The notes below the pieces were generated by a model. It had not been told where the DNA came from, did no database searches, and saw only the letters and a list, made by a program, of their open reading frames with translations. A program made the translations under genes and the position numbers. From NCBI GenBank assembly GCA_013335535.1, contig JAAXVL010000001.1, positions 327,764 through 391,763 of the forward strand: DNA of 64,000 nucleotides. Reading direction: 5' to 3'. This document shows positions 1-64,000 of the stretch, piece by piece. Positions within the stretch are counted from its first letter, which is position 1, and the number at the start of each line of letters is the position of its first letter. This DNA is from Azonexaceae bacterium (GTDB lineage: Bacteria; Pseudomonadota; Gammaproteobacteria; Burkholderiales; Rhodocyclaceae).

Positions 1-332
1 CCCGCTTCGTCGGTAACCACGATGCGCCGGATGCCGAGCTTGGCTGCTTCACGGTAAGCCTGCTGGAATGGCGTGTCGGCCGGCACGCTGTGTATCGGGC
101 TGCTCATCGTGTCGCCGGCCGTTTGGTCTGGCGAGCGGTGCTGGCGCATGACGCGCACAATGTCGCGTTCAGTGATGATGCCGAGAATGGCTCCCTGGTC
201 GACGACGATGACGGACGAGATTTTCGCGTCCAGCATGCGTGACGCCACGTCGCGCAGGCTCATGCCGGGCTCGACGCGATCACTTTGGGTGGAAATTAGC
301 TCGACGATCGTCGTCGCGCGTTTTCTTTTCAT
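1..332 (-). CDS. CBS-domain-pair protein (partial, runs off left edge)
   Basis: Reverse-strand translation from ATG at 332: MKRKRATTIVELISTQSDRVEPGMSLRDVASRMLDAKISSVIVVDQGAILGIITERDIVRVMRQ...; CBS motif; open at window edge. Confidence 0.75.
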   Translation of the reverse strand, partial: MKRKRATTIVELISTQSDRVEPGMSLRDVASRMLDAKISSVIVVDQGAILGIITERDIVRVMRQHRSPDQTAGDTMSSPIHSVPADTPFQQAYREAAKLGIRRIVVTDEA

Positions 333-527
333 CAGCGGATTCTAGAACGATTCCTTGCGATTGCGGCTTGATTGCGGTCAATCAACCGGGTGATCCCGGT
401 GTGGAAGATTGGTTTCCACCGTGGATTGGTGCTGACCATCTGCGTCGTCGTGGCACTTTCTGTCTGGGTTGGGCAGGGTGCCTGAAGAGGTCTGATTTCA
501 ATCGATAAATTGGTGAATTCCGTGCTG

Positions 528-543
528 TGGCACACGCTTTGCG
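528..543 (+). promoter_or_regulatory. Putative sigma-54 promoter of hupSL operon (TGGCACACGCTTTGCG, GG-N10-GC)
   Basis: Matches TGGCAC-N5-TTGC consensus, 44 bp upstream of likely GTG start at 587. Confidence 0.75.
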
Positions 544-586
544 TAGTGTCGCCTACTTGGCAACAAAACCAACGGGGGACATTCCA

Positions 587-1675
587 GTGACAGAGACCTT
601 TTACGAAGTGCTGCGCCGCCAGGGCATCACCCGGCGCAGCTTTCTCAAATTCTGCAGCCTGACCGCGACGTCGCTTGGGCTGGGCAGCGCCGCTGCACCG
701 CGCATTGCGCACGCGCTGGAAACCAAGGCGCGCACGCCGGTGATCTGGCTGCACGGGCTGGAATGCACCTGCTGCTCGGAGTCGTTTATTCGTTCGGCGC
801 ACCCGCTGACCAAGGATGTCGTGCTCTCCATGCTTTCCCTCGACTACGACGACACCCTGATGGCCGCCGCCGGCCACCAGGCCGAGGCAATCATCGAAGA
901 GGTCAAGAAGAAGTACAAGGGCAACTACATCGTTGCCGTCGAAGGCAATCCGCCGCTTAACGAGGACGGTATGTTCTGCATCCACGGCGGCCGGCCTTTC
1001 GTCGAAGTGCTCAAGGAAACCTGTGCCGACGCCAAGGCCATCATCAGCTGGGGGGCCTGCGCCTCCTACGGTTGCGTGCAGGCAGCCAAGCCGAACCCGA
1101 CGCGCGCCACGCCGGTGCACAAGGTGATTACCGGCAAGCCGATCATCAATGTGCCGGGCTGCCCGCCGATTGCCGAAGTCATGACCGGCGTCGTCACCTA
1201 CATGCTGACCTTCGACCGCATTCCCGAACTCGACCGCCAAGGACGCCCGAAAATGTTCTACGGTCAGCGCATTCACGACAAGTGCTATCGCCGCGGCCAC
1301 TTCGATGCCGGCCAGTTCGCCGAAGCCTGGGATGACGAAGGGGCGCGCAAGGGCTACTGCCTGTACAAGATGGGCTGCAAGGGGCCGACGACCTACAACG
1401 CCTGTTCCTCGATGCGCTGGAACGGCGGCGTGTCGTGGCCGGTGCAATCGGGCCACGGCTGTATCGGCTGTTCCGAAGAGGGCTTCTGGGACAAGGGCAG
1501 CTTCTATGACCGGGTGACCGACATCAAGGCTTTCGGTGTCGAGTCGAATGCCGACACCATCGGCAAGGCCGCCGCCGGTACGGTCGGCGCCGCGATTGCC
1601 GCCCATGCCGCGGTTTCGGCTCTGGCTCGCGCCCGCACTTCCCACGGTCAACCGGAAAAACAAGAGGAAAACTAA
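587..1675 (+). CDS. hupS: Membrane-bound [NiFe]-hydrogenase small subunit, Tat signal, O2-tolerant-type cysteine pattern
   Basis: RRSFLKF Tat motif; ECTCCSE and [16 protein letters not shown] start at 587 in frame with ORF 527..1675. Confidence 0.93.
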
Positions 1676-1676
1676 A
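1642..1676 (+). repeat. Dispersed 35-bp motif copy 1 (C-terminal codons of hupS)
   Basis: ccacggtcaaccggaaaaacaagaggaaaactaaa; 19-bp core perfect. Confidence 0.8.
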
Positions 1677-1677
1677 A

Positions 1678-3474
1678 ATGGCCGCTTACGAAACTCAAGG
1701 CTTCAAACTCGATAATTCGGGCAAGCGCGTCGTCGTCGATCCGGTCTGCCGCATCGAAGGCCACCTGCGGGTGGAAGTGAATCTCGACGACAAGAACGTC
1801 ATCCGCAACGCCGTGTCCACGGGCACCATGTGGCGCGGCCTCGAAGTGATCCTGAAGGGCCGTGATCCGCGCGACGCCTGGGCCTTTACCGAGCGAATCT
1901 GCGGCGTCTGTACCGGCACCCATGCGCTGACCTCGGTGCGCGCCGTCGAGGACGCGCTCAACATCAAGATCCCGGAAAACGCCAATACTATCCGCAACCT
2001 GATGCAGCTGAATCTCTACGTTCACGACCATCTGGTGCACTTCTACCACCTGCACGCGCTCGACTGGGTCGATGTTGTCTCGGCGCTTAAGGCAGATCCG
2101 AAAGCTACGTCGGCGCTGGCCCAAAGCATTTCGTCCTGGCCGCTGTCCTCGCCGGGCTACTTCCGCGATATCCAGAACCGCCTCAAGAAGTTCGTCGAAT
2201 CGGGCCAGCTCGGTCCCTTCATGAATGGCTACTGGGGCAACCCGGCCTACAAGCTGCCGCCCGAAGCCAACCTGATGGCCGTTGCGCACTACCTTGAAGC
2301 GCTCGATTTCCAGAAGGACCTGGTCAAGGTTCACACCATTTTTGGCGGCAAGAACCCGCACCCGAACTGGCTGGTCGGCGGCGTGCCCTGCGCCATCAAC
2401 CTCGAAGGCACGGGGGCGGTCGGCGCGGTGAACATGGAGCGCCTGAACCTGGTCAAGAGCATCATCGACCGGGCGGCCGAGTTCATCGAACAGGTTTACA
2501 TCCCCGACCTGCTGGCCATCGGCTCCTTCTACAAAGGCTGGCTGTACGGCGGTGGCCTGTCGTCGAAGAACCTGCTGTCCTACGGTGACCTGCCGCAGAA
2601 GGCCAACGACTACAGCTCGGGCAACCTGCTGCTGCCGCGCGGTGCCATCATCAACGGCAAGCTCGATGAAATCCATCCGGTCGACCTCAAGGACCCGGAA
2701 CAGGTGCAGGAATTCGTCGCCCACTCCTGGTACAAATACCCGGACGAAACCAAGGGGCTGCACCCCTTCGACGGCGTCACCGAGCCGAACTTCGTGCTCG
2801 GCCCCAACACCAAGGGCACCAAGACCAACATCAAGGAACTCGACGAAGGCGCCAAGTATTCGTGGATCAAGGCCCCGCGCTGGCGCGGCCACGCCATGGA
2901 AGTCGGCTGCCTGCCGCGCATGGTCCTCGGCTATCTGCAACCCAAGCAGTATCCGGAAATCCACGGCTTGGTCGAAGGCGCGCTCAAGAAGCTCGACGTG
3001 CCGGTGACGGCCCTGTTCTCCACCCTCGGCCGCACGGCGGCGCGTGGTCTGGAAACGGCGTACTGCGTCAAGCTGCAGCAACAGCAGTTCGACAAGCTCA
3101 TGGCCAACCTCAAGGCGGGTGATCTCAATACCGCCAACATCGAGAAATGGGAACCGAGCACCTGGCCGAAGGAAGCCCAGGGCGCCGGCTTCACCGAAGC
3201 CCCGCGCGGCGCGCTCGGCCACTGGATCAAGATCAAGGACACCAAGATCGACAACTACCAGTGCGTCGTGCCGACCACCTGGAACGGCGGCCCGCGCGAC
3301 ACCAAGGGCCAGATCGGTGCCTTCGAGGCCTCGCTCATGGACACCCCGGTGGCCAAGGCCGACGAGCCGCTGGAAATCCTGCGCACGCTGCATTCCTTTG
3401 ACCCCTGCCTGGCCTGCTCGACGCACGTGATGAGCCCGGATGGACAGGAAATGACGTCGGTTAAAGTCCGCTAA
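1678..3474 (+). CDS. hupL: [NiFe]-hydrogenase large subunit
   Basis: [12 protein letters not shown] and C-terminal DPCLACSTH plus VMSPDGQ extension. Confidence 0.95.
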
Positions 3475-3484
3475 GGAGGCAATC

Positions 3485-4189
3485 ATGCTCTCTCAACAGG
3501 ACATGCTCGAGGCCGAACGGCACGGTAAACAAGTCCGTTCGATCTATGTCTACGAAGCGCCGGTCCGTCTGTGGCACTGGGTGAATGCCCTGGCCATGGT
3601 CGTCCTGGCGGTAACCGGCTATTTCATCGGCAAACCCTTGCCGACCATGCCCGGCGAAGCGTCGGACAACTTCCTGATGGGCTACATCCGTTTCGCCCAT
3701 TTCGCTGCGGCCTACATCTTCGCCGTCGGGCTGCTCGGGCGGGTGTATTGGGCCATCGTCGGCAATCACCACGCCAAGCAGATCTTCAGGCTGCCGATCA
3801 CCAATCCGCACTGGTGGAGCGAAGTTTTCTTCGAGTTGCGCTGGTATCTGTTTCTCGAAAAGACGCCGAAGAAATACGTCGGCCACAATCCGATGGCGCA
3901 GCTCATGATGTTCTTCTTCTTTACGGTGCTGGCCGTCGGCATGGTGTTCACCGGCTTCGCGCTGTACAGCGAGGGCGCCGGGCTGGGCAGCTGGCAGGAT
4001 TCGCTGTTCGGCTGGGTGATTCCGGCGCTCGGCGGTTCGATGCAGGTGCATAACCTGCACCGGCTGGGCATGTGGATCATGATGACTTTCGTGCTGGTGC
4101 ATGTCTATGCGGCGATCCGCGAGGACATCATGAGCCGGCAGAGTCTGATCTCCACAATGATCTCCGGCTGGCGGATGTTCAAGGACTGA
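3485..4189 (+). CDS. hupC: Ni/Fe-hydrogenase b-type cytochrome subunit
   Basis: Hydrophobic, VYEAPVRLWHWVNALAM; follows large subunit. Confidence 0.92.
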   Translation: MLSQQDMLEAERHGKQVRSIYVYEAPVRLWHWVNALAMVVLAVTGYFIGKPLPTMPGEASDNFLMGYIRFAHFAAAYIFAVGLLGRVYWAIVGNHHAKQIFRLPITNPHWWSEVFFELRWYLFLEKTPKKYVGHNPMAQLMMFFFFTVLAVGMVFTGFALYSEGAGLGSWQDSLFGWVIPALGGSMQVHNLHRLGMWIMMTFVLVHVYAAIREDIMSRQSLISTMISGWRMFKD

Positions 4190-4310
4190 TGGCCATGCTT
4201 GCCAGGGCTGCGTTGTCGGCACTTGCCGTGCAGATGCACTGCCTGCGTGCCTCCGCCTTGCCCTGGCCGCGCCTGTACATCAGTCGGGGTTAAAGGTTTA
4301 CCTTGCGTTG

Positions 4311-4344
4311 GCCCCGGCGTACAGCCGTACCCGGGGCATTTTTT
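4311..4344 (+). terminator. Stem-loop plus T-run between hupC and hupD
   Basis: gccccggcgtacagccgtacccggggcattttttc: GCCCCGG/CCGGGGC arms followed by T run. Confidence 0.6.
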
Positions 4345-4356
4345 CAGGTGGTGACA

Positions 4357-4971
4357 ATGACTTCAAAACGCATACTGGTCCTCGGCATTGGCAACATCCT
4401 GTGGGCCGACGAAGGTTTCGGCGTGCGCTGTGTCGAAGCGCTCAACGAAGGCTGGGAATTTCCGCCGCAGGTCACGGTCATGGACGGCGGCACGCAGGGG
4501 CTTTACCTGCTGCCTTATGTCCAGGAAGCGGATTGCCTGCTGGTGTTCGATGCCGTCGATTACGGCGACGAGCCGGGCAAGCTGCGGGTCGTGGTCGGCG
4601 ATGAAGTGCCGCGCTTCATGGGCGTCAAGAAAATGAGCCTGCACCAGACCGGCTTTCAGGAAGTGCTCATGGCCGCCGAGCTGACGCAAAAATTGCCGGC
4701 TGAACTCGTGCTCGTTGGCGTTCAGGCGGAGCAGCTCGAAGATTTCGGCGGCAGCCTGCGCGATGTGGTCAAGGCGCAGATGGTGCCGGCGCTCAATCTT
4801 GCCCTCGACTGGCTGGAAAAATGGGGCGCGGCCGGCCGTGTGCGCGACGGGCAGAGCGAAAACATCACCGACAGCGCGCTGGCCATGGATGTTTATGAGT
4901 CCGAACGGCCGCCGGCCGAGCTGGCGTATCGCCTCGGCGACGCGCGTTTTCTGAACATGGAAGCCGCGTAG
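4357..4971 (+). CDS. hupD: Hydrogenase maturation protease
   Basis: MTSKRILVLGIGNILWADEGFGVRCVE; HupD/HyaD family. Confidence 0.92.
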   Translation: MTSKRILVLGIGNILWADEGFGVRCVEALNEGWEFPPQVTVMDGGTQGLYLLPYVQEADCLLVFDAVDYGDEPGKLRVVVGDEVPRFMGVKKMSLHQTGFQEVLMAAELTQKLPAELVLVGVQAEQLEDFGGSLRDVVKAQMVPALNLALDWLEKWGAAGRVRDGQSENITDSALAMDVYESERPPAELAYRLGDARFLNMEAA

Positions 4972-4972
4972 C

Positions 4973-5275
4973 ATGTGCCTCGGCATCCCCGTTCAGGTGA
5001 TCGAATGCGGCGAGCATTTCGCGCGTTGTACCGGTCGCAACGGCGAAGTGCGCGTCGACCTCAGCCTGGTCGGCCAGCAACTGCCGGGAACCTGGCTGCT
5101 GACCTTTCTCGACGCCGCGCGCGAAGTGATCGACGCCGAGCGCGCCGCGTCGATCAGCGCCGCCTTGAATGCACTCGAAGCGGCGCAAACCGGCGCCACC
5201 GATTTTTCTGCCTTTTTCGCCGATCTCGATCGCGAACCCCTACTCCCCGATTTCCTGAGGACACAACAATCATGA
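4973..5275 (+). CDS. hupF: HypC/HupF-family hydrogenase chaperone
   Basis: MCLGIPVQVIE N-terminus (MCxxxP). Confidence 0.88.
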   Translation: MCLGIPVQVIECGEHFARCTGRNGEVRVDLSLVGQQLPGTWLLTFLDAAREVIDAERAASISAALNALEAAQTGATDFSAFFADLDREPLLPDFLRTQQS

Positions 5276-5730
5276 GCCTCGAACTCAAAGCCGGCCCGAC
5301 CTCGCTCGAAAGACTCGAAACAGCCATCGGCCGATTACTGCAAAAACACGGCTTTTTTCGGGTTGACCGTGGCAACCCCGAATTTCCGGCCGGCCTGACC
5401 GCCCTGCTCCTCACCGAAGACCCGCAGCGCAATCTCGAAGTGCTCGACGCCTGCGTCATCCTGCCCGAAGCGCTCAAGCCGGCTGGCGAGCAGATTGCCC
5501 GCTGGGTGGCTGGCCCTGATTTCGCCGCGCCCCTCATGCAGCAATACGGCGTGCCGCGCGCGCCAGCCGTTGTCTTCCTGCGCGATGGCGCTTTTGTCGG
5601 CGTGCTCAACGGCATTCGCGACTGGAGCGAATACCAGAACGAAGTCGCCCGCCTGCTTACCGGCCCGGCCCAACCCAAGCCGATCGGCATTCCCGTTCGC
5701 GCTGCCGCCACGCAAGGAGCCTGTGCATGA
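5272..5730 (+). CDS. hupG: HyaE/HupG-family thioredoxin-like hydrogenase accessory protein
   Basis: ATG at 5272 overlapping hupF stop; conserved hup order; APAVVFLRDGAFVGVLNGIRDW. Confidence 0.82.
   Translation: MSLELKAGPTSLERLETAIGRLLQKHGFFRVDRGNPEFPAGLTALLLTEDPQRNLEVLDACVILPEALKPAGEQIARWVAGPDFAAPLMQQYGVPRAPAVVFLRDGAFVGVLNGIRDWSEYQNEVARLLTGPAQPKPIGIPVRAAATQGACA
5338..5372 (-). repeat. Dispersed 35-bp motif copy 2 (antisense inside hupG)
   Basis: Reverse complement ccacggtcaacccgaaaaaagccgtgtttttgcag; core with 1 mismatch, distal half degenerate. Confidence 0.6.
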
Positions 5731-6590
5731 ACCCGTCCACGATGCGTCCCTTCCCGATTTCCGTCGTCGCCATGGGTCCCGGCTCGCAGGGCGAAGAAAC
5801 GCCGGATTACCTGCCGATGCCGAAAGGCATGGAAACCTTCTCGCAGCCGCGCCTGCCCGACAACGTCGCGCCCGAGGTGGTCAATAGCGCGGCCAGCCTG
5901 CTCGGCACCTATGTCGATTCGGCCGAGCAAGCCGGCTTTCTTGGCGGCGCCACGCTCAACCTGCGCGACCTCGATGCCACGATGCGTGATGTCATCAATC
6001 AGTCCATGGGCTTCGGCGAAGTCAGCGCCTTCACCACGGCACCGCAGCACTGGCGCGTGCAGGAAACGGCGTTCTCCGGCATCTGGCGCGTGCTGCTGGT
6101 CGCCGACGACGGCGCGATGGTTGTCGATCGCCTCGAAACCGGCGCCATCCCGGCCGCACTGACCGAAACCATGCTGGCCACCGCGACGGCCGATCTGCCG
6201 TCGCCGGACTACCCGGCCGGCTGCATGAACGCCCAGGCCCTCGTCGAGGAAATCCGCATGCAGGCCGCGGCCTGGCAGCCTGGTGACGCGGCCCACATCA
6301 TCAACCTGACGCTCCTGCCGGTCAGCGATGCCGACCTTGACACGCTCTATGGCTGGCTCGGTCACCGCGAAGTCTCCATCCTGTCGCGCGGCTACGGCAA
6401 CTGCCGCATCACCAGCACGCGGCTTAAAAACGTCTGGTGGGTGCAGTACTTCAACAGCATGGATGCGTTGATCCTCAACTCCATCGAAGTCATCGCCATG
6501 CCCGAAGTGGCGTTGGCGGCCGACGAGGATTTCACCGATTCCGTCGAACGTCTGCGCGAATATCTCGACATGATGGTCGAGCCGGTCTAA
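5727..6590 (+). CDS. hupH: Hydrogenase expression/formation protein HupH
   Basis: Position and HupH-like sequence (AMGPGSQGEE, GYGNCRI). Confidence 0.85.
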   Translation: MNPSTMRPFPISVVAMGPGSQGEETPDYLPMPKGMETFSQPRLPDNVAPEVVNSAASLLGTYVDSAEQAGFLGGATLNLRDLDATMRDVINQSMGFGEVSAFTTAPQHWRVQETAFSGIWRVLLVADDGAMVVDRLETGAIPAALTETMLATATADLPSPDYPAGCMNAQALVEEIRMQAAAWQPGDAAHIINLTLLPVSDADLDTLYGWLGHREVSILSRGYGNCRITSTRLKNVWWVQYFNSMDALILNSIEVIAMPEVALAADEDFTDSVERLREYLDMMVEPV

Positions 6591-6600
6591 ATTTGACCGC

Positions 6601-6798
6601 ATGCGATTCGAAGGTTCGTTTCTCAATGTTCAGCCGGGCGACCGGCTGGAGTGCGGCATCTGCTGGTGGGTCTATGACCCTGACCAGGGTGACGACGTGC
6701 GCGGCATTCCGTCCGGCACGCCCTTCGCTGACTTGCCAGACGACTGGTGTTGCCCGGGCTGCGACGCGCCGAAGCATAAATTCATGGTGACCGAATGA
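6601..6798 (+). CDS. hupI: Rubredoxin, hydrogenase-associated
   Basis: ECGICWWVYDPDQG...PDDWCCPGCDAPK. Confidence 0.92.
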   Translation: MRFEGSFLNVQPGDRLECGICWWVYDPDQGDDVRGIPSGTPFADLPDDWCCPGCDAPKHKFMVTE

Positions 6799-6931
6799 GC
6801 AGGAAGCAAGGCTCCAAGGCTTGCCTTGGGGTGCGACCGGCAGCGAATGAGGTAGGAGCCCTCCCCGGACAGCGTGCTTCGGTGGCTGGTTCGGCTGCGA
6901 TGTGGCTTGTTCGCGGTCAATGGAGGGCGAA

Positions 6932-7414
6932 ATGGGTGGCGAGCAAATGATGTTTTGGACGACCGACCCGTCGCCCGAGCTGGTCGCCGCCTTCGACACC
7001 ATCGCCCGGACCCGGATGCACGATGTGCCGATCTGCAACCGGAAGCTGCAGGTCGAGGCACTCGGCTTCCAGCGGCGGCCGGATGGCCACTGGGCTGGCG
7101 CGATGATCACGCCGTGGGCGATCAACCTGCTCTGCCTGCCCGGTCAGGCTGAAAGCTGGCCGGCGCTGGCTGCCTGCAGCAAGCACGACTGGCATTTTCC
7201 GTCCGGCGACTACGAATTCACCGTGGCCGAAGAGGGCAGCATCGGCATCTACCACCTCTGTTCGCTGTTCTCGCCGGCGCTTGAATTCGACAGCCACGAG
7301 GCTGCCCGCCTGACTGCACTGGCTGCCGCCCATGCCCTGTTCGCAGACCCGCTGGCCGAGCCGCCGGTGGCCAGGACGACCAGCCGCCGCGCCTTTCTCG
7401 GGTTGGGGCGATGA
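6932..7414 (+). CDS. hupJ: HupJ/HybE-family [NiFe]-hydrogenase assembly chaperone
   Basis: MHDVPICNRKLQVEALGF...MITPWAINLLCLP; start set at ATG after GGAGGG. Confidence 0.85.
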   Translation: MGGEQMMFWTTDPSPELVAAFDTIARTRMHDVPICNRKLQVEALGFQRRPDGHWAGAMITPWAINLLCLPGQAESWPALAACSKHDWHFPSGDYEFTVAEEGSIGIYHLCSLFSPALEFDSHEAARLTALAAAHALFADPLAEPPVARTTSRRAFLGLGR

Positions 7415-8340
7415 CCACCAGCGCTGGCCTGCTCACCGTCAAGGCGTGCTTCAAGGAGCGCGGCCTGCACGACATTCGCGTCAATCTGACGCGTCCTTCA
7501 GTCACCCGCCTGTTCATCGGCCAGTTGCCCGATGTGGTGACCAAGACCGTGCCCTATCTGTTCACACTGTGCGCCCATGCCCAGCGGGCGGCGGCCGAGG
7601 CGGCTGTAACCGCGGCCCAGGGCGAGGCGCCGCGGGTGTTCGACAGCGCCGAACTGTGGCTGGAAGTGCTGCATGAAAACTTCTGGCGGCTGCTTCTCGA
7701 CTGGCCGCCGGCGCTCGGCTTGCGCCCGGACAAGGAAGCCTTCATCGCCTGGCGCAACGCGCGGCAGGGCGGAGACTGTCTGGCGGTAACGCAGAATTTG
7801 CTGCATCAAAGCCTGCGGCCGATTGCCGAAAAATGCCTCGAGATGCTCGTTGACCGCAGCACCGAGGAAGTGGCGCCGGACGACGGCGATCAGGAGATTC
7901 CAGCAGCCGCGCCGCTTGCCCCGGAAGGATGGCTGGAATACTGGCAGGGCACTTCGGCGGAAATGCCGGCCTTGCCGGTGCCGACCTCGATTCGCTCGGT
8001 TTTCCTGGCGCGGCTGGCTGAAACCCTGGCCGCCGTCGACGCGCTGGCTGGTGGCACCCCGTTTCCGGTGGCCAGTGCCGGCGGCGATGGCTGGGGCGTC
8101 GGGCAAACGCTGACGGCGCGTGGCGTGCTGACCCATGCCGTGCATGTGGTCGACGGTAAGGTGGCCAATTACCGTGTGCAGGCGCCGACTGACAGTTTTT
8201 TTGCCGATGCCGCGGCTCTTTCATCGTTGTTGGGCAATCTCCGGTTCGCTTCTCTGGAGCAGGCCAGGCAGGGCTTGAATCGGGCCATACTGGCGCTGGA
8301 TCCCTGTCTGCCCTACGTCGCGGAGGTGGTTGATGCATGA
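7411..8340 (+). CDS. hupK: Hydrogenase expression/formation protein HupK-like
   Basis: Position between hupJ and hypA; nickel-dependent hydrogenase-like. Confidence 0.7.
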   Translation: MTTSAGLLTVKACFKERGLHDIRVNLTRPSVTRLFIGQLPDVVTKTVPYLFTLCAHAQRAAAEAAVTAAQGEAPRVFDSAELWLEVLHENFWRLLLDWPPALGLRPDKEAFIAWRNARQGGDCLAVTQNLLHQSLRPIAEKCLEMLVDRSTEEVAPDDGDQEIPAAAPLAPEGWLEYWQGTSAEMPALPVPTSIRSVFLARLAETLAAVDALAGGTPFPVASAGGDGWGVGQTLTARGVLTHAVHVVDGKVANYRVQAPTDSFFADAAALSSLLGNLRFASLEQARQGLNRAILALDPCLPYVAEVVDA

Positions 8341-8674
8341 AATGTCGCTGGCCGAAGGGGTCATGCAACTGGTTGAAGACACGGCAAAACGTGAGAACGC
8401 CAGCCGGGTGAAACTCGTTGTACTGGAAATCGGCCGTATGTCGTCGGTCGAACCCGAGGCCCTGAAATTCTGTTTCGAGGCGGTGACCCATGGCAGCCTT
8501 GCGCAGGGCGCGGCGCTGGAGATTGTTATCGTGCCGGGCGCTGGCTGGTGCATGCTGTGTGCCGAAACGGTGCCGATGGAAGAACTCTACGGCGCCTGCC
8601 CGAAATGTGGCAGCCATCAGGTGCAGGCGACCGGCGGGACGGAAATGCGGGTCAAGGAAATAGAAATCGAATAA
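8333..8674 (+). CDS. hypA: Hydrogenase nickel incorporation protein HypA
   Basis: [10 protein letters not shown]; two CxxC motifs. Confidence 0.95.
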
Positions 8675-8687
8675 TCAGGAGACGGAT

Positions 8688-9761
8688 ATGTGTACGGTTT
8701 GCGGTTGTGGTGCAGGGGAAACGAAGATCGAAGGCGGGCACGCCAATGCCCATGAACACACCCACGTTCATGAGGATGGCACGGTGCATACCCACACGCA
8801 CGATCACGGGCATGACCACGATCACGCCCACAGCCACGCAGCCGCGCCGCTCGGCGCACATTCGCATAGCCATCAGCACGGCGACGGCAGCGAACACAGC
8901 CATGATCACGTCCATTCGGGCGAGCATGCCCACAGTCATGGTGACGAGCATCATCACCACGAACACGGCGTCGCCGGCGATCTCGATTACGGCACCGGCC
9001 CGGCCCGCGCCCACGTGCCGGGCATGTCGCAGGCGCGCATGGTGCAGATCGAGCAGGACATCCTGTCCAAGAACAACACCTACGCCGCGGCCAACCGGCA
9101 GAACTTCGATGATCATGGCATCTTCGCGCTCAACCTCGTATCCAGCCCCGGCTCGGGCAAGACGACGCTGCTCTGCAAGACCATCGAGATGCTCAAGGAC
9201 AAAGTCGCCATCAGCGTCGTCGAAGGCGACCAGCAGACCTCCAACGATGCCGAGCGCATCCGCGCCACTGGCGTGCCGGCCCTGCAGATCAACACCGGCA
9301 AGGGCTGTCACCTCGACGGTCACATGGTCGGCCAGGCCATGCAACGCCTGCAACCGGCCGACGAATCGCTGTTCCTGATCGAAAACGTCGGCAACCTCGT
9401 CTGCCCGGCCGCCTTCGATCTCGGCGAGCATCACAAGGTCGCCATCCTGTCGGTGACCGAAGGCGAGGACAAGCCGCTCAAGTACCCGGACTTGTTCGCC
9501 GCGGCCGACGTCATGCTGCTCAACAAGTGCGACCTGCTGCCCTACCTCGCGTTCGACGCCGATCTGGCCGAAGCCAACGCCCGCCGGGTCAATCCGCACC
9601 TGACCATCTTCCGCGTTTCGGCAAGCAGCGGCGACGGCCTGAGCGCCTGGCTGGACTGGATTCGCTCCGGCCTCGAAGCGCAGCGCGCCAAGCGTTCGGA
9701 TAGCGTCGATGCCCTGAAGCGTCGCGTCGCGGAGCTGGAACGCCAGCTGGCGGCCAGATAA
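8688..9761 (+). CDS. hypB: Hydrogenase nickel incorporation GTPase HypB with long His-rich stretch
   Basis: MCTVCGCG, His-rich region, [12 protein letters not shown]-loop. Confidence 0.96.
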
Positions 9762-9768
9762 ACCGCCG

Positions 9769-12054
9769 ATGACCGGCCGCCTGTTCCGCATCCGCGGTCT
9801 GGTACAGGGGGTCGGTTTCCGTCCGTATGTCTGGCGGCTGGCCACCGAACTTGGTCTGACCGGCTGGGTGCGCAACGATGGCGCCGGGGTGATTGCCACG
9901 GTCAACGGGAAAAACTGGCCAGAATTCAAATCCCGCCTGCCGCTCGAAGCACCGCGTCTGGCCCGCATTGACGCCATTGAGGACGAAGCCGCCGAGGTGT
10001 CTGGCGAAGGCTTCGTGATCCTCGACAGTGAATCGGGTGAAATCAAAACCGCCATCGGCCCCGACGCCGCCATCTGTCCCGACTGCATTGCCGACATCTG
10101 CGACCCGGCCAGTCGCCGCTGGCGCTACGCCTTTACCACCTGTACGCACTGCGGGCCGCGCTACACCGTCAGCCGCCGGATTCCCTACGACCGGGCGGCG
10201 ACCAGCCTCGCCGCCTTCCCGCTCTGCCCGCCGTGCGATGCCGAATACCGCGCCCCGGCCGACCGCCGCTTCCACGCCGAAACCACCTGTTGCCCGGCTT
10301 GCGGTCCGCAACTGCGCCTGCTCGACGGCGCCGGTCAGCCGCTGGCCGGTGATCCGATCAGCGAAACCCTGCGCCTGCTGCGTGACGGCAAAATCGTCGC
10401 CATCAAGGGCCTCGGCGGCTTCCATCTCGCCTGCGACGCACGTAACGCGGCCACCGTCGCCGAACTGCGCGAACGCAAGCAGCGCGAGGCCAAGCCTTTC
10501 GCCGTCATGGGCCTGAATGCTGCCTCGCTGGCCGGCCATGCGCAGATTGGCGCCGCTGAGTCCGCGTTGCTGCACAGCGTCGCCGCGCCGGTCGTGCTCT
10601 GCCCCAAGGAGGCCGCCGGCCTGAAAGGTATCGCCCCCGGCCTTGCCTGGCTCGGTGCCATGCTGCCGGCGACGCCGCTCCACCTGCTGCTCTGGCACGA
10701 AGCCGCGGGCCGTCCGAGCGGTACCGACTGGCTGGCCGAGCCGAGTGACCTGCTGCTGGTCATGACCAGCGCCAACCCGCACGGCGAGCCGCTGGTCATT
10801 GCCAACGACGAAGCGTGCGAACGCCTGTCGGGCATCGCCGACGCCTATTTGCTGCATGACCGCGACATCGTCATCCGCTGTGACGATTCGGTCGTCCGCG
10901 CCGGCCCGGCCTTCATCCGGCGCGCCCGTGGCTACGTGCCGGTACCCGTTCCGCTGGCTGACGATGGCCTGACGACGCTGGCGCTGGGCGGCTACCTGAA
11001 GAACACGATCTGCCTCATGAAGGGCCGCGAAGCCTTCCTGTCGCAGCATATTGGCGGGCTCGACAACGCTGCGGCCATCGGCTTTCTCGAAGAAACGGTC
11101 GAGCACCTGCTGGCCATCCTCGATGTCCGGCCTGAGTGCATCGCCCACGACCTCCACCCCGATTTTCCGTCCACGCATCTCGCCGTTCGTCTGGCCGAAA
11201 AGCTTGGCATTCCCGCCATCGCCGTCGGCCATCACCACGCCCACATCGCTGCAATCTGCGCCGAACAGGGCGTCAACGAGCCGATCATCGGCCTGGCCCT
11301 CGATGGCGTCGGCCTTGGCCCGGATGGTGGCGCCTGGGGCGGGGAGTTGCTGCGTCTCGATGGCGCAAACTGCGAGCGCCTCGGCCACCTGAGCCCGCTG
11401 GCCATGCCGGGTGGCGACCGCGCGGCGAAAGAGCCGTGGCGCATGGCGGTTGCTGCTTTGCACGGCGCCGGCTTGGGCTACCGCGTCGGCGGCTGGATCA
11501 AGCAGTACTACCCGACACGCGACCCCGGCCCCCTGCTCACCATGCTCGCCCGCAATCTGCGCTGCCCGCCGACGACCAGCCTCGGCCGCTGGTTCGACGC
11601 TGCGGCCGGCCTGCTCGGCCTGCGCGACCTCATGGATTTCGAGGGGCAGGCGGCGATGGAACTGGAAGGATTGGCCGCCCAATACGGCCCGGTCGAGCCC
11701 CTGCCCGGCGGCTACGCCTTGCGCGAAGACGGCGCGGTCCTCGATTTTTCACCGATGCTGGCGACCCTGATGGGCTGCAAGGACGACGCCGCTCACGGTG
11801 CCGCGCTCTTTCACGCCACCGTCGCGGCCGGCTTGGCCGACTGGGCCATTGCCACGGTCAACCGGAAAAAAGGGCCAAAATTGAAAGGTGAAAAAATCGC
11901 CATTGGCGGCGGTTGTGCGATGAACGCCGTCCTGATGAGTGCACTGCGCCGTTGTTGCAATGCCGCCGGCCTCGAACTGCTCGAAGCCCGACAAGTGCCG
12001 CCCAACGACGGCGGCCTGTCACTCGGCCAGGCCTGGGTGGCCCGGCGGATGTAA
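9769..12054 (+). CDS. hypF: Carbamoyltransferase HypF
   Basis: Acylphosphatase domain GLVQGVGFRPYVWRLA, zinc fingers, YrdC and Kae1-like domains. Confidence 0.96.
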   Translation: MTGRLFRIRGLVQGVGFRPYVWRLATELGLTGWVRNDGAGVIATVNGKNWPEFKSRLPLEAPRLARIDAIEDEAAEVSGEGFVILDSESGEIKTAIGPDAAICPDCIADICDPASRRWRYAFTTCTHCGPRYTVSRRIPYDRAATSLAAFPLCPPCDAEYRAPADRRFHAETTCCPACGPQLRLLDGAGQPLAGDPISETLRLLRDGKIVAIKGLGGFHLACDARNAATVAELRERKQREAKPFAVMGLNAASLAGHAQIGAAESALLHSVAAPVVLCPKEAAGLKGIAPGLAWLGAMLPATPLHLLLWHEAAGRPSGTDWLAEPSDLLLVMTSANPHGEPLVIANDEACERLSGIADAYLLHDRDIVIRCDDSVVRAGPAFIRRARGYVPVPVPLADDGLTTLALGGYLKNTICLMKGREAFLSQHIGGLDNAAAIGFLEETVEHLLAILDVRPECIAHDLHPDFPSTHLAVRLAEKLGIPAIAVGHHHAHIAAICAEQGVNEPIIGLALDGVGLGPDGGAWGGELLRLDGANCERLGHLSPLAMPGGDRAAKEPWRMAVAALHGAGLGYRVGGWIKQYYPTRDPGPLLTMLARNLRCPPTTSLGRWFDAAAGLLGLRDLMDFEGQAAMELEGLAAQYGPVEPLPGGYALREDGAVLDFSPMLATLMGCKDDAAHGAALFHATVAAGLADWAIATVNRKKGPKLKGEKIAIGGGCAMNAVLMSALRRCCNAAGLELLEARQVPPNDGGLSLGQAWVARRM
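9896..9930 (+). repeat. Dispersed 35-bp motif copy 3 (inside hypF)
   Basis: ccacggtcaacgggaaaaactggccagaattcaaa. Confidence 0.85.
11852..11886 (+). repeat. Dispersed 35-bp motif copy 4 (inside hypF)
   Basis: ccacggtcaaccggaaaaaagggccaaaattgaaa. Confidence 0.95.
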
Positions 12055-12107
12055 ATATTCGGGTAGAGGCCAGCCGCCAGGGCTGTTCCATCCCGTCGCC
12101 GAACTTG

Positions 12108-12142
12108 CCACGGTCAACCGGAATATCGGCCCGAAATCGAAA
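12108..12142 (+). repeat. Dispersed 35-bp motif copy 5 (intergenic hypF-hybO)
   Basis: ccacggtcaaccggaatatcggcccgaaatcgaaa. Confidence 0.85.
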
Positions 12143-12267
12143 TGCCCAAGGCGTTCCGCTCTGTCCCAAATATCTACTCCCCAAGTCTGACAAGCGTCTG
12201 ATCACCTGAGCGCTCGAAGTGGAAAGGTGGCGCCCCGTTTTTTGCGGGTCGATTTTTACAAGCAATT

Positions 12268-12289
12268 GAAAACAATGAATATTGTTTTC
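12268..12289. promoter_or_regulatory. Perfect 9-bp inverted repeat abutting the sigma-54 -24 element
   Basis: gaaaacaat-gaat-attgttttc. Confidence 0.5.
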
Positions 12290-12305
12290 TGGTCCGCTTG
12301 TTGCT
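12290..12305 (+). promoter_or_regulatory. Putative sigma-54 promoter of hyb operon (TGGTCCGCTTGTTGCT, GG-N10-GC)
   Basis: Close to TGGCACG-N4-TTGCW; upstream of hybO ATG at 12396. Confidence 0.6.
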
Positions 12306-12395
12306 GATAGAGCAGCCAATAAAATGAATGCCTGATCCCCAGCAGAGAGGCGTGTCGGTCAGCGACCGATGTGAAAGCAAAAAAAGGGGAGATCC

Positions 12396-13568
12396 ATGGC
12401 CAACCAAAATTTGATTTCGCTGGAACAGGACGATCGCATCGAAGCTGCGGCTGCGCGTTTGTCGATGGACCGGCGGGAGTTCCTGCAGTTCTGCGCCGCA
12501 CTGGCGACCACGTTGGGCTTGCCGCAAGGGGCGGATGCTGCGGTGGCCGAGGCGGTAGCGACCAAGAAGCGGCCGAGCGTGATCTGGCTGCATTTCCAGG
12601 AATGCACCGGGTGTACCGAGTCCATCCTGCGCGCCGAGCATCCGACGCTGGAAAAGCTGATCCTCGATGTCATCTCGCTCGATTACCACGAGACGCTGTT
12701 CGCGGCGGCAGGCCACCAGGTCGAAGCGGCCCGCAAGACGGCGATGACCGAGAACAAGGGCAAGTACATCCTGGTCGTCGAAGGCGCCATTCCGACGCGC
12801 GACAACGGTATCTACTGCAAGATCGGCGGCAAGACGGCAATCGAACTGGTCAAGGAATGCGCGGCCGACGCGGCGGCGGTGATCGCTATCGGCTCCTGCG
12901 CCTCGTGGGGCGGCATGCCGTCGACCGATCCCAACCCGACCGGCGCCAAGGGCGTCGACAAGGTGCTCGGCAAGCCGGTGGTGACCATTCCCGGCTGCCC
13001 GCCCAATCCGTACAACTTCCTGTCGACGGTCGTCCATTTCCTGACCTTCGGCGCTCTTCCGGCAGTTGATCATCTGGGCCGGCCCAAATTCGCTTACTCC
13101 CGCCTGATCCACGAAAACTGCGAGCGCCGCGCCCACTTCGACGCCGGCCGTTTCGCCATGGAATTCGGCGATGACGGCCACCGCAAGGGCCACTGCCTTT
13201 ACAAGCTGGGCTGCAAGGGGCCGGAAACCTACGCCAACTGCTCGGTCATCATGTTCGGCGATGCCGGCGCCGGCACCTGGCCGGTTGCCTGCGGCCACCC
13301 GTGCATCGGCTGTACCGAGCAGGGCGTCGGCTTCACCAAGCCGATCCATACCGTGGCCAAGCTCAAGAACATCGAACCCTCCGCCTTCCTGCCGCGCATC
13401 GTCGAGGAAAAGGGCGTCGGCGCGACGCTCGGTTCAGCCGCCGTGCTGGCCGCCGTGGCCGGGGCTGCGGCCGGGGCCGGGGCGATGGTCGCCAAAAATC
13501 TCGGCCTGTCACACAAGGCAGAGCAGATGGAAGAAGCCAAGAAGTCCGGCGAAAAAACGGAGGTCTGA
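12396..13568 (+). CDS. hybO: Hyb-type [NiFe]-hydrogenase small subunit (Tat)
   Basis: DRREFLQF Tat motif; ECTGCTES; HPCIGCTE. Confidence 0.93.
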   Translation: MANQNLISLEQDDRIEAAAARLSMDRREFLQFCAALATTLGLPQGADAAVAEAVATKKRPSVIWLHFQECTGCTESILRAEHPTLEKLILDVISLDYHETLFAAAGHQVEAARKTAMTENKGKYILVVEGAIPTRDNGIYCKIGGKTAIELVKECAADAAAVIAIGSCASWGGMPSTDPNPTGAKGVDKVLGKPVVTIPGCPPNPYNFLSTVVHFLTFGALPAVDHLGRPKFAYSRLIHENCERRAHFDAGRFAMEFGDDGHRKGHCLYKLGCKGPETYANCSVIMFGDAGAGTWPVACGHPCIGCTEQGVGFTKPIHTVAKLKNIEPSAFLPRIVEEKGVGATLGSAAVLAAVAGAAAGAGAMVAKNLGLSHKAEQMEEAKKSGEKTEV

Positions 13569-13569
13569 C

Positions 13570-14637
13570 ATGACATCCCGACGCAATTTCCTGCGTGGCT
13601 GCCTGGCCGGCGGCGCAGCGGCGGCAAGCGCCGTGCTGCCCGAGCCAGCCTGTGCCCGCGACACCCTGCAACGCCCGCCGGAAGCGCTCGGCCTGCTCTA
13701 CGACGCCACGCTCTGCGTCGGCTGCCAGGCCTGCGTCGCGGCGTGCAAGCAGGCCAACGAGAACCCGGCCGAATTCACGGCCATGGACAAGCTGTGGGAC
13801 ACGCCGCTCGACACCAGCGGCCACACCTTCAACCTGATCAAGATGTACCGCAACGGCACGATGGAAACGAAGGACAGCGAGCTGAACGGCTTCTCCTTCA
13901 TGAAGACCTCGTGCATGCACTGCGCCGACCCGTCCTGCGTCTCGGCCTGCCCGGTGTCGGCGATGACCAAGGACCCGGTGACCGGCGTCGTCGGCTACGA
14001 CCCGGATGCCTGCATCGGCTGTCGCTATTGCGTCGCCGCCTGCCCGTTCGGCATCCCGAAGTACCAGTACGATTCACCGACCGGCAAGATCGGCAAGTGC
14101 GAGCTGTGCCGGCACCGCCACAAGGACGGCCATTACTCTGCCTGCGCCGAGGTCTGCCCGACCGGTGCCACGCTGTTCGGCCGCACCGAGGAGCTGCTGG
14201 CCGAAGCCAAGCGCCGGCTGGCGCTGAAGCCGGGCGAATGGACGACGATTCCCCGCGGTCGACTGCGCCATGGCGAGGAAAAGGTGCTGGCCGGCGGCGA
14301 CGATGGCAAGGGCCAGAAGCATCGCCATGGCTGGCGTGACGAACCGGACCAGAGCTACCAGGCCCAGGTCGGCAACTACCTGCAACACGTCTATGGCGAG
14401 ACCGAATACGGCGGCACCCAGGTGCTCAAGTTGTCTGCGGTCAATTTCCAGAAGGCCGGCCTGCCCGATCTGCCCCCGAAATCCTCGGCCGCCACCTCGG
14501 AAACCATCCAGCACACGCTGTACGGCGGCCTGATCATGCCGCTCGCCGTGCTCGCCGGCCTGACCTGGGTCGCCAAGCGCAACGTCGTTGCGAAAGACGA
14601 TGAAGCGAGCAAAAACCCGAAGGGAGGGCAATCATGA
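13570..14637 (+). CDS. hybA: Hydrogenase 2 ferredoxin-type subunit HybA
   Basis: MTSRRNFLRGC Tat motif; multiple CxxCxxCxxxC [4Fe-4S] motifs; C-terminal TM. Confidence 0.92.
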   Translation: MTSRRNFLRGCLAGGAAAASAVLPEPACARDTLQRPPEALGLLYDATLCVGCQACVAACKQANENPAEFTAMDKLWDTPLDTSGHTFNLIKMYRNGTMETKDSELNGFSFMKTSCMHCADPSCVSACPVSAMTKDPVTGVVGYDPDACIGCRYCVAACPFGIPKYQYDSPTGKIGKCELCRHRHKDGHYSACAEVCPTGATLFGRTEELLAEAKRRLALKPGEWTTIPRGRLRHGEEKVLAGGDDGKGQKHRHGWRDEPDQSYQAQVGNYLQHVYGETEYGGTQVLKLSAVNFQKAGLPDLPPKSSAATSETIQHTLYGGLIMPLAVLAGLTWVAKRNVVAKDDEASKNPKGGQS

Positions 14638-15794
14638 GCGCCCATCATCCCGCCGCCCCGGTTGGCGGCAAGCTGTTCAACACCGCGACGCTGGTTTGTG
14701 GCGCGCTGATCGTGGCGATGATCGCCGTACTCTTCGTCCGCTTCATTTTCGGACTGGGGGCGGTGACCAACCTCAACGACGGCTACCCATGGGGCATCTG
14801 GGTCATCTTCGACGTGATCATCGGCTCGGCCTTCGCCTGCGGCGGCTTCTCGGTGGCCATGCTGGTCTACATCTTCAACCGCGGCCACTACCACCCGCTG
14901 GTCCGCCCGGCCTTGCTGGCCAGCCTGTTCGGCTACACGCTGGCCGGGGTGGGCGTGCTGTTCGACCTCGGTCGCTGGTGGAATTTCTGGCACATCCTGT
15001 GGCCGGGTTACGCCAACCCCAATTCGGTGATGTTTGAGGTGGCGGTGTGTATTTCGGCCTACATCACGGTGATGTGGATCGAGTTCTCGCCGGTCTTCAT
15101 GGAGCAATGGGGGCTGAAGGTCCAGAAGCAGAAGCTGGAAAAGGTGCTGTTCTTCTTCATCGCGCTGGGCACCCTGCTACCGATGATGCACCAGTCCTCG
15201 CTGGGCACCATGCTGGTGGTCATGGGGCCGCAGGTCAATCCGCTCTGGCAGACCCCCATCGTGCCGCTGCTCTACCTGCTGTCGGCGATCACCATCGGCT
15301 ACGGCATTGTGCTTTTCGAGTCCTGCGTCGCCGCTTCGGCTTTCCGGCGCGAGATCGAGATGCATTTGCTGCAGCCGATGGCCAAGATCATGCTCGGTGT
15401 GCTGGCCGCCTACCTGGCTGTGCGTTTCGCTGATCTGGTCGTGCGCGGTGCGCTCGGCCATGCCCTGGTGCCCAGCCTCGAAGCTTTCTTCTTCTGGCTC
15501 GAAACTGCCTGCTTCATCGCCCCGTTCGCCATCGTCGGCACGCCGGCGGCCCGGCGCAATCCGGCCCGCCTGTTCGTAGCCGGCGTCTCGATCATGCTCG
15601 GCGGCGTCCTGCTTCGTATCAACGGTTTCCTGATCGGCTACGACACCGGGCTGGGCGTCGATCACGGCTGGAACTACTTCCCGAGCATCGCGGAAATGGT
15701 GGTCACCATCGGCATGTTCGCGCTCGAAGTACTCGGCTACATCATCATCACCCGCCGCTTCCCCGTGCTGCCGCACGAAGCTGCCACCCACTGA
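14634..15794 (+). CDS. hybB: NrfD-family membrane subunit HybB
   Basis: Multi-TM NrfD-like; overlaps hybA stop. Confidence 0.92.
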   Translation: MSAHHPAAPVGGKLFNTATLVCGALIVAMIAVLFVRFIFGLGAVTNLNDGYPWGIWVIFDVIIGSAFACGGFSVAMLVYIFNRGHYHPLVRPALLASLFGYTLAGVGVLFDLGRWWNFWHILWPGYANPNSVMFEVAVCISAYITVMWIEFSPVFMEQWGLKVQKQKLEKVLFFFIALGTLLPMMHQSSLGTMLVVMGPQVNPLWQTPIVPLLYLLSAITIGYGIVLFESCVAASAFRREIEMHLLQPMAKIMLGVLAAYLAVRFADLVVRGALGHALVPSLEAFFFWLETACFIAPFAIVGTPAARRNPARLFVAGVSIMLGGVLLRINGFLIGYDTGLGVDHGWNYFPSIAEMVVTIGMFALEVLGYIIITRRFPVLPHEAATH

Positions 15795-15815
15795 ATTCAG
15801 GGATAGGAGAACAAC

Positions 15816-17528
15816 ATGAACAAACGTGTCACCATCGACCCGGTCACCCGTATCGAAGGCCACCTCCGTGTCGACGTCGAAGTGGATGGCGGCCGCGTCA
15901 AGAAGGCCTGGGCTTCGGGCCAGATGTGGCGGGGCGTCGAGAACATCCTGATCGGTCGCGATCCGCGCGATGCCTGGGCGATCACCCAGCGCATCTGCGG
16001 CGTGTGCACGACGGTGCATGCCATGGCCTCGGTGCGTGCCGTCGAAAATGCGCTGCAGCTGGAAATCCCGGTCAACGCGCAGTACATCCGCAACATGATC
16101 ATGCTGGCCCACGCCGTGCATGACCATATCGTCCATTTCTACCACCTGTCGGCGCTCGACTGGGTCGATGTGGTCAGCGCCTTGAAGGCCGATCCGGCCA
16201 AGACGGCCAGCCTGGCCGAAAGCCTGTCCAACTGGAGCGGCAACAGCAAGGCCGAATTCACCAAGGTGCAGGAACGTCTGAAAGGCTTTGTCGGTACCGG
16301 GCAGCTCGGCATCTTTACCAACGGTTACTGGGGCCACCCGGCCATGAAGCTGACGCCGGAAGTGAACCTGCTCGCTGTCAGTCACTACCTGCAGGCGCTG
16401 GAAGTGCAGCGCTATGCCAGCAAGATCGTCGCCGTGCTCGGCTCGAAATCGCCGCATATCCAGAACGTTGCCGTTGGCGGCGTAGCCAATCCGCTGTCGG
16501 TCGATTCGCAATCAGTGCTGACGGTCGAGCGCCTGCTGGCGATCAAGGAGTGGATGCTCAAGCTCGAAGATTTCGTCAAGAACGTCTATCTGATCGACGT
16601 TGGCGCCATCGGCGGTTTCTATGCCGACTGGACCAAGTACGGCAAGGGCATCACCGACTACCTGTGCGTGCCGGACATTCCGCTCGACGGCAAGGGTACC
16701 CGGTTCGCGCTGCCCGGCGGCTACATCGAGGGCGGCAAGCTCGAGAGCTACAAGGCGATCACCAGCTTCAACGACCAGTACTTCACCGATGGTGTGTCGG
16801 AGGCGATCAAGCATTCGTGGTACGACTACAGCGCTGGCGATGACAAGTCGCTGCACCCGTACAAGGGCGAAACGACGCCGAACTACACCGACTTCCAGGA
16901 TGACGGCAAATACAGCTGGCTAAAGTCGCCGACTTTCTATGGCAAGCCGATGCAGGTCGGCCCGCTGCCGCGCGTCATGAACATGCTGGCCGCCGGCCAC
17001 GAACCGACCAAAAAGTACGCCACGGCAGCGCTCGATCTGGTGTCCAAGGTGGCCGGCGCCAAGGTCGGTGTCGATGCCCTGCATTCGACCATTGGCCGCC
17101 ACGCGGCGCGGGCCGTCGGCTGCGCGGTGCAGGTCGATGAACTGATCAACCAGTGGGACCTGCTGCTCGCCAACATGGCCAAGGGCGACCTCAAGACCTT
17201 CAACCGGCCGGTCTTCCCGAAGGGCGAGCAGATGGGCGTCGGTTTCCACGAGGCGCCGCGCGGCGTGCTGTCGCACTGGGTGGTCATCGACTCCGGCAAG
17301 ATCAAGAACTACCAGTGTGTCGTGCCGACCACATGGAATGCCGCGCCGCGCAACGAAAAAGAGCAGCCCGGCGCTTACGAGGCCTGCCTGATCGACAACC
17401 CGGTGGCCGATCCCGAGAAGCCGCTGGAAGTGCTGCGCACCGTGCATTCCTTCGACCCCTGTCTGGCTTGCGCCGTGCATGTGGTTGATCAGGAGAACAA
17501 CCCGGTGGTGACGGTGAAGGCGGTTTGA
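15816..17528 (+). CDS. hybC: Hyb-type [NiFe]-hydrogenase large subunit
   Basis: RICGVCTTVHAMAS; DPCLACAVH plus VVDQENNPVVTVKAV extension. Confidence 0.95.
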   Translation: MNKRVTIDPVTRIEGHLRVDVEVDGGRVKKAWASGQMWRGVENILIGRDPRDAWAITQRICGVCTTVHAMASVRAVENALQLEIPVNAQYIRNMIMLAHAVHDHIVHFYHLSALDWVDVVSALKADPAKTASLAESLSNWSGNSKAEFTKVQERLKGFVGTGQLGIFTNGYWGHPAMKLTPEVNLLAVSHYLQALEVQRYASKIVAVLGSKSPHIQNVAVGGVANPLSVDSQSVLTVERLLAIKEWMLKLEDFVKNVYLIDVGAIGGFYADWTKYGKGITDYLCVPDIPLDGKGTRFALPGGYIEGGKLESYKAITSFNDQYFTDGVSEAIKHSWYDYSAGDDKSLHPYKGETTPNYTDFQDDGKYSWLKSPTFYGKPMQVGPLPRVMNMLAAGHEPTKKYATAALDLVSKVAGAKVGVDALHSTIGRHAARAVGCAVQVDELINQWDLLLANMAKGDLKTFNRPVFPKGEQMGVGFHEAPRGVLSHWVVIDSGKIKNYQCVVPTTWNAAPRNEKEQPGAYEACLIDNPVADPEKPLEVLRTVHSFDPCLACAVHVVDQENNPVVTVKAV

Positions 17529-17553
17529 TCGATAGCAAGTTGTTTTATCAACG

Positions 17554-17582
17554 GGGGCGCGACAATGTTCGCGCCCCTTTTC
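17554..17582 (+). terminator. Stem-loop plus T-run after hybC
   Basis: ggggcgcga-caatgt-tcgcgccccttttt-like; 9-bp perfect stem. Confidence 0.65.
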
Positions 17583-17595
17583 ATCGGATAAGAGC

Positions 17596-18075
17596 ATGCG
17601 CCATGTAGTTCTCGGTATCGGCAACATCCTTCTCACAGACGAAGGTGTCGGTGTACGCGTCATCGAACGTCTGGAGCGGGAATACGATCTACCGCCGGAA
17701 GTCGAGGTGATCGACGGCGGCACCTGCGGCATGGAGATGCTGGAGCAACTGGAAGACCTCGACGGCCTGATCGTCGTCGACTGTGTGCGTTGCAGTCGGC
17801 CGCCGGCGACGCCGGTGCTGCTCAAGGGCGACGATGTCCCCATCTTCTTCAAGACCAAGCTGTCACCGCATCAGGTCAGCCTGTCCGATGTGCTGGCCAG
17901 CCTGGAATTCACGGACAAGGCCCCGAAGTCGATTGCCATTATCGGCATGCAGCCGGTGTCGATGAGTCTGGGCATGGAACTGTCGCCCGAGGTGGCGGCG
18001 CGGGTGCCGGAATTGATCGCAATGACGCTGGCTGAATTGCGCCTGCTCGGCATCGAAGCCAGGGCGCGCAGCTGA
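17596..18075 (+). CDS. HybD/HupD-family hydrogenase maturation protease
   Basis: MRHVVLGIGNILLTDEGVGVRVIE. Confidence 0.9.
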   Translation: MRHVVLGIGNILLTDEGVGVRVIERLEREYDLPPEVEVIDGGTCGMEMLEQLEDLDGLIVVDCVRCSRPPATPVLLKGDDVPIFFKTKLSPHQVSLSDVLASLEFTDKAPKSIAIIGMQPVSMSLGMELSPEVAARVPELIAMTLAELRLLGIEARARS

Positions 18076-18365
18076 TGTGCCTGTCGATTCCAAAACGCAT
18101 TGTCGAATGGGAAGGCAGCGGCGAAAATGCCGGAGAATTTGCCTGGGTCGAGCGGGAAGGCGAGCGCGAAAGTATCAACATGATGCTGATCGGCCCGCAG
18201 CCGGTCGGTACCTGGGTGTTGACCTCACTGGGGCTGGCGCGGGAAGTGATAGAAGACGATCAGCGCGCGCTGATCGAAGACGCGCTCTCGGCACTGGCCG
18301 CCTCGCTGGAAGGCGATTTCGATCCAGCGCTGCATTTTCAGGATTTGACCCGCTTGCATGACTGA
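18075..18365 (+). CDS. HypC/HupF-family hydrogenase chaperone (second paralog)
   Basis: MCLSIPKRIVEW; overlaps protease stop. Confidence 0.85.
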   Translation: MCLSIPKRIVEWEGSGENAGEFAWVEREGERESINMMLIGPQPVGTWVLTSLGLAREVIEDDQRALIEDALSALAASLEGDFDPALHFQDLTRLHD

Positions 18366-18909
18366 ACGCATCCGCACCCCCGCCCTGGCGCCGCCGCCAA
18401 TTCGCCCGGCAGTGCCGCGCGAAGATGATCCAACCGCCTGGCTCGCAGCGCATTATCGCCATGTCTGGCAGACGCGCATGCACGACATGCCTTTCGTCAA
18501 CACGGCGCTTGGCGTCGAAGCGATCGGCTTTGCCCTCCACGAGGGTGATTGGCTGGGCGTCGTGATCACGCCGTGGTTTCTAAATCTGGTACTGGTTTCC
18601 GGTGGCGGCCAGTTGTGGGGCGACATTCCGGCTGGCGAGCGGCGTTACCTGAACCTGCCTTGCGGCACCATGCAGTTCATCGCCGACGACGATCCGGATA
18701 TCGGGCCTTACCAGTATTGCCCGCTGATTGCGCCGGTCACCAACCTGGCCGATATGGCGCAGGCGCGTGTGGTGGCGGTGGACGCCATCAAGACCGTATT
18801 TGCCCTCCCGGCGACCACCCCGGAAGCGGCGCCCCAGCCTGCAGCAGAAGAGAAGCCTGCGGTTTCCCGGCGGGGCTTTTTTCGCCGTCTGGCAGGCAAG
18901 CGAAATTGA
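18358..18909 (+). CDS. HybE/HupJ-family chaperone (second paralog)
   Basis: MHDMPFVNTALGVEAIGF...VITPWFLNLVLV. Confidence 0.85.
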   Translation: MTERIRTPALAPPPIRPAVPREDDPTAWLAAHYRHVWQTRMHDMPFVNTALGVEAIGFALHEGDWLGVVITPWFLNLVLVSGGGQLWGDIPAGERRYLNLPCGTMQFIADDDPDIGPYQYCPLIAPVTNLADMAQARVVAVDAIKTVFALPATTPEAAPQPAAEEKPAVSRRGFFRRLAGKRN

Positions 18910-18962
18910 TTCCGGCAGGTTAGACTCTGTCACCATAAAAACGATATTGAGGAGCAACGCGG

Positions 18963-19208
18963 ATGTGTCTCGCGATCCCAGCGCAGGTCGTTGAACTGCG
19001 CCCCGACGACAATGCCTTGGTCGATCTGGCCGGGGTCAAGAAGGAAATCTCGCTGGCCCTGGTCGATGGCGTGGCAGTGGGCGATTATGTGATCGTCCAT
19101 GTCGGCTATGCGCTGAACAAGCTCGATCCGGAAGAGGCTGCGAAGACCCTGAAACTTTTTGCCGAAATGGGCCAGTTGCCGGCCGACGGCGACGTCACGC
19201 TGCACTGA
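18963..19208 (+). CDS. hypC: Hydrogenase assembly chaperone HypC
   Basis: MCLAIPAQVVEL. Confidence 0.93.
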   Translation: MCLAIPAQVVELRPDDNALVDLAGVKKEISLALVDGVAVGDYVIVHVGYALNKLDPEEAAKTLKLFAEMGQLPADGDVTLH

Positions 19209-20332
19209 TGAAGTACATCGACGAGTTCCGCGACGGCGAGGTCGCCAAGGGCTTGGCCGAAGCCATCCGGCGCGAAGCGAATCCGGCGCGCAGCTACCAT
19301 TTCATGGAATTTTGCGGCGGCCACACCCACGCCATCTCGCGCTACGGGGTATCCGACCTGCTGCCGCCCAACGTCAAAATGATCCACGGTCCGGGCTGCC
19401 CGGTTTGCGTGCTGCCGATCGGCCGCGTCGACCAGGCGATTCGCCTGGCGCTGGAGCAGGGCGTCACGTTGTGCACCTATGGTGACTGCCTGCGCGTGCC
19501 GGCTTCCGACGGCCTTTCGCTGATGAAGGCCAAGGCGCGCGGCGGCGACATCCGCATGGTCTATTCGAGCGCCGATGCGGTGGCATTGGCCCAGAAAAAT
19601 CCGAACAAACAGGTCGTCTTCTTCGCCATCGGGTTCGAGACGACAACGCCGCCAACGGCGGTGGCAATCAAACAGGCGGCCGCACTCGGCCTGAAGAATT
19701 TCTCGGTGCTGTGCTGCCATGTACTGACGCCATCGGCCATCTCGAGCATTCTCGAGTCGCCGGAAGTGCGTCAATGGGGCACCGTGCCGCTCGATGGCTT
19801 CATCGGCCCGGCACATGTGTCGACCATCATCGGCAGCCGGCCCTATGAGTTCTTCGCCGAGGAATACCGCAAACCGGTGGTTATTGCCGGCTTCGAGCCG
19901 CTCGATGTCATGCAGGCGATCAAGATGCTGATCCGTCAGGTCAATGAAGGCCGCGCGGAAGTCGAAAACGAGTTTTCCCGGGCCGTAGACCGTGACGGCA
20001 ACAAGAAGGCGCAGCAACTGGTCGCCGAGGTGTTTGAAATGCGTAAACATTTCGAATGGCGCGGTTTGAATATCCTGCCCTATTCGGCGCTGCGCATTCG
20101 CAGCCAGTTCGCTGAATTTGATGCCGAAAAACGTTTCCCGCTGGGCTATCAATCGGTGGCCGACCACAAGGCCTGCGAATGCGGCGCCATCCTGCGCGGT
20201 GTCAAGCGGCCACAGGACTGCAAGATTTTCGGCACGGTGTGCACACCGGAAAACCCGGTCGGCTCGTGCATGGTCAGTTCCGAAGGCGCTTGCGCCGCCC
20301 ACTACACTTATGGACGCTACAAAGATGTCTGA
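19208..20332 (+). CDS. hypD: Hydrogenase formation protein HypD
   Basis: FCGGHTHAISRYG; GPGCPVCVLP. Confidence 0.96.
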   Translation: MKYIDEFRDGEVAKGLAEAIRREANPARSYHFMEFCGGHTHAISRYGVSDLLPPNVKMIHGPGCPVCVLPIGRVDQAIRLALEQGVTLCTYGDCLRVPASDGLSLMKAKARGGDIRMVYSSADAVALAQKNPNKQVVFFAIGFETTTPPTAVAIKQAAALGLKNFSVLCCHVLTPSAISSILESPEVRQWGTVPLDGFIGPAHVSTIIGSRPYEFFAEEYRKPVVIAGFEPLDVMQAIKMLIRQVNEGRAEVENEFSRAVDRDGNKKAQQLVAEVFEMRKHFEWRGLNILPYSALRIRSQFAEFDAEKRFPLGYQSVADHKACECGAILRGVKRPQDCKIFGTVCTPENPVGSCMVSSEGACAAHYTYGRYKDV

Positions 20333-21377
20333 GGTTCGCAAAAATTACGTCCGCCCGCTCGACATCAAACACGGTCAGGTAGACATGGCCCATGGCTCGG
20401 GCGGCCGGGCGATGGCGCAACTGATCGAGGAGCTGTTCGCCAAATATCTCGGCAACGAATATCTGGCCCAGGGCGACGACGGCGCGCTGCTGCCCAACCC
20501 GGGTGAGGGCAGGCTGGTCATGGCCACCGATTCGCATGTCGTCTCGCCGCTCTTCTTTCCGGGTGGCGATATCGGCTGTCTGTCGGTGCATGGCACGATC
20601 AACGACGTGGCCATGATGGGCGCCAGGCCGCTCTATCTTTCTGCCGGCTTCATCCTTGAAGAAGGTTTCAAACTCGCCGATCTGGCGCGCATCGTGCAAA
20701 GCATGGCGGCGGCGGCGAAAGAGGCGGGCGTGCCGGTGGTTACCGGTGATACCAAGGTGGTAGAGCGCGGCAAGGGCGATGGGGTGTTCATCACGACTAC
20801 AGGCGTCGGTGTTGTCGCGCCGGGGCGAGAACTGTCCGGTCGTTATGCCAAGCCCGGTGACGTGATTCTGGTTTCCGGCACCTTGGGCGATCACGGCATG
20901 GCGATCATGGCCGAGCGGGAAAGTCTTGGTTTCGAGTCGCCGATCGTTTCCGATACGGCGGCCCTGCATGGCCTGATCGAGGCGATGCGGGCCAGTGGGG
21001 CGGACATTCACGTCCTGCGCGACCCGACGCGCGGCGGGCTGGCGACGACGCTCAACGAGATTGCCAAGCAATCCGGGGTGGGCATGATGCTGCAGGAAAA
21101 GGCTTTGCCGGTGACACCGGCGGTCAACGCCGCTTGCGAATTTCTTGGATTGGACCCGCTTTACGTCGCCAACGAGGGCAAACTGGTAGCGATCTGTGCC
21201 GAAGCGGATGCGGAAAAACTCTTGGCTGCCATGCAGGCTCACCCGCTTGGTGCAGCGGCGGCCATTGTCGGCACGGTGCATGAAGATGCGCACCATTTTG
21301 TCCAGATGACGACCGGTTTTGGCGGCCGTCGCATCGTGGACTGGCTGAGCGGCGAGCAGTTGCCGCGGATTTGCTGA
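20325..21377 (+). CDS. hypE: Hydrogenase expression/formation protein HypE
   Basis: MAHGSGGRAM; C-terminal PRIC. Confidence 0.96.
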   Translation: MSEVRKNYVRPLDIKHGQVDMAHGSGGRAMAQLIEELFAKYLGNEYLAQGDDGALLPNPGEGRLVMATDSHVVSPLFFPGGDIGCLSVHGTINDVAMMGARPLYLSAGFILEEGFKLADLARIVQSMAAAAKEAGVPVVTGDTKVVERGKGDGVFITTTGVGVVAPGRELSGRYAKPGDVILVSGTLGDHGMAIMAERESLGFESPIVSDTAALHGLIEAMRASGADIHVLRDPTRGGLATTLNEIAKQSGVGMMLQEKALPVTPAVNAACEFLGLDPLYVANEGKLVAICAEADAEKLLAAMQAHPLGAAAAIVGTVHEDAHHFVQMTTGFGGRRIVDWLSGEQLPRIC

Positions 21378-21384
21378 GACTGGC

Positions 21385-21591
21385 TTAGTGGCGCAGCGCG
21401 ATCATCACCGACAGCACGTCACCCACTTCGGAAATGACGAGCTCGCGGGCGTCGGCGTAATTGTCGGCGTTGCGGATGTGGAACAGGTCGCGGCGCCCGT
21501 CCGGGTAGCGGATGGCGGCGACGTATTCCGGACGCGGTGCCCGGCTGACGAGCGTATTCCGAGGTTTGACTCGTTTTTGCTGTGTTTGCAT
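21385..21591 (-). CDS. Small conserved-looking hypothetical protein, antisense between hypE and hypX
   Basis: 68-aa ORF; ATG; no recognisable domain. Confidence 0.45.
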   Translation of the reverse strand: MQTQQKRVKPRNTLVSRAPRPEYVAAIRYPDGRRDLFHIRNADNYADARELVISEVGDVLSVMIALRH

Positions 21592-21758
21592 TGTTGTTCT
21601 CCGATCCCTTTTTTATTGATGTGCATCGTAGACAAAGCCAAGTGTCTGAAAAATATCGCGAAAGTTATAGTGGTATGCGACATGGGAGCGCGCTCCCTGC
21701 AAAGCCCCGTCCTGCCTCGCTTCACGTTCCCGACATGAATTGTAAAGAACTGTAAATC

Positions 21759-23450
21759 GTGCGAATTCTCCTCATTACACATAGCTTCAACGGCCTGACC
21801 CAGCGCCTTTATTGCGAGCTGGCGACGCTTGGCCACGAAATCAGCATCGAGTTCGACATCGCCGATGCAGTGACCGAAGAGGCTGTGGCCTTGTTCCGGC
21901 CCGATCTGATCATTGCGCCGTTTTTGAAACGGGCGATTCCAGAATCGATCTGGTCGCAGCATTGCTGCCTGATCGTTCATCCCGGCCCGGTCGGCGACCG
22001 TGGTCCGTCGGCGCTCGACTGGGCGATTCAGCTGGGTGTCAAGGAATGGGGTGTCACAGTGTTACAGGCCGAAGCAGAGATGGACGCGGGGCCGGTCTGG
22101 GCGTCGGCGACCTTTCCGATGCGGCCGGCGCGCAAGGCGTCGATCTACCGCAATGAAGTGACCGAGGCGGCCGTTCAGGCGGTGATTGCCACGGTCAACC
22201 GGAAAAATGAGCCAAATTTCAAAGCGGAGCGCGTACCCGGGCAAGCGCATGCGCTGATCAAGCAGGCCGACCGCGTCATCGACTGGCAGACCGAAACCAG
22301 TGCCGCTGTCCTGGCCAAACTCAATGCTGCCGATGGCTTTCCCGGCGTGGCCGACACCTTGTTCGGCCAGCCCTGTCATTTGTTCGACGCCTGGCCGGAA
22401 GCCTCGCTCAAGGGCGAGCCGGGCGCTTTGCTCGGCCGGCGTGAAACGGCCATTTGCCGAGCGACGGCCGATGGTGCGGTGTGGCTCGGCCACGTCAAGC
22501 CAGCGGGCGGCATCAAGCTGCCGGCGACGCAGGCCTGCCCGGAGGCGAACGAGTTGCCCGAGTTGCCGCTAACTGAGGGCTACTGGAAATCGCCGGTTCC
22601 CACCTGGCAGGACATCGCCTACGAGGAGGCCGAATGGAACGGAAATTCGGTCGGTTTCCTGAGTTTCGAGTTTTATAACGGCGCGATGAGCACGGCCCAG
22701 TGCCGACGGCTGACCGAAGCCTTCCGGTGGGCGACGGCGCGACCGACCCGGGTCATCGTGCTGCGTGGCGGCAGCGATTTCTGGTCGAACGGCATCCACC
22801 TCAACACCATCGAGGCCGCGGAGAGCCCGGCCGACGAGTCGTGGGCCAACATCAACGCCATCGACGATCTGGCCGAGGCCATTTTGCGCTGTGAAACGCA
22901 GTTGACCGTGGCGGCCGTAGGCGGCAATGCCGGTGCCGGCGGCTGCTTCCTGGCGCGTGCCGCCGATTTTGTCTGGGCCCGTGACGGCGTGATGCTCAAC
23001 CCGCATTACAAGAACATGGGTAACCTGTACGGTTCGGAATTCTGGACCTACCTGCTGCCTCCGCGCGTCGGCGAAGAGGGTGCGAAGGCCATCATGCGCC
23101 ACCGCCTGCCGATGACGGCGCCGGAAGCAGTGCAACTCGGCTTCTACGATGCCTGCCTGCCCGGTCCGGGGTTTCACGTCGATGTTGCCCGGCGTGCCGC
23201 CGAACTGGCCGCCGCGCCGGATTTCGCTGAAAAGCTCGCCGCCAAGCAGGCCAAACGCCATGCCGACGAAGCCGCCAAGCCGCTGGCCGCCTACCGTGCC
23301 GCGGAATTGACCGAAATGCGCCGCAATTTCTACGGCTTCGACCCCTCGTACCACGTCGCGCGCTATCATTTCGTCTCCCGCTCGGCGCATTCGTGGACGC
23401 CGCGCCACCTTGCCCGCCACCGCGATCTCGACTGGAAAGTTCCGGCATGA
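21759..23450 (+). CDS. hypX: HypX/HoxX (formyltransferase-like plus enoyl-CoA hydratase-like domains)
   Basis: MRILLITHSFNGLTQRLYCEL; HPGPVGDRGPSALDWAI; crotonase-like half. Confidence 0.93.
   Translation: MRILLITHSFNGLTQRLYCELATLGHEISIEFDIADAVTEEAVALFRPDLIIAPFLKRAIPESIWSQHCCLIVHPGPVGDRGPSALDWAIQLGVKEWGVTVLQAEAEMDAGPVWASATFPMRPARKASIYRNEVTEAAVQAVIATVNRKNEPNFKAERVPGQAHALIKQADRVIDWQTETSAAVLAKLNAADGFPGVADTLFGQPCHLFDAWPEASLKGEPGALLGRRETAICRATADGAVWLGHVKPAGGIKLPATQACPEANELPELPLTEGYWKSPVPTWQDIAYEEAEWNGNSVGFLSFEFYNGAMSTAQCRRLTEAFRWATARPTRVIVLRGGSDFWSNGIHLNTIEAAESPADESWANINAIDDLAEAILRCETQLTVAAVGGNAGAGGCFLARAADFVWARDGVMLNPHYKNMGNLYGSEFWTYLLPPRVGEEGAKAIMRHRLPMTAPEAVQLGFYDACLPGPGFHVDVARRAAELAAAPDFAEKLAAKQAKRHADEAAKPLAAYRAAELTEMRRNFYGFDPSYHVARYHFVSRSAHSWTPRHLARHRDLDWKVPA
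22189..22223 (+). repeat. Dispersed 35-bp motif copy 6 (inside hypX)
   Basis: ccacggtcaaccggaaaaatgagccaaatttcaaa. Confidence 0.92.
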
Positions 23451-24946
23451 CCCTTCCGTCTTCCCACAGCAGCCTGCGCCGCCTGCCGGCGATCCTCGTT
23501 GTCGATGACGAGGTGCGCTCGCAGGAAGCCCTGCGCCGGACGCTAGAAGAAGATTTCGAGGTGCACTGCGCCTCCAGTGCCGACGAAGGCATGGAGATCC
23601 TGCAAAACGAGCAGTCGACCGCAGCCATCCGCATCGTGCTCTGCGACCAGCGCATGCCGGGCACCACCGGTGTCCAGTTTCTGAAGGAAGTGCGCACTCG
23701 CTGGCCGGACATCGTCCGCATCATCCTTTCCGGCTATACCGACGCCGAAGACATCATCACCGGCGTCAACGAAGCCGGCATCTGGCAATACCTGCTCAAG
23801 CCCTGGCAACCGGAACAACTGCTGCTGACCCTGCAGCGCGCCGCCGAAGTCTGGCGCCTGCAGCAGGAAAACCAGCGCCTGTCGCTCGATCTGCGCACGG
23901 CCGAACCGGTGCTCAAAAGGCAGGTCGATCACAAGCAGGAAAAAGTCAAAAGTAGCTTCGGTCTGGCCGGCCTGATCCGCGCCCCGGGCAGCCCGATCAA
24001 CGCCGTTTGCGACATGGTCGGCCGCGTTGCGCCGTTCGACCTGTCGGTTATGGTCACCGGTGAATCGGGCACCGGCAAGGAAATGATCGCCCGCGCCATC
24101 CACTACGAGAGCCGCCGGGCGAGCAAGGCCTTCATCACCGAGAACTGCGGCGCCCTGCCCGACACCCTGCTCGAATCCGAACTGTTCGGTTACAAGCGCG
24201 GCGCCTTCACCGGCGCTGCCGAGGACAGGGTCGGCCTGTTCCAGCAGGCCGATGGCGGTACGCTGTTCCTCGACGAAATCGGCGAAACCAGTCCGGCCTT
24301 TCAGGTTAAATTGCTGCGCGTGCTGCAGGAAGGCGAGTTCCGCCCGCTCGGCAGCAATCGCCCGGTCCATGTCGACGTCCGGGTCATCGCCGCGACCAAC
24401 CGCGACCTCGAAGACGACGTGCGCACTGGCCGCTTCCGCGAAGATCTTTACTACCGGCTGGCGACCATCGCCCTCCACGTGCCGCCGCTGCGCGACCGGC
24501 CGATGGACCTGCCGCTGCTCGCCCGCCGCCTGCTCGACAGCAGTTGCGCCGCCCTCGGCAAACCGGTCGATGGTTTCACCAACGAGGCGCTCGCCTGCAT
24601 CGCCGCCTACCGCTGGCCGGGCAATGTGCGCGAGCTGCAGAATGAAATCCTGCGCATGGTTGCACTGGCCACGACGCCGCAACTTGGCGCCGACCTTTTG
24701 TCGCCGCGTGTATTGCGCACGCCGATTGGCGACGTAGACGAGGCCCGCCCGGACGACGAGCTGGCCTGGGCCGCCGGCCTGAGCGGCGGCCTAAAGGAAC
24801 GCATGGACCAGCTCGAAATGCACGTCCTCAAGGAGGCGATGATCCGCCATCGCTGGAACAAGTCGCGCGCTGCCCGGGAATTGGGGCTGTCGCGCGTCGG
24901 CCTGCGCGCCAAGCTGGTCCGCCACGGGCTGGAGCAGGCCGAATGA
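23447..24946 (+). CDS. hoxA: NtrC-family sigma-54-dependent hydrogenase regulator HoxA/HupR
   Basis: REC domain; [25 protein letters not shown]-terminus; adjacent to hoxBC. Confidence 0.92.
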
Positions 24947-25944
24947 AAGTGCTCTGGCTGCAAAGTGGCGGCTGCGGCGGCTGCACGCAGTCGATGCTGT
25001 GCTCGGAGCCGCGTTCGCTGTTCGACGAACTGCGCGATGCCGGCATCGAATTCCTCTGGCACCCGGCGCTCTCGGTCGACAGTGGTGAAGAAGCGCTCAC
25101 CCTTCTCGAAGACTGCGCTGAAGGGCGGCTCGCCTTCGATGCGCTGTGCATCGAAGGAGCGATGCTGCGTGGCCCGAACGGCACCGGCAAATTCCACCTG
25201 ATGGCCGGCAGCGGCCGGCCGCTGACCGAATGGGTCGAGCGCCTGGCGCGTCACGCCAAGTGGGTTTTTGCCATTGGTTCGTGCACGGCTTACGGCGGAT
25301 TCTCGGCCAACACGCCAGGCAATCCGCTCGAAGCCTGCGGCCTGCAGTTCGACGAACAGACACCGGGCGGCCTGCTCGGCACCGATTTCCAGTCGGCCGC
25401 CGGCCTGCCGGTGATCAACATCGCCGGCTGCCCGACGCATCCCGGCTGGGTCGTCGACACGCTGGAAAAAGTGGCGCTGGAAGGCATGGTTGCCACCGAC
25501 CTCGACGAATATGGCCGCCCGCTGCTCTACGCCGGCCAACTCGTCCACCACGGCTGCGCCCGCAACGAATATTACGAATTCAAGGCCAGCGCCGAAAAGC
25601 AGTCCGACCTCGGCTGCCTCATGGAAAACCTCGGCTGCAAGGGCACCCAGGCCCACGCTGACTGCAACCTGCGGCCGTGGAACGGCAGTGGTTCCTGCCT
25701 GCGCGGCGGCTTCGCCTGCATCGCCTGTACCGAGCCGGGCTTCGAGTCGCCCGGCCACGCTTTCCAGGAGACGCCCAAGCTGGCCGGCATCCCGATCGGC
25801 CTGCCGACCGACATGCCGAAAGCCTGGTTCGTCGCGCTCGCCGCCCTCTCCAAATCGGCGACGCCGAAGCGGGTGCGCAACAATTCGGTGGTCGATCACC
25901 CGGTCGTTTTGCCAGCCATTCGCAAGAAGGGCGGCGGCAAGTGA
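24943..25944 (+). CDS. hoxB: Regulatory (H2-sensing) hydrogenase small subunit
   Basis: No Tat signal; SGGCGGCTQSMLCSEP. Confidence 0.92.
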   Translation: MKVLWLQSGGCGGCTQSMLCSEPRSLFDELRDAGIEFLWHPALSVDSGEEALTLLEDCAEGRLAFDALCIEGAMLRGPNGTGKFHLMAGSGRPLTEWVERLARHAKWVFAIGSCTAYGGFSANTPGNPLEACGLQFDEQTPGGLLGTDFQSAAGLPVINIAGCPTHPGWVVDTLEKVALEGMVATDLDEYGRPLLYAGQLVHHGCARNEYYEFKASAEKQSDLGCLMENLGCKGTQAHADCNLRPWNGSGSCLRGGFACIACTEPGFESPGHAFQETPKLAGIPIGLPTDMPKAWFVALAALSKSATPKRVRNNSVVDHPVVLPAIRKKGGGK

Positions 25945-27359
25945 GCCGGATTGTCGTCGGGCCGTTCAATCGCGTCGAAGGCGATCTTGAAGTGACACTC
26001 GAACTCGACGCTGGCCGCATCGCGTCGGCCCAGGTCAATTCACCGCTGTTCAGAGGCTTCGAGCAGACTCTGGTGGGCCGCGCCCCGCTCGACGCCCTGG
26101 CCATCGTGCCGCGTATCTGCGGCATCTGCTCGGTTGCCCAGTCGGCGGCCGCCGCTGAGGCGCTAGCCGGGGCGATGGGCATCGTTCCCACGGTCAACGG
26201 GAAAATATCGCGAAAATTGATAACTGCGACCGAGAACCTGGCCGATCACCTGACGCACTTTTACCTCTTTTTCATGCCCGACTTCGCCCGCCCGGCCTAT
26301 GCCGGACGTGCCTGGCACGAGTCTGCGGTGCGCCGTTTTACAGCGGTCAAAGGCGATGCCGCCGCCGAGGTTCTGCCGGCCCGCGCCGGTTTTCTCCGGC
26401 TCATGGGTTTTCTCGCCGGCCGCTGGCCGCACACGCTGGCCATCCAGCCCGGCGGCAGCACGCGGGCGATCACCGCCGGCGAACGTATCCGCCTGCTGGC
26501 ACAGTTGCGCGAATTCCGCAGCTTTCTCGAAAAACGGCTGTTCGGCGACGCCCTGGCCAGCGTCGCTCAACTGGCCAGCAAGGAAGCCTTGCTGGCCTGG
26601 TCCGATGGACGCCTTGGCGATTTCCCCGCCTTTCTGAGCGCAGCGACCGATCTCGGTCTGGACAAGACGGGGGGTGCCTACGATGCCTTCCTGTCTTATG
26701 GTGCCTACGACCTGTTTCCGGCCGGCACCTGGCAAGCCGGGCAGGCCGCCGTCTTCGATCCGGTCGCCATCGATGAAGATACGTCCAGCGCCTGGCTGGT
26801 ATCCGGGCAGCCGCGCCATCCGGCGCAGGGTGAAACGGTCGTCGACGCCAACAAGCCCGACGCCTACACCTGGTGCAAGGCGCCGCGCTACGCCGGCCAG
26901 CCCTTTGAGGTCGGCGCCCTGGCCCGCCAGATCATTGCCTGTCATCCGTTGGCGCTCGACCTCGTGCAGCGCGACGGCGCCAGCGTCATGGCCCGTGTCG
27001 TCGCCCGCCTGCTTGAACTGGCCCTCGTCCTGCCGGCCATGGAAGCCTGGGTCCAGGCGCTGCAGCCCGGTGAGCCGTTCTGCGCCCATGGCACCATGCC
27101 CGACGACGCCACTGGCTCTGGTTTGGTCGAAGCCGCCCGCGGCAGCCTCGGCCACTGGCTGAGCATCAAACGCGGCCGCATCGAGCGCTATCAGATCATT
27201 GCCCCGACCACGTGGAACTTCTCGCCACGCGATGCCTCCAATCAGCCCGGCCCGCTCGAGAAGGCGCTTGTCGGCTTGCCCGCCGGCGAGGGCGCGCCAC
27301 CAACCGTTCAGCACGTCGTGCGCTCGTTCGATCCGTGCATGGTGTGTACCGTGCATTAG
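25941..27359 (+). CDS. hoxC: Regulatory (H2-sensing) hydrogenase large subunit
   Basis: GTG start; RICGICSVAQS; ends exactly at DPCMVCTVH* with no C-terminal extension. Confidence 0.94.
   Translation: MSRIVVGPFNRVEGDLEVTLELDAGRIASAQVNSPLFRGFEQTLVGRAPLDALAIVPRICGICSVAQSAAAAEALAGAMGIVPTVNGKISRKLITATENLADHLTHFYLFFMPDFARPAYAGRAWHESAVRRFTAVKGDAAAEVLPARAGFLRLMGFLAGRWPHTLAIQPGGSTRAITAGERIRLLAQLREFRSFLEKRLFGDALASVAQLASKEALLAWSDGRLGDFPAFLSAATDLGLDKTGGAYDAFLSYGAYDLFPAGTWQAGQAAVFDPVAIDEDTSSAWLVSGQPRHPAQGETVVDANKPDAYTWCKAPRYAGQPFEVGALARQIIACHPLALDLVQRDGASVMARVVARLLELALVLPAMEAWVQALQPGEPFCAHGTMPDDATGSGLVEAARGSLGHWLSIKRGRIERYQIIAPTTWNFSPRDASNQPGPLEKALVGLPAGEGAPPTVQHVVRSFDPCMVCTVH
26188..26222 (+). repeat. 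Dispersed 35-bp motif copy 7 (inside hoxC)
   Basis: ccacggtcaacgggaaaatatcgcgaaaattgata. Confidence 0.75.
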
Positions 27360-27497
27360 TCTCAAGCGTTTCCTGAATATCGTGCCGGGGAATGTGTTTT
27401 GCCGCTTTTGTCAGGAATCAACCAAGCCGCGGGCCGCTTATTAGAGCGACAATGCGGTGATAAACCAGACTTGGAACAAACAAGCCCGATACCCCGA

Positions 27498-29126
27498 ATG
27501 AGCCTGAGTAGAATTTCCAAAAGCCTTGTCACCCGAATGATCCTGTTCGGCGTGTTGCTTGTCGTATCCGGTGCTTTGGCGCGCTATCACTTTCTCGGCA
27601 AGTTTTTGCGCGAGGATTTGATTGCGGTCGTTTCCGCTCAGCAAACCGCTTTGGCCAAGGCCGTCGCCGGCGATGTAGATCATCAACTGACGATGCGCTG
27701 GAACACGCTGAGTCGTCTCGGGGATACCTTTCCGCTCGAGAGGCTCAAACAGCCGGAGCAGCTAAGCGATTGGCTGGCGGAACGTCACCTGGTCAATCCC
27801 GTATTTTTGCTCGGCCTGGTGGTGGCGGACAAACAGGGGCGGATTATTGCCGACTATCCTGCGGTTCCCGGGCGCAGAGGAGCGTCGATTTCCGACTATC
27901 CCGACTTTGTCAAAGCACTTTCCGGCCAGGGTGGCATAGGGAAAGCGCAATTCGGCCCATTCTCCGGAAAGCCGATTTTGCCCATGGGAATTCCGTTGAG
28001 GGATAAGGCTGGCGTTGTCCAGGCTGTGCTTCTCGGCATCAGCGCACTCGACTCTCCTGCTTTTCTCGGGCCAGTCTTCAACGGGAAAATAGGCCAAACC
28101 GGCAGTTATTTGCTGATATCGCCCGAGGATGCCCTTTTCGTCGCGGCTGGCGATCCCGATCTTGTTTTGAAAAAGACGCCACCAGTTGGTGTCAATCTTT
28201 TGCACGATCGTGCCATGCAGGGATTTCGTGGCGCCGGGGTGACCATCAACGCGAAAGGCGTCGAGGAATTGGCGGCTGTGGCCGATGTGCCGAGCACCGG
28301 CTGGTTTGTCGTGGCCAGGATGCCGACGGCCGAAGCCTTCGAGGCGGTAACGCGGGCACAGGGGAGGATCGTCGGCTACGGGATTGTCGCGGTCATTTTT
28401 GTTTGTGGCGCCATCGGTCTGCTGTTCAGCATCCTGCTGCGCCCGCTCTTTTCTGCCGCCGACCTGGCCGAACGCATGACCCAGGGCGAGCTTCCGTTGA
28501 GTCCATTGCCGGTGATCCGGGACGACGAGGTCGGCCATCTCACTGGCGCCTTCAATCGCTTGCTGGAAAAGCTTTCGTTAACCCAGGCCGCACTTGAGCG
28601 CATGGCTCATCACGACCCACTGACTGGCTTGCTGAATCGCAATCTGCTGACTGACCGGATGCAGCAAGCGTTTGCCCGCGCCAGGCGCAGCGGATCGAAA
28701 GTCGCCGTGCTGTTTCTCGATCTGGACGGTTTCAAGCCGATCAACGATGAACTGGGCCACGAGTACGGCGATGCCGCGCTGGTCGAGGTGGCACGACGGC
28801 TGTCCGGGCTGGTTCGCCAAAGCGATACCCTGGCACGGGTGGGTGGGGACGAGTTCGTTTTCGTCATTGCCGATCTGGGCGTCAACGGTGACGAGGTGGT
28901 GAAAAAAATCGCGGCCAAATGCATCGAAGTGGTTTCCCGACCGATCGAGCTCAAACATGTTGCGCATTCACTCGGTGTTTCGATCGGTATCGCCATGAGC
29001 GATGGCTTGAGCGATCCGGGGCAACTCCTCAAGGCGGCGGATCTGGCCATGTATGTTGCCAAAAAGAATGGTCGCAGTTGCTATGCCATGGCGCCCGAGT
29101 CGGAGTCAGTCGAAGGAAAGGCATGA
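27498..29126 (+). CDS. Membrane diguanylate cyclase: periplasmic cache-like sensor, HAMP, GGDEF
   Basis: N-terminal TM, second TM, RVGGDEFVFVIADLG. Confidence 0.88.
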   Translation: MSLSRISKSLVTRMILFGVLLVVSGALARYHFLGKFLREDLIAVVSAQQTALAKAVAGDVDHQLTMRWNTLSRLGDTFPLERLKQPEQLSDWLAERHLVNPVFLLGLVVADKQGRIIADYPAVPGRRGASISDYPDFVKALSGQGGIGKAQFGPFSGKPILPMGIPLRDKAGVVQAVLLGISALDSPAFLGPVFNGKIGQTGSYLLISPEDALFVAAGDPDLVLKKTPPVGVNLLHDRAMQGFRGAGVTINAKGVEELAAVADVPSTGWFVVARMPTAEAFEAVTRAQGRIVGYGIVAVIFVCGAIGLLFSILLRPLFSAADLAERMTQGELPLSPLPVIRDDEVGHLTGAFNRLLEKLSLTQAALERMAHHDPLTGLLNRNLLTDRMQQAFARARRSGSKVAVLFLDLDGFKPINDELGHEYGDAALVEVARRLSGLVRQSDTLARVGGDEFVFVIADLGVNGDEVVKKIAAKCIEVVSRPIELKHVAHSLGVSIGIAMSDGLSDPGQLLKAADLAMYVAKKNGRSCYAMAPESESVEGKA

Positions 29127-30289
29127 GCACGCGTCAGACCACGCTTTCGAGCACCTTCAACCGTTTTTTCGAATCGGAAAAATCGAGCGGTATCGTGCTC
29201 ATCTTCTGCACGATACTTTCGCTGGTAATCGCCAACTCGGCGTTCGGGCCAGGGTATCTGGATCTCTGGCACATCAAGGTGGCCGGGCTAAGTCTCGAGC
29301 ACTGGGCCAACGATGCGCTGATGGCGGTTTTTTTCCTGTTTGTCGGGCTGGAGCTGGAACGCGAGTTGTATGTCGGCGAGCTGTCGAATTTCCGCAAGGC
29401 CTTGTTGCCGATCATTGCTGCGGCTGGCGGCATCGTCGTTCCGGCGGCGATTCATTACGCGCTCAATGCCGAGATGCCAACGCAGCCCGGAGCTGGGATT
29501 CCGATGGCTACCGACATTGCTTTCGCGCTCGGCGTGCTGGCTTTGCTCGGTAGCCGGGTGCCCGCTTCTCTCAAGGTTTTCCTGACGGCGCTGGCTGTCA
29601 TGGACGATCTGGGGGCCATCATCGTCATCGCCATTTTCTATACGACGCAGTTTTCCCCCGCATACCTGCTGGCGGCCTTCGCCGTTTTTGGCGTGCTGGT
29701 CGTGCTCAACCGCCTGTGCGTCATGTCGCTGCTGCCTTATTTGCTGGGTGGGGCGCTGATGTGGTTCCTGATGCTCAAGTCCGGGGTGCACGCGACCATT
29801 GCCGGTGTTTTGCTCGCTTTCGCGATTCCTTTCTCGGGCCGTGGCAATGACGAATCGTCGCCCTCGCATTACCTGGAACACTTGCTCTCCAAGCCCGTCG
29901 CCTTTGTCATTCTGCCCATTTTTGCCTTGGCCAATACGGGGATCGTCATCCCGGCGGGCTGGCAGCAGGAACTGCTGTCCAGCAACAGCCTGGGCATTTT
30001 CGGCGGTCTCGTTCTCGGCAAGCCGCTGGGCATTTTTCTGGCCAGTATGCTCGCCGTGGCGGTGGGCGTCTGCGTCCTGCCGGGTGACCTCAGGCGTCAT
30101 CACATTCTGGGTGCCGGCCTGCTGGGCGGCATCGGTTTCACGATGTCCATCTTCATCACCAACCTGGCCTTCCAGGACAGTGCGAGCCTGATTAATTCCT
30201 CAAAAATGGCCATCCTTGCTGCCTCCCTGACGGCGGGCGGGCTCGGATTTGTCTGGCTCCGTTTGTTCAGCCCGGCGCCGCGCGTGTGA
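29123..30289 (+). CDS. nhaA: Na+/H+ antiporter NhaA
   Basis: NhaA signature; 12 TM; ALAVMDDLGAIIVIAIFY. Confidence 0.95.
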   Translation: MSTRQTTLSSTFNRFFESEKSSGIVLIFCTILSLVIANSAFGPGYLDLWHIKVAGLSLEHWANDALMAVFFLFVGLELERELYVGELSNFRKALLPIIAAAGGIVVPAAIHYALNAEMPTQPGAGIPMATDIAFALGVLALLGSRVPASLKVFLTALAVMDDLGAIIVIAIFYTTQFSPAYLLAAFAVFGVLVVLNRLCVMSLLPYLLGGALMWFLMLKSGVHATIAGVLLAFAIPFSGRGNDESSPSHYLEHLLSKPVAFVILPIFALANTGIVIPAGWQQELLSSNSLGIFGGLVLGKPLGIFLASMLAVAVGVCVLPGDLRRHHILGAGLLGGIGFTMSIFITNLAFQDSASLINSSKMAILAASLTAGGLGFVWLRLFSPAPRV

Positions 30290-30442
30290 ATCGGGAAAAA
30301 TCAGTTGCCGGCGCTCATCCGGCCACTTTGCGGATTTGAGCGGAGGCACGGTAAGCAACGCGCAGAGTGGGAAATTCCGCCGCAAAATTTATGGCACTTG
30401 GGAGTACACTGCGCGGTTTGTATTTGCCTGTCCGGAATTCGA

Positions 30443-31381
30443 ATGAAGATACTGTTGGTGGATGATTCGCGAGCGATCGCGATGGTCATGCGAGCTCGAC
30501 TGGAGTCTTTCGGCTACGAGGTCAAGCATGCGATCAACGGTGAGATTGCACTTGATTTTTTCCAGGCAGAAAGCTTCGATCTGATCCTGATGGATATCGA
30601 GATGCCGGGCATGAACGGATTTGAGGTAACGACCCGGATTCGCGCCAAGGAGGGCATGGAGCCCTGGGCGTGGACGCCGATTATTTTCGTGACCGCGACC
30701 GATACCGACACCAATCTGGTGACGGCCATCGAAGCAGGTGGCGATGACTTCATTTCGAAAACCGTTCCCGAAAACGTGCTGCAGGCCAAGATGAAGGCCA
30801 TGTCGCGGATCGCGGCTTTGCGCTCCCGCCTGTGCGTGGCCAACGGCAAACTTCAGGACCAGGCGAATCGCGATGGCTTGACCGGCCTGCTCAATCGCCG
30901 CGCCATGGACATGCAGCTCGACTTCGCCTGGGAGCAGGCGCGGCATTCAGGGAAGCCGTTCAGTCTGTTGATGATCGACGTCGATAATTTCAAGAAATAT
31001 AACGACCATTATGGCCACCAGGCCGGTGACGATTGTCTGATAGCCGTTGCGGCCTGCCTGAGCGAGCGGATTCAACAGATCAACGACGACCGGACAGCGC
31101 CGGGGGCTTTTGTCGCCCGTTACGGTGGCGAAGAGTTTGCGGTGGTCATTCCTGATGCTCCGCCGGGTGTGCACGCTGGCGTGGCGGCCGGCCTGGTCGA
31201 GGCCGTCGCCGGTCTGGGTATTCCCCATGAAAAGAATTGCGACTTTGGTGTCGTGACCATTTCCGTTGGCGCCGCCGCCTTCCCGCACGCCATGGGTGCA
31301 GTCAAGGCGCTCTTCCGCCTGGCCGATGACCTGCTCTACAAAGCCAAGGATGCCGGACGCAACCGGGCGGAAGTGGCCTGA
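30443..31381 (+). CDS. Response regulator with REC and GGDEF domains
   Basis: MKILLVDDSRAIAMVMRARLES; YGGEEFAVVIPD. Confidence 0.92.
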   Translation: MKILLVDDSRAIAMVMRARLESFGYEVKHAINGEIALDFFQAESFDLILMDIEMPGMNGFEVTTRIRAKEGMEPWAWTPIIFVTATDTDTNLVTAIEAGGDDFISKTVPENVLQAKMKAMSRIAALRSRLCVANGKLQDQANRDGLTGLLNRRAMDMQLDFAWEQARHSGKPFSLLMIDVDNFKKYNDHYGHQAGDDCLIAVAACLSERIQQINDDRTAPGAFVARYGGEEFAVVIPDAPPGVHAGVAAGLVEAVAGLGIPHEKNCDFGVVTISVGAAAFPHAMGAVKALFRLADDLLYKAKDAGRNRAEVA

Positions 31382-31406
31382 GCAAAGCGGCCGGCGGGTT
31401 GTGAGA

Positions 31407-31441
31407 TTTCAAATTCAGGCGTTTTTTCCGGTTGACCGTGG
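31407..31441 (-). repeat. Dispersed 35-bp motif copy 8 (left arm of inverted pair)
   Basis: Reverse complement ccacggtcaaccggaaaaaacgcctgaatttgaaa. Confidence 0.95.
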
Positions 31442-31445
31442 CATG

Positions 31446-31480
31446 CCACGGTCAACCGGAAAAAACGGCCAAAATTGAAA
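31446..31480 (+). repeat. Dispersed 35-bp motif copy 9 (right arm of inverted pair)
   Basis: ccacggtcaaccggaaaaaacggccaaaattgaaa; 4-nt spacer to copy 8. Confidence 0.97.
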
Positions 31481-31537
31481 ATCCAGCCCATGCATTTGGT
31501 ATGCTTTGCCGCTAGTCCGGCCTGATACGCGCAACGC

Positions 31538-32323
31538 ATGAAGCAGACAACGACCTACTACGACTTGCTGGAAGTGGCCCCGCACGCCGATCTGGCTGAA
31601 ATCAGCAGCGCCTACCTGCGCCTGTCCCGCGAGCTGGGCTCGGCCGACAACCCGCTCGGGGCTGCCGAGGCAGCCTTTCGCCTGAAGCTGGTCAAGCACG
31701 CCTACGAAGTGCTTTCCAATCCGTCGCGGCGCTCGGATTACGATGCCGGCCTGACCACGCGCGGCAACGCACCCGGCGGGGCAGACCAGCCGCTGCACAT
31801 CGAAGTGGCGATGGAGCCAACGAAATGGAGCCCGATCCGCCGCTTGCTGACCATCATCGCCGGGCTGATGATCTTCGGCATGGTCATGCAGATCAGTGCC
31901 GTGTTCATGACCTACCAGCGGGCTTCAGCGCACGGTGGCGATCCCGCCTCGCCGGCGGCTGAAAAGATCTATCTCCAGGAGTTCTACCAGACCTATGGCA
32001 TTCGTGCCTTGAGCCGGGCCGAGGCGGATTTGCTGCTGGCCGACATGAAGCGCAAGGAGCAGGCCGAGCGTCAGGAAAGCCAGCAGCAGCGCCTTGTCGA
32101 ACAGCAAGAGCGCGAGCAGCGCCGCTTCGAGGAAGAGTCGCGCCGTCTGGGGGCCGAGGTTTCAGCCAATCTTCGGCGTGCCGAGCAGGAAGCCGAGGCC
32201 GCCAGGGCGGAAGAAATCCGCCGCAAGGAAGAGGCCGAGCGGCGGGCAAAAGAGGATGAACTGGCTCGTCGGCAGCGTGAGATTGAGCGTTTCCGTGGTC
32301 GTAGTTTTTCCTCTGGCGAGTGA
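31538..32323 (+). CDS. J-domain protein with TM and charged coiled-coil C-terminus
   Basis: TTYYDLLEVAPHADLAEISSAYLRLS...; J-domain-like. Confidence 0.8.
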   Translation: MKQTTTYYDLLEVAPHADLAEISSAYLRLSRELGSADNPLGAAEAAFRLKLVKHAYEVLSNPSRRSDYDAGLTTRGNAPGGADQPLHIEVAMEPTKWSPIRRLLTIIAGLMIFGMVMQISAVFMTYQRASAHGGDPASPAAEKIYLQEFYQTYGIRALSRAEADLLLADMKRKEQAERQESQQQRLVEQQEREQRRFEEESRRLGAEVSANLRRAEQEAEAARAEEIRRKEEAERRAKEDELARRQREIERFRGRSFSSGE

Positions 32324-32703
32324 GCTACCGTCGCTGCCAGGCTGAAACCGGCGCCGGAAATCTGCAGCGCCGGATCGCGTACATTTTGGTCGCCGGCCTG
32401 TTGATGCTCGGGCTGGCTGCCTGCCAGCGGATCAGCGCAGGCAATTTCGTCGGAAAGTGGCAGTCCTCGCGCGCCGTCACGCCCATCTACCTGGCCGCCA
32501 ATGGCGAATGGGAAATTCGCCAGGACGACGGCACCATCCTCCAATACGGTGTCTGGCGCTACGCCGACAAGAAAATCATCTGGAGCATCAAGCAGGGCGA
32601 TCGGATCATCGACGATCCGACGCCGGTGATCGCCGTCGACCGCACCGAGTTCCGGCTGCAGGAGCGGGACGGCGCGACGAGCATTTTCCGGCGGCTCGAT
32701 TGA
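32320..32703 (+). CDS. Putative lipoprotein
   Basis: LMLGLAACQ lipobox; overlaps preceding stop. Confidence 0.65.
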   Translation: MSYRRCQAETGAGNLQRRIAYILVAGLLMLGLAACQRISAGNFVGKWQSSRAVTPIYLAANGEWEIRQDDGTILQYGVWRYADKKIIWSIKQGDRIIDDPTPVIAVDRTEFRLQERDGATSIFRRLD

Positions 32704-32810
32704 CCGCCGCGCTGGGGGAAAATGACTTGGTAATTGGTTCGCTTGCTCATTACACTGAAACTGTTGCCGTACGGGATTGATCACCTCGGGTGCTAGCGAA
32801 GGAGTCCACA

Positions 32811-33842
32811 ATGTCCGCTCTCGTTGCTTTCTGGAATCTCGAAAACCTCTTTGCCCCCGAAGGCTATCCGGCGCGTGAGCCGTGGCTTGCCAAGTCCATG
32901 CAGAAGGATCTCAAGGGCTGGTCGGAGACGCTGTTCCGGCGAAAAATCGCCCAGCTTGCCTCGATCATCGTCCGCATGAAAGACGGCGCCGGCCCCGACA
33001 TTCTGGGTGTGTGCGAGGTTGAAAACCGGTTTGCCCTGCAGGCCCTGGCCGATCAGCTCAATCAGGCGCTGCCGGAGCGCAGTTACCAGTTGGTCCATGT
33101 CGATTCGACGCGTGATCAACGCGGGATCGATACGGCTTTCCTGTTCGATGCCAGGCAGTTCACCGCCAAAATGGACGAGCTGTTTTCGCATTGGGTCATG
33201 CGCCAGACCGGCACGCGCGACATCACGCAGATCACCTTTGTGGCGCCGTCCGGCAGGCAACTGGTCATGCTCGCCAATCACTGGCCGTCACGCTCGGCGT
33301 CGACCGGCGATGGGGCGGAATATTCGGCCGGCTTCCGTGCCACGGCGGGCGAAACGCTGGGTTATTGGCATGACCGGATTCGCGAGGAGAAGGGCGACAG
33401 CGTGGCGGTCATCGCGCTCGGGGATTTCAACGACGAGCCCTTCGACAAATCCATCACCATCCACGCCCAGGCCCTGCGCGACAAGGGCGACGTGACGCGG
33501 ACGCGCAGTGCGAAGTTCTACAACCTGACCTGGGAATACCTGACCGTGACGACGCAGGATCGCAAGGGCAACAAGCGCCTGCTCAACGGTACCCTGTATT
33601 TCGGCAGCGATGCCGCGCTATTCGACCAGATCCTGATCTCAAACGGTTTGTTGACCGGGAAGAGCGGTTGGCGCACGGTTGACGGCAGTGCGCGCATCGA
33701 GGCCTATCCACCCATGGTCAGCCATCGCGTCGGCGAGGGGCCGATACGCTTTGGCCTGCCGGCTGGCGACGTCGCCAGCAACGTCAATCTCGACGGCTAT
33801 AGCGACCACTTTCCGGTATCGGTTCGCATCGAAGAGGTTTGA
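32811..33842 (+). CDS. Endonuclease/exonuclease/phosphatase-family protein
   Basis: FWNLENLFAP; DILGVCEVEN; GDFNDEPFD; DHFPV. Confidence 0.88.
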   Translation: MSALVAFWNLENLFAPEGYPAREPWLAKSMQKDLKGWSETLFRRKIAQLASIIVRMKDGAGPDILGVCEVENRFALQALADQLNQALPERSYQLVHVDSTRDQRGIDTAFLFDARQFTAKMDELFSHWVMRQTGTRDITQITFVAPSGRQLVMLANHWPSRSASTGDGAEYSAGFRATAGETLGYWHDRIREEKGDSVAVIALGDFNDEPFDKSITIHAQALRDKGDVTRTRSAKFYNLTWEYLTVTTQDRKGNKRLLNGTLYFGSDAALFDQILISNGLLTGKSGWRTVDGSARIEAYPPMVSHRVGEGPIRFGLPAGDVASNVNLDGYSDHFPVSVRIEEV

Positions 33843-33868
33843 ACGGGGGCGCGTATCGCGCCCCGCAT

Positions 33869-34834
33869 TCAGAAACCAATCTTCCGGCTGCGCCCCATGC
33901 GGGCCGTTTCGAAATCCCGCCCTTCCAGCCAGTTGCGGCCTTCCAGCTTGGCCGTGCCGAAAGCGGCGAGCAGACGTTTGCGCATGTCGCGCGGCGGCAG
34001 CGAGCCGAGCCGTTCGAGCACCGCTTCGTCGGCTTCCGGCGGGAAACCCCAGTCGTGCTGGCCGACGATCTCACGGTACAGCGCGGCAGCAATGCTGATT
34101 GCGGCATCGTGGTCCGGGCGCGGCACTTCGTAGACATTCATGCGGTTGAGAATCGGCTCGGGAATCGAGCGCTCATCGTTGGCCGTCGTCACCCACAGGA
34201 TGTGCGAGGCATCGATGTCGATGTCGATGAACTCGTCCTTGAAGGCGCGCGCCGTGTCGTGTTCGAGCAGGCCGTACAGCGAACCCATCGGGTCGTAGCG
34301 CGAATCGCCGCCGGCCTTGTCGATTTCGTCGAGCACCACGATGGGGTTGGCGTAGTCGCCATGCACCAGGGTGTGCGCCACCTTGCCGGGTTTGGCGTTG
34401 TTCCACTGCGAAGAGGCGCCGGACAGCACCCAGCCGGCGGTCAGCGAACTCATCGAGATGAATTCGTGGCCGGTACCCAGTCGGTTGGCCAGTTCGCGGG
34501 CGAAGTGGGTCTTGCCGATGCCCGGCTCGCCGAGGAGCAGGATGGGCGTGAAGCTCATCGGCTCGTTGCCGGCCACCGAGAGGGCGACGTACTTCTTGAG
34601 GTCGTCGATGACGTCGCCGAAGTTGGGGCAGCTGTCGTAGAGGTCGTCGATCATGTCGGCGCCGGTCGGGCGGATCAGGAAACGGCCGCCACCGCGCTGC
34701 TTCATCTTGTCGTAGAGGGTGGCCAGCGCTTCGTTGCGATTGCCGGCTGCTTCTTCCATGGCGCGGTCGATGGCCGCAACGTCGTAGATGGTTCGCTCTT
34801 CAGCGACCGAGAGTCGGATTTCACTGTGTGCCAT
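33869..34834 (-). CDS. Stand-alone AAA+ ATPase (Lon-ATPase-like, no protease domain)
   Basis: LLLGEPGIGKTHFARELA Walker A; IVVLDEIDK Walker B; start at ATG of MAHSEIRLS. Confidence 0.82.
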   Translation of the reverse strand: MAHSEIRLSVAEERTIYDVAAIDRAMEEAAGNRNEALATLYDKMKQRGGGRFLIRPTGADMIDDLYDSCPNFGDVIDDLKKYVALSVAGNEPMSFTPILLLGEPGIGKTHFARELANRLGTGHEFISMSSLTAGWVLSGASSQWNNAKPGKVAHTLVHGDYANPIVVLDEIDKAGGDSRYDPMGSLYGLLEHDTARAFKDEFIDIDIDASHILWVTTANDERSIPEPILNRMNVYEVPRPDHDAAISIAAALYREIVGQHDWGFPPEADEAVLERLGSLPPRDMRKRLLAAFGTAKLEGRNWLEGRDFETARMGRSRKIGF

Positions 34835-34995
34835 GATGACTTCCTCCATGCGCTTTTAGACCGGTTAACGGATCCAGCGTGCTACGGCTTTAGTCAAGCA
34901 TATCCTGTTCCCGGTTTCGTCGACATGAACGCGAAGAAGCGCCGAATCGCTTGCCGGAAGGGGTTTGGCAGGTTTATCGATGACGCCGGAGGGGC

Positions 34996-35030
34996 TTTCG
35001 ATTTTGTCGGCTTTTTCCGGTTGACCGTGG
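34996..35030 (-). repeat. Dispersed 35-bp motif copy 10 (intergenic)
   Basis: Reverse complement ccacggtcaaccggaaaaagccgacaaaatcgaaa. Confidence 0.92.
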
Positions 35031-35063
35031 AAATCCGACAATTTGTGCTCCTGTTTGGCGCGT

Positions 35064-35456
35064 TCAGCTCTCCGGATAGAGCAGTTGCTGTGCCGTTTCG
35101 AACACTTCCCGTTCTTCGAAGCGAACGTGGTCGTGGAGCAGGGTGGCGAAGCGGGCGAGGAGCTCGCTGTCCGGTTCGACCAGGCGCCGGTTCAGGTCGC
35201 GCAACTCGGCATGTTCGGCCAGCGTGCGCTCCACCAGGGCGCCGGCGCCGGCAGCTGCCAGCGCCGGCAGCAGGTCTTTTTCTTCGCTCAGGAAATGAGG
35301 TTCGAGGGCATCGGGAAAAGACTCGATGATCTTTTCGGCCGCCTCGGCGATGGCCAAGGCGTGACCAGCGTCGCTGGCAAAGCGGGCCAGTCGGGACAGC
35401 TTGAGCGCTTGGTGGTGTTCGCGCGAGAGTTGCAGCAGGGCGGCATGGCGTTTCAT
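35064..35456 (-). CDS. Hemerythrin-domain protein
   Basis: H/E-rich: REHHQALKLSR...EPHFLSEEKDLLP...HDHVRFEEREVFE. Confidence 0.82.
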   Translation of the reverse strand: MKRHAALLQLSREHHQALKLSRLARFASDAGHALAIAEAAEKIIESFPDALEPHFLSEEKDLLPALAAAGAGALVERTLAEHAELRDLNRRLVEPDSELLARFATLLHDHVRFEEREVFETAQQLLYPES

Positions 35457-36520
35457 CGGGCACCTCGTTTGGCATTGCGGCGAACCAGCGTCACCAGCGT
35501 TGCAATGAATATGAGCAGAACCAGCCCATTCAGCAGGGCGGAGGTATGGCGCAGGTCAAAATTGTTGTTGAGGCCGCCGAACACGCGCAACGCCAGTGTC
35601 AGGTGGAGCAGCGTGAGCGGCAGGTAGAGCGCTGGGTGGTAGGGGATCCTGATGCGGGTGACGGCCGGGAAAATGATCGGTGCGTGGCCGAAGACCATGG
35701 AAAAAACGAAGCCCAGGCTGATTGCGTGCAGGGCCGCATCGCGCCATTCGTGACCGGGTGTGAAGGCGCCGGCCAGCCCGAGCAGGCCGGCGGCGAAGAG
35801 CCAGGCGTAGCCGGAGAGCAGGCAGGCGGCGATAAAGCGGGTCAGCCCCTCGGTGGCGATGTTGCGGCGGGCGATGTCGTAACGCAGCAACCAGAGCGCG
35901 AGCGCGAGCAATCCTAAGGAAAAAAGCTGTTCGACCACCGCAAGGGCGCTGACGATCAAGACGCCGACGATGGCGATGAAGAGCTGTTGAGCGAGCGGTG
36001 GTGTCGGCAGGAAGCGCGTCAGTTCGAGCCGTTCGCCGGCGATGGTCAAAACGAGAAAAAGCAGCCACCAGGCCACGGCGGCGCTGACATTGCCGGTGAC
36101 CAGCCAGACGAAATTGCCGACCAGCCAGCAGCCGGCGGCCAGCGTCAGGACAGTGGTGAAGACGGCCACCTGCCGGCGCAGGGCGACGGCGCTGGCGGCG
36201 ATCAGGCCGAACGCGCCAAGGCTGCCGAGCATCTGGCCAACGAACAAGGGGGCGCCCGCGAGCAGCGCGATCCCGCTCGCCCCGGCTGCCAGCGGGGCGA
36301 GATAGGCCCAGTTGCGACCCGCCGCGACGGCCCGTTCGAGGCTGATCACCGTGCCGAAAAAAGCGGCAATCATCAGCGGGCCATGCACGCTGGCTGCCCG
36401 CAGGGCGGGGGCTGGCACATCCCAGCCGAGGCGGGCGAGGCCGGCCATGACACCGCCAAGCAGCGAGAGCATGCCGAAAAAGAGCAGCGGCAGCCGGGCG
36501 CCGGGCTTGAGGTCAGCCAT
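35453..36520 (-). CDS. NnrS-like multi-TM membrane protein
   Basis: ~12 TM; SVHGPLMIAAFFGTVISLERAVA; FGHAPIIFPAV; overlaps hemerythrin gene. Confidence 0.7.
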   Translation of the reverse strand: MADLKPGARLPLLFFGMLSLLGGVMAGLARLGWDVPAPALRAASVHGPLMIAAFFGTVISLERAVAAGRNWAYLAPLAAGASGIALLAGAPLFVGQMLGSLGAFGLIAASAVALRRQVAVFTTVLTLAAGCWLVGNFVWLVTGNVSAAVAWWLLFLVLTIAGERLELTRFLPTPPLAQQLFIAIVGVLIVSALAVVEQLFSLGLLALALWLLRYDIARRNIATEGLTRFIAACLLSGYAWLFAAGLLGLAGAFTPGHEWRDAALHAISLGFVFSMVFGHAPIIFPAVTRIRIPYHPALYLPLTLLHLTLALRVFGGLNNNFDLRHTSALLNGLVLLIFIATLVTLVRRNAKRGAR

Positions 36521-36847
36521 TTAGTCGGAACCCGCCTCGTCCCAGCCCAGACTCAGGCGGCACTTCTCGCTCATCATCGACGGTGCCCAGGGCGGTTCCC
36601 AGACAAGGCGGATTTCCGGCTGGCAATCGGCCGGCAGCACACGGTCGAGTTCGGCGTAGGCGTCCTCGACGATCATTTCACCCATCGGGCAGGCCGGCGA
36701 CGTCATCGTCATTTCGATCAGCAGCTGGTTGCCATCGACTTCGATGCGGTAGATCAGGCCGAGGTCGACGATATTGGCGCCGACCTCGGGGTCGACCACC
36801 TTGCGCAGGGCGGCGCGGATCTGTTCGGTATCGAGGGCAGCGGTCAT
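36521..36847 (-). CDS. DUF59/MIP18-family (SufT/PaaD-like) metal-sulfur cluster assembly factor
   Basis: VVDPEVGANIVDLGLIY; MTSPACPMGE. Confidence 0.85.
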   Translation of the reverse strand: MTAALDTEQIRAALRKVVDPEVGANIVDLGLIYRIEVDGNQLLIEMTMTSPACPMGEMIVEDAYAELDRVLPADCQPEIRLVWEPPWAPSMMSEKCRLSLGWDEAGSD

Positions 36848-36925
36848 TTAAACCAGACGTTAGAATGTGGTGAAGGCCATCCTAGCACCGCGTTTTCCGG
36901 CCGTATTTAGCAGGGAGCAAAGAAC

Positions 36926-37390
36926 ATGGAACGCTTCACAATTTCTCTGGACGAAGCTTTGGCCAGGGAGTTCGACCAACTGATTGCGGCCCGCGGTTAC
37001 AGCAACCGCTCGGAAGCCGTGCGCGACCTGATTCGCGGCGCCATCGAGAGCGACCGCCAGCGCGAAACGCCGTCCGGCCACTGCGTCGCCAACCTGTCTT
37101 ACGTCTACAACCACCATGAACGCGAACTGGCCGAGCGCCTGACCGGCCTGCAGCATGATCATCACGATCTGACGGTGGCCGCCCTGCACAGTCACCTCGA
37201 TCACGACAACTGTCTGGAGTCGGTCATCCTCAAAGGCGCCACCGCCGATGTCCGCCAGTTTGCCGACGCGCTCATGGCCGAGCGTGGCGTTCGCCACGGC
37301 AAGCTCAACGTCATCGCGCTCGAAGCGGAACATCATCACGCCCACGACGAACACGGCGAAGCCCATGTCCACTACCGTCCCGCCCGCTGA
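36926..37390 (+). CDS. nikR: Nickel-responsive transcriptional regulator NikR
   Basis: RHH N-terminus MERFTISLDEALAREFDQLIAARGYSNRSEAVRDLIR; ACT-like Ni domain; His-rich tail. Confidence 0.95.
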   Translation: MERFTISLDEALAREFDQLIAARGYSNRSEAVRDLIRGAIESDRQRETPSGHCVANLSYVYNHHERELAERLTGLQHDHHDLTVAALHSHLDHDNCLESVILKGATADVRQFADALMAERGVRHGKLNVIALEAEHHHAHDEHGEAHVHYRPAR

Positions 37391-38711
37391 CCTGGCGGAC
37401 AGCTCGCCCCTGCCGCCCGGCGGCGAGCAGGCGTGGATCGAAGTCATCCAGAAAATGGACGAGGTCTATAACGACCTCCTGCAGTACGAAGTCGCCCTCG
37501 AAGAAAAGAACGCCGCACTCGAGGAATCGCACCAGTTCATCGAGAGCGTGCTCACCTCGATGTCCGACATCCTCATCGTCTGCGACCGCAACGGGGGGAT
37601 CGTCGAGGTCAATTCCTCGCTCCTGCATTTCTCCGGCAAGACGGCCGACGAACTTGAAAAGACAGCGGTCTTCGAGCTTTTTGCCGACGAGGTCGAAAAG
37701 GCCAAGGCGCGCGATATCTTCGCCCGTTTCGGCCGCGAAGGGATTCATGACTGCGAGTTTTTCCTGCGCGCCGGCGACGGTTCGACCGTGCCGGTGTCGA
37801 TGAACTGCACGCCGCGTCTGTCGCAGACTGGCAAACTCATGGGCATGGTCGTTACCGGCCGCCCGGTCGGCGAACTGCGCAAGGCCTACTCCGCGCTACG
37901 GCAGGCGCACGACGATCTTAAACGCACGCAAGGCCAACTCCTGCACGCCGAAAAGATGGTCTCGCTCGGCCGTCTGGTGGCCGGCGTGGCGCATGAACTC
38001 AACAACCCGATCAGCTTCGTGCTCGGCAACGTGCTCTCGCTCAAGCGCTACGCCAGCCGGCTCGAAAGCTATCTCAGCGCCGTGCACGCCAGCGATGCGG
38101 CAGACGATGCGGCGCTCAAGGCCATGCGCGACGAATTGCGCATTGACCGCATCCTGGCCGACATGCCGCACCTCATCGACGGCATGATCGAAGGCGCCGA
38201 GCGGACGCGCGATATCGTCGATGCGCTCAAGCGTTTTTCGGCCGTCGACAAGATGACGCCCGAGCAGGTCAGCCTCAACGAGGTCGTCGAGCGCTCGGTG
38301 CGCTGGGTCGTGCAGAGCGCAGCGGCCAAATTCACGGTCAACACGAATTTATCGCCAAATTTGAAATGTTCAGGGTCGTCCGGGCAGTTGCAGCAGGTCG
38401 TCATGAACCTCGTGCAGAACGCCTGCGACGCTACGGCTAGCCTGCCTGAGCCGAAGCTGAACATCACCGGCGACATCGAGGGAGGCATGGCCGTGCTGCG
38501 CTTTACCGACAACGGCCCGGGCATTCCCGAGGCCAACCTGAGCCGCCTGTTCGAGCCCTTCTTTACGACCAAACCGGTCGGCCAGGGTACCGGGCTGGGC
38601 TTGTCGATCAGCTACGGCATCGTCGAGCGGCACGGCGGTAAGCTCAGTGCGCGCAACGTGCCGGGCAATGGGGCGGAATTCGTTCTTTCACTTCCGGTGG
38701 AAGGTCGCTAA
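37365..38711 (+). CDS. hoxJ: PAS sensor histidine kinase HoxJ/HupT
   Basis: EVIQKMDEVYNDLLQYEVALEEKNAALEESHQFI; LVAGVAHELNNPISFVLGN; ATG overlaps nikR by 26 nt. Confidence 0.88.
   Translation: MSTTVPPADLADSSPLPPGGEQAWIEVIQKMDEVYNDLLQYEVALEEKNAALEESHQFIESVLTSMSDILIVCDRNGGIVEVNSSLLHFSGKTADELEKTAVFELFADEVEKAKARDIFARFGREGIHDCEFFLRAGDGSTVPVSMNCTPRLSQTGKLMGMVVTGRPVGELRKAYSALRQAHDDLKRTQGQLLHAEKMVSLGRLVAGVAHELNNPISFVLGNVLSLKRYASRLESYLSAVHASDAADDAALKAMRDELRIDRILADMPHLIDGMIEGAERTRDIVDALKRFSAVDKMTPEQVSLNEVVERSVRWVVQSAAAKFTVNTNLSPNLKCSGSSGQLQQVVMNLVQNACDATASLPEPKLNITGDIEGGMAVLRFTDNGPGIPEANLSRLFEPFFTTKPVGQGTGLGLSISYGIVERHGGKLSARNVPGNGAEFVLSLPVEGR
38332..38366 (+). repeat. Dispersed 35-bp motif copy 11 (degenerate, inside hoxJ)
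   Basis: tcacggtcaacacgaatttatcgccaaatttgaaa. Confidence 0.6.
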
Positions 38712-38777
38712 CCACTCGCGGCCCGCGTTGCGCGTCCAAAAGGCCACGAAGTCAATACGAACAATGACTTATTGATC

Positions 38778-38793
38778 TGGCACGCTCTTTGTA
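38778..38793 (+). promoter_or_regulatory. Putative sigma-54 promoter upstream of nickel permease (TGGCACGCTCTTTGTA, GG-N10-GT)
   Basis: TGGCACG -24 element; -12 GT variant. Confidence 0.55.
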
Positions 38794-38817
38794 TGAAGAT
38801 GATAAAAACCTTCATAC
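38791..38817. promoter_or_regulatory. Candidate NikR operator GTATGAAG-N11-CTTCATAC
   Basis: 8-bp perfect inverted repeat containing GTATGA-N15-TCATAC (E. coli nik operator is GTATGA-N16-TCATAC); overlaps the -12 element. Confidence 0.6.
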
Positions 38818-38824
38818 GGCGTCC

Positions 38825-39634
38825 ATGGAAAACCTGCCTTCCGACTGGCTGTCCCTGCTGATCCTGACCTTCGTGCTCGGCATGAAGCATGGCTTCGACG
38901 CCGACCACCTCGCCACCATCGATGGCCTGACCCGCTACAACGCCCGTTCCCGGCCCGCGCTGGCGCGCTACTGCGGCACGCTGTTTTCGCTCGGCCACGG
39001 TGCCGTGGTCATGGCCATCGCCCTCGGCGTCTCGGCGCTGGCCGGCCAGTGGGAAGTGCCGGAATGGTTCGGCACGCTCGGCGCGGTGATTTCCATCGCC
39101 TTCCTCCTCGCGCTTGGCAGCCTTAACCTCGCCGCCGTGCTCGCCGCCGAACCGCATGAAATCGTCCAGCCGGTCGGCCTCAAGGGCCGCCTGCTCGGCA
39201 ACCTGCGCCATGTTTCGCACCCGGCCCTGATCGCGTTGGTCGGCGCCCTGTTCGCCCTGTCCTTCGACACCCTGTCGCAAGCCGCCTTCTTCGCCCTGAC
39301 CGCCACGCAGTTTGGCGGCTGGGAGCATGCGCTGATCCTCGCCCTGCTCTTCATGCTCGGCATGCTGCTCACCGACGGCATCAACGGCCTGTGGATTGCC
39401 CGGCTCATCGCCCGCGCCGACCAGGTCGCGCTTATTGCATCGCGCGTCATGGGGCTGGTGGTGTCGGGCGTCAGTCTGCTCGTCGCCGCCCTCGGCGCCG
39501 CCAAGATGCTCTCGCCGGCGGTTGATGCCTGGAGCGAGGGCAAGGAACTAGTTTTCGGCTTTACGCTGGTGGCGATCATCGCCCTCAGCTTTATTGCGGC
39601 GGTGCGCCTGACGCGCCGGCCGGCTGCGGTTTAG
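38825..39634 (+). CDS. hoxN: NiCoT-family nickel/cobalt permease
   Basis: GMKHGFDADHLATIDGLTR; SLGHGAVV signatures. Confidence 0.88.
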   Translation: MENLPSDWLSLLILTFVLGMKHGFDADHLATIDGLTRYNARSRPALARYCGTLFSLGHGAVVMAIALGVSALAGQWEVPEWFGTLGAVISIAFLLALGSLNLAAVLAAEPHEIVQPVGLKGRLLGNLRHVSHPALIALVGALFALSFDTLSQAAFFALTATQFGGWEHALILALLFMLGMLLTDGINGLWIARLIARADQVALIASRVMGLVVSGVSLLVAALGAAKMLSPAVDAWSEGKELVFGFTLVAIIALSFIAAVRLTRRPAAV

Positions 39635-39679
39635 TCAGTTAAGGATGGGGGATGGCCGGGCGACCGGCTTTTTTAAGCG

Positions 39680-41731
39680 ATGCGATTAAGACAAAAATTA
39701 ATTAGTTCATATTTGATGGTGGCGATGAGCGCTGTTACGGCTCATGAGTCGACCGAACTGTCCACCGTCGAAGTCCGCGCCAAGGCGGAAAACCTCGAAG
39801 GCATCGCGGCGTCAGGCAGCGAAGGCGTGGTTTCGAGCCAGCGGCTGGCGGCCGTGCCCATCCTGCGACCCGGCGAGGCGCTCGAGATGGTTCCGGGCCT
39901 GATCGTCACGCAGCATGCCGGCGACGGCAAGGCCAACCAGTATTTCCTGCGCGGCTTCAATCTTGACCACGGCACCGATTTCGCGACTTACCTCGGCGGC
40001 GTGCCGGTCAACATGCCGACGCATGCCCACGGCCAGGGCTACACCGACCTCAATTTCCTGATTCCGGAACTGGTCGACCGCATTGCCTTCCGCAAAGGGC
40101 CGTACTTCGCCGAGGAAGGCGATTTTTCCTCGGCCGGCGCGGCGCACATCGACTACTTCCGTCAGATGGAAGCCGGCCTGGCCCAGCTGACGCTGGGCGG
40201 CAACGGCTATACCCGGGCCCTGCTGGCCGATTCGCCGCGTGTCGCCGACGGGCATCTGCTTTACGGTCTGGAACTGTTCCACAACGACGGGCCGTGGCAG
40301 GTCGAGGAGCATTACAAGAAATTCAACGGGGTGCTGCGCTATAGCCGGGGCACGCGTGACGACGGCTGGTCGGTGAGCGGCATGGCCTACCATGGCAAAT
40401 GGACGTCGACCGACCAGATCGCCCAGCGGGCCATCGACAGCGGGCTGGTCGACCGCTTTGGCTCGCTCGACCCGACGACCGGTGGCGAGACGCATCGCTA
40501 CAGCTTGTCCGGCGACTGGGCCAGACGCTGGGCCAACAGCCAGAGCAAGGCCAATGTCTGGGTGCTCGAATCGGGCCTCGACCTGTGGTCCAACTTTACC
40601 TACTGCACGACGGGCTGCCCGCCGGGCGACCAGTTCAAGCAGGCCGAGCGCCGCCTGGCCGGCGGCATGGCGGCCTCGCACGCGATGTTCGATCGCTGGG
40701 GCAGCTTCGACGTGATCAATTCCTTCGGTTTCCAGACGCGGGCCGACCGCCTGCATCCGGTCGGTCTTTACGCGACGAGCGAGCGGCAGACCGTCAGCAC
40801 GGTTCGTGAGGACCGTGTGACGCAGCGCAGCCTCGGCCTGTGGGCGCAGAACGAAACGCGGTGGACCGACTGGTTCCGTTCCGTGCAGGGCCTGCGTGCC
40901 GATGCCTATGACTTCACGGTCGACAGCAACATCGCGGCCAACTCGGGCAAGGCCGACGATCACATGGTGACGCCCAAGCTGTCGCTGATCTTCGGGCCGT
41001 GGCGCAAGACCGAGCTTTACCTCAACTACGGCCACGGCTTTCACTCCAACGATGCGCGCGGCGCGACCACCCGTGTCGATCCAGCCGATGGCGTGACGCC
41101 GGTACAGTCAGTCAAGCCGTTGGTCCGGACCAAAGGTTACGAGCTCGGCCTGCGTTCGGAAATTGTGCCGGGTTGGCAGTCGACCGTCGCGTTGTGGCAA
41201 CTCGATTCGGCCTCCGAACTGCTTTTCGTCGGCGATGCCGGGACAACCGAAGCATCCCGTCCGTCGCGCCGCTACGGTGTCGAATGGACCAATCTCTACG
41301 TGCTGGCCGACTGGTTGGGGATCGACGCCGACCTCGCCTGGTCGCATGCCCGCTTCCGCGACCACGACCCGGTGGCTGGCGACTACATCCCGGGGGCGGT
41401 GACGACGACGGCCAACATCGGCCTGACCATCGACCACCTTGGCCCGTGGTTCGGTGCTGTACGCCTGCGCTACTTCGGCCCGCGGCCGCTGGTCGAGGAC
41501 ATCTCGGTACGCTCACAGTCATCGGCACTGGCCAACCTGCGTGTCGGCTACAAATTCGGCCAGCGCACGCAGCTGGCGCTCGACGTCTACAACCTGTTCG
41601 ACCGCAAGGTGAATGACATCGAATACTGGTATGACTCGCAACTGGCCAGCGAAGTCGCCCCGCAGTCCGATCGTCATATCCACCCGACCGAACCGAGGAC
41701 GTTTCGCCTGACGCTCAGCCACAAATTCTGA
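39680..41731 (+). CDS. TonB-dependent outer membrane receptor (candidate nickel-chelate receptor)
   Basis: Plug domain, QYFLRGFNLDHGTDFATYLGGVPVN, C-terminal beta-strand FRLTLSHKF. Confidence 0.85.
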   Translation: MRLRQKLISSYLMVAMSAVTAHESTELSTVEVRAKAENLEGIAASGSEGVVSSQRLAAVPILRPGEALEMVPGLIVTQHAGDGKANQYFLRGFNLDHGTDFATYLGGVPVNMPTHAHGQGYTDLNFLIPELVDRIAFRKGPYFAEEGDFSSAGAAHIDYFRQMEAGLAQLTLGGNGYTRALLADSPRVADGHLLYGLELFHNDGPWQVEEHYKKFNGVLRYSRGTRDDGWSVSGMAYHGKWTSTDQIAQRAIDSGLVDRFGSLDPTTGGETHRYSLSGDWARRWANSQSKANVWVLESGLDLWSNFTYCTTGCPPGDQFKQAERRLAGGMAASHAMFDRWGSFDVINSFGFQTRADRLHPVGLYATSERQTVSTVREDRVTQRSLGLWAQNETRWTDWFRSVQGLRADAYDFTVDSNIAANSGKADDHMVTPKLSLIFGPWRKTELYLNYGHGFHSNDARGATTRVDPADGVTPVQSVKPLVRTKGYELGLRSEIVPGWQSTVALWQLDSASELLFVGDAGTTEASRPSRRYGVEWTNLYVLADWLGIDADLAWSHARFRDHDPVAGDYIPGAVTTTANIGLTIDHLGPWFGAVRLRYFGPRPLVEDISVRSQSSALANLRVGYKFGQRTQLALDVYNLFDRKVNDIEYWYDSQLASEVAPQSDRHIHPTEPRTFRLTLSHKF

Positions 41732-41818
41732 TCCATAATTATGAATTACGCTTCCAGCGGGGCAACGATTGGAGTACCCTAACGGGTTTTCCCCACTACC
41801 AAAATCCCAGGAGAATCC

Positions 41819-44095
41819 GTGGAAAAGGATCTGCGCGAAGCCGCACTCGAATACCATCGCTGGCCCACACCCGGCAAGATTTCAGTTCGCCCGACCAAGG
41901 GCCTGACTAATCAGCGCGACCTCGCGCTGGCCTACTCTCCGGGTGTTGCTGCCGCCTGCGATGCGATCGTCGAAGATCCGGCCACGGCCGCCTGGTACAC
42001 CTCGCGTGCCAACCTCGTCGGCGTCGTGACCAACGGCACCGCCGTACTCGGCCTCGGCAATATCGGCCCGCTGGCCTCCAAGCCGGTCATGGAAGGCAAG
42101 GGCTGCCTGTTCAAGAAATTCGCCGGTATTGATGTCTTCGATATCGAACTGGCCGAGAACGACCCGGACAAGCTCATCGACATGATCGCCGCCCTCGAGC
42201 CGACGCTCGGCGGCATCAACCTCGAAGACATCAAGGCGCCGGAATGCTTCTACATCGAAGAGAAGCTCAAGGCACGGATGAACATCCCGGTCTTCCACGA
42301 TGACCAGCACGGTACCGCGATCATTTCCGGCGCCGCCATGCTCAATGGCCTCAAGGTCGTCGGCAAAAAGATCGACGAGGTCAAGGTCGTCGTTTCCGGC
42401 GCCGGTGCGGCTGCCATCTCCTGTGTGAACCTGTGGTGCGATCTCGGCGTCAAGCGCGAGAACATCACCATTTGCGACTCGAAGGGCGTCATCTACGTTG
42501 GTCGTCCGGGTGGCATGGATGAAACCAAAGCCCGCTACGCCCAGAACACCGAGAAGCGCACGCTCGGCGAAGCGCTGGTCGGCGCCGATATCTTCCTCGG
42601 CCTCTCCGCTGCCGGCGTCGTCAAGCAGGACATGGTCAAGAGCATGGCCGACAAGCCCATGGTCTTCGCGCTGGCCAACCCGACTCCGGAAATCATGCCG
42701 GAACTGGTCAAGGAAGTGCGTCCGGATGCGATCATCGCCACCGGCCGTTCTGACTACGTGAACCAGGTCAACAACGTCCTGTGCTTCCCGTTCATCTTCC
42801 GTGGCGCACTCGATGTTGGCGCAACGCGCATTACCGAAGAAATGAAGATGGCCTCCGTGCGCGCCATCGCCGAGCTGGCCGAAGCTGAAGTGACCGACGA
42901 AGTGGCTATGGCCTATCCCGGTGCCGATTTGTCCTTTGGCCCGGAATACCTGATTCCCAAGCCCTTCGACCCGCGCCTGATTGTCAAGATCGCCCCGGCT
43001 GTCGCCAAGGCCGCCATCGATTCCGGTGTTGCGACGCGCCCGATCACCGACTGGGATGCCTATCGCGCCAAGCTGTCCGAGTTCGTCTATCACACCGGCG
43101 TCGGCATGCGCGCCATCTTCCAGGCTGCCCGTCAGGCCAAGGGCAAGCGCATCATCTTCGCCGAAGGTGAAGACGAGCGCGTCCTGCGCGCTGCGCAGGT
43201 GGTCATCGAAGAAAAGTTCGCGCGTCCGATCCTCATCGGTCGTCCGGGCGTCATCGAGCATCGTCTCGAAAAGGCCAAGCTACGCATCCAGCCGGGCGTC
43301 GACTTCGATGTCGTCAATCCGGAATCCGACGAGCGTTACCGCGAATGCTGGACCGCCTATCACAAGGCCATGGCGCGTCAGGGCATCACCCCGGCCATCG
43401 CCAAGGAAGCCATGCGTCGCAAGCCGACGGTCATCGGCGCCATGCTGCTCAAGCTGGGCTACGCCGACGGCATGATCTGCGGCATGACTGGTCAATACAG
43501 CCACCACCTCGGCGTGATTAGCCAGATCATCGGCAAGCGCTCGGGCGTCAGCACGCTGGCCGCGATGAACTACCTGATGCTGCCGGGTCGTTCCTTGTTC
43601 ATCTGCGACACGCATGTGAACGAAAATCCGAATGCTCAGGAAATCGCCGAAATGACGCTGATGGCGGCCGAACAGGTCAAGCGTTTCGGCAGCCATCCGA
43701 AGGTCGCGCTGCTCTCGCACTCCAATTTCGGTTCCGGCAACTCCGAGTCGGCACGCAAGATGAGTGTTGCCGCCGGGCTGGTCTCGGCCATGTCGGCCGG
43801 TGAGCTGGAAGTGGATGGCGAAATGCACGGCGACTCGGCGCTCAATGAAGACCTGCGCCGCGAAGCCAACCCGGATTCGCCGCTCAAGGGCGAGGCTAAT
43901 CTGCTGGTCATGCCCAACATCGACGCTGCCAACATCTCCTACAACCTGATCAAGATGACCGGTGGCGAAGGCGTTACCATCGGCCCCATCCTGCTCGGTG
44001 CGGCCCGTCCGGTGCATGTGCTGACCTCGACGGCCACCGTCCGTCGTCTGGTTAACATGACTGCGCTGGCGGTCGTGGAGTCCATGGAGCGCTAA
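41819..44095 (+). CDS. maeB: NADP-dependent malic enzyme with phosphotransacetylase-like domain
   Basis: Malic enzyme N-half plus PTA-like C-half; GTG start. Confidence 0.95.
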
Positions 44096-44107
44096 ACGCA
44101 GCTCGAC

Positions 44108-44144
44108 AAAAAGGCGCGGGAGGGAAACCTCTCCGCGCCTTTTT
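44108..44144 (+). terminator. Intrinsic terminator after maeB
   Basis: aaaaaggcgcgg...ccgcgccttttt, 12-bp arms including A/T tails. Confidence 0.85.
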
Positions 44145-44176
44145 CATTTTTGGCCGATTTTCCCGGTTGACCGTGG
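44142..44176 (-). repeat. Dispersed 35-bp motif copy 12 (abuts maeB terminator)
   Basis: Reverse complement ccacggtcaaccgggaaaatcggccaaaaatgaaa. Confidence 0.92.
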
Positions 44177-44197
44177 AAATACGGTTTAACCGGTGGC

Positions 44198-45544
44198 TTA
44201 CTCCGTCAATCCGGCCAGTATCTTGCCATGAATGCCACCGAAGCCGCCGTTGCTCATGACCAGGATATGATCACCCGGTTGTGCAGAGATGACGATCTGG
44301 TCGACTAGTCGGTCCAGGTCTTCTTCAACGGTGGCACGCTCGCCCATCGGCGCCAGCGCCTCGCGGGCATCCCAGCCGAGATTGCCGGCATAGCAAAAAG
44401 CCATATCGACTTCGCGCAGGCTGTCTGGCAGTTGCGCTTTCATCGTTCCCAGCTTCATCGTATTCGAACGCGGTTCGAGCACGGCCAGAATGCGCGCCTT
44501 GCCAACCTTGCGGCGCAGGCCGGCAACCGTCGTCGCGATGGCTGTCGGGTGATGTGCGAAATCGTCATAAACCGTCACGCCGCGCACTTCACCCCGCACT
44601 TCCATGCGCCGTTTGACATTCTCGAAGCGCGAGAGCGCATCAAGCCCCTGCTCCAGCGGCACGCCGACATGACGGGCGGCGAGTAGCGCCGCACAGGCGT
44701 TGGCGCGATTGTGGTCACCGGAAAGTCCCCAGACCGTGCGTCTAACCTTGCCGTCGGGCGAGTGCAAAATCAATTCGCCGCGTGCATCGTCGCCGGTCAC
44801 GCGATAGCCCGCCGGGTCGTTGAAACGCTCGACCGGCGTCCAGCAGCCACGCGCTAAAACACGGTCGAGGCTGGCTTCGGCTGCGTTGGAAACGATCAGC
44901 CCGGATTGTGGGAGCGTGCGTACGAGGTGGTGAAATTGCGTTTCAATGGCAGCTAAATCACTGAAGATGTCGGCGTGATCGAATTCCAAATTATTCAGAA
45001 CAACCGTCCGCGGCTTGTAATGAACGAACTTGGAACGTTTGTCGCAGAAGGCCGTGTCGTACTCGTCGGCCTCGATCACAAAGAATGGCGTGCCACCGAG
45101 CCGGGCCGAAACGCCGAAATTCAGCGGCACGCCCCCGATCAGAAAGCCGGGGTCCATGTTGGCCGCTTCGAGAATCCAGGCCAGCATCGAGGCGGTCGTC
45201 GTCTTGCCGTGGGTGCCGGCCACACCAAGCACCCAGCGGCCTTGGAGCAGGTTCTCGGCCAGCCATTGCGGACCGGAAACGTAGGGCAAGCCCTTGTCGA
45301 GAATGGCCTCAAGTAGCGGGTTGCCGCGTGAAACGGCATTGCCGATCACGAAAACATCCGGCTTCAGTGCCAGCTGGTCGACGGCAAAACCCTCGATCAG
45401 CTCAATGCCGGCGCCGCGCAACTGGTCGCTCATCGGCGGATAGACGTTGGCGTCGCAGCCCGTGACCTTGTGGCCGGAGTCGACCGCCAGTTGAGCGACG
45501 CCGCCCATGAAAGTGCCGCAGATGCCGAGAATATGAATGTGCAT
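44198..45544 (-). CDS. mpl: UDP-MurNAc:L-Ala-gamma-D-Glu-meso-Dap ligase
   Basis: MHIHILGICGTFMGGVAQLA; GVAGTHGKTTTASML. Confidence 0.95.
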   Translation of the reverse strand: MHIHILGICGTFMGGVAQLAVDSGHKVTGCDANVYPPMSDQLRGAGIELIEGFAVDQLALKPDVFVIGNAVSRGNPLLEAILDKGLPYVSGPQWLAENLLQGRWVLGVAGTHGKTTTASMLAWILEAANMDPGFLIGGVPLNFGVSARLGGTPFFVIEADEYDTAFCDKRSKFVHYKPRTVVLNNLEFDHADIFSDLAAIETQFHHLVRTLPQSGLIVSNAAEASLDRVLARGCWTPVERFNDPAGYRVTGDDARGELILHSPDGKVRRTVWGLSGDHNRANACAALLAARHVGVPLEQGLDALSRFENVKRRMEVRGEVRGVTVYDDFAHHPTAIATTVAGLRRKVGKARILAVLEPRSNTMKLGTMKAQLPDSLREVDMAFCYAGNLGWDAREALAPMGERATVEEDLDRLVDQIVISAQPGDHILVMSNGGFGGIHGKILAGLTE

Positions 45545-45594
45545 GTCACAGAGAGCCGTTAGAATGGGGGCGATTTTACCTTGATCGAGTCCCC

Positions 45595-46185
45595 ATGGCC
45601 CGTCATGAACGGCAACGTACCAGCCCCGGCACGCGGGCCAGCATCGCCAGCGCTGCCGCCCGCCTGATGGCGGAGGATGGCATTACCGATTATCACCTGG
45701 CCAAAAAAAAGGCGGCTCGCCAGCTGGGGCTACCCGAAAAATCAGCTTTTCCGGACAACGCCGAGGTCGAGGCTGAGTTGCGTGCCTACCGCAGCCTCTA
45801 TCAAGGCGAGGAACACGAAGAGTTGCTCGCCCTGTTGCGCCATACGGCACTGGAACTGCTCGATCTGCTGGCGGGTTTCAATCCCTACCTGACCGGTTCG
45901 GTGCTTGATGGAACCGCTGGCGAACATTCGCACATCGATATCCTGCTCTTCGCCGACAGTGCCAAGGAGGTCGAGATCTTCCTGCTCAACCGGGCTATTG
46001 ACGTCGCGCATGTAGAATCACGAAATGAACGGGTTGAGGCAGTGCTACGCATGGAAACCGATACGGCCGACGCGGACCTGATAATTCTGGCGCCGAACAT
46101 GGAGCGAGTGAGCCTGAAACACCACGATGGTCGTCCTCGCGATCGTATCCGGGCCGATGCGTTGCGCGCCTTACTAAAGGAATAG
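45595..46185 (+). CDS. Nucleotidyltransferase-like conserved protein
   Basis: LTGSVLDGTAGEHSHIDILLFAD. Confidence 0.6.
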   Translation: MARHERQRTSPGTRASIASAAARLMAEDGITDYHLAKKKAARQLGLPEKSAFPDNAEVEAELRAYRSLYQGEEHEELLALLRHTALELLDLLAGFNPYLTGSVLDGTAGEHSHIDILLFADSAKEVEIFLLNRAIDVAHVESRNERVEAVLRMETDTADADLIILAPNMERVSLKHHDGRPRDRIRADALRALLKE

Positions 46186-46224
46186 ACTGGACAAGTTGCA
46201 GGCATTTGCGGCAAACTTGCAGCT

Positions 46225-46704
46225 ATGACGAAGCGAAAAACTGCTTCCAAGCCGGTAGAAAAGCCTCGTGTCCTTGTCATTCACGGGCCTAATCTGAACC
46301 TGCTTGGCACACGTGAACCCGAGCATTATGGCCGGGTAACCCTGTCGGACATCAACATGTCGCTGGCGCGCATGGCCGAAACGGCCGGCGTCGAGCTGGA
46401 GGCGTTCCAGAGCAACCATGAAGGTGCGCTGATCGAGCGCATCCATGCGGCTCGCGAACAGGGCGTCCGTGCCATCATCATCAATCCCGCAGCCTATACG
46501 CATACGAGCGTAGCCTTGCGCGATGCGATCGCGGCCGTGGCGATTCCGTTCGTCGAAGTGCATCTTTCCAATGTGCATGCGCGAGAGCCGTTCCGCCATC
46601 ACTCTTATTTTTCGGACCTGGCCATCGGTGTCATCTGCGGGCTGGGTCATGAGGGCTACCTGCTAGCCCTCGAATATCTGCTTAACAAGCTTAATATTGA
46701 ATAG
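46225..46704 (+). CDS. aroQ: Type II 3-dehydroquinate dehydratase
   Basis: [19 protein letters not shown]. Confidence 0.96.
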
Positions 46705-46759
46705 TCCGGCTTCGGTCGGACATTTGTGCCCGACGGGCGCAACACAGAAGGGAGTCTCC

Positions 46760-47212
46760 ATGGATCTGCGTAAACTCAAGAAACTGATCGACCTCGTACA
46801 GGAATCCGGCATTTCGGAGCTGGAAGTGACTGAAGGCGAAGAAAAAGTCCGCATCGCCAAGCATTACGGCACTGTTGCTGCAGCGCCGCAGCAATACTAT
46901 GCGCCGCCTCCGCCGGCTGCTGCGGGTGCTCCTGTTGCATCCTCGGTCAATCTGGATGACGAAGACGAGTTGCCGGAAGGCCACATCGTCAAGTCGCCGA
47001 TGGTCGGTACCTTCTACCGCTCGCCGTCGCCCGGTGCCGATGCCTTCGTGCAGATCGGCCAGACCGTCAAGCAAGGCGAGACGCTGTGCATCATCGAAGC
47101 CATGAAGTTGCTCAACGAGATCGAGTCCGATGCATCGGGCGTGGTCAAGGCCATCCTGGTCGAGAATGGCGAGCCGGTGGAGTTCGGTGAGCCGCTTTAT
47201 GTGATTGGCTGA
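46760..47212 (+). CDS. accB: Acetyl-CoA carboxylase biotin carboxyl carrier protein
   Basis: [13 protein letters not shown] biotinylation motif. Confidence 0.96.
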
Positions 47213-47213
47213 T

Positions 47214-48578
47214 ATGGCCATGTTTGAAAAGATTCTTATCGCGAATCGCGGCGAAATTGCCTTGCGTATTCAGCGTGCCTGCCGCGAACTGGGTATCAAA
47301 ACGGTGGTCGTGCACTCCGAGGCCGATCGCGATGCCAAATACGTCAAGCTGGCCGACGAGTCGGTCTGCATTGGCCCTGCTTCGTCGCTGCAAAGCTACT
47401 TGAATGTGCCGGCCATTATCTCGGCAGCAGAAGTCACCGATGCCCAGGCTATACACCCGGGCTACGGCTTTCTGTCGGAAAACGCCGATTTTGCTGAGCG
47501 TGTCGAGACTTCCGGTTTTGTATTTATCGGCCCCCGAGCTGAAACGATTCGCCTGATGGGCGACAAGGTTTCCGCCAAGAATGCCATGAAAGAGGCTGGC
47601 GTTCCCTGTGTTCCCGGTTCTGATGGCGAGTTGCCGGATGATCCGAAGGAAATCATCAAGATCGCTCGTGCCGTGGGTTATCCAGTCATCATCAAGGCGG
47701 CGGGCGGTGGCGGTGGTCGCGGCATGCGTGTCGTGCACACCGAAGCAGCGCTGGTTAACGCGGTGGGGATGACCAAGCAGGAGGCTGGTAGCTTTTTCAA
47801 CAATCCTGCGGTCTACATGGAAAAGTATCTGGAAAACCCGCGTCACGTGGAAATCCAGGTGCTAGCTGACGAATACAAGAGCGCCATCTATCTCGGCGAG
47901 CGTGATTGCTCGATGCAGCGCCGTCACCAGAAGGTGATCGAGGAAGCGCCGGCACCACATATCCCGGCTCGTCTGATTTCCCGTATCGGCGAGCGCTGTG
48001 CTGAAGCTTGCCGCAAGATCGGCTATCGCGGCGCCGGTACTTTTGAATTCCTCTACGAAAACGGCGAGTTCTATTTCATTGAAATGAACACGCGCGTTCA
48101 GGTCGAGCATCCGGTGACCGAAATGATCACCGGCGTCGATATCGTGCAGGAGCAGATTCGCGTCGCGGCCGGCGAGAAGCTGCGCTACAAGCAGAAGGAC
48201 ATCGTGTTCCGCGGTCATTCCATCGAATGCCGTATCAACGCCGAAGATCCCTTCACGTTCGTTCCGTGTCCCGGCAAGATCGAGTTTTATCATCCGCCTG
48301 GCGGCCCCGGCATCCGGGTCGATACGCACATTTACCAGGGCTATACCGTGCCCTCGCATTACGACTCGATGGTCGCTAAGGTCATTGCCTACGGCGATAC
48401 CCGTGATCAGGCCATTCGTCGCATGCGCATCGCCTTGTCCGAGATGAGCATTCAGGGCATCAAGACCAATATCCCACTGCATCAGGAATTGATGCAGGAC
48501 GCGCGTTTCGTCGAAGGCGGCACGAGTATTCATTACCTCGAACAGAAACTCGCCGACAAGGGCGAAGTGAAGTTGTAA
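47214..48578 (+). CDS. accC: Acetyl-CoA carboxylase biotin carboxylase
   Basis: [25 protein letters not shown]. Confidence 0.97.
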
Positions 48579-48581
48579 GCG

Positions 48582-49472
48582 ATGGGTTGGCAAAGTGTCA
48601 GTTTCCTGACCGATGCGGCGCACGCCGAGCCGATTTGCGATGCCCTGCTTGAAGCAGGCGCGCTGTCGGCCAGCATTGAGGATGCCGATGCTGGAACGCC
48701 GGACGAGCAACCGCTCTTCGGCGAACCGGGTTCGTTGCCGAGCTCAGGCTGGACGCATTCGCGCATCGTCGCCCTGCTTGAGCCGGATGCCGATATTGAT
48801 GCCCTTCTCGGTGAGGCCATTGCGGCCATCGGTTTGAGTGAAGTGCCGGCCTACACGGTCGAGGCGGTTGAAGAACAGAACTGGGTGCAACTGACCCAGT
48901 CCCAGTTTGACCCGATCCGCGTTTCGCAGCGCCTGTGGATCGTGCCGTCATGGCACGAAACGCCGGACCCGGCCGCGGTCAATCTGATTCTCGATCCTGG
49001 CATGGCCTTCGGCACCGGTTCGCATCCGACCACCCGGCTCTGTCTGGAGTGGCTGGAGAGCAACGTTTCCGAGGGCTGTACCGTCCTCGACTATGGCTGC
49101 GGTTCCGGCATTCTGGCCATTGCTGCTGCTCGCCTGGGTGCTGGTCGTGTTGCTGGCGTTGATATCGATCCGCTGGCTGTCGACGCGGCTCGCTCGAACG
49201 CTGAACGCAATGGCGTGGTCGCCTTGTTCGCCGATTCGGCGCTGCCAGTCGCCGGCGAGTATGATGTTGTCGTGGCCAATATCCTTTCCAATCCGCTTCG
49301 CGTTCTGGCGCCGGCAATCTGCGCGCATGTCCGCTCCGGCGGTCGTCTGGCGCTATCCGGCATCCTGCGCGAACAGGCGGAGGAAATCATCGCCATCTAC
49401 GCTCAGTGGATGCCGATGAAGGTGGCCGATACGCGCGAAGACTGGGTGTGTCTGGAAGGACGCAAACCTTGA
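48582..49472 (+). CDS. prmA: Ribosomal protein L11 methyltransferase
   Basis: DPGMAFGTGSHPTTRLCLEWL; LDYGCGSGILAIAA. Confidence 0.95.
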   Translation: MGWQSVSFLTDAAHAEPICDALLEAGALSASIEDADAGTPDEQPLFGEPGSLPSSGWTHSRIVALLEPDADIDALLGEAIAAIGLSEVPAYTVEAVEEQNWVQLTQSQFDPIRVSQRLWIVPSWHETPDPAAVNLILDPGMAFGTGSHPTTRLCLEWLESNVSEGCTVLDYGCGSGILAIAAARLGAGRVAGVDIDPLAVDAARSNAERNGVVALFADSALPVAGEYDVVVANILSNPLRVLAPAICAHVRSGGRLALSGILREQAEEIIAIYAQWMPMKVADTREDWVCLEGRKP

Positions 49473-50557
49473 TGCGGACGCGCTGTCCGGTCTGCGGCAC
49501 GGTTTTCCGTGTGACGACCGAGCAGTTGCGGCTGAGGGCTGGCAAGGTTCGCTGTGGTCACTGTCAAGTCGTATTCAACGCCTTCGATGCATTGGTCAGC
49601 GAGGATCATGAGCCATTGATCGAGACGCCATCGATCGAGGAGCATGTGGTCGAGGAGACGCTTCCGTGCGAAGAACCTGCATTGCCGGAGCCTGACGTGT
49701 CGTTGGTGGAGCCGGAAGTTGATGCACCGGTAGTGATTTCGAATGCGCCGCTGGCCGATTGGACTGAAGATTTACCGGGTGAAGCCATCAACGAGTCTTT
49801 GCCCAACGATATTCCGCCAAGCGACCAGACTGAGCAACCCGTCCATGCCGTTCCCGAGGACTTTTCGCCAGTGGCTGCCGAGCCGCATGCAGAGGAGCCT
49901 GCCACTGCCGAAGAGGAGTTGATTCAGGAGCCGCTTGCCGAACCTTTGCTCGAATCTCCCGAGGAGTCGACCGAGGCAGCCCGTCTGGCCGGGCTGGTGG
50001 CCTCGCGCGAACTGCCAGATACGGCATCGAGCAACCGCTGGTCGGCCGGAACCTTAGCCAGCAATGGCTTGGGCGGCTTCGACAATGAATCGAATCAGCG
50101 GGCGGTCTGGCCGTTTGTCCTTGTTGCTGCTTTGCTGTTGATTGGCCTGCTTGGCCAATTGTTGTTCTATTTCCGTACCGATATTTCCCTGCGTTTTCCT
50201 GGGACGGTCGGACTCTACGAGTTTGCTGGGGTCGACATTCCCTTGCCGCGAAATTCGGCACTGGTATCGATTGAAACTTCCGATCTGCAATCCGATAACG
50301 CGCGCGGCCTGTTCGTACTGCAAGCCACGCTGAAAAACCGGGCAGGCTATGCCCAAGCTTGGCCTGCGCTGGAATTGAGCCTGACCGATACCAACGACGC
50401 CGTAGTTTCCCGACGCGTCATGTACGCTGCTGATTACCTGCCACCCGGCACGACTTCCGATGCCTTCCCGGCCAACGGTGAAATGGCCGTCAAGCTCTGG
50501 GTCGAAGCCAAGGAAAGTGGCGCTTCGGGCTATCGCCTTTACATCTTCTATCCCTGA
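49472..50557 (+). CDS. Zinc-ribbon DUF3426-type membrane protein
   Basis: MRTRCPVCGTVFRVTTEQLRLRAGKVRCGHC; single TM. Confidence 0.85.
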   Translation: MRTRCPVCGTVFRVTTEQLRLRAGKVRCGHCQVVFNAFDALVSEDHEPLIETPSIEEHVVEETLPCEEPALPEPDVSLVEPEVDAPVVISNAPLADWTEDLPGEAINESLPNDIPPSDQTEQPVHAVPEDFSPVAAEPHAEEPATAEEELIQEPLAEPLLESPEESTEAARLAGLVASRELPDTASSNRWSAGTLASNGLGGFDNESNQRAVWPFVLVAALLLIGLLGQLLFYFRTDISLRFPGTVGLYEFAGVDIPLPRNSALVSIETSDLQSDNARGLFVLQATLKNRAGYAQAWPALELSLTDTNDAVVSRRVMYAADYLPPGTTSDAFPANGEMAVKLWVEAKESGASGYRLYIFYP

Positions 50558-50563
50558 TCTCAC

Positions 50564-51496
50564 ATGACAACACTGATTTGCGGTTCGCTGGCTTTCGACA
50601 ACATTATGGTCTTTCCGGATCGCTTCAAAAACCACATCCTGCCTGAGCAGATTCACATCCTGAATGTGGCCTTCCTGGTGCCGGAAATGCGTCGAGAGTT
50701 CGGCGGCTGTGCCGGCAATATCGCCTACAACCTGATGCTGCTCGGCGGCGAACCGATGATCATGGCCACCGTCGGCGACGATGCCGCCCCTTATCTCGAC
50801 CGCCTCGACAAGCTTGGCCTGCCACGCACCCATGTCCGCCAGGTCAGCGGCAGTTTCACGGCGCAGGCTTTCATCACGACCGATCTTGATGATAACCAGA
50901 TCACGGCTTTTCACCCGGGAGCGATGAGTTTTTCGCATCTGAACAAGGTCGAAACCGCCAACGCCAAGCTCGGCATCGTTGCTCCGGATGGTCGCGAAGG
51001 CATGATGCAGCATGCTCGTGACTTCGCCGATGCCAGCGTGCCGTTCATCTTCGACCCGGGCCAGGGCCTGCCGATGTTCAATGGCGACGAACTGCTCGAT
51101 TTCATCACACTGGCCGATTACGCCTGCTTCAACGATTACGAAGCCAAGCTGTTGTGCGACCGGACAGGTCGTAGTCTTGAGCAACTGGCCGCAAGCCTCA
51201 AGGCGCTGATCGTGACGCGCGGTGGCGAGGGCTCCGAAATCTACGCCGATGGTGTGCGCCACGACATTCCCTGCGTTGCTGCCGACGAAATCCTCGATCC
51301 GACCGGCTGTGGCGATGCTTATCGTTCGGGCCTGCTCTACGGTATTGCCAACGGCTATGATTGGCTGACGACAGGCCGTCTGGCAGCGGTGATGGGCGCC
51401 ATCAAGATCGCACACCGCGGTGGCCAGAATCACCAGCCGAGCCGTGAGGAAATCGCCGAACGCTATCAGAAGGCTTTTGGCACCCAACCCTGGTAA
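50564..51496 (+). CDS. PfkB-family carbohydrate/nucleoside kinase
   Basis: GGCAGNIAYNLMLLGG; DPTGCGDAYRSGLL. Confidence 0.9.
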   Translation: MTTLICGSLAFDNIMVFPDRFKNHILPEQIHILNVAFLVPEMRREFGGCAGNIAYNLMLLGGEPMIMATVGDDAAPYLDRLDKLGLPRTHVRQVSGSFTAQAFITTDLDDNQITAFHPGAMSFSHLNKVETANAKLGIVAPDGREGMMQHARDFADASVPFIFDPGQGLPMFNGDELLDFITLADYACFNDYEAKLLCDRTGRSLEQLAASLKALIVTRGGEGSEIYADGVRHDIPCVAADEILDPTGCGDAYRSGLLYGIANGYDWLTTGRLAAVMGAIKIAHRGGQNHQPSREEIAERYQKAFGTQPW

Positions 51497-51591
51497 GCGA
51501 GTGGCGATGAAACGTCGCTGTCATCTTCGGGCAAAGTTGACGTAACAACGCTCATCCAGACTTGTTCTCCACGAATACAAGGAGAACAAAG

Positions 51592-52344
51592 ATGGAAAAT
51601 GTCCAGAAGGCGGCTGGTCGCAGCCGTCCCGAAAAGAAGAGCCTGGCTGTCGGCTTCGCCCGCAGCCAGAGCGATATTCTCGATGCACAGCGCCTGCGTT
51701 ATCGCGTTTTTGCTGATGAATTGGGCGCCAATCTGCCGAGCCGCATTCCTGGCGTCGATCATGATATTTACGACCCGCACTGTCAGCATCTCGTCGTGCG
51801 CGACACGCACACCAGCGAAATCGTCGGCACTTATCGCATCCTCACACCGGAAAACGCGCGCCAGGTTGGCTATTACTCGGAAAATGAATTTGATCTGACC
51901 CGCCTGCAATACCTGCGTTCGCGCCTGGTCGAGATTGGACGTTCCTGCGTTCACCCGGACTACCGGACCGGGGCGACGATAAGTTTGCTGTGGTCTGGTC
52001 TGGCCCAGTTCATGATTGAAAACAGCTACGATTACCTGATGGGCTGCGCTTCGATCAGCATGGCCGATGGCGGTCACGCCGCGGCCAGCTTGTATAATCG
52101 ATTGGCTGCCGATCACCTCGGGCCGCAGGAGTACCGGGTTTTTCCGCGTTGCCCGCTGCCCTTGGCGGCGCTGCAGCAGGATTGGCCGGCTGAAACGCCG
52201 CCGTTGATTAAAGGCTACCTGCGCGCTGGGGCCTGGATCTGCGGAGAACCGGCTTGGGATCCAGATTTCAACACCGCCGACCTGCCGATCCTGATGCCGA
52301 TGGCCAAGGTTTCCGGCCGTTACGCCAAGCATTACCTGGGATAA
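51592..52344 (+). CDS. GNAT-like OlsB-type N-acyltransferase (ornithine lipid synthesis)
   Basis: RYRVFADELGA...EIGRSCVHPDYR...LMGCASISMADGG. Confidence 0.75.
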   Translation: MENVQKAAGRSRPEKKSLAVGFARSQSDILDAQRLRYRVFADELGANLPSRIPGVDHDIYDPHCQHLVVRDTHTSEIVGTYRILTPENARQVGYYSENEFDLTRLQYLRSRLVEIGRSCVHPDYRTGATISLLWSGLAQFMIENSYDYLMGCASISMADGGHAAASLYNRLAADHLGPQEYRVFPRCPLPLAALQQDWPAETPPLIKGYLRAGAWICGEPAWDPDFNTADLPILMPMAKVSGRYAKHYLG

Positions 52345-52349
52345 GAAGA

Positions 52350-53195
52350 CTGAGTCAGACCAATTTAGCCATTCGCGCTTTCCGGATACTTCGCATCGCC
52401 CTGCTGGTCATCAGCGGGGTGCTTTTTTCGCTGTGCGTTTTCCCGCTGTGCAGCGACTGCCAGCGTCTGGCGCTTAAGGCCAGCTGGGCAGCAGCCTTGC
52501 TCGATGCGCTCGGTGTCGAGGTCGAGGCCGATCTGACGCATGCCGTGCCGGGCGCATTGCTGGTCGCCAACCATATTTCGTGGATCGATATCTATGTGAT
52601 CAACGCTGTCCTGCCGGCCGCCTTCGTCTCGAAGGAAGAGGTCCGGCACTGGCCGCTGATCGGCTGGCTGGCGGCGAAGAACGACACGATATTTTTGCGC
52701 CGCGGCAGCCGTGGGCATGCGAAGGTGATCAACGCGCAGGTGGCCGATATTCTCGGCAAAGGAAAACATGTTGCAGTTTTTCCTGAAGGAACGACTACTG
52801 ATGGCCGTAGTTTGCTGCACTTTCACGCGGCGCTGATTCAGCCGGCGCTCACCGCCGGGCGGCCGGTATTGCCGGTGGCGATTTCTTACTGGGAAATGGA
52901 TGGTCAGCGCAGCCTGGCGCCGCGTTACGACGGCGATATTTCGCTGGGGCAATGCACTGCGACGATACTTGGTCGAAAACGCCTGGTCGCCCGGTTGGTG
53001 ACTACGCCGGTCCGTGGCTTGCATGGTGAAGACCGCAAGCAGGTGGCGGCCGAGGCACGTGAAGCTATCGCTTTAGCGGCTGGGCTTCCGTTGGTGAGCA
53101 ATCCACCTGGAACACCTGACGATCTTCGAGCCGCACAGCCGTCAGGTGCCCACCCCACAGACAGCCCGAGTCGAGCGCCAGCAGATTCGGCGTGA
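52350..53195 (+). CDS. 1-acyl-glycerol-3-phosphate acyltransferase-like (OlsA-type)
   Basis: VANHISWIDIYVINAV; FPEGTTTDG; start codon uncertain within ORF 52254..53195. Confidence 0.75.
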   Translation: MSQTNLAIRAFRILRIALLVISGVLFSLCVFPLCSDCQRLALKASWAAALLDALGVEVEADLTHAVPGALLVANHISWIDIYVINAVLPAAFVSKEEVRHWPLIGWLAAKNDTIFLRRGSRGHAKVINAQVADILGKGKHVAVFPEGTTTDGRSLLHFHAALIQPALTAGRPVLPVAISYWEMDGQRSLAPRYDGDISLGQCTATILGRKRLVARLVTTPVRGLHGEDRKQVAAEAREAIALAAGLPLVSNPPGTPDDLRAAQPSGAHPTDSPSRAPADSA

Positions 53196-53895
53196 CTTTC
53201 AGACCAAGTGCCGACCAATGGCCGGTAACCAGCACGGCATCGGCGCTTTTACGGTTCGGCAGGTCGAACCAGGGCACGTGACCGGCCGGGGCGTTGGAAA
53301 GCTTGCCCTTGACCTTGAACTCCATGACCCCATCCAGCGTGCAGAAGCGCATCCGCGTCATGGCATTGACGATGACGCGCAGGCGCGGCCAGCCGCTCAA
53401 CGTGTCTGACCAGCCAGCTGGTTCACTGCCCCACAGGTTGAGCACGAATTCGCGGAAATTGGGCCCTTGCAACGCGGCTTCAACCTCGCGGGACAGCTCG
53501 CGGGCGCGGGCAGCCGTCCATTGCGGCAGCAGGCCGGCATGGACGAGGCAGTACTCGCCCTCGGTATGGCAGATCGGCTGATGGCGTAGCCAGTCGAGCA
53601 GTTCATCACAGTCCGGAGCGTCGAGAATTGGCTGCAAGGTGTCGTCCTTGCCGCGAAACTTGGCGCCGCCTTCGGCGACCATGAGCAGGTAGAGGTCGTG
53701 GTTGCCGAGCACGGTGATGGCAGCCGGCCCTAGCGACTTGATCAGGCGCAGCGTTTCGAGTGAATGCGGACCGCGATTGACCAGGTCGCCAACCAGCCAC
53801 AGACGGTCGTTGGCCGGGTCGAAGGCGCAACGCTCGAGTAGCCGCTGGAGCGAGTCGTAGCAGCCCTGGATATCGCCGATGGCGTAAGTGCTCAT
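53065..53895 (-). CDS. apaH: Symmetrical diadenosine tetraphosphatase
   Basis: MSTYAIGDIQGCYDSLQRLLE; GNHDLYLL. Confidence 0.95.
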   Translation of the reverse strand: MSTYAIGDIQGCYDSLQRLLERCAFDPANDRLWLVGDLVNRGPHSLETLRLIKSLGPAAITVLGNHDLYLLMVAEGGAKFRGKDDTLQPILDAPDCDELLDWLRHQPICHTEGEYCLVHAGLLPQWTAARARELSREVEAALQGPNFREFVLNLWGSEPAGWSDTLSGWPRLRVIVNAMTRMRFCTLDGVMEFKVKGKLSNAPAGHVPWFDLPNRKSADAVLVTGHWSALGLKVTPNLLALDSGCLWGGHLTAVRLEDRQVFQVDCSPTEAQPLKR

Positions 53896-53897
53896 TG

Positions 53898-53932
53898 CCA
53901 CGGTCAACCGGAAAAATTGGTCAAAATTGAAA
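53898..53932 (+). repeat. Dispersed 35-bp motif copy 13 (2 bp upstream of apaH start)
   Basis: ccacggtcaaccggaaaaattggtcaaaattgaaa. Confidence 0.95.
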
Positions 53933-53939
53933 TGTCCGC

Positions 53940-55763
53940 CTACTCAACCGTCACCGACTTAGCCAGATTGCGCGGCTTGTCCACATCCGTCCCCTTGACC
54001 AGTGCCACGTGGTACGACAGCAGTTGCAACGGAATGACATGCAGGATCGGCGACAGTTCGCCGTAGTGCTCGGGCAGACGCAGGATGTGCACGCCTTCCG
54101 ATTCCGGGATTTCCGAGTCGGCATCGGCGAAGACGTAGAGTTCACCGCCGCGCGCCTGGACTTCCTTGAGGTTGGACTTGAGCTTGTCGAGCAACTGATC
54201 GTTCGGGGCGACCGAAATGACCGGCATGTTGGCATCGACCAGCGCCAGCGGGCCGTGTTTGAGCTCGCCAGCCGGATAGGCTTCGGCGTGGATGTAGGAG
54301 ATTTCCTTGAGCTTGAGCGCGCCTTCGAGCGCAATCGGATAGTGACGACCGCGTCCGAGGAAAAGCGCGTGGTGCTTGTCGGCAAAGCGCTGGGCCCAGG
54401 CCTTGATCTCGTCTTCGAGCTCGAGCACCTTGTTGACCGCAACCGGCAGGTGGCGCAGCTGATGAATGTAGGTGGCTTCCTGTTCCTCGCTCAGACGCCC
54501 CTTGACCTTGGCAGCGACCAGCGTGAGCAGGAAAAGCGCGGCAAGCTGGGTAGTGAAAGCCTTGGTTGAGGCGACACCGATTTCCGGACCGGCGCGGGTG
54601 ATGAAGCGCAGGGCGCATTCACGAACGATGGCCGATTCCGGCACATTGCAGATGGCCAGCGTCTTGGTCTGGCCCAGCGACTTGGCGTGACGCAGGGCAG
54701 CCAGCGTGTCGGCCGTTTCACCAGACTGCGAAATGGCGACGATAAGCTGCCGCGGGTTGGGCACCGAGACGCGATAGCGGTATTCGCTGGCGATTTCGAC
54801 ATTGCACGGCACGCCAGCGATGGCTTCGAGCCAGTAGCGGGCGGTAAAGCCGGAATGGCTGCTGGTACCGCAGGCGAGGATCAGGATGGAATCGACATCG
54901 GCCAGCAGGTTACCCGCTTCGGCCCCGAAGATGCCGGGCTGGATGCTCTTGCTGCCGCCAACGATTTCCAGCGTATTGGCCAGCGCTTCGGGTTGCTCGA
55001 AAATTTCCTTCTGCATGTAGTGCTGATAGTTGCCGAGCTCGACCGCTGCTGCGGAAAGCTGGGAAACATGCACCGGACGTTCGACCGGGGTGCCGTCGAG
55101 ACGGGTGATCCGAACATTGTCTGCGGTCAACTCGGCGATATCGCCGTTTTCCAGATAGACCATGTTGCGCGTGACTTGCAGCAGGGCCGAGGCATCCGAA
55201 GCGGCGTAGTTGCCGGTGTCGGAAACGCCGAGCAGCAGGGGCGAGCCTTCACGGGCGACGATGACCTTGCCGGGCTGGGTATGATCGATGACGGCGATGG
55301 CGTAGGCGCCAACCAGACGCTGACAGGCGATCTGTACCGCCTTGAAGAGGTCTGGCTCAGTTTTCAGCGTAGCCTGAATCAGGTGGGCGATGCTTTCGGT
55401 GTCGGTATCCGAGGTGAAGACGTAGCCTTGGGCGCTCAGTTCGCTGCGCAGCGACTCGTAGTTTTCGATGATGCCGTTGTGGACGACGGCGATGGTGCCG
55501 GAGACATGCGGGTGGGCATTGCGTTCGCACGGCACGCCGTGGGTGGCCCAACGGGTATGGGCGATGCCGGTGACGGATTGGGTGCTGGCCGAGGCGGTTT
55601 CGAGTTCGGCAACGCGCCCGACCGAGCGGACGCGCTCGATGGCGTTGCCGGCAATCACCGCCAGTCCGGCCGAGTCATAGCCGCGGTATTCGAGCTTCTT
55701 CAGGCCTTCGACGAGGACGGGAACGATGTTCTTGCCGGCTGCTGCCGCAACGATGCCGCACAT
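53940..55763 (-). CDS. glmS: Glucosamine-fructose-6-phosphate aminotransferase
   Basis: [33 protein letters not shown]. Confidence 0.97.
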
Positions 55764-55773
55764 AAGTTAATCC

Positions 55774-56781
55774 TTAAACCTGGTAGTAATCGCGATACCA
55801 CGCGATGAATTGATTGACGCCTTCCTGGACCGGCGTGCCGGGAACGAAGCCCACCCAGTCATTGAGCAGGTCAGTGTTGGCGTAGGTGGCCGGAACGTCG
55901 CCATCCTGGAGCGGCAGCAAGCGTTTTTCGGCCTTCTGGCCGAGGGCGATTTCGATAGCGCCGATGAAATCGAGCAATTGCACCGGATTGTTGTTGCCGA
56001 TGTTGAAGACGCGGTAAGGCGCGTTGCTGGTCGCCGGGTCGGCGGCAATCGCGTCATATTCCGCATTGACCGCCGCATTCTTGTCGAGCACGCGGATGAC
56101 GCCCTCGACGATGTCGTCGACGTAGGTGAAATCGCGCTGCATGTTGCCGTAGTTGAAGACATCGATCGGACGCCCTTCAAGAATGGCCTTGGTGAACAGA
56201 AACAGCGCCATGTCCGGCCGGCCCCACGGGCCATAAACGGTGAAGAAGCGCAGGCCGGTTGTCGGCAGGCCGTAAAGGTGGCTGTAGGTGTGCGCCATGA
56301 GCTCGTTGGCCTTCTTGGTCGCGGCGTACAGGCTGACCGGGTGATCGACGCTGTCGTGCTCGGAGAAGGGCATCTTGGTGTTGCCGCCGTAAACGCTGGA
56401 GCTGGAGGCGTAAACCAGATGTTGCACCTTGTTGTGACGGCAGCCTTCGAGAATATTGGTGAAGCCGACGATATTGCTCTCGATGTAGGCGTGCGGATTT
56501 TGCAGCGAATAGCGAACGCCGGCCTGGGCGGCCAGGTGGATCACCTTGTCGAATTTCTCGTCGGCGAACAGTTTGTCCATGCCGGCGCGATCGGCCACAT
56601 CGAGCTTGACGAAGCGGAAGTTCGGGTGCGATGTCAGGCGCTTGAGGCGGTTTTCCTTGAGTGAGACTTCGTAGTAATCGTTCAGGTTGTCGAGTCCGAC
56701 CACTTCGTCGCCCCGCGCCAGCAGGCGCAGCGTTGCTGTAGAACCGATAAATCCGGCGGCGCCGGTAACGAGAATTTTCAC
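55774..56781 (-). CDS. NAD-dependent epimerase (UDP-glucuronate 4-epimerase-like)
   Basis: [37 protein letters not shown]. Confidence 0.92.
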
Positions 56782-56936
56782 GGAATTTCCCTGAAGAAAG
56801 GTATTGGGATTTTATCGCAGCGCAGCATCAAATTTATGACACCTGTGCATATTCAGATGGAAGCGCGCAATCGAAAGCGGCTGAGGCGTGCCGGCATTTA
56901 TAATTGCAGCTTCGAAAGTCGTGATTTTATCCGTCG

Positions 56937-57890
56937 ATGCGCATTTTGATCGTGAAAACTTCCTCGCTCGGCGACGTTATCCATAACCTGCCGGTGGTCA
57001 GCGACATCCGGCGGCACTTCCCGGATGCGACGGTCGACTGGTGCGTGGAAGAGAGTTTCGCTGCTATTCCGCGCCTGCATCCCGGGGTCGGCAAGATTAT
57101 TCCGGTCGCGGTCCGGCGCTGGCGAAAGAATCTGTTGAAGGCGGCAAGCTGGCGGGAGATTGCCGAATTTAGACGTGCCCTGCAGGCCGCGCCTTACGAT
57201 GCGGTCGTCGATACCCAGGGCTTGCTCAAAAGTGCGTTGATGGCTAGGCAGGCCAACGGCCCGACGCTTGGCTATGACGCCAATTCGGCGCGCGAACCGA
57301 TGGCGGTGAGGTTTTACGACCGAAAATTCAGCGTTTCCCGCGAGCTGCATGCCGTGGTGCGCAACCGTCGGTTGGCCGCTGCTGCCCTGGGGTATGCGGC
57401 CGACGGCGAACCTGATTACGGTATCGAAGCCTCGCCCGCCGGATTCGTCTGGCTACCGCACCGGCCCTATGTCGTTTTCCTGACCGCGACCAGTCGCGAC
57501 GACAAGCTGTGGCCGGAAGCCAACTGGCTGGCCTTGGGGCGGCAACTGAAATCGCAGGGGGTCAGCGCGGTTCTGCCCGGCGGTAGCGCGGTCGAGCGCG
57601 AACGGGCGAGTCGCCTGGCATCAGGGATTCCCGGCGCCGTGGCCGCGCCGGCCATGAGCATTCCCGATCTGGCAGCCCTGCTCGCCGGTGGTCGTGCCGC
57701 GGTCGGCGTCGATACCGGCCTGACCCACTTGGCCGTCGCGCTCAAGGTGCCAACGGTTGCACTCTATACGGCGACCGATCCCGGCCTGACCGGTGTTCTC
57801 GGCGCCGGCTTTCATCGCAATCTGGGCGGCAGGGATCAGATTCCCTCGCCTGCATCCGTGCTTGCCGAATTGCAATTGGCGCTGGCCTGA
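56937..57890 (+). CDS. waaC: LPS heptosyltransferase I
   Basis: MRILIVKTSSLGDVIHNLPVVSDIRRHFP. Confidence 0.93.
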   Translation: MRILIVKTSSLGDVIHNLPVVSDIRRHFPDATVDWCVEESFAAIPRLHPGVGKIIPVAVRRWRKNLLKAASWREIAEFRRALQAAPYDAVVDTQGLLKSALMARQANGPTLGYDANSAREPMAVRFYDRKFSVSRELHAVVRNRRLAAAALGYAADGEPDYGIEASPAGFVWLPHRPYVVFLTATSRDDKLWPEANWLALGRQLKSQGVSAVLPGGSAVERERASRLASGIPGAVAAPAMSIPDLAALLAGGRAAVGVDTGLTHLAVALKVPTVALYTATDPGLTGVLGAGFHRNLGGRDQIPSPASVLAELQLALA

Positions 57891-59149
57891 TGGCGCGTTT
57901 CTTCTATTCAGAGCTGCTTTATCTGATCACGCCGCTGATCTGGCTTCGTCTGCTCTGGCGCAGCCGCAAGCAGCCGGAATATCTCCAGCACCTCGGCGAG
58001 CGCTACGGCTTCTATCGCCAGCCGGCGCCGGCCAAGCTGATCTGGGTGCATGCCGTCTCGGTCGGTGAAACCCGCGCTGCCCAACCGCTCATCGAAGGCT
58101 TGCAGGCGCGCTGGCCGGAACATTGCATCCTGCTCACCGGCATGACGCCGACCGGTCGCGATGCCGGGCAGCAGGTCTATGGCGACAAGCTGATTCAGGC
58201 CTATTTACCCTACGATTACCCCGGCGCGGTCGATCGGTTCTTCCGCCATTTTTCGCCAGCTTTCGGTGTGCTCATGGAAACGGAGATATGGCCCAATCTG
58301 TTGGCCGCCGGGAAGCGCCGCAAGGTGCCGATCTTTCTCGCCAACGCGCGGCTTTCGGCACGTTCGGCCCGCGGCTACCGGCGGTTCTCGGCCTTGGCCG
58401 GCCCGGCGTTTTCGGCACTGGCCGGTGTCGCGGCACAAACGGCGGGTGATGCCGAGCGGATCGCCGAATTGGGCGCGACTCCGGTTGAGGTTTGCGGCAA
58501 CCTGAAATTCGATGTCACCCCGCCTGCCGACAAGCTTGCCCTCGGCCGCGAATGGCGGGTGGCGATTGGCCGGCGTCCGGTCTGGCTCGCCGCCAGCACG
58601 CGTGAAGGCGAGGAACCACTGGTCCTCGAGGCATTCCGCAAGGCGGCCGTTGCTGATGCCTTGCTCGTTCTGGTACCGCGTCATCCGCAGCGCTTCGATG
58701 AAGTGGCCGATTTGCTCCAGCAGCAGGGGCTGCGCACAGTCCGGCGCAGTGCGGCCTTGCCGATGGCTGATACCGAGGTTTGGCTCGGCGACAGCATGGG
58801 TGAGATGGCAGCCTATTTCACGCTGGCCGATCTGGCTTTCATTGGCGGCAGCTTGCTGCCGCTCGGCGGGCAGAATCTGATCGAGGCGGCGGCCTGCGAC
58901 TGTCCGGTCGTTGTCGGGCCACACACCTTCAATTTCAAGCAGGCGACCGAGGATGCGATTGCCGCGGGCGCCGCTTTGCGCGTCGTCAACCCGGAAATGC
59001 TCGCTTCCACGGTCAACCGGATTTTTGGCCAAAAAATGAAATTGGTGGAAATGCGAACAGCGGCGGGAACGTTCGCCCGCGCCCATCAGGGTGCGGCTGA
59101 GCGGATGCTGGGGCTTATAGTGCGCTGGATGGGTCGAGCAGGGCGTTGA
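57890..59149 (+). CDS. waaA: 3-deoxy-D-manno-octulosonic acid transferase
   Basis: LIWVHAVSVGETRAAQPLIE; FIGGSLLPLGGQNLIEAAA. Confidence 0.95.
   Translation: MARFFYSELLYLITPLIWLRLLWRSRKQPEYLQHLGERYGFYRQPAPAKLIWVHAVSVGETRAAQPLIEGLQARWPEHCILLTGMTPTGRDAGQQVYGDKLIQAYLPYDYPGAVDRFFRHFSPAFGVLMETEIWPNLLAAGKRRKVPIFLANARLSARSARGYRRFSALAGPAFSALAGVAAQTAGDAERIAELGATPVEVCGNLKFDVTPPADKLALGREWRVAIGRRPVWLAASTREGEEPLVLEAFRKAAVADALLVLVPRHPQRFDEVADLLQQQGLRTVRRSAALPMADTEVWLGDSMGEMAAYFTLADLAFIGGSLLPLGGQNLIEAAACDCPVVVGPHTFNFKQATEDAIAAGAALRVVNPEMLASTVNRIFGQKMKLVEMRTAAGTFARAHQGAAERMLGLIVRWMGRAGR
59007..59041 (+). repeat. Dispersed 35-bp motif copy 14 (inside waaA)
   Basis: ccacggtcaaccggatttttggccaaaaaatgaaa. Confidence 0.85.
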
Positions 59150-60452
59150 TCTGGGCGACGTCTTCTTCGCCCAAGGAACCGGTTGCCGCTTTCAAGCGCA
59201 GTTGTGACAGCAGCGTGTCGAGCGTAGCCCTGGCCAGATCGCGGCGAGTGACGTAAACCTGATTCTCGGCATTGAGCACATCGATATTGATACGCACACC
59301 GACTTCATAGCCAAGTTTGTTCGATTCGAGGGCTGACTGCGACGAAACCAGCGCGGCCTTCAACGCCTTGACCTGGGCCAGACCGTTGGTTACCCCGAGG
59401 TAATACTGACGAGCCGACAGGGCGGCACCGCGTCGAGCCGCTTCAAGACCGGATTGCGCCGCCATGCGGTTGGCCGTAGCCTCGCGCTGGCGCGAAACGG
59501 TCAAACCACCCTGGAAGAGCGGGATGTTCAACTGCACGCCGATGTTCTGATAATCGGTGTCATAGGAGCCGGGGCCCACGCTCGGGATGTTCGCGTAGGA
59601 CTTCGAGTGCCCCTGGTTGGCAACCAGATCAAGGGTCGGATAGTGGCCGGCGCGTTGCTTGTCCACTTCGCGGGCCGCGATGTCGGCGGCAGCTTGCTGG
59701 ATCTGAACGGGGATGCTGTCCTTTTCGGCGGCAGCCACCCACTGATTCATGTCGCTGGGCAGCGGCATGGTCAGCTCGGCATCCTTGCGCGTTGTGGCCA
59801 GCGGGCCGGGTGTCTTGCCGATAATCGCCTGCAAGGCATGTTGCTTGACCTCGAAATCGCTCTCGGCGGCAATCTCCTGCGCCGAAGCAAGATCGTAGCG
59901 GGCCTGTGCTTCATGTGTGTCGGTGATGGTCGCCGTGCCAACCTCGAAATTCTTCTTGGCCGATTCGAGTTGCTGGGCGATGGCCGTCTTGTTGGCGCGC
60001 ACCGCCTTGAGGTTCTCTATGGCGTAGATTGCATCAAAATAAGCTTGCGCAACGCGCAGGATCAGATCCTGGCGTGCTTGGACGAAGTTGGCTTCAGCCT
60101 GCGCCACCTGCATTTTGGATTGATCGTAGGAAACCCAGTTCTGCCAGCGGAATAGTGGTTGCGACAGCGTCAGTTGATAGCCGTTGGAGTTGTATTGCGG
60201 CTTGGAGAGCGTGGGGCCGTTATGAGCGGAGGTCTCGTTTTTGTTCCACACCGTATTGCCTGACAACGTCAGGCTCGGCAGCAGGCCGGAGAGTCCTTGT
60301 GGCGCTTTTTCGCGCCCGGCATCAAGCGTTGCCCGGGCAGCGGCGAAGGTCGGGTCGTTGTCCTGTGCATCGCGATAGACCTGCATCAGGTCGGCAGCAA
60401 ACAGTGGGGACGCAAGCAAGGGTGAAACGAGCAGCCAAGCGAGTTTTTTCAT
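59115..60452 (-). CDS. tolC: TolC-family outer membrane efflux protein
   Basis: MKKLAWLLVSPLLASPLFAADLMQVYRDAQDNDPTFAAAR. Confidence 0.93.
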   Translation of the reverse strand: MKKLAWLLVSPLLASPLFAADLMQVYRDAQDNDPTFAAARATLDAGREKAPQGLSGLLPSLTLSGNTVWNKNETSAHNGPTLSKPQYNSNGYQLTLSQPLFRWQNWVSYDQSKMQVAQAEANFVQARQDLILRVAQAYFDAIYAIENLKAVRANKTAIAQQLESAKKNFEVGTATITDTHEAQARYDLASAQEIAAESDFEVKQHALQAIIGKTPGPLATTRKDAELTMPLPSDMNQWVAAAEKDSIPVQIQQAAADIAAREVDKQRAGHYPTLDLVANQGHSKSYANIPSVGPGSYDTDYQNIGVQLNIPLFQGGLTVSRQREATANRMAAQSGLEAARRGAALSARQYYLGVTNGLAQVKALKAALVSSQSALESNKLGYEVGVRINIDVLNAENQVYVTRRDLARATLDTLLSQLRLKAATGSLGEEDVAQINALLDPSSAL

Positions 60453-60459
60453 GCCTACC

Positions 60460-60783
60460 TCAATAACGACGCATGTTGGAATCGACTTCACCCGCCCAGG
60501 CCTCGACGCCGCCCGTCAGGTTATAGACTGCGGCGTAGCCCTTGTGCTCGAGGAACATGGCGACCTGCATGCTGCGGCCACCGTGGTGGCAAATGACGAC
60601 GATCTCCTGTTCTGGATCGATTTCGGCGCACCGCATCGGCACCAGGTGCATGGGGATGTTTTTCGATCCCGTCAGCTGGCAAAGCTCGATTTCCCATGGT
60701 TCGCGCACATCAAGCAGAACGGGGCTGGGCCGGCTTTCGTCGGCCAGCCATTCGGCTAGTTGTTGTGCCCGAACCTGTTGCAT
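60460..60783 (-). CDS. Rhodanese-domain protein
   Basis: VLLDVREPWEIELCQLTGSKNIPMHLVP; CHHGGRSMQVA. Confidence 0.9.
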   Translation of the reverse strand: MQQVRAQQLAEWLADESRPSPVLLDVREPWEIELCQLTGSKNIPMHLVPMRCAEIDPEQEIVVICHHGGRSMQVAMFLEHKGYAAVYNLTGGVEAWAGEVDSNMRRY

Positions 60784-61436
60784 CAGAAAGTGAAGCTTTC
60801 CTTGGCTGCGAATCCGTCGAGCGCCGGAATGACCGTCTCGAACAGGTTGACCGTGTTGTAGATGCCATCGGCCGTGCAGGTGATCAGTTGAGCTTCCATG
60901 ACCGGCGCTTCACCAACCACGACAGCCAGACGGCCACCGACGCGCAGCTGCTTGAGCAAGGTGTCAGGAACGGCGGGAACGGAGCCCGAAACGACAATGG
61001 CGTCGTAAGGTCCGCGCTGGGACCAGCCGTTGGCACCGTCGCCGAGTTCAATCGTGACATTGGTGACGCCGGCATGCTCGAGGTTGTGTTTGGCGATATT
61101 GACCAGCGCCGGGCGGCATTCGACGGTCACCACGTGTTCGGCGCGGGCGGCCAGCAGGGCTGCCATGTAGCCGCTGCCGGTGCCGATCTCCAGAACCTTG
61201 TCGGTTTTCTTGAGGCCAAGTTCCTGCAGCATCTTGGCTTCAATCTTCGGGGCCAGCATCATCTGACCATCGCCAAGCGGGATTTCCATGTCGGCAAATG
61301 CCAGGTTGCGATAGGCCGGCGGCGTAAAGTCTTCGCGCTTGACGACAAATAGGAGGTCGAGAACCTGCGGATCCAGAACATCCCAGGGACGGATCTGCTG
61401 TTCGATCATGTTGAAGCGCGCTTGCTCGATGTTCAT
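60783..61436 (-). CDS. pcm: Protein-L-isoaspartate O-methyltransferase family
   Basis: MIEQQIRPWDVLDPQVLDLL; VLEIGTGSGYMAALLA. Confidence 0.9.
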   Translation of the reverse strand: MNIEQARFNMIEQQIRPWDVLDPQVLDLLFVVKREDFTPPAYRNLAFADMEIPLGDGQMMLAPKIEAKMLQELGLKKTDKVLEIGTGSGYMAALLAARAEHVVTVECRPALVNIAKHNLEHAGVTNVTIELGDGANGWSQRGPYDAIVVSGSVPAVPDTLLKQLRVGGRLAVVVGEAPVMEAQLITCTADGIYNTVNLFETVIPALDGFAAKESFTF

Positions 61437-61457
61437 TGGTGGGTCTCCGCAGACTAA

Positions 61458-61477
61458 ATATTAGCACGAGCTAATAT
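61458..61477. promoter_or_regulatory. Inverted repeat upstream of pcm operon (atattagc-acga-gctaatat)
   Basis: 8-bp perfect arms, 4-nt spacer. Confidence 0.4.
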
Positions 61478-61498
61478 ATTGGTTCCGACAAATCAAAA

Positions 61499-62143
61499 TT
61501 ATACCCGACTCTCTTTTTCCGGCTTGCGCAAACCCTGACGCAGCAGGTCCATATGTATACGCAAATAGGTTTGCGGATCGCTCTCGGCACTTTGGCAGCA
61601 ACTCATCGAATAGCGCCAGATAAGCAGCATCAAAATGGGAGCGATCACCACGTCGACCGTGGTTTCGACGTCCATGCTGCGGAATTCGCCACTCTCCATA
61701 CCGCGTCGCAAGGCGCCGGCAACCAACGCCCGGCCGCGACTGATGACGTTTTCGTAATAAAAGCGGGCCAGTTCGGGAAAATTACGGGCTTCGGCCACCA
61801 TGAGCTTGGGGATGCCGGCAAAGGCGGTCTGGCCAATCTTGGTCCACCAGTTTTGGAGCAGGAGTTCCAGCAACTCGAAACTGCAGCCGCTATGCTTCGC
61901 TGCGATCGCCTCGTTTTCGGCGATGACCGGAATGATCCCTTCCTGAATCACCGCCTTGAACAGCGCATCCTTGTTTTCGTAATAGAGATACAGCGTCCCT
62001 TTTGATACCCCGGCGCGTGCGGCAACGTCTTCCAGACGGGTTGCAGTGAAGCCTTTTTCAACGAACAGATGAAGTGCAGCTTCGAGAAGTTCGGAGGGGC
62101 GGGCTTCCTTGCGGCGCTTGCGGGGGGCGGGAATGGCAGACAT
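61499..62143 (-). CDS. TetR-family transcriptional regulator
   Basis: LFVEKGFTATRLEDVAARAGVSKGTLYLYYENKDALF. Confidence 0.93.
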   Translation of the reverse strand: MSAIPAPRKRRKEARPSELLEAALHLFVEKGFTATRLEDVAARAGVSKGTLYLYYENKDALFKAVIQEGIIPVIAENEAIAAKHSGCSFELLELLLQNWWTKIGQTAFAGIPKLMVAEARNFPELARFYYENVISRGRALVAGALRRGMESGEFRSMDVETTVDVVIAPILMLLIWRYSMSCCQSAESDPQTYLRIHMDLLRQGLRKPEKESRV

Positions 62144-62179
62144 GGTAACTTAATGACTCGTTGGTCATTAAGTTACCAT
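62142..62179. promoter_or_regulatory. Long perfect inverted repeat at tetR start (candidate TetR operator)
   Basis: atggtaacttaatgac-tcgttg-gtcattaagttaccat; 16-bp arms. Confidence 0.75.
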
Positions 62180-62195
62180 CGCGACTACTTTCCGG

Positions 62196-63671
62196 TCAAC
62201 GACCTTCCTTGATCAGGCGGCCGCCCGAGGGCTGGATGGGACGGGCGTTGTTTTTGTAGAGCCGGCTGAAGATGTTGATCTGGTCCGCCGAAACCTGCGC
62301 TGGCTGCTTCATGACCAGCCACAGCACGCCTTCGGAACACGGTGGCGTGGTCAGCGAGCCCATGTAGGTGTAGTAATTGCGGCTGGTCGGCAACAGGGTA
62401 TTGAGGTCGATCGTCGTGCTTGGCGGCGCTACCGGCAGGTTCTTTTCCAGCGGCATGTTGTTCCACAAGGTCTGGATGAATGCATTCTCGGTGCCGCGTT
62501 CGAGCAGTACGGCGACAACCGCCAGCTGGCCATCGTCGGCTTTGTGCACGAGATGGGCGACCATGTCGAAACGCTGTCCATTGACCTTTTCTTCCGACGG
62601 GCGATGGAAATGAAACTGGACCAGCTCGTAGGTCTTGCCGGTCAGGGAGATCGAACTTTCGCCGACTTCGACCTGAACTGTGTGGCCGTTGTCGATGATG
62701 CGGAAGGTGGAAGGCTGGTAATTGAACTTGATTGGCTCCAGATCGACCTTGATGCCATCCTTGATATCGATCGGTGACTGCCGCTGGCCAATGGCGCAGG
62801 TCTTGTTGTTCTGGTCGAGTTTCGCCCAGTTTTCGGGGCCTCCGGCACCTTCGTAATCCCAGTGGATGTGCGCATGCTGAATGGCCGGTTCACTGTGCGC
62901 TAGTTCCAGCATGTAGCCGTCGGACTGGTTGCCCTGAGGCCGGGGCGCTTTTTTGGGCTTGGGTGTCGGGGCTTGGCTGGTGTGAACGACAACGGTTGCT
63001 GCCTTCGGTGCGGCTACCTTGGGCGGAGCAGGGGTGGGAGCGGGTGGAGGCGGAGCGGGCGGTGCCGTTTCCTTGGCGCTTTCCATGGCCGCCTTGAGGT
63101 TGGGCCTGATCGACGGAATTGCGCTTTCCTTCGGAGGTGCCGCGCCATGGGCGGCATCGCTGGCTTTCACGGCCTCGGGCTTTTCGGCCTTGGCCATTTC
63201 CTTTTTGAGCATCGCCTCGTTGGCTGCTTTCAGCTGGCCGGCTGCCTCATTGGCTTTCTGGGCGATCTCGGCAGCGCCTTCCTTGGGCGGGCGACAGACT
63301 TCGCGCAGCACCTTGTCGTCCAGCGTGCCGGTACGTACAGGTAGTTCGGTGCCTTTGATGTCCTCTTCGCGGACGACGTCGTTTTCGTTTTTCTTGAAAA
63401 TACGCTTGATCGTGTTGGCGCTGCGCGTTGTGCAGTCGTAGCGGGTGATCGCTTCGATCACGCGGTAGGGGGCGCCGGAGCGGCCATCCACCAGTTCTTT
63501 TTCGAGCACGACTCGGCCTTGCGCCTCAACGGTATTGCCGTCACGTTTCAGGCTGGTGCGATTGAGCTCAATGCGCTTGCCCGGTTCGGACGAAATCGTT
63601 TGCCAGGCGGGCGCGGCCGAGACACCGAAAGGCAGGGCGACCAGCAGGCTGGCGATTATCAGTAGGCGCAT
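62196..63671 (-). CDS. Secreted alpha-carbonic anhydrase with N-terminal extension and Pro/Ala linker
   Basis: C-terminal HWDYEG..., QSPIDI, FHFHRPSEE, TTPPCSEGV; N-terminal signal peptide and ~170-aa domain. Confidence 0.88.
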   Translation of the reverse strand: MRLLIIASLLVALPFGVSAAPAWQTISSEPGKRIELNRTSLKRDGNTVEAQGRVVLEKELVDGRSGAPYRVIEAITRYDCTTRSANTIKRIFKKNENDVVREEDIKGTELPVRTGTLDDKVLREVCRPPKEGAAEIAQKANEAAGQLKAANEAMLKKEMAKAEKPEAVKASDAAHGAAPPKESAIPSIRPNLKAAMESAKETAPPAPPPPAPTPAPPKVAAPKAATVVVHTSQAPTPKPKKAPRPQGNQSDGYMLELAHSEPAIQHAHIHWDYEGAGGPENWAKLDQNNKTCAIGQRQSPIDIKDGIKVDLEPIKFNYQPSTFRIIDNGHTVQVEVGESSISLTGKTYELVQFHFHRPSEEKVNGQRFDMVAHLVHKADDGQLAVVAVLLERGTENAFIQTLWNNMPLEKNLPVAPPSTTIDLNTLLPTSRNYYTYMGSLTTPPCSEGVLWLVMKQPAQVSADQINIFSRLYKNNARPIQPSGGRLIKEGR

Positions 63672-63798
63672 CTTGCTTCCCTCTTTTTCTCTTTGAATTC
63701 TGGCGCTTGTCGACGATATTTCGGCTGGTTTCGAGAATTCTTGAGTGCATTTTGTCATTCCTTGCATTTTGCCTGTATTTCCAGTAACTTGCAGCCTC

Positions 63799-63877
63799 TC
63801 GTTAGGGGTGCCCGACTCGATTCGGGCTGAGAATCACCCTTCGAACCTGACCGGGTCATGCCGTCGTAGGGAAACGA
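63799..63877 (+). promoter_or_regulatory. TPP (THI-box) riboswitch
   Basis: aggggtgccc...cgggctgagaatcacccttcgaacctgaccgggtcatgccgtcgtagggaa; TCGTT/AACGA P1. Confidence 0.93.
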
Positions 63878-63930
63878 ACTTTGTTGCTCCTTGCCCGTCT
63901 TACCCCGCTGCATCCACGCAAGGAATAACC

Positions 63931-64000
63931 ATGAACGCCACCGAACAGTTTCTCGCCGCCAACGCCCACGTCGACGAGGCCGCAGTCCAGCCACTGCCCA
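63931..64000 (+). CDS. thiC: Phosphomethylpyrimidine synthase ThiC (5' end, truncated by window)
   Basis: MNATEQFLAANAHVDEAAVQPLP downstream of TPP riboswitch. Confidence 0.75.
   Translation, partial: MNATEQFLAANAHVDEAAVQPLP

Follow-up and report, generated by a model that had tools for sequence, protein, structure and literature searches.

Two head-to-head copies of a dispersed 38-nt motif, a putative DNA-uptake signal, form a hairpin beside a J-domain gene in an Azonexaceae bacterium

Introduction

To our knowledge, Pasteurellaceae and Neisseriaceae are the only families in which DNA-uptake sequences are established, and the uptake receptor of Pasteurellaceae is still unproven. Such sequences are associated with a dedicated minor-pilin receptor (ComP; ComN/PpdA have been proposed). 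The Pasteurellaceae sequences (USS; AAGTGCGGT in Hin and ACAAGCGGT in Apl) contain AT segments centred 12 nt apart (PMC1626085), and their extended forms are eHin-USS, AAAGTGCGGTCAATTTT, and eApl-USS, AACAAGCGGTCAAATTT (PMC12616744). In both USS and the DUS of Neisseriaceae (ATGCCGTCTGAA), perfect cores outnumber singly mismatched ones, and the classic density is roughly 1 per kb (PMC1626085). The terminator pairs of Neisseria and Pasteurellaceae have a +- configuration, in which A's are located upstream and T's downstream; Neisseria contains 226 +- pairs and 1892 copies, from which we calculate a paired share of ~23% (PMC1852404).

The open-access literature searched yielded no report of uptake sequences for Rhodocyclales, Dechloromonas, or Azonexus. 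Here, we describe an inverted repeat from a 64,000-nt stretch of DNA of an Azonexaceae bacterium (hereafter the window), which corresponds to positions 327764-391763 of contig C1 of a 4.25-Mb genome. A sequence-only reading of the window had proposed that the repeat is a terminator derived from a dispersed motif.

Structure of the inverted repeat

The inverted repeat at 31406-31481 is composed of two complete 38-nt copies of a dispersed motif arranged around a CATG loop. The locus contains the following features:

31406..31443, minus strand: left motif copy (38 nt), scoring 59 bits against the profile; its head (CCACGG) faces 31443
31444..31481, plus strand: right motif copy (38 nt), scoring 61 bits against the profile; it directly adjoins the left one, head-to-head
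31442..31445: CATG loop, to which both copies contribute their -3/-2 positions (TG / CA)
31420..31467: RNA stem of 22 bp without interruption, closed by a 4-nt loop (CG-T6-CCGG...CCGG-A6-CG)
31422..31427, plus strand: T6 tract in the 5' half of the stem; in transcripts of either strand, the U-run comes before the hairpin
31460..31465, plus strand: A6 tract in the 3' half of the stem, in the place of the T's required by a terminator
30305..31381, plus strand: gene of a REC-GGDEF response regulator / diguanylate cyclase, upstream of the pair
31538..32323, plus strand: gene of a J-domain (DnaJ-type) protein, downstream of the pair, beside which it stays in relatives

The pair lies ~25 nt past the stop codon of the REC-GGDEF gene (31381), where 26 bp had been counted previously, and 57 nt ahead of the J-domain gene (31538). 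The arms (31407-31443 and 31444-31480, 37 nt each) are 89% complementary, and their core, CCGGTTGACCGTGG-CATG-CCACGGTCAACCGG, occupies 31428-31459. The z-score of the RNA fold is -7.8 for the plus strand (31382-31537) and -11.2 for the minus strand (31400-31487). The sequence-only reading was correct in placing a head-to-head pair of motif copies, able to form a long hairpin with a CATG loop, between these two genes. The 35-bp inverted repeat that it described holds as an alignment of motif copies, but not as perfect pairing, which ends after 22 bp.

In a search of the window against Rfam, no family matched at the pair; the sole family detected is a TPP riboswitch at 63794-63889 on the plus strand (66 bits). 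The window also contains three different [NiFe] hydrogenase large subunit genes (PF00374) within 26 kb, at 1678-3474, 15816-17528, and 25677-27359.

The dispersed motif in the home genome

The 38-nt motif, TTGCCACGGTCAACCGGAAAAAnGGCCAAAATTGAAAT, has the profile consensus atTGCCACGGTCAACCGGAAAAAa.gGCCAAAATTgAAAT over 38-39 conserved positions, as determined from 864 kb of contig C1. The conservation extends from position -4 to 34, and A/T tracts are located at positions 13-18, 24-29, and 31-34. The 19-mer CCACGGTCAACCGGAAAAA has 12 matches in the window with at most three mismatches, compared with 0.04 expected. In addition to the pair and to a copy that serves a neighbouring hairpin (see below), the profile identifies these single copies:

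1640..1677, plus strand: single motif copy
5337..5374, minus strand: single motif copy
9894..9931, plus strand: single motif copy
11850..11887, plus strand: single motif copy
12106..12143, plus strand: single motif copy
22187..22224, plus strand: single motif copy
26186..26223, plus strand: single motif copy
34995..35032, minus strand: single motif copy
38330..38367, plus strand: single motif copy
53896..53933, plus strand: single motif copy
59005..59042, plus strand: single motif copy

The 864 kb of contig C1 contain 219 profile sites, as opposed to 1 in the reversed control, and extrapolation from this sample gives a total of ~1000 copies per genome, or ~1 per 4 kb. Genome-wide, the 14-mer CCACGGTCAACCGG occurs 808 times with at most two mismatches (control, 74). 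Their spacing is more regular than that of randomly placed sites (CV 0.70; the lowest value among 2000 random simulations was 0.79). There are 162 perfect 10-mer cores and 155 with one mismatch, of which 90 are left after subtracting the control of 65, and 92 perfect 14-mer cores versus 68 with one mismatch (control, 2).

The statistics on gene context rest on 864 kb of one contig and on gene calls made with a simple codon-pair script rather than a standard gene finder. Intergenic cores account for 97 of the 219 (44%), though intergenic DNA makes up only ~7%. Between convergent genes, intergenic copies reach a density of 4.5/kb, compared with 1.5/kb for co-directional neighbours and 0.75/kb for divergent (promoter) regions. 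Between co-directional genes, 43 copies are closer to the upstream stop and 14 to the downstream start, and their orientation is unbiased (28 versus 29). The 122 coding cores (56%), 68 on the same strand as the gene and 54 on the opposite one, prefer one codon phase.

A motif with this distribution might be the binding site of a chromosomal protein, such as a nucleoid-associated protein, a segregation protein, or a global regulator, and not an uptake signal. Helically phased A-tracts like those of the motif are typical of bent-DNA sites, and the copies on contig C1 exhibit a strand bias of 137 to 82 in the 864 kb sampled. However, the bias has no consistent relation to GC skew, more than half of the copies are located within genes on both strands, and the intergenic copies avoid the divergent promoter regions. 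Considering also that the motif drifts between species as dialects and is missing from 36 of 77 congeners, as described below, such a binding site is unlikely. A KOPS-like replication-polarity element was rejected, because the C1 strand bias does not track GC skew.

Distribution and dialects of the motif

Among 200 genomes of the family, which represent 68 genera, the motif is enriched in the home genus only and in none of the other 67 genera. The degenerate core YRCGGTCRAC reaches at least twice the control in 41 of the 77 congeners, with a maximum of 2440 versus 227, and 36 of the 77 lack clear enrichment. Within the genus, the motif forms species-specific dialects in which two AT tracts, spaced by 11 nt, follow YRCGGTCRAC. 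The dialect cores of congeners were derived from unsupervised k-mer counts, which yielded the related yet different cores TTCACGGTCGAC in species G148 and GCTGCGGTCGAC in G062, and no core in G112. The congener profiles were refined with strict settings; a low threshold drifts to codon periodicity. Aligned copies from G148, G062, and G178 share the plan att-core-(3-5 nt)-A tract-GG(CC)-AAATT.

A 12-nt palindrome, ACGGTCGACCGT, forms the dialect core of G148 (L060-L079), which also contains another abundant repeat around CTTCCGGGGCTTCC.

The high copy number and strong consensus would also be expected of a mobile or copied REP/MITE-like element spread by a transposase. It is very improbable that the motif is such an element: in the home genome it is non-palindromic and no terminal repeats were seen, many copies are located in frame inside genes with a preferred codon phase, and its sequence drifts as one dialect per species. 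Furthermore, a recently inserted 33.7-kb element in comEC, the one element analysed, contains 0 copies, compared with ~8.5 expected.

Head-to-head pairs and transcription termination

Across the genus, 28 head-to-head pairs are present in 12 species, versus 7 tail-to-tail pairs, whose long spacers leave space for the motif tails. The gap between the 10-mers is 5-7 nt in 20 of the 26 head-to-head pairs examined, several of which represent one locus in different species, so that the 26 are not independent events; in the others, it reaches up to 17 nt. Spacers (loops) of 4-5 nt are in excess, and 24 of the 26 pairs are intergenic, mostly 10-50 nt past stop codons and often between convergent genes. 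In the home genome, the exact 14-mer pair with a spacer of 0-30 nt occurs four times and the reversed pattern 0 times, and three close head-to-head pairs were seen in the 864-kb sample, where ~0.2 would be expected by chance. Such pairs are over-represented directly after stop codons. Together, the spacer excess and the location after stops suggest some selection on the hairpin itself.

The preference for closely spaced head-to-head pairs past stop codons is compatible with a bidirectional transcription terminator built from the repeat, as in Neisseria and Haemophilus. The pair is a very stable, GC-rich hairpin downstream of a gene end, and a terminator scanner predicted no terminator on the plus strand between the REC-GGDEF and J-domain genes. 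However, the -+ orientation, opposite to that favoured in Neisseria and Pasteurellaceae, puts T's upstream and A's downstream, so that there is no U-tract on either strand. The sequence following the stem is AAAAAACGGCCA on the plus strand and AAAAAACGCCTG on the minus strand, with AAAAAA in place of a U-tract in both directions. The earlier proposal that the A-tract and T-tract can act in either direction fails, because both strands are transcribed as U6-stem-A6. None of the 52 tails of the 26 pairs has five or more T's in its first 8 nt, and the tails contain on average 4.3 A's and 1.25 T's. In addition, there are only 6 pairs among the ~1000 copies in the home genome, which corresponds to ~1% of copies being paired as against ~23% in Neisseria; the arms show no extra complementarity; and ordinary hairpin-plus-T terminators are used elsewhere in the genome.

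The pair is not supported as an intrinsic terminator of the Neisseria/Haemophilus type, and a bidirectional terminator made from the repeat is quite unlikely.

Single reversed copies as donors of U-tracts

A different contribution of the motif to termination is apparent downstream of the gene at 41819-44095:

44110..44142, plus strand: GC hairpin, a canonical terminator stem independent of the motif, after the gene at 41819-44095
44141..44178, minus strand: single motif copy that provides the hairpin at 44110-44142 with a U-tract through its reversed AT tail, TTCATTTTTGG

Reversed copies downstream of gene ends are positioned directly after a GC hairpin in 12 of 55 cases, compared with 11 of 164 copies elsewhere (p=0.004). 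At the pair located at C45:77954 (L034), an ordinary hairpin-plus-T terminator just upstream uses the tail of the left arm. As judged from sequence, single reversed copies do help termination, with their T-rich tail as the predicted U-tract of the adjoining GC hairpin. The term repeat-derived terminator therefore fits this genome, but by way of single copies and another part of the motif.

The region G000:C1:253784-255569 contains three near-identical units in 1.8 kb, each formed by a GGCGCAG...CTGCGCC hairpin and a reversed copy as the U-tract.

The pair locus in congeners

A pair is present at the J-domain locus in five species (the home genome G000, G222, G211, G245, and G241), with differing loops. 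The pair of G241 has one base changed in the left core, and the upstream gene differs in G211, G245, and G241. There is one copy only at this locus in G234 and no copy in G243, G244, and G112. The arm-to-arm identity of pairs is 0.76, versus 0.79 for random intergenic copies, and that of the tails is 0.55 versus 0.68. Since paired arms are no more alike than random copies, there is no sign of selection for complementarity beyond the motif; an origin of the pair by snap-back duplication or hairpin selection was rejected on the same grounds.

The position of pairs just past stops and the spacer excess leave room for a role of the hairpin at RNA 3' ends, for which a U-tract is not required. The pair could be a REP-like stabiliser or processing hairpin, selected besides, or in place of, uptake, with Rho stopping downstream and exonucleases trimming back to the stem. 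The strong stem and the favoured 4-5 nt loop agree with this function, but the arms diverge beyond the shared core in the manner of independent motif copies, and the pair remained with the J-domain gene while the gene upstream, the mRNA of which would be protected, varied by species. We consider this role a tentative possibility.

Competence genes and candidate receptors

The comEC gene of the home genome is split by the 33.7-kb element, which has a GC content of 51.5% versus 62% (G000:C33:109525-144033, L180-L182). The left end of the element carries the gene of a large serine recombinase, and the insertion lies within the comEC reading frame, just past the HLMSI codons. A second species (G252:C1:2218607-2251879) has its comEC split at this model position as well. 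Unless the element can excise, the home genome is unlikely to be transformable at present. The interruption of comEC counts against the reading of the motif as an uptake signal, as do its lower density than that of classic USS/DUS, the strand bias on contig C1, and the congeners in which enrichment is not clear.

As presence/absence markers of the motif, comEC, which is kept in 52 of 52 good-quality congeners, and GspH/FimT, which is likewise non-discriminating, were rejected. Because nearly all congeners keep comEC and 36 of the 77 lack clear enrichment, the motif does not simply track this gene.

There are 16 type IV pilin-like genes in the home genome. A PDB sequence search with one lone pilin matched only generic pilins. 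Four pilin-like genes with the N-methylation motif are clustered at G000:C28:151991-154448, where exact motif copies are located at 152841 and 153492; this cluster is a possible place of a candidate receptor.

Discussion

We infer that the dispersed motif is a putative USS-like DNA-uptake signal in a betaproteobacterium. In common with USS and DUS, it is over-represented, has an excess of perfect copies, is found in coding sequence on both strands, occurs in lineage dialects, and is depleted in recently acquired DNA, as observed in the one 33.7-kb element. The pair at 31406-31481 probably represents two independently maintained copies of this motif placed head-to-head. The parallel to DUS and USS drawn in the sequence-only reading gains from the dispersal, dialects, and layout, and the evidence for it is now stronger than the sequence alone had provided.

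The motif resembles the Pasteurellaceae USS in its asymmetric core followed by two 3' AT segments about one helical turn apart (AT tracts at 13-18 and 24-29, with the same layout in three further species), as well as in its lineage dialects, many coding copies, and excess of perfect cores. The differences are that the host is a betaproteobacterium, the motif is 38 nt long, the core is extended to CACGGTCAACCGG, the density is ~1 copy per 4 kb instead of 1 per kb, and the pairs are head-to-head with A-tails. The distance from the core to the first AT tract exceeds that of Haemophilus by ~5 nt, which makes the layout similar rather than identical. With respect to the USS core ANNNGCGGT, the TGCGGTCRAC dialects match GCGGT(CAA), whereas G000 and G148 carry CACGGT. 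The dialect core TGCGGTCAAC and the extended USS have GCGGTCAA in common, a likeness that was noticed post hoc and does not prove common descent.

The Neisseriaceae DUS are similar in their coding and intergenic dispersal, inverted pairs after genes, and species-specific dialects within one betaproteobacterial lineage (PMC3630211, PMC1852404). In contrast to the motif described here, DUS are unrelated in sequence, have no flanking AT segments, and form many +- terminator pairs, compared with the few pairs of opposite configuration in the home genome. The USS/DUS hairpin terminators (Kingsford 2007, PMC1852404) likewise consist of close opposite copies past genes, enriched between convergent genes; here, the orientation is reversed, the tail is an A-tail rather than a T-tail, and U-tracts come from single copies.

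If the motif is an uptake signal, a surface receptor belonging to the type IV pilus/competence machinery would bind it and bias uptake towards same-lineage DNA. Through point mutation and transformation-driven selection, copies would build up where the sequence is free to vary, mostly just past stop codons. Two copies that come to abut head-to-head would give a transcript with a strong 22-bp hairpin, not a usual intrinsic terminator. The likeliest role of the hairpin in RNA, if any, would be to protect the upstream mRNA or to mark how far back Rho-terminated transcripts are trimmed. The part of single reversed copies in termination would be a different one, in which a neighbouring hairpin obtains its U-tract from their T-rich tail. 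The pair may serve as a natural control, as it contains two full copies in the wrong polarity, which makes the pairing of motifs separable from terminator function.

We lean towards the view that the genus of this bacterium, in the Azonexus/Dechloromonas group, is a third lineage with self-recognising uptake, the core and two-AT-tract plan of which match the Pasteurellaceae USS and not the DUS. If so, either a receptor mechanism is shared across classes, having been transferred or retained, or the sequences converged owing to the kinking of DNA at the outer-membrane pore. A USS-like system in dozens of environmental species, with dialects and with species that lack the motif, would make the coevolution of receptor and motif testable, and would reveal whether uptake mechanically requires the layout with two AT tracts.

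Follow-up and report, generated by a model that had tools for sequence, protein, structure and literature searches.

A dispersed sequence motif of Azonexus/Dechloromonas with the build of a DNA uptake signal sequence

The motif and its copies in the window

The analysed stretch of DNA (64 kb, referred to as the window) contains a conspicuous motif at positions 31446-31480, with the sequence CCACGGTCAACCGGAAAAAACGGCCAAAATTGAAA. In agreement with a preliminary description, direct reading of the sequence revealed a core, an A-tract at approximately motif positions 15-20 and a second A/T segment at 26-35. The 14-bp core CCACGGTCAACCGG has 10 exact matches in the window. When up to two mismatches were allowed, 17 sites were counted versus 0.78 expected, and this number was reached in none of 100 shuffled sequences. 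Copies in open reading frames as well as in intergenic regions are listed in Table 1. The preliminary description had not noticed that the copy at 31446 is part of an inverted pair, that an upstream T is conserved, that a degenerate copy is present at 38332 and that relatives carry variant spellings. Apart from the motif, positions 1-27500 of the window harbour dispersed direct repeats of 57-250 nt (61-77% identity) between the regions at 1.7-3.4 kb, 15.8-17.5 kb and 25.9 kb. This suggests paralogous gene sets, which probably encode hydrogenases (the gene names are putative).

Table 1. Copies of the motif in the 64-kb window
Feature	Position	Strand	Remarks
Copy at the 3' end of ORF 527-1675	1638..1677	+	Exact core at 1642
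Copy with one core mismatch	5337..5376	-	Ortholog in G332/G340 revealed the dialect TACGGTCGGC
Copy with one mismatch within ORF 9769-12054	9892..9931	+	Encodes IATVNGKNWPEF; from core scan
Copy within ORF 9769-12054	11848..11887	+	Exact core; orthologs aligned
Intergenic copy	12104..12143	+	Exact core
Coding copy	22185..22224	+	Exact core
Coding copy with one mismatch	26184..26223	+	From core scan
Second arm of the inverted pair, with its core at 31428-31441	31406..31444	-	Exact core; 37-bp arms 89% complementary
Full motif copy (reported), arm of the inverted pair	31443..31481	+	Exact 14-bp core, A-tract and tail; extent from profile
Copy within an ORF	34995..35034	-	Exact core
Degenerate copy with three core mismatches	38328..38367	+	A/T tail intact; repeat family D1
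Intergenic copy	44141..44180	-	Exact core
Probably intergenic copy, located beyond the longest ORFs or at their margin	53894..53933	+	Exact core
Coding copy	59003..59042	+	Exact core; first A/T segment is a T-tract variant

Abundance and architecture in the source genome

The source genome comprises 4.25 Mb on 72 contigs, the largest of which (C1, 1.05 Mb) was analysed in full. Genome-wide, CCACGGTCAACCGG is present in 375 exact copies, 187 on the plus and 188 on the minus strand, versus none of the reversed control sequence. On C1, no 10-mer is more frequent than CACGGTCAAC, the 10-bp centre of this sequence, with 183 copies compared to a mean of 2.7 for permuted 10-mers; the 30 single-mismatch neighbours add up to approximately 181 copies, about the number of the perfect ones. 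The motif occurs once per 5.7 kb on C1 and is spread along the whole contig without clustering. Low-GC bins of this contig (approximately 60 kb in total) contain one copy versus 10.5 expected. The main low-GC stretch (G000:C1:908000-975000, 52-56% GC), which is nearly free of the motif, harbours a chemotaxis and flagellar gene cluster, and therefore the depletion does not by itself point to foreign DNA. We dropped it as an indication of this kind and kept in this respect only the insert in comEC described below.

A profile of 85 copies defined an element of approximately 39 bp with the composition T[T][GT]CCACGGTCAACCGG-AAAAA-nGGCC-AAAATT-GAAAT. Counted from the C of CACGGTCAAC, the A/T segments are located at +13..18 and +24..29 (plus +31..34). 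Their centres are 11 bp apart, which bears out the earlier reading that they are spaced by roughly one helical turn. The upstream T of TT[G/T]CCACGG is conserved in 89% of the copies, the information content stops at +34, and there is no conservation outside the 39 bp. According to a simple gene-calling script, 39 of the 85 copies are intergenic, while approximately 7.1% would be expected there; another 39 are inside genes. The copies inside genes are also in excess: 40 were counted in 440 kb of coding DNA versus 3.1 under synonymous-codon shuffling (13-fold; maximum of 7 in 100 shuffles), and they encode several unrelated peptides in four frames. Chance and codon usage are rejected as the source of the motif abundance.

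Orientation and inverted pairs

The copies on C1 show a ratio of 106:77 between the strands (P 0.04), and 93 of 182 neighbouring copies lie on the same strand, which is at chance level. Taken with the genome-wide balance, this means that the strand skew proposed earlier as a check reveals no marked orientation bias of the replichore type. In the related genome G283, two spellings of the motif, TGCGGTCAAC and CACGGTCAAC, show opposite strand leanings within the same 400 kb.

The reported copy at 31446(+) is paired head-to-head with the copy at 31428-31441(-). Three inverted pairs exist in the 1.05 Mb of C1, all of them head-to-head and with 16-17-bp spacing. Their number is near chance; it is the geometry alone that is non-random. 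The pair at 31428(-)/31446(+) folds into a strong hairpin (-58.7 kcal/mol, z -9.95). Despite this, a role as intrinsic terminator is not supported, because the stem core is followed by an A-run instead of a U-run and the terminator scan of the pair yielded a weak site on the minus strand only.

Origin of the copies

Alignments of orthologous sites revealed how individual copies have arisen. At site 9896, which is inside an ORF, all carriers of the CACGGTCAAC spelling align without gaps and carriers of other spellings show their own version of the motif, while motif-free species have unrelated codons at this place, some of them with a one-base gap pair. At site 5359, the orthologs are ungapped or contain single-base gaps and differ by substitutions; in the species with the spelling TACGGTCGGC, the alignment contains an 18-nt insertion. 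The copy at 1638-1677 has kept its full core in five carrier species, whereas substitutions and 1-nt indels distinguish its tails. The orthologs of site 11852 are less clear-cut because this stretch is prone to indels, site 12108 has no aligned ortholog and site 22189 has only two. Two sites are thus clear-cut, and the others are gapped, rich in indels or covered by few orthologs. The well-aligned sites show an origin of the copies by base substitution in place and not by insertion. The same mode of origin was reported for the uptake signal sequences (USS) of Pasteurellaceae (PMC1626085).

Taxonomic range and dialects

We screened 299 genomes representing 68 genera of the family. Only the genus of the window shows an enrichment of the 14-mer, and the same holds true for the sequence TGCGGTCRAC; neither is enriched in the other 67 genera. 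Based on the titles of matches to a protein encoded in the window, this genus is Azonexus/Dechloromonas. Counting of CACGGTCAACCG in 77 species of the genus yielded 436 copies in the source genome, 337, 328, 292, 253, 224, 176, 140, 131 and 130 copies in further carriers, and numbers near chance in most species. In other species of the genus, TGCGGTCRAC is abundant instead (1630, 1297, 1269, 1154 and 924 copies), and the motif density reaches up to approximately one per 2.3 kb (in G341).

Thus the genus harbours several dialects of the motif, namely CACGGTCAAC, TGCGGTCAAC, TGCGGTCGAC, CACGGTCGAC and TACGGTCGGC. The last was first read at orthologous sites in three seeming non-carriers and then found genome-wide in the same three genomes, with 248, 143 and 225 copies versus approximately 4-27 in others. 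Counting of k-mers uncovered CACGGTCGAC in G148 and showed TGCGGTCAAC to be the predominant form in G283. The inner core CGGTC is invariant across the dialects, and most of them have retained an A/T segment 3' of the core with comparable spacing. The dialects cluster on a partly resolved protein tree, where they require 7 changes compared to a mean of 15.8 after shuffling, and none of 200 shuffles gave a value as low. Many species of the genus carry no motif, while close species differ in the whole spelling. In 140 kb of the genome G112 no enriched motif was found. In 120 kb of G223 a sequence of the AGAACCAGAACC type occurs more than 30 times; it probably represents a tandem repeat that has no relation to the motif.

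Comparison with known uptake sequences

For comparison we used the list of hallmarks of USS and of the neisserial DNA uptake sequences (DUS) given in PMC1626085. The testable sequence hallmarks were found in the Azonexus motif, with two exceptions: its density stays below approximately one copy per kb, and inverted pairs are about as frequent as expected by chance. This supports, by inference, the earlier proposal of a USS-like uptake signal. In the USS, two A/T segments approximately one helical turn apart lie 3' of a core, and perfect copies of uptake sequences are at least as numerous as single-mismatch copies, unlike those of most intracellular protein sites (PMC1626085). In Haemophilus influenzae, uptake depends critically on the central GCGG, with a contribution of the A/T tracts that is probably exerted via DNA shape and kinking (PMC7811141).

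The Azonexus motif shares with the Pasteurellaceae USS (Hin-USS AAGTGCGGT, Apl-USS ACAAGCGGT) the strong short core with two phased A/T segments 3' of it, the lack of strand bias, the origin in place, the dialects in subclades and the preference for intergenic regions. It differs by its host class (Azonexus belongs to the Beta-, the Pasteurellaceae to the Gammaproteobacteria), by a longer core which runs on into ACCGG, by A/T segments beginning approximately 5 bp farther from the core and by an approximately five-fold lower density; moreover, its role in uptake is inferred from sequence. The preliminary description had seen no match of the core to either the USS or the DUS. This holds for the source genome, the dialect of which has ACGGT where the USS has GCGGT, so that CACGGTCAAC is not a USS by its core sequence. 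It does not hold fully for sister species: their dialects contain TGCGGTC, although not the 9-mers AAGTGCGGT or ACAAGCGGT, and the sequence TGCGGTCAA found there includes the Pasteurellaceae inner core GCGGT. These nine bases are common to the TGCGGTCAACCGG dialect and to the extended Hin-USS (eHin-USS), AAAGTGCGGTCAATTTT (PMC12616744). The TGCGGTCAAC dialect has TGCGGTCAA in common with eHin-USS and GCGGTCAA with eApl-USS.

In Neisseriaceae, AT-DUS and seven other dialects are known, with ComP as receptor (PMC3630211). Like the DUS, the Azonexus motif is betaproteobacterial and has many dialects distributed on the phylogeny, an invariant inner core and inverted pairs. However, its core is unrelated, and the CTG of the DUS core (GCCGTCTGAA and dialects) is absent from the invariant CGGTC. 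Furthermore, DUS lack conserved flanking A/T segments and are far denser, and the inverted pair at 31428(-)/31446(+) has no U-tail. In literature searches from which most subscription journals were absent, we found no link between uptake sequences and Rhodocyclales, Rhodocyclaceae or Dechloromonas, and no mention of the string CCACGGTCAACC. A literature search for transformation in Dechloromonas yielded nothing relevant.

Competence genes and the insertion in comEC

The competence machinery and a ComP-like minor pilin had been named earlier as points to be checked. The source genome contains dprA and comEA, a fimT-type GspH minor pilin, one pilin above the cut-off of the Pfam ComP_DUS family, and comEC. 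The latter gene is split in its conserved LMSISGLH region by a 33.7-kb integrative element (G000:C33:109612-143330, GC 51.5%). A large serine recombinase adjoins the junction, and the element also encodes a tyrosine integrase, a PF03175 DNA polymerase B, an IMS-type DNA polymerase, SRAP, a D5/VapE-type primase-helicase, and CHAT, DUF4917/SIR2-like and CoiA_N-domain proteins. It contains no copy of the motif, while 5.9 would be expected (P 0.003). The insertion looks recent, since each half of comEC has kept long open frames and can be aligned at 79-80% to its G283 counterpart, and since the GC content of the insert is 51.5%. Because comEC is interrupted, transformation is probably blocked at present in the source lineage with the motif set still intact, and the current use of an uptake sequence by the source strain is doubtful.

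In the genus, a ComEC domain above the cut-off was detected in 72 of 77 genomes and in all 52 of the more complete ones. The match covers nearly the full domain in most relatives, and mostly so in those sharing the CACGGTCAAC dialect. In G345 the match is split in a similar way and at an identical position, and truncated, split or late-starting matches were seen in G202, G361, G362, G340, G336, G305, G315, G295 and G348. Thus interruptions may have hit comEC repeatedly in the genus; some of the cases may stem from contig ends or frameshifts.

The ComP-like pilin encoded beside fimT was considered as the receptor setting the dialect. The ComP-like/FimT pilin cluster is close in G338 and G339 but distant in G307, G312, G313 and G350, which have the same dialect, and pilins of motif-free species also match the ComP_DUS family. 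Since the similarity does not follow the dialect and the pilin is present in non-carriers, its role as the receptor is not supported.

Proposed function and alternative explanations

We propose that the motif is very probably a DNA uptake signal sequence of Azonexus/Dechloromonas, belonging to an unreported family with a USS-like build. In free double-stranded DNA, the GC-rich core would be bound by a surface receptor linked to type IV pili. The phased A/T segments on its 3' side would represent bendable or narrow-groove DNA, which could let the bound DNA kink into the secretin and then be drawn in by ComEA and ComEC. If uptake and recombination favoured fragments with a good copy, copies born by point mutation would spread through the genome by this biased transformation, a form of molecular drive. 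Each lineage would retain its own spelling because its receptor would prefer it. It is also possible, though we rather doubt it, that the motif is a vestigial uptake sequence in a source lineage which has since lost competence; this is a sub-case of the uptake reading and does not exclude it. The interruption of comEC fits such a loss, but the insertion looks recent, the motif copies are undecayed and most relatives with the same dialect have a near-full-length comEC.

A polar motif of the KOPS or Chi type, read by FtsK or RecBCD, would be abundant and could show the weak excess on one strand of C1. Known KOPS and Chi sequences are far shorter than 39 bp. The genome-wide strand balance and the chance-level orientation of neighbours led us to reject polarity, and the opposite leanings of the two spellings in G283 are also at odds with it; in the absence of polarity this explanation is largely refuted and we regard it as extremely improbable. 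It is very unlikely, too, that the motif has spread by insertion as a selfish or REP-like mini-element. High identity of the copies, the inverted pairs and the 18-nt insertion in the TACGGTCGGC ortholog of site 5359 would be in line with such an element. However, the other orthologs at 9896 and 5359 differ by substitutions without gaps or with single-base gaps only, coding copies carry the dialect of the resident genome, and conservation ends with the 39 bp, so that insertion of a mobile repeat was rejected at the well-aligned sites. The strong, fixed consensus and the phased A-tracts could also be used by a nucleoid, segregation or repair protein with a dispersed binding site (similar to parS, matS or NBS). 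Against this, the copies are distributed over the whole of C1 instead of being clustered, the motif is asymmetric, close species differ by a wholesale change of spelling and many species have none, and the perfect copies equal all single-mismatch copies in number, in contrast to most intracellular protein sites (PMC1626085). We consider a binding site of this kind unlikely.

Significance

In the literature on uptake sequences that we consulted, tags are described for Pasteurellaceae and Neisseriaceae only. We see an even chance that environmental Betaproteobacteria possess a third uptake-sequence family, which comprises at least five dialects, and that its TGCGGTCAA core with phased A/T segments reflects either deep common ancestry with the Pasteurellaceae USS or a striking convergence on it, in which case USS recognition would have a greater age or evolve more readily than has been assumed. 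If the uptake function is true, Azonexus would offer a dialect-rich, independent replicate for studying the evolution of uptake bias and the spread of tags in free-living environmental bacteria. Natural transformation, so far unreported in this genus, would be predicted, and the motif could serve as a practical transformation tag for genetic work. Last, it would mark genetic boundaries between self and non-self among the species of the genus.

Follow-up and report, generated by a model that had tools for sequence, protein, structure and literature searches.

Genes around the nickel permease

The stretch of DNA analysed here (the window, 64,000 nucleotides) comes from an organism whose named relatives place it in Azonexus/Dechloromonas, a group living in soil and water. 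Besides two hydrogenase gene sets, hyp genes and hoxBC, the window encodes the following genes.

23393-24946, + strand: hoxA-type sigma-54 activator with receiver, AAA+ and Fis HTH domains (PF00158, PF00072), 59% identical to HoxA of pHG1
36926-37390, + strand: nikR, Ni-responsive ribbon-helix-helix repressor (NF002815, 207 bits vs. a cut-off of 83)
37365-38711, + strand: hoxJ-type soluble PAS histidine kinase (PAS, HisKA and HATPase domains), whose first 26 bp overlap the end of nikR
38825-39634, + strand: NicO-family nickel permease of 269 aa (PF03824, 63.3 bits vs. a cut-off of 27.7)
39680-41731, + strand: TonB-dependent receptor (PF00593/PF07715), 45 bp behind the permease gene

The permease carries the H-x4-D-H motif as HGFDADH. 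It scores 70 bits against the HoxN/HupN/NixA subfamily model (TIGR00802), for which the cut-off is 333, and is not a member of that subfamily; judged by these scores, it is a divergent branch of NicO. The closest solved structure to the NikR encoded here is E. coli NikR (1q5v, E 1.5e-37), and the alignment conserves the equivalents of R3, T5, H76, H87, H89 and C95. An earlier note on this DNA had placed nikR 1.4 kb upstream of the operator described below, which is correct.

The kinase gene between nikR and the permease encodes a protein 52% identical to HoxJ of C. necator H16, whose gene on pHG1 is flanked by hoxC and hoxN; that note did not make this identification. Such identity rules out an unrelated gene at this position, and the presence of a HoxJ orthologue ties the nikR-nicO locus to H2 signalling. 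In most genomes of the genus, hoxJ is the gene directly upstream of the permease. HoxJ of C. necator H16 reads GTGLSLSIS, in which S422 disables the kinase, whereas the window protein reads GTGLGLSIS; with a glycine at the inactivating position, it is probably active as a kinase. In the window hoxJ forms an overlapping pair with nikR and lies apart from hoxABC (23393-27359), with GGDEF and NhaA genes between them. The TonB-dependent receptor gene is probably in one operon with the permease. Receptors 47-49% identical to it, in two other families (L219 and L222), are preceded by palindromes resembling GTATGA-N15-TCATAC, which suggests that the window receptor is NikR-controlled and nickel-related.

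A NikR-type operator overlapping a putative sigma-54 promoter

Immediately upstream of the permease, the + strand from 38778 to 38817 reads TGGCACGCTCTTTGTATGAAG-N11-CTTCATAC (in full, TGGCACGCTCTTTGTATGAAGATGATAAAAACCTTCATAC) and holds three features.

38778-38793, + strand: putative sigma-54 core promoter TGGCACGCTCTTTGTA, with GG at -25/-24 and GT at -13/-12, matching 10 of 11 consensus bases
38791-38817, + strand: NikR-type operator GTATGA-N15-TCATAC, that is, GTATGAAG-N11-CTTCATAC, covering -13 to about +14
38804, + strand: predicted transcription start, placed by sigma-54 geometry 12 nt after the -12 base and inside the operator

The arrangement is as the earlier note described it: a sigma-54-like GG-N10-GT runs into a palindrome whose half-sites, GTATGA and TCATAC, are those of the E. 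coli nik operator, with a spacer of 15 here vs. 16 there. The bases GTA are common to the -12 element and the left half-site. Between the end of the operator and the permease ATG (38825) there are 7 bp; the predicted nicO leader is ~21 nt long, and its ribosome-binding site is poor. Translation from a TTG at 38789, which would make the palindrome coding sequence, was considered and ruled out, as two relatives (G010 and G042) start at the equivalent of the ATG. In both of these genomes the fused element sits farther out, ~80 bp from the ATG, its two halves still in register with each other, and it is thus not part of the start-codon signal.

The pattern GTATGA-N10-20-TCATAC occurs once in the 64-kb window and in none of 100 shuffles; the complete genome of 4.25 Mb has a single GTATGA-N14-17-TCATAC. 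The palindrome exceeds chance; the sigma-54 match alone is not significant, with 1.85 equally good matches (10/11) expected by chance per 64 kb. The case therefore rests on comparison between genomes, and the reality of the sigma-54 half on its conservation and its joint loss with the hydrogenase system. Taken by itself, a match at chance level would suit a plain NikR operator on a sigma-70-type promoter, with the sigma-54 look-alike a coincidence or an ancestral residue.

Conservation and loss of the two halves

We compared 77 genomes of the genus using the pattern TGGCAC-N5-TTGTATGA-N15-TCATAC with at most three mismatches, and used the reversed pattern as a control. The fused element was present in 57 of the 77 genomes, and the control gave 1 match. 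Across 56 aligned promoters from hydrogenase-bearing genomes, the sigma-54 columns hold 1.35-2.0 bits and the half-sites 1.4-2.0 bits, while the four central operator bases hold 0.1-0.2 bits and the leader and downstream columns 0.05-0.6 bits. The GG, TT and GT columns of the sigma-54 motif are kept in 55-56 of these 56 promoters, and the operator spacer is 15 throughout. This comparison strongly supports a fused sigma-54/NikR element. The earlier note had proposed checking whether the overlap is conserved, and it is, both within the Azonexus/Dechloromonas genus and beyond.

The sigma-54 motif is kept in 37 of 39 hydrogenase-bearing genomes vs. 1 of 10 without hydrogenase (Fisher 2.6e-7, a value that ignores relatedness). 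The operator is kept in all 45 NikR-positive genomes with NicO vs. 1 of 4 without a detected nikR (P 2e-4, again ignoring relatedness). The NicO tree implies at least 7 changes in hydrogenase and 6 in the sigma-54 state, but well-supported branches yield only 3 independent pairs, which do not suffice for a phylogenetically corrected test.

Seven nikR-positive genomes (G019, G020, G022, G054, G066, G069 and G089) have a decayed sigma-54 motif beside an operator with 0-2 mismatches in 12, and all seven are without uptake [NiFe]-hydrogenase (only NuoD-like matches or none), HoxA and HoxJ. The class with HoxA and without nikR consists of one genome, G024, in which HoxA, HoxJ and hydrogenases are present, the sigma-54 motif is 10/10 and the operator is gone (5/12 mismatches); nikR was not found in this 89% complete assembly, its usual place included. 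Two genomes with neither system (G002 and G018) have lost both halves. Exceptions are G067, with a sigma-54 motif of 8/10 and no hydrogenase, and G068 and G074, which have hydrogenase and weak motifs (7 and 6). Among the motif-bearing genomes counted as HoxA-negative, several are fragmented assemblies in which hydrogenase is present; in G005, an end of HoxC lies at a contig edge. Compared across these genomes, the two halves come apart, each with its own protein system: the operator follows nikR, and the sigma-54 half follows uptake hydrogenase, HoxA and HoxJ. This supports the proposal of the earlier note that a NikR-like operator lies over the -12 element of a sigma-54 promoter. In one further genome (G023; L024/L109), nicO is broken by an internal TGA and survives only as a fragment; hoxA, hoxJ and nikR are present, the motif has decayed and the operator is nearly intact.

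These data bear on the sigma-70 alternative in both directions. Genomes without hydrogenase manage without the sigma-54 motif, as it would allow. Against it, every sigma-54 column is selectively conserved, and only in hydrogenase-bearing genomes; moreover, neither a sigma-70-like promoter nor a terminator was found in 38600-38900. We regard a sigma-70-type promoter as very improbable.

Slightly less probable still is a sigma-54 promoter whose palindrome serves as an RNA hairpin or binds an unrelated repressor. The palindrome as RNA does fold, at -7 kcal/mol (z -6.7), but a transcript starting at ~38804, the predicted start inside the palindrome, would omit the left arm. Covariation does not exceed that of shuffles, and 11 of 35 sequences do not form the eighth pair. 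The half-sites also equal those of E. coli NikR and track nikR, which speaks against both a hairpin and an unrelated repressor.

The upstream box and the activator

38756-38774, + strand: third conserved box TACGAACAATGACTTATTG, directly upstream of the -24 element (columns -35 to -17, conserved in 39-53 of 56 promoters)

This box has 1 exact match in the genome and is absent at the genus hydrogenase promoters examined. It occurs at nicO and nikK promoters, and is also kept in some genomes without the sigma-54 motif (G069) or without nikR (G024). A search for a HoxA enhancer common to the nicO and hydrogenase promoters found none. The box CAATGACTTATTG was considered as a HoxA site and rejected: the window has a CAAT/ATTG look-alike upstream of its hydrogenase promoter at 12290, but the relatives do not conserve it.

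A promoter of the same build could instead answer to another NtrC-family protein, for example one responding to nitrogen or oxygen. The outcome of the HoxA site search would fit such an activator, as would a conserved box next to -24 that hydrogenase promoters lack and the motif retained in G067 despite its missing hydrogenase. However, the sigma-54 half is lost together with uptake hydrogenase, HoxA and HoxJ, and HoxJ adjoins the permease upstream in most genomes, and we consider a different activator unlikely. We take HoxA to be the likely activator, both because the sigma-54 half tracks the hydrogenase/HoxA/HoxJ system and because hoxJ is the neighbouring gene.

The base at -12

The sole departure of 38778-38793 from the sigma-54 consensus TGGCACG-N4-TTGC is the T at -12. 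The window offers two promoters for comparison.

12290-12305, + strand: sigma-54 element of a hydrogenase operon, TGGTCCGCTTGTTGCT, with C at -12
528-543: sigma-54-like promoter of the other hydrogenase operon, TGGCACACGCTTTGCG, with C at -12 (TTGC)

Across the genus, the base is T in 56 of 56 fused promoters and C (TTGC) in 18 of 18 recognisable sigma-54 promoters of hydrogenase operons. Since both kinds of promoter come from the same genus, the T goes with the overlap and does not reflect a general preference of these bacteria. With the GTA of the -12 element coming from the operator, T must stand where the consensus has C; the operator thus appears to dictate the -12 base. Changing this T to C is predicted to give a stronger promoter and weaker repression by NikR.

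The element before other genes and outside the genus

In seven genomes (G005, G007, G049, G051, G055, G064 and G081), the same promoter is followed by a DUF4198 (NikK-like) gene in place of NicO, and this gene in turn in G007 by CbiM and an ECF-type ATPase (the NikK-NikL-CbiM-CbiO type). In G043, 19 kb separate the NikK-type unit and its promoter from nikR-hoxJ. The element is present twice in three genomes (G043, G049 and G051), its second site lying elsewhere in the genome, in G043 at G043:C62:105642-105681. In L034 and L037, the element (near locus 1501-1540) precedes an unrelated siderophore-type TonB receptor beside nrdB, which makes this protein a candidate nickel receptor.

Four loci from beyond the genus also have the fused element before NicO: L230 (nikR-hoxJ-nicO), L234 (hoxJ-nicO) and, with weaker -24 elements, L191 and L205. 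In L182-L184 and in Accumulibacter (L192, L194 and L195), the left half-site is TTAAGA (or TTAGGA), the operator is shifted by 1 bp and T is at -12. In 369 genomes sampled across the class, there were just three weak matches besides the window, none of them convincing. Upstream of nicO, Halomonas sp. A11-A (L209) and Achromobacter ruhlandii (L210) do not differ in sequence up to about 60 bp, which points to a recent horizontal transfer of the permease region.

It is quite possible, though we stop somewhat short of believing it, that the fused element is a portable H2-on/nickel-off cassette in which the metal repressor sets the -12 base. Such a cassette would have been kept while the importer was exchanged (NicO to NikK-NikL-CbiM), moved 19 kb with its gene in one genome, and arisen or been copied before an unrelated TonB receptor. 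If so, the strength of the sigma-54 promoter and its repression by nickel could not evolve separately.

A model for nicO control

In our judgement, nicO is likely to be transcribed from a sigma-54 promoter, probably driven by HoxA, that obeys the logic H2 AND NOT nickel and is shut by Ni-NikR over -13 to about +14. From the layout of the element, we infer that RNA polymerase with sigma-54 (RpoN) would bind TGGCACG-N4-TTGTA and wait there as an inactive closed complex. As long as H2 is missing, HoxJ of C. necator turns HoxA off by phosphorylation (PMC10073562). Here an activator, most likely HoxA under the control of the H2 sensor HoxBC and the kinase HoxJ, would open the closed complex. Once cytoplasmic nickel is sufficient, Ni-NikR would bind GTATGA-N15-TCATAC and exclude polymerase; the bound repressor would lie over the -12 contact, the melting region and the predicted start site, a case of classical promoter occlusion. 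Nickel import would be on with H2, and hence with hydrogenase demand, only while nickel is short.

Discussions of sigma-54 promoters usually centre on activators that act from a distance. An operator for a classical repressor that forms part of the -12 element would make a compact AND-NOT gate, predicted to link hydrogen metabolism to nickel supply.

Comparison with known systems

The operator resembles that of E. coli nikABCDE in its half-sites (GTATGA and TCATAC) and in the orthologous NikR, which has the same DNA-contact (R3 and T5) and Ni-ligand residues. It differs in its spacer (15 here, 16 in E. coli), in its target, a NicO permease, and in lying on a probable sigma-54 core promoter; the E. 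coli nik promoter is of the sigma-70 type. NikR signals described in enterobacteria are 27-28 bp long (PMC545781), which puts N15, with its span of 27, within the known range.

With the HoxA/HoxJ/HoxBC system of C. necator H16 pHG1, the locus shares orthologous HoxA (59%) and HoxJ (52%), and in both hoxJ is next to a nickel permease gene. Unlike on pHG1, nikR-hoxJ-nicO forms a separate cluster away from hoxABC, and the permease is from another branch of NicO. The 401-bp gap between hoxJ and hoxN of pHG1, inspected by eye, holds no GTATGA/TCATAC palindrome. In delta-proteobacterial NikMQO/NikKL systems, a NikR site likewise precedes the NikK/NikL/NikM importers (PMC545781), as it does here in several relatives where NikK-NikL-CbiM-CbiO replaces NicO. 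There, however, the half-site is GTGTTAC and no overlap with sigma-54 is described (PMC545781).

For NicO-type and Nik(K,L)MQO importers, an upstream NikR site was thus already known or predicted (PMC545781, PMC2667541). Our literature search found nothing apt on repressors at sigma-54 core promoters, or on NikR with HoxA or Dechloromonas; most subscription journals lay outside it, and an earlier report is possible. Control of hydrogenase genes by HoxA and sigma-54 is known. The components themselves are therefore known, and the part for which the literature covered gave no description is the predicted fusion of a NikR operator with a sigma-54 promoter, for which the genus supplies natural mutants that have lost the sigma-54 half or the operator half.
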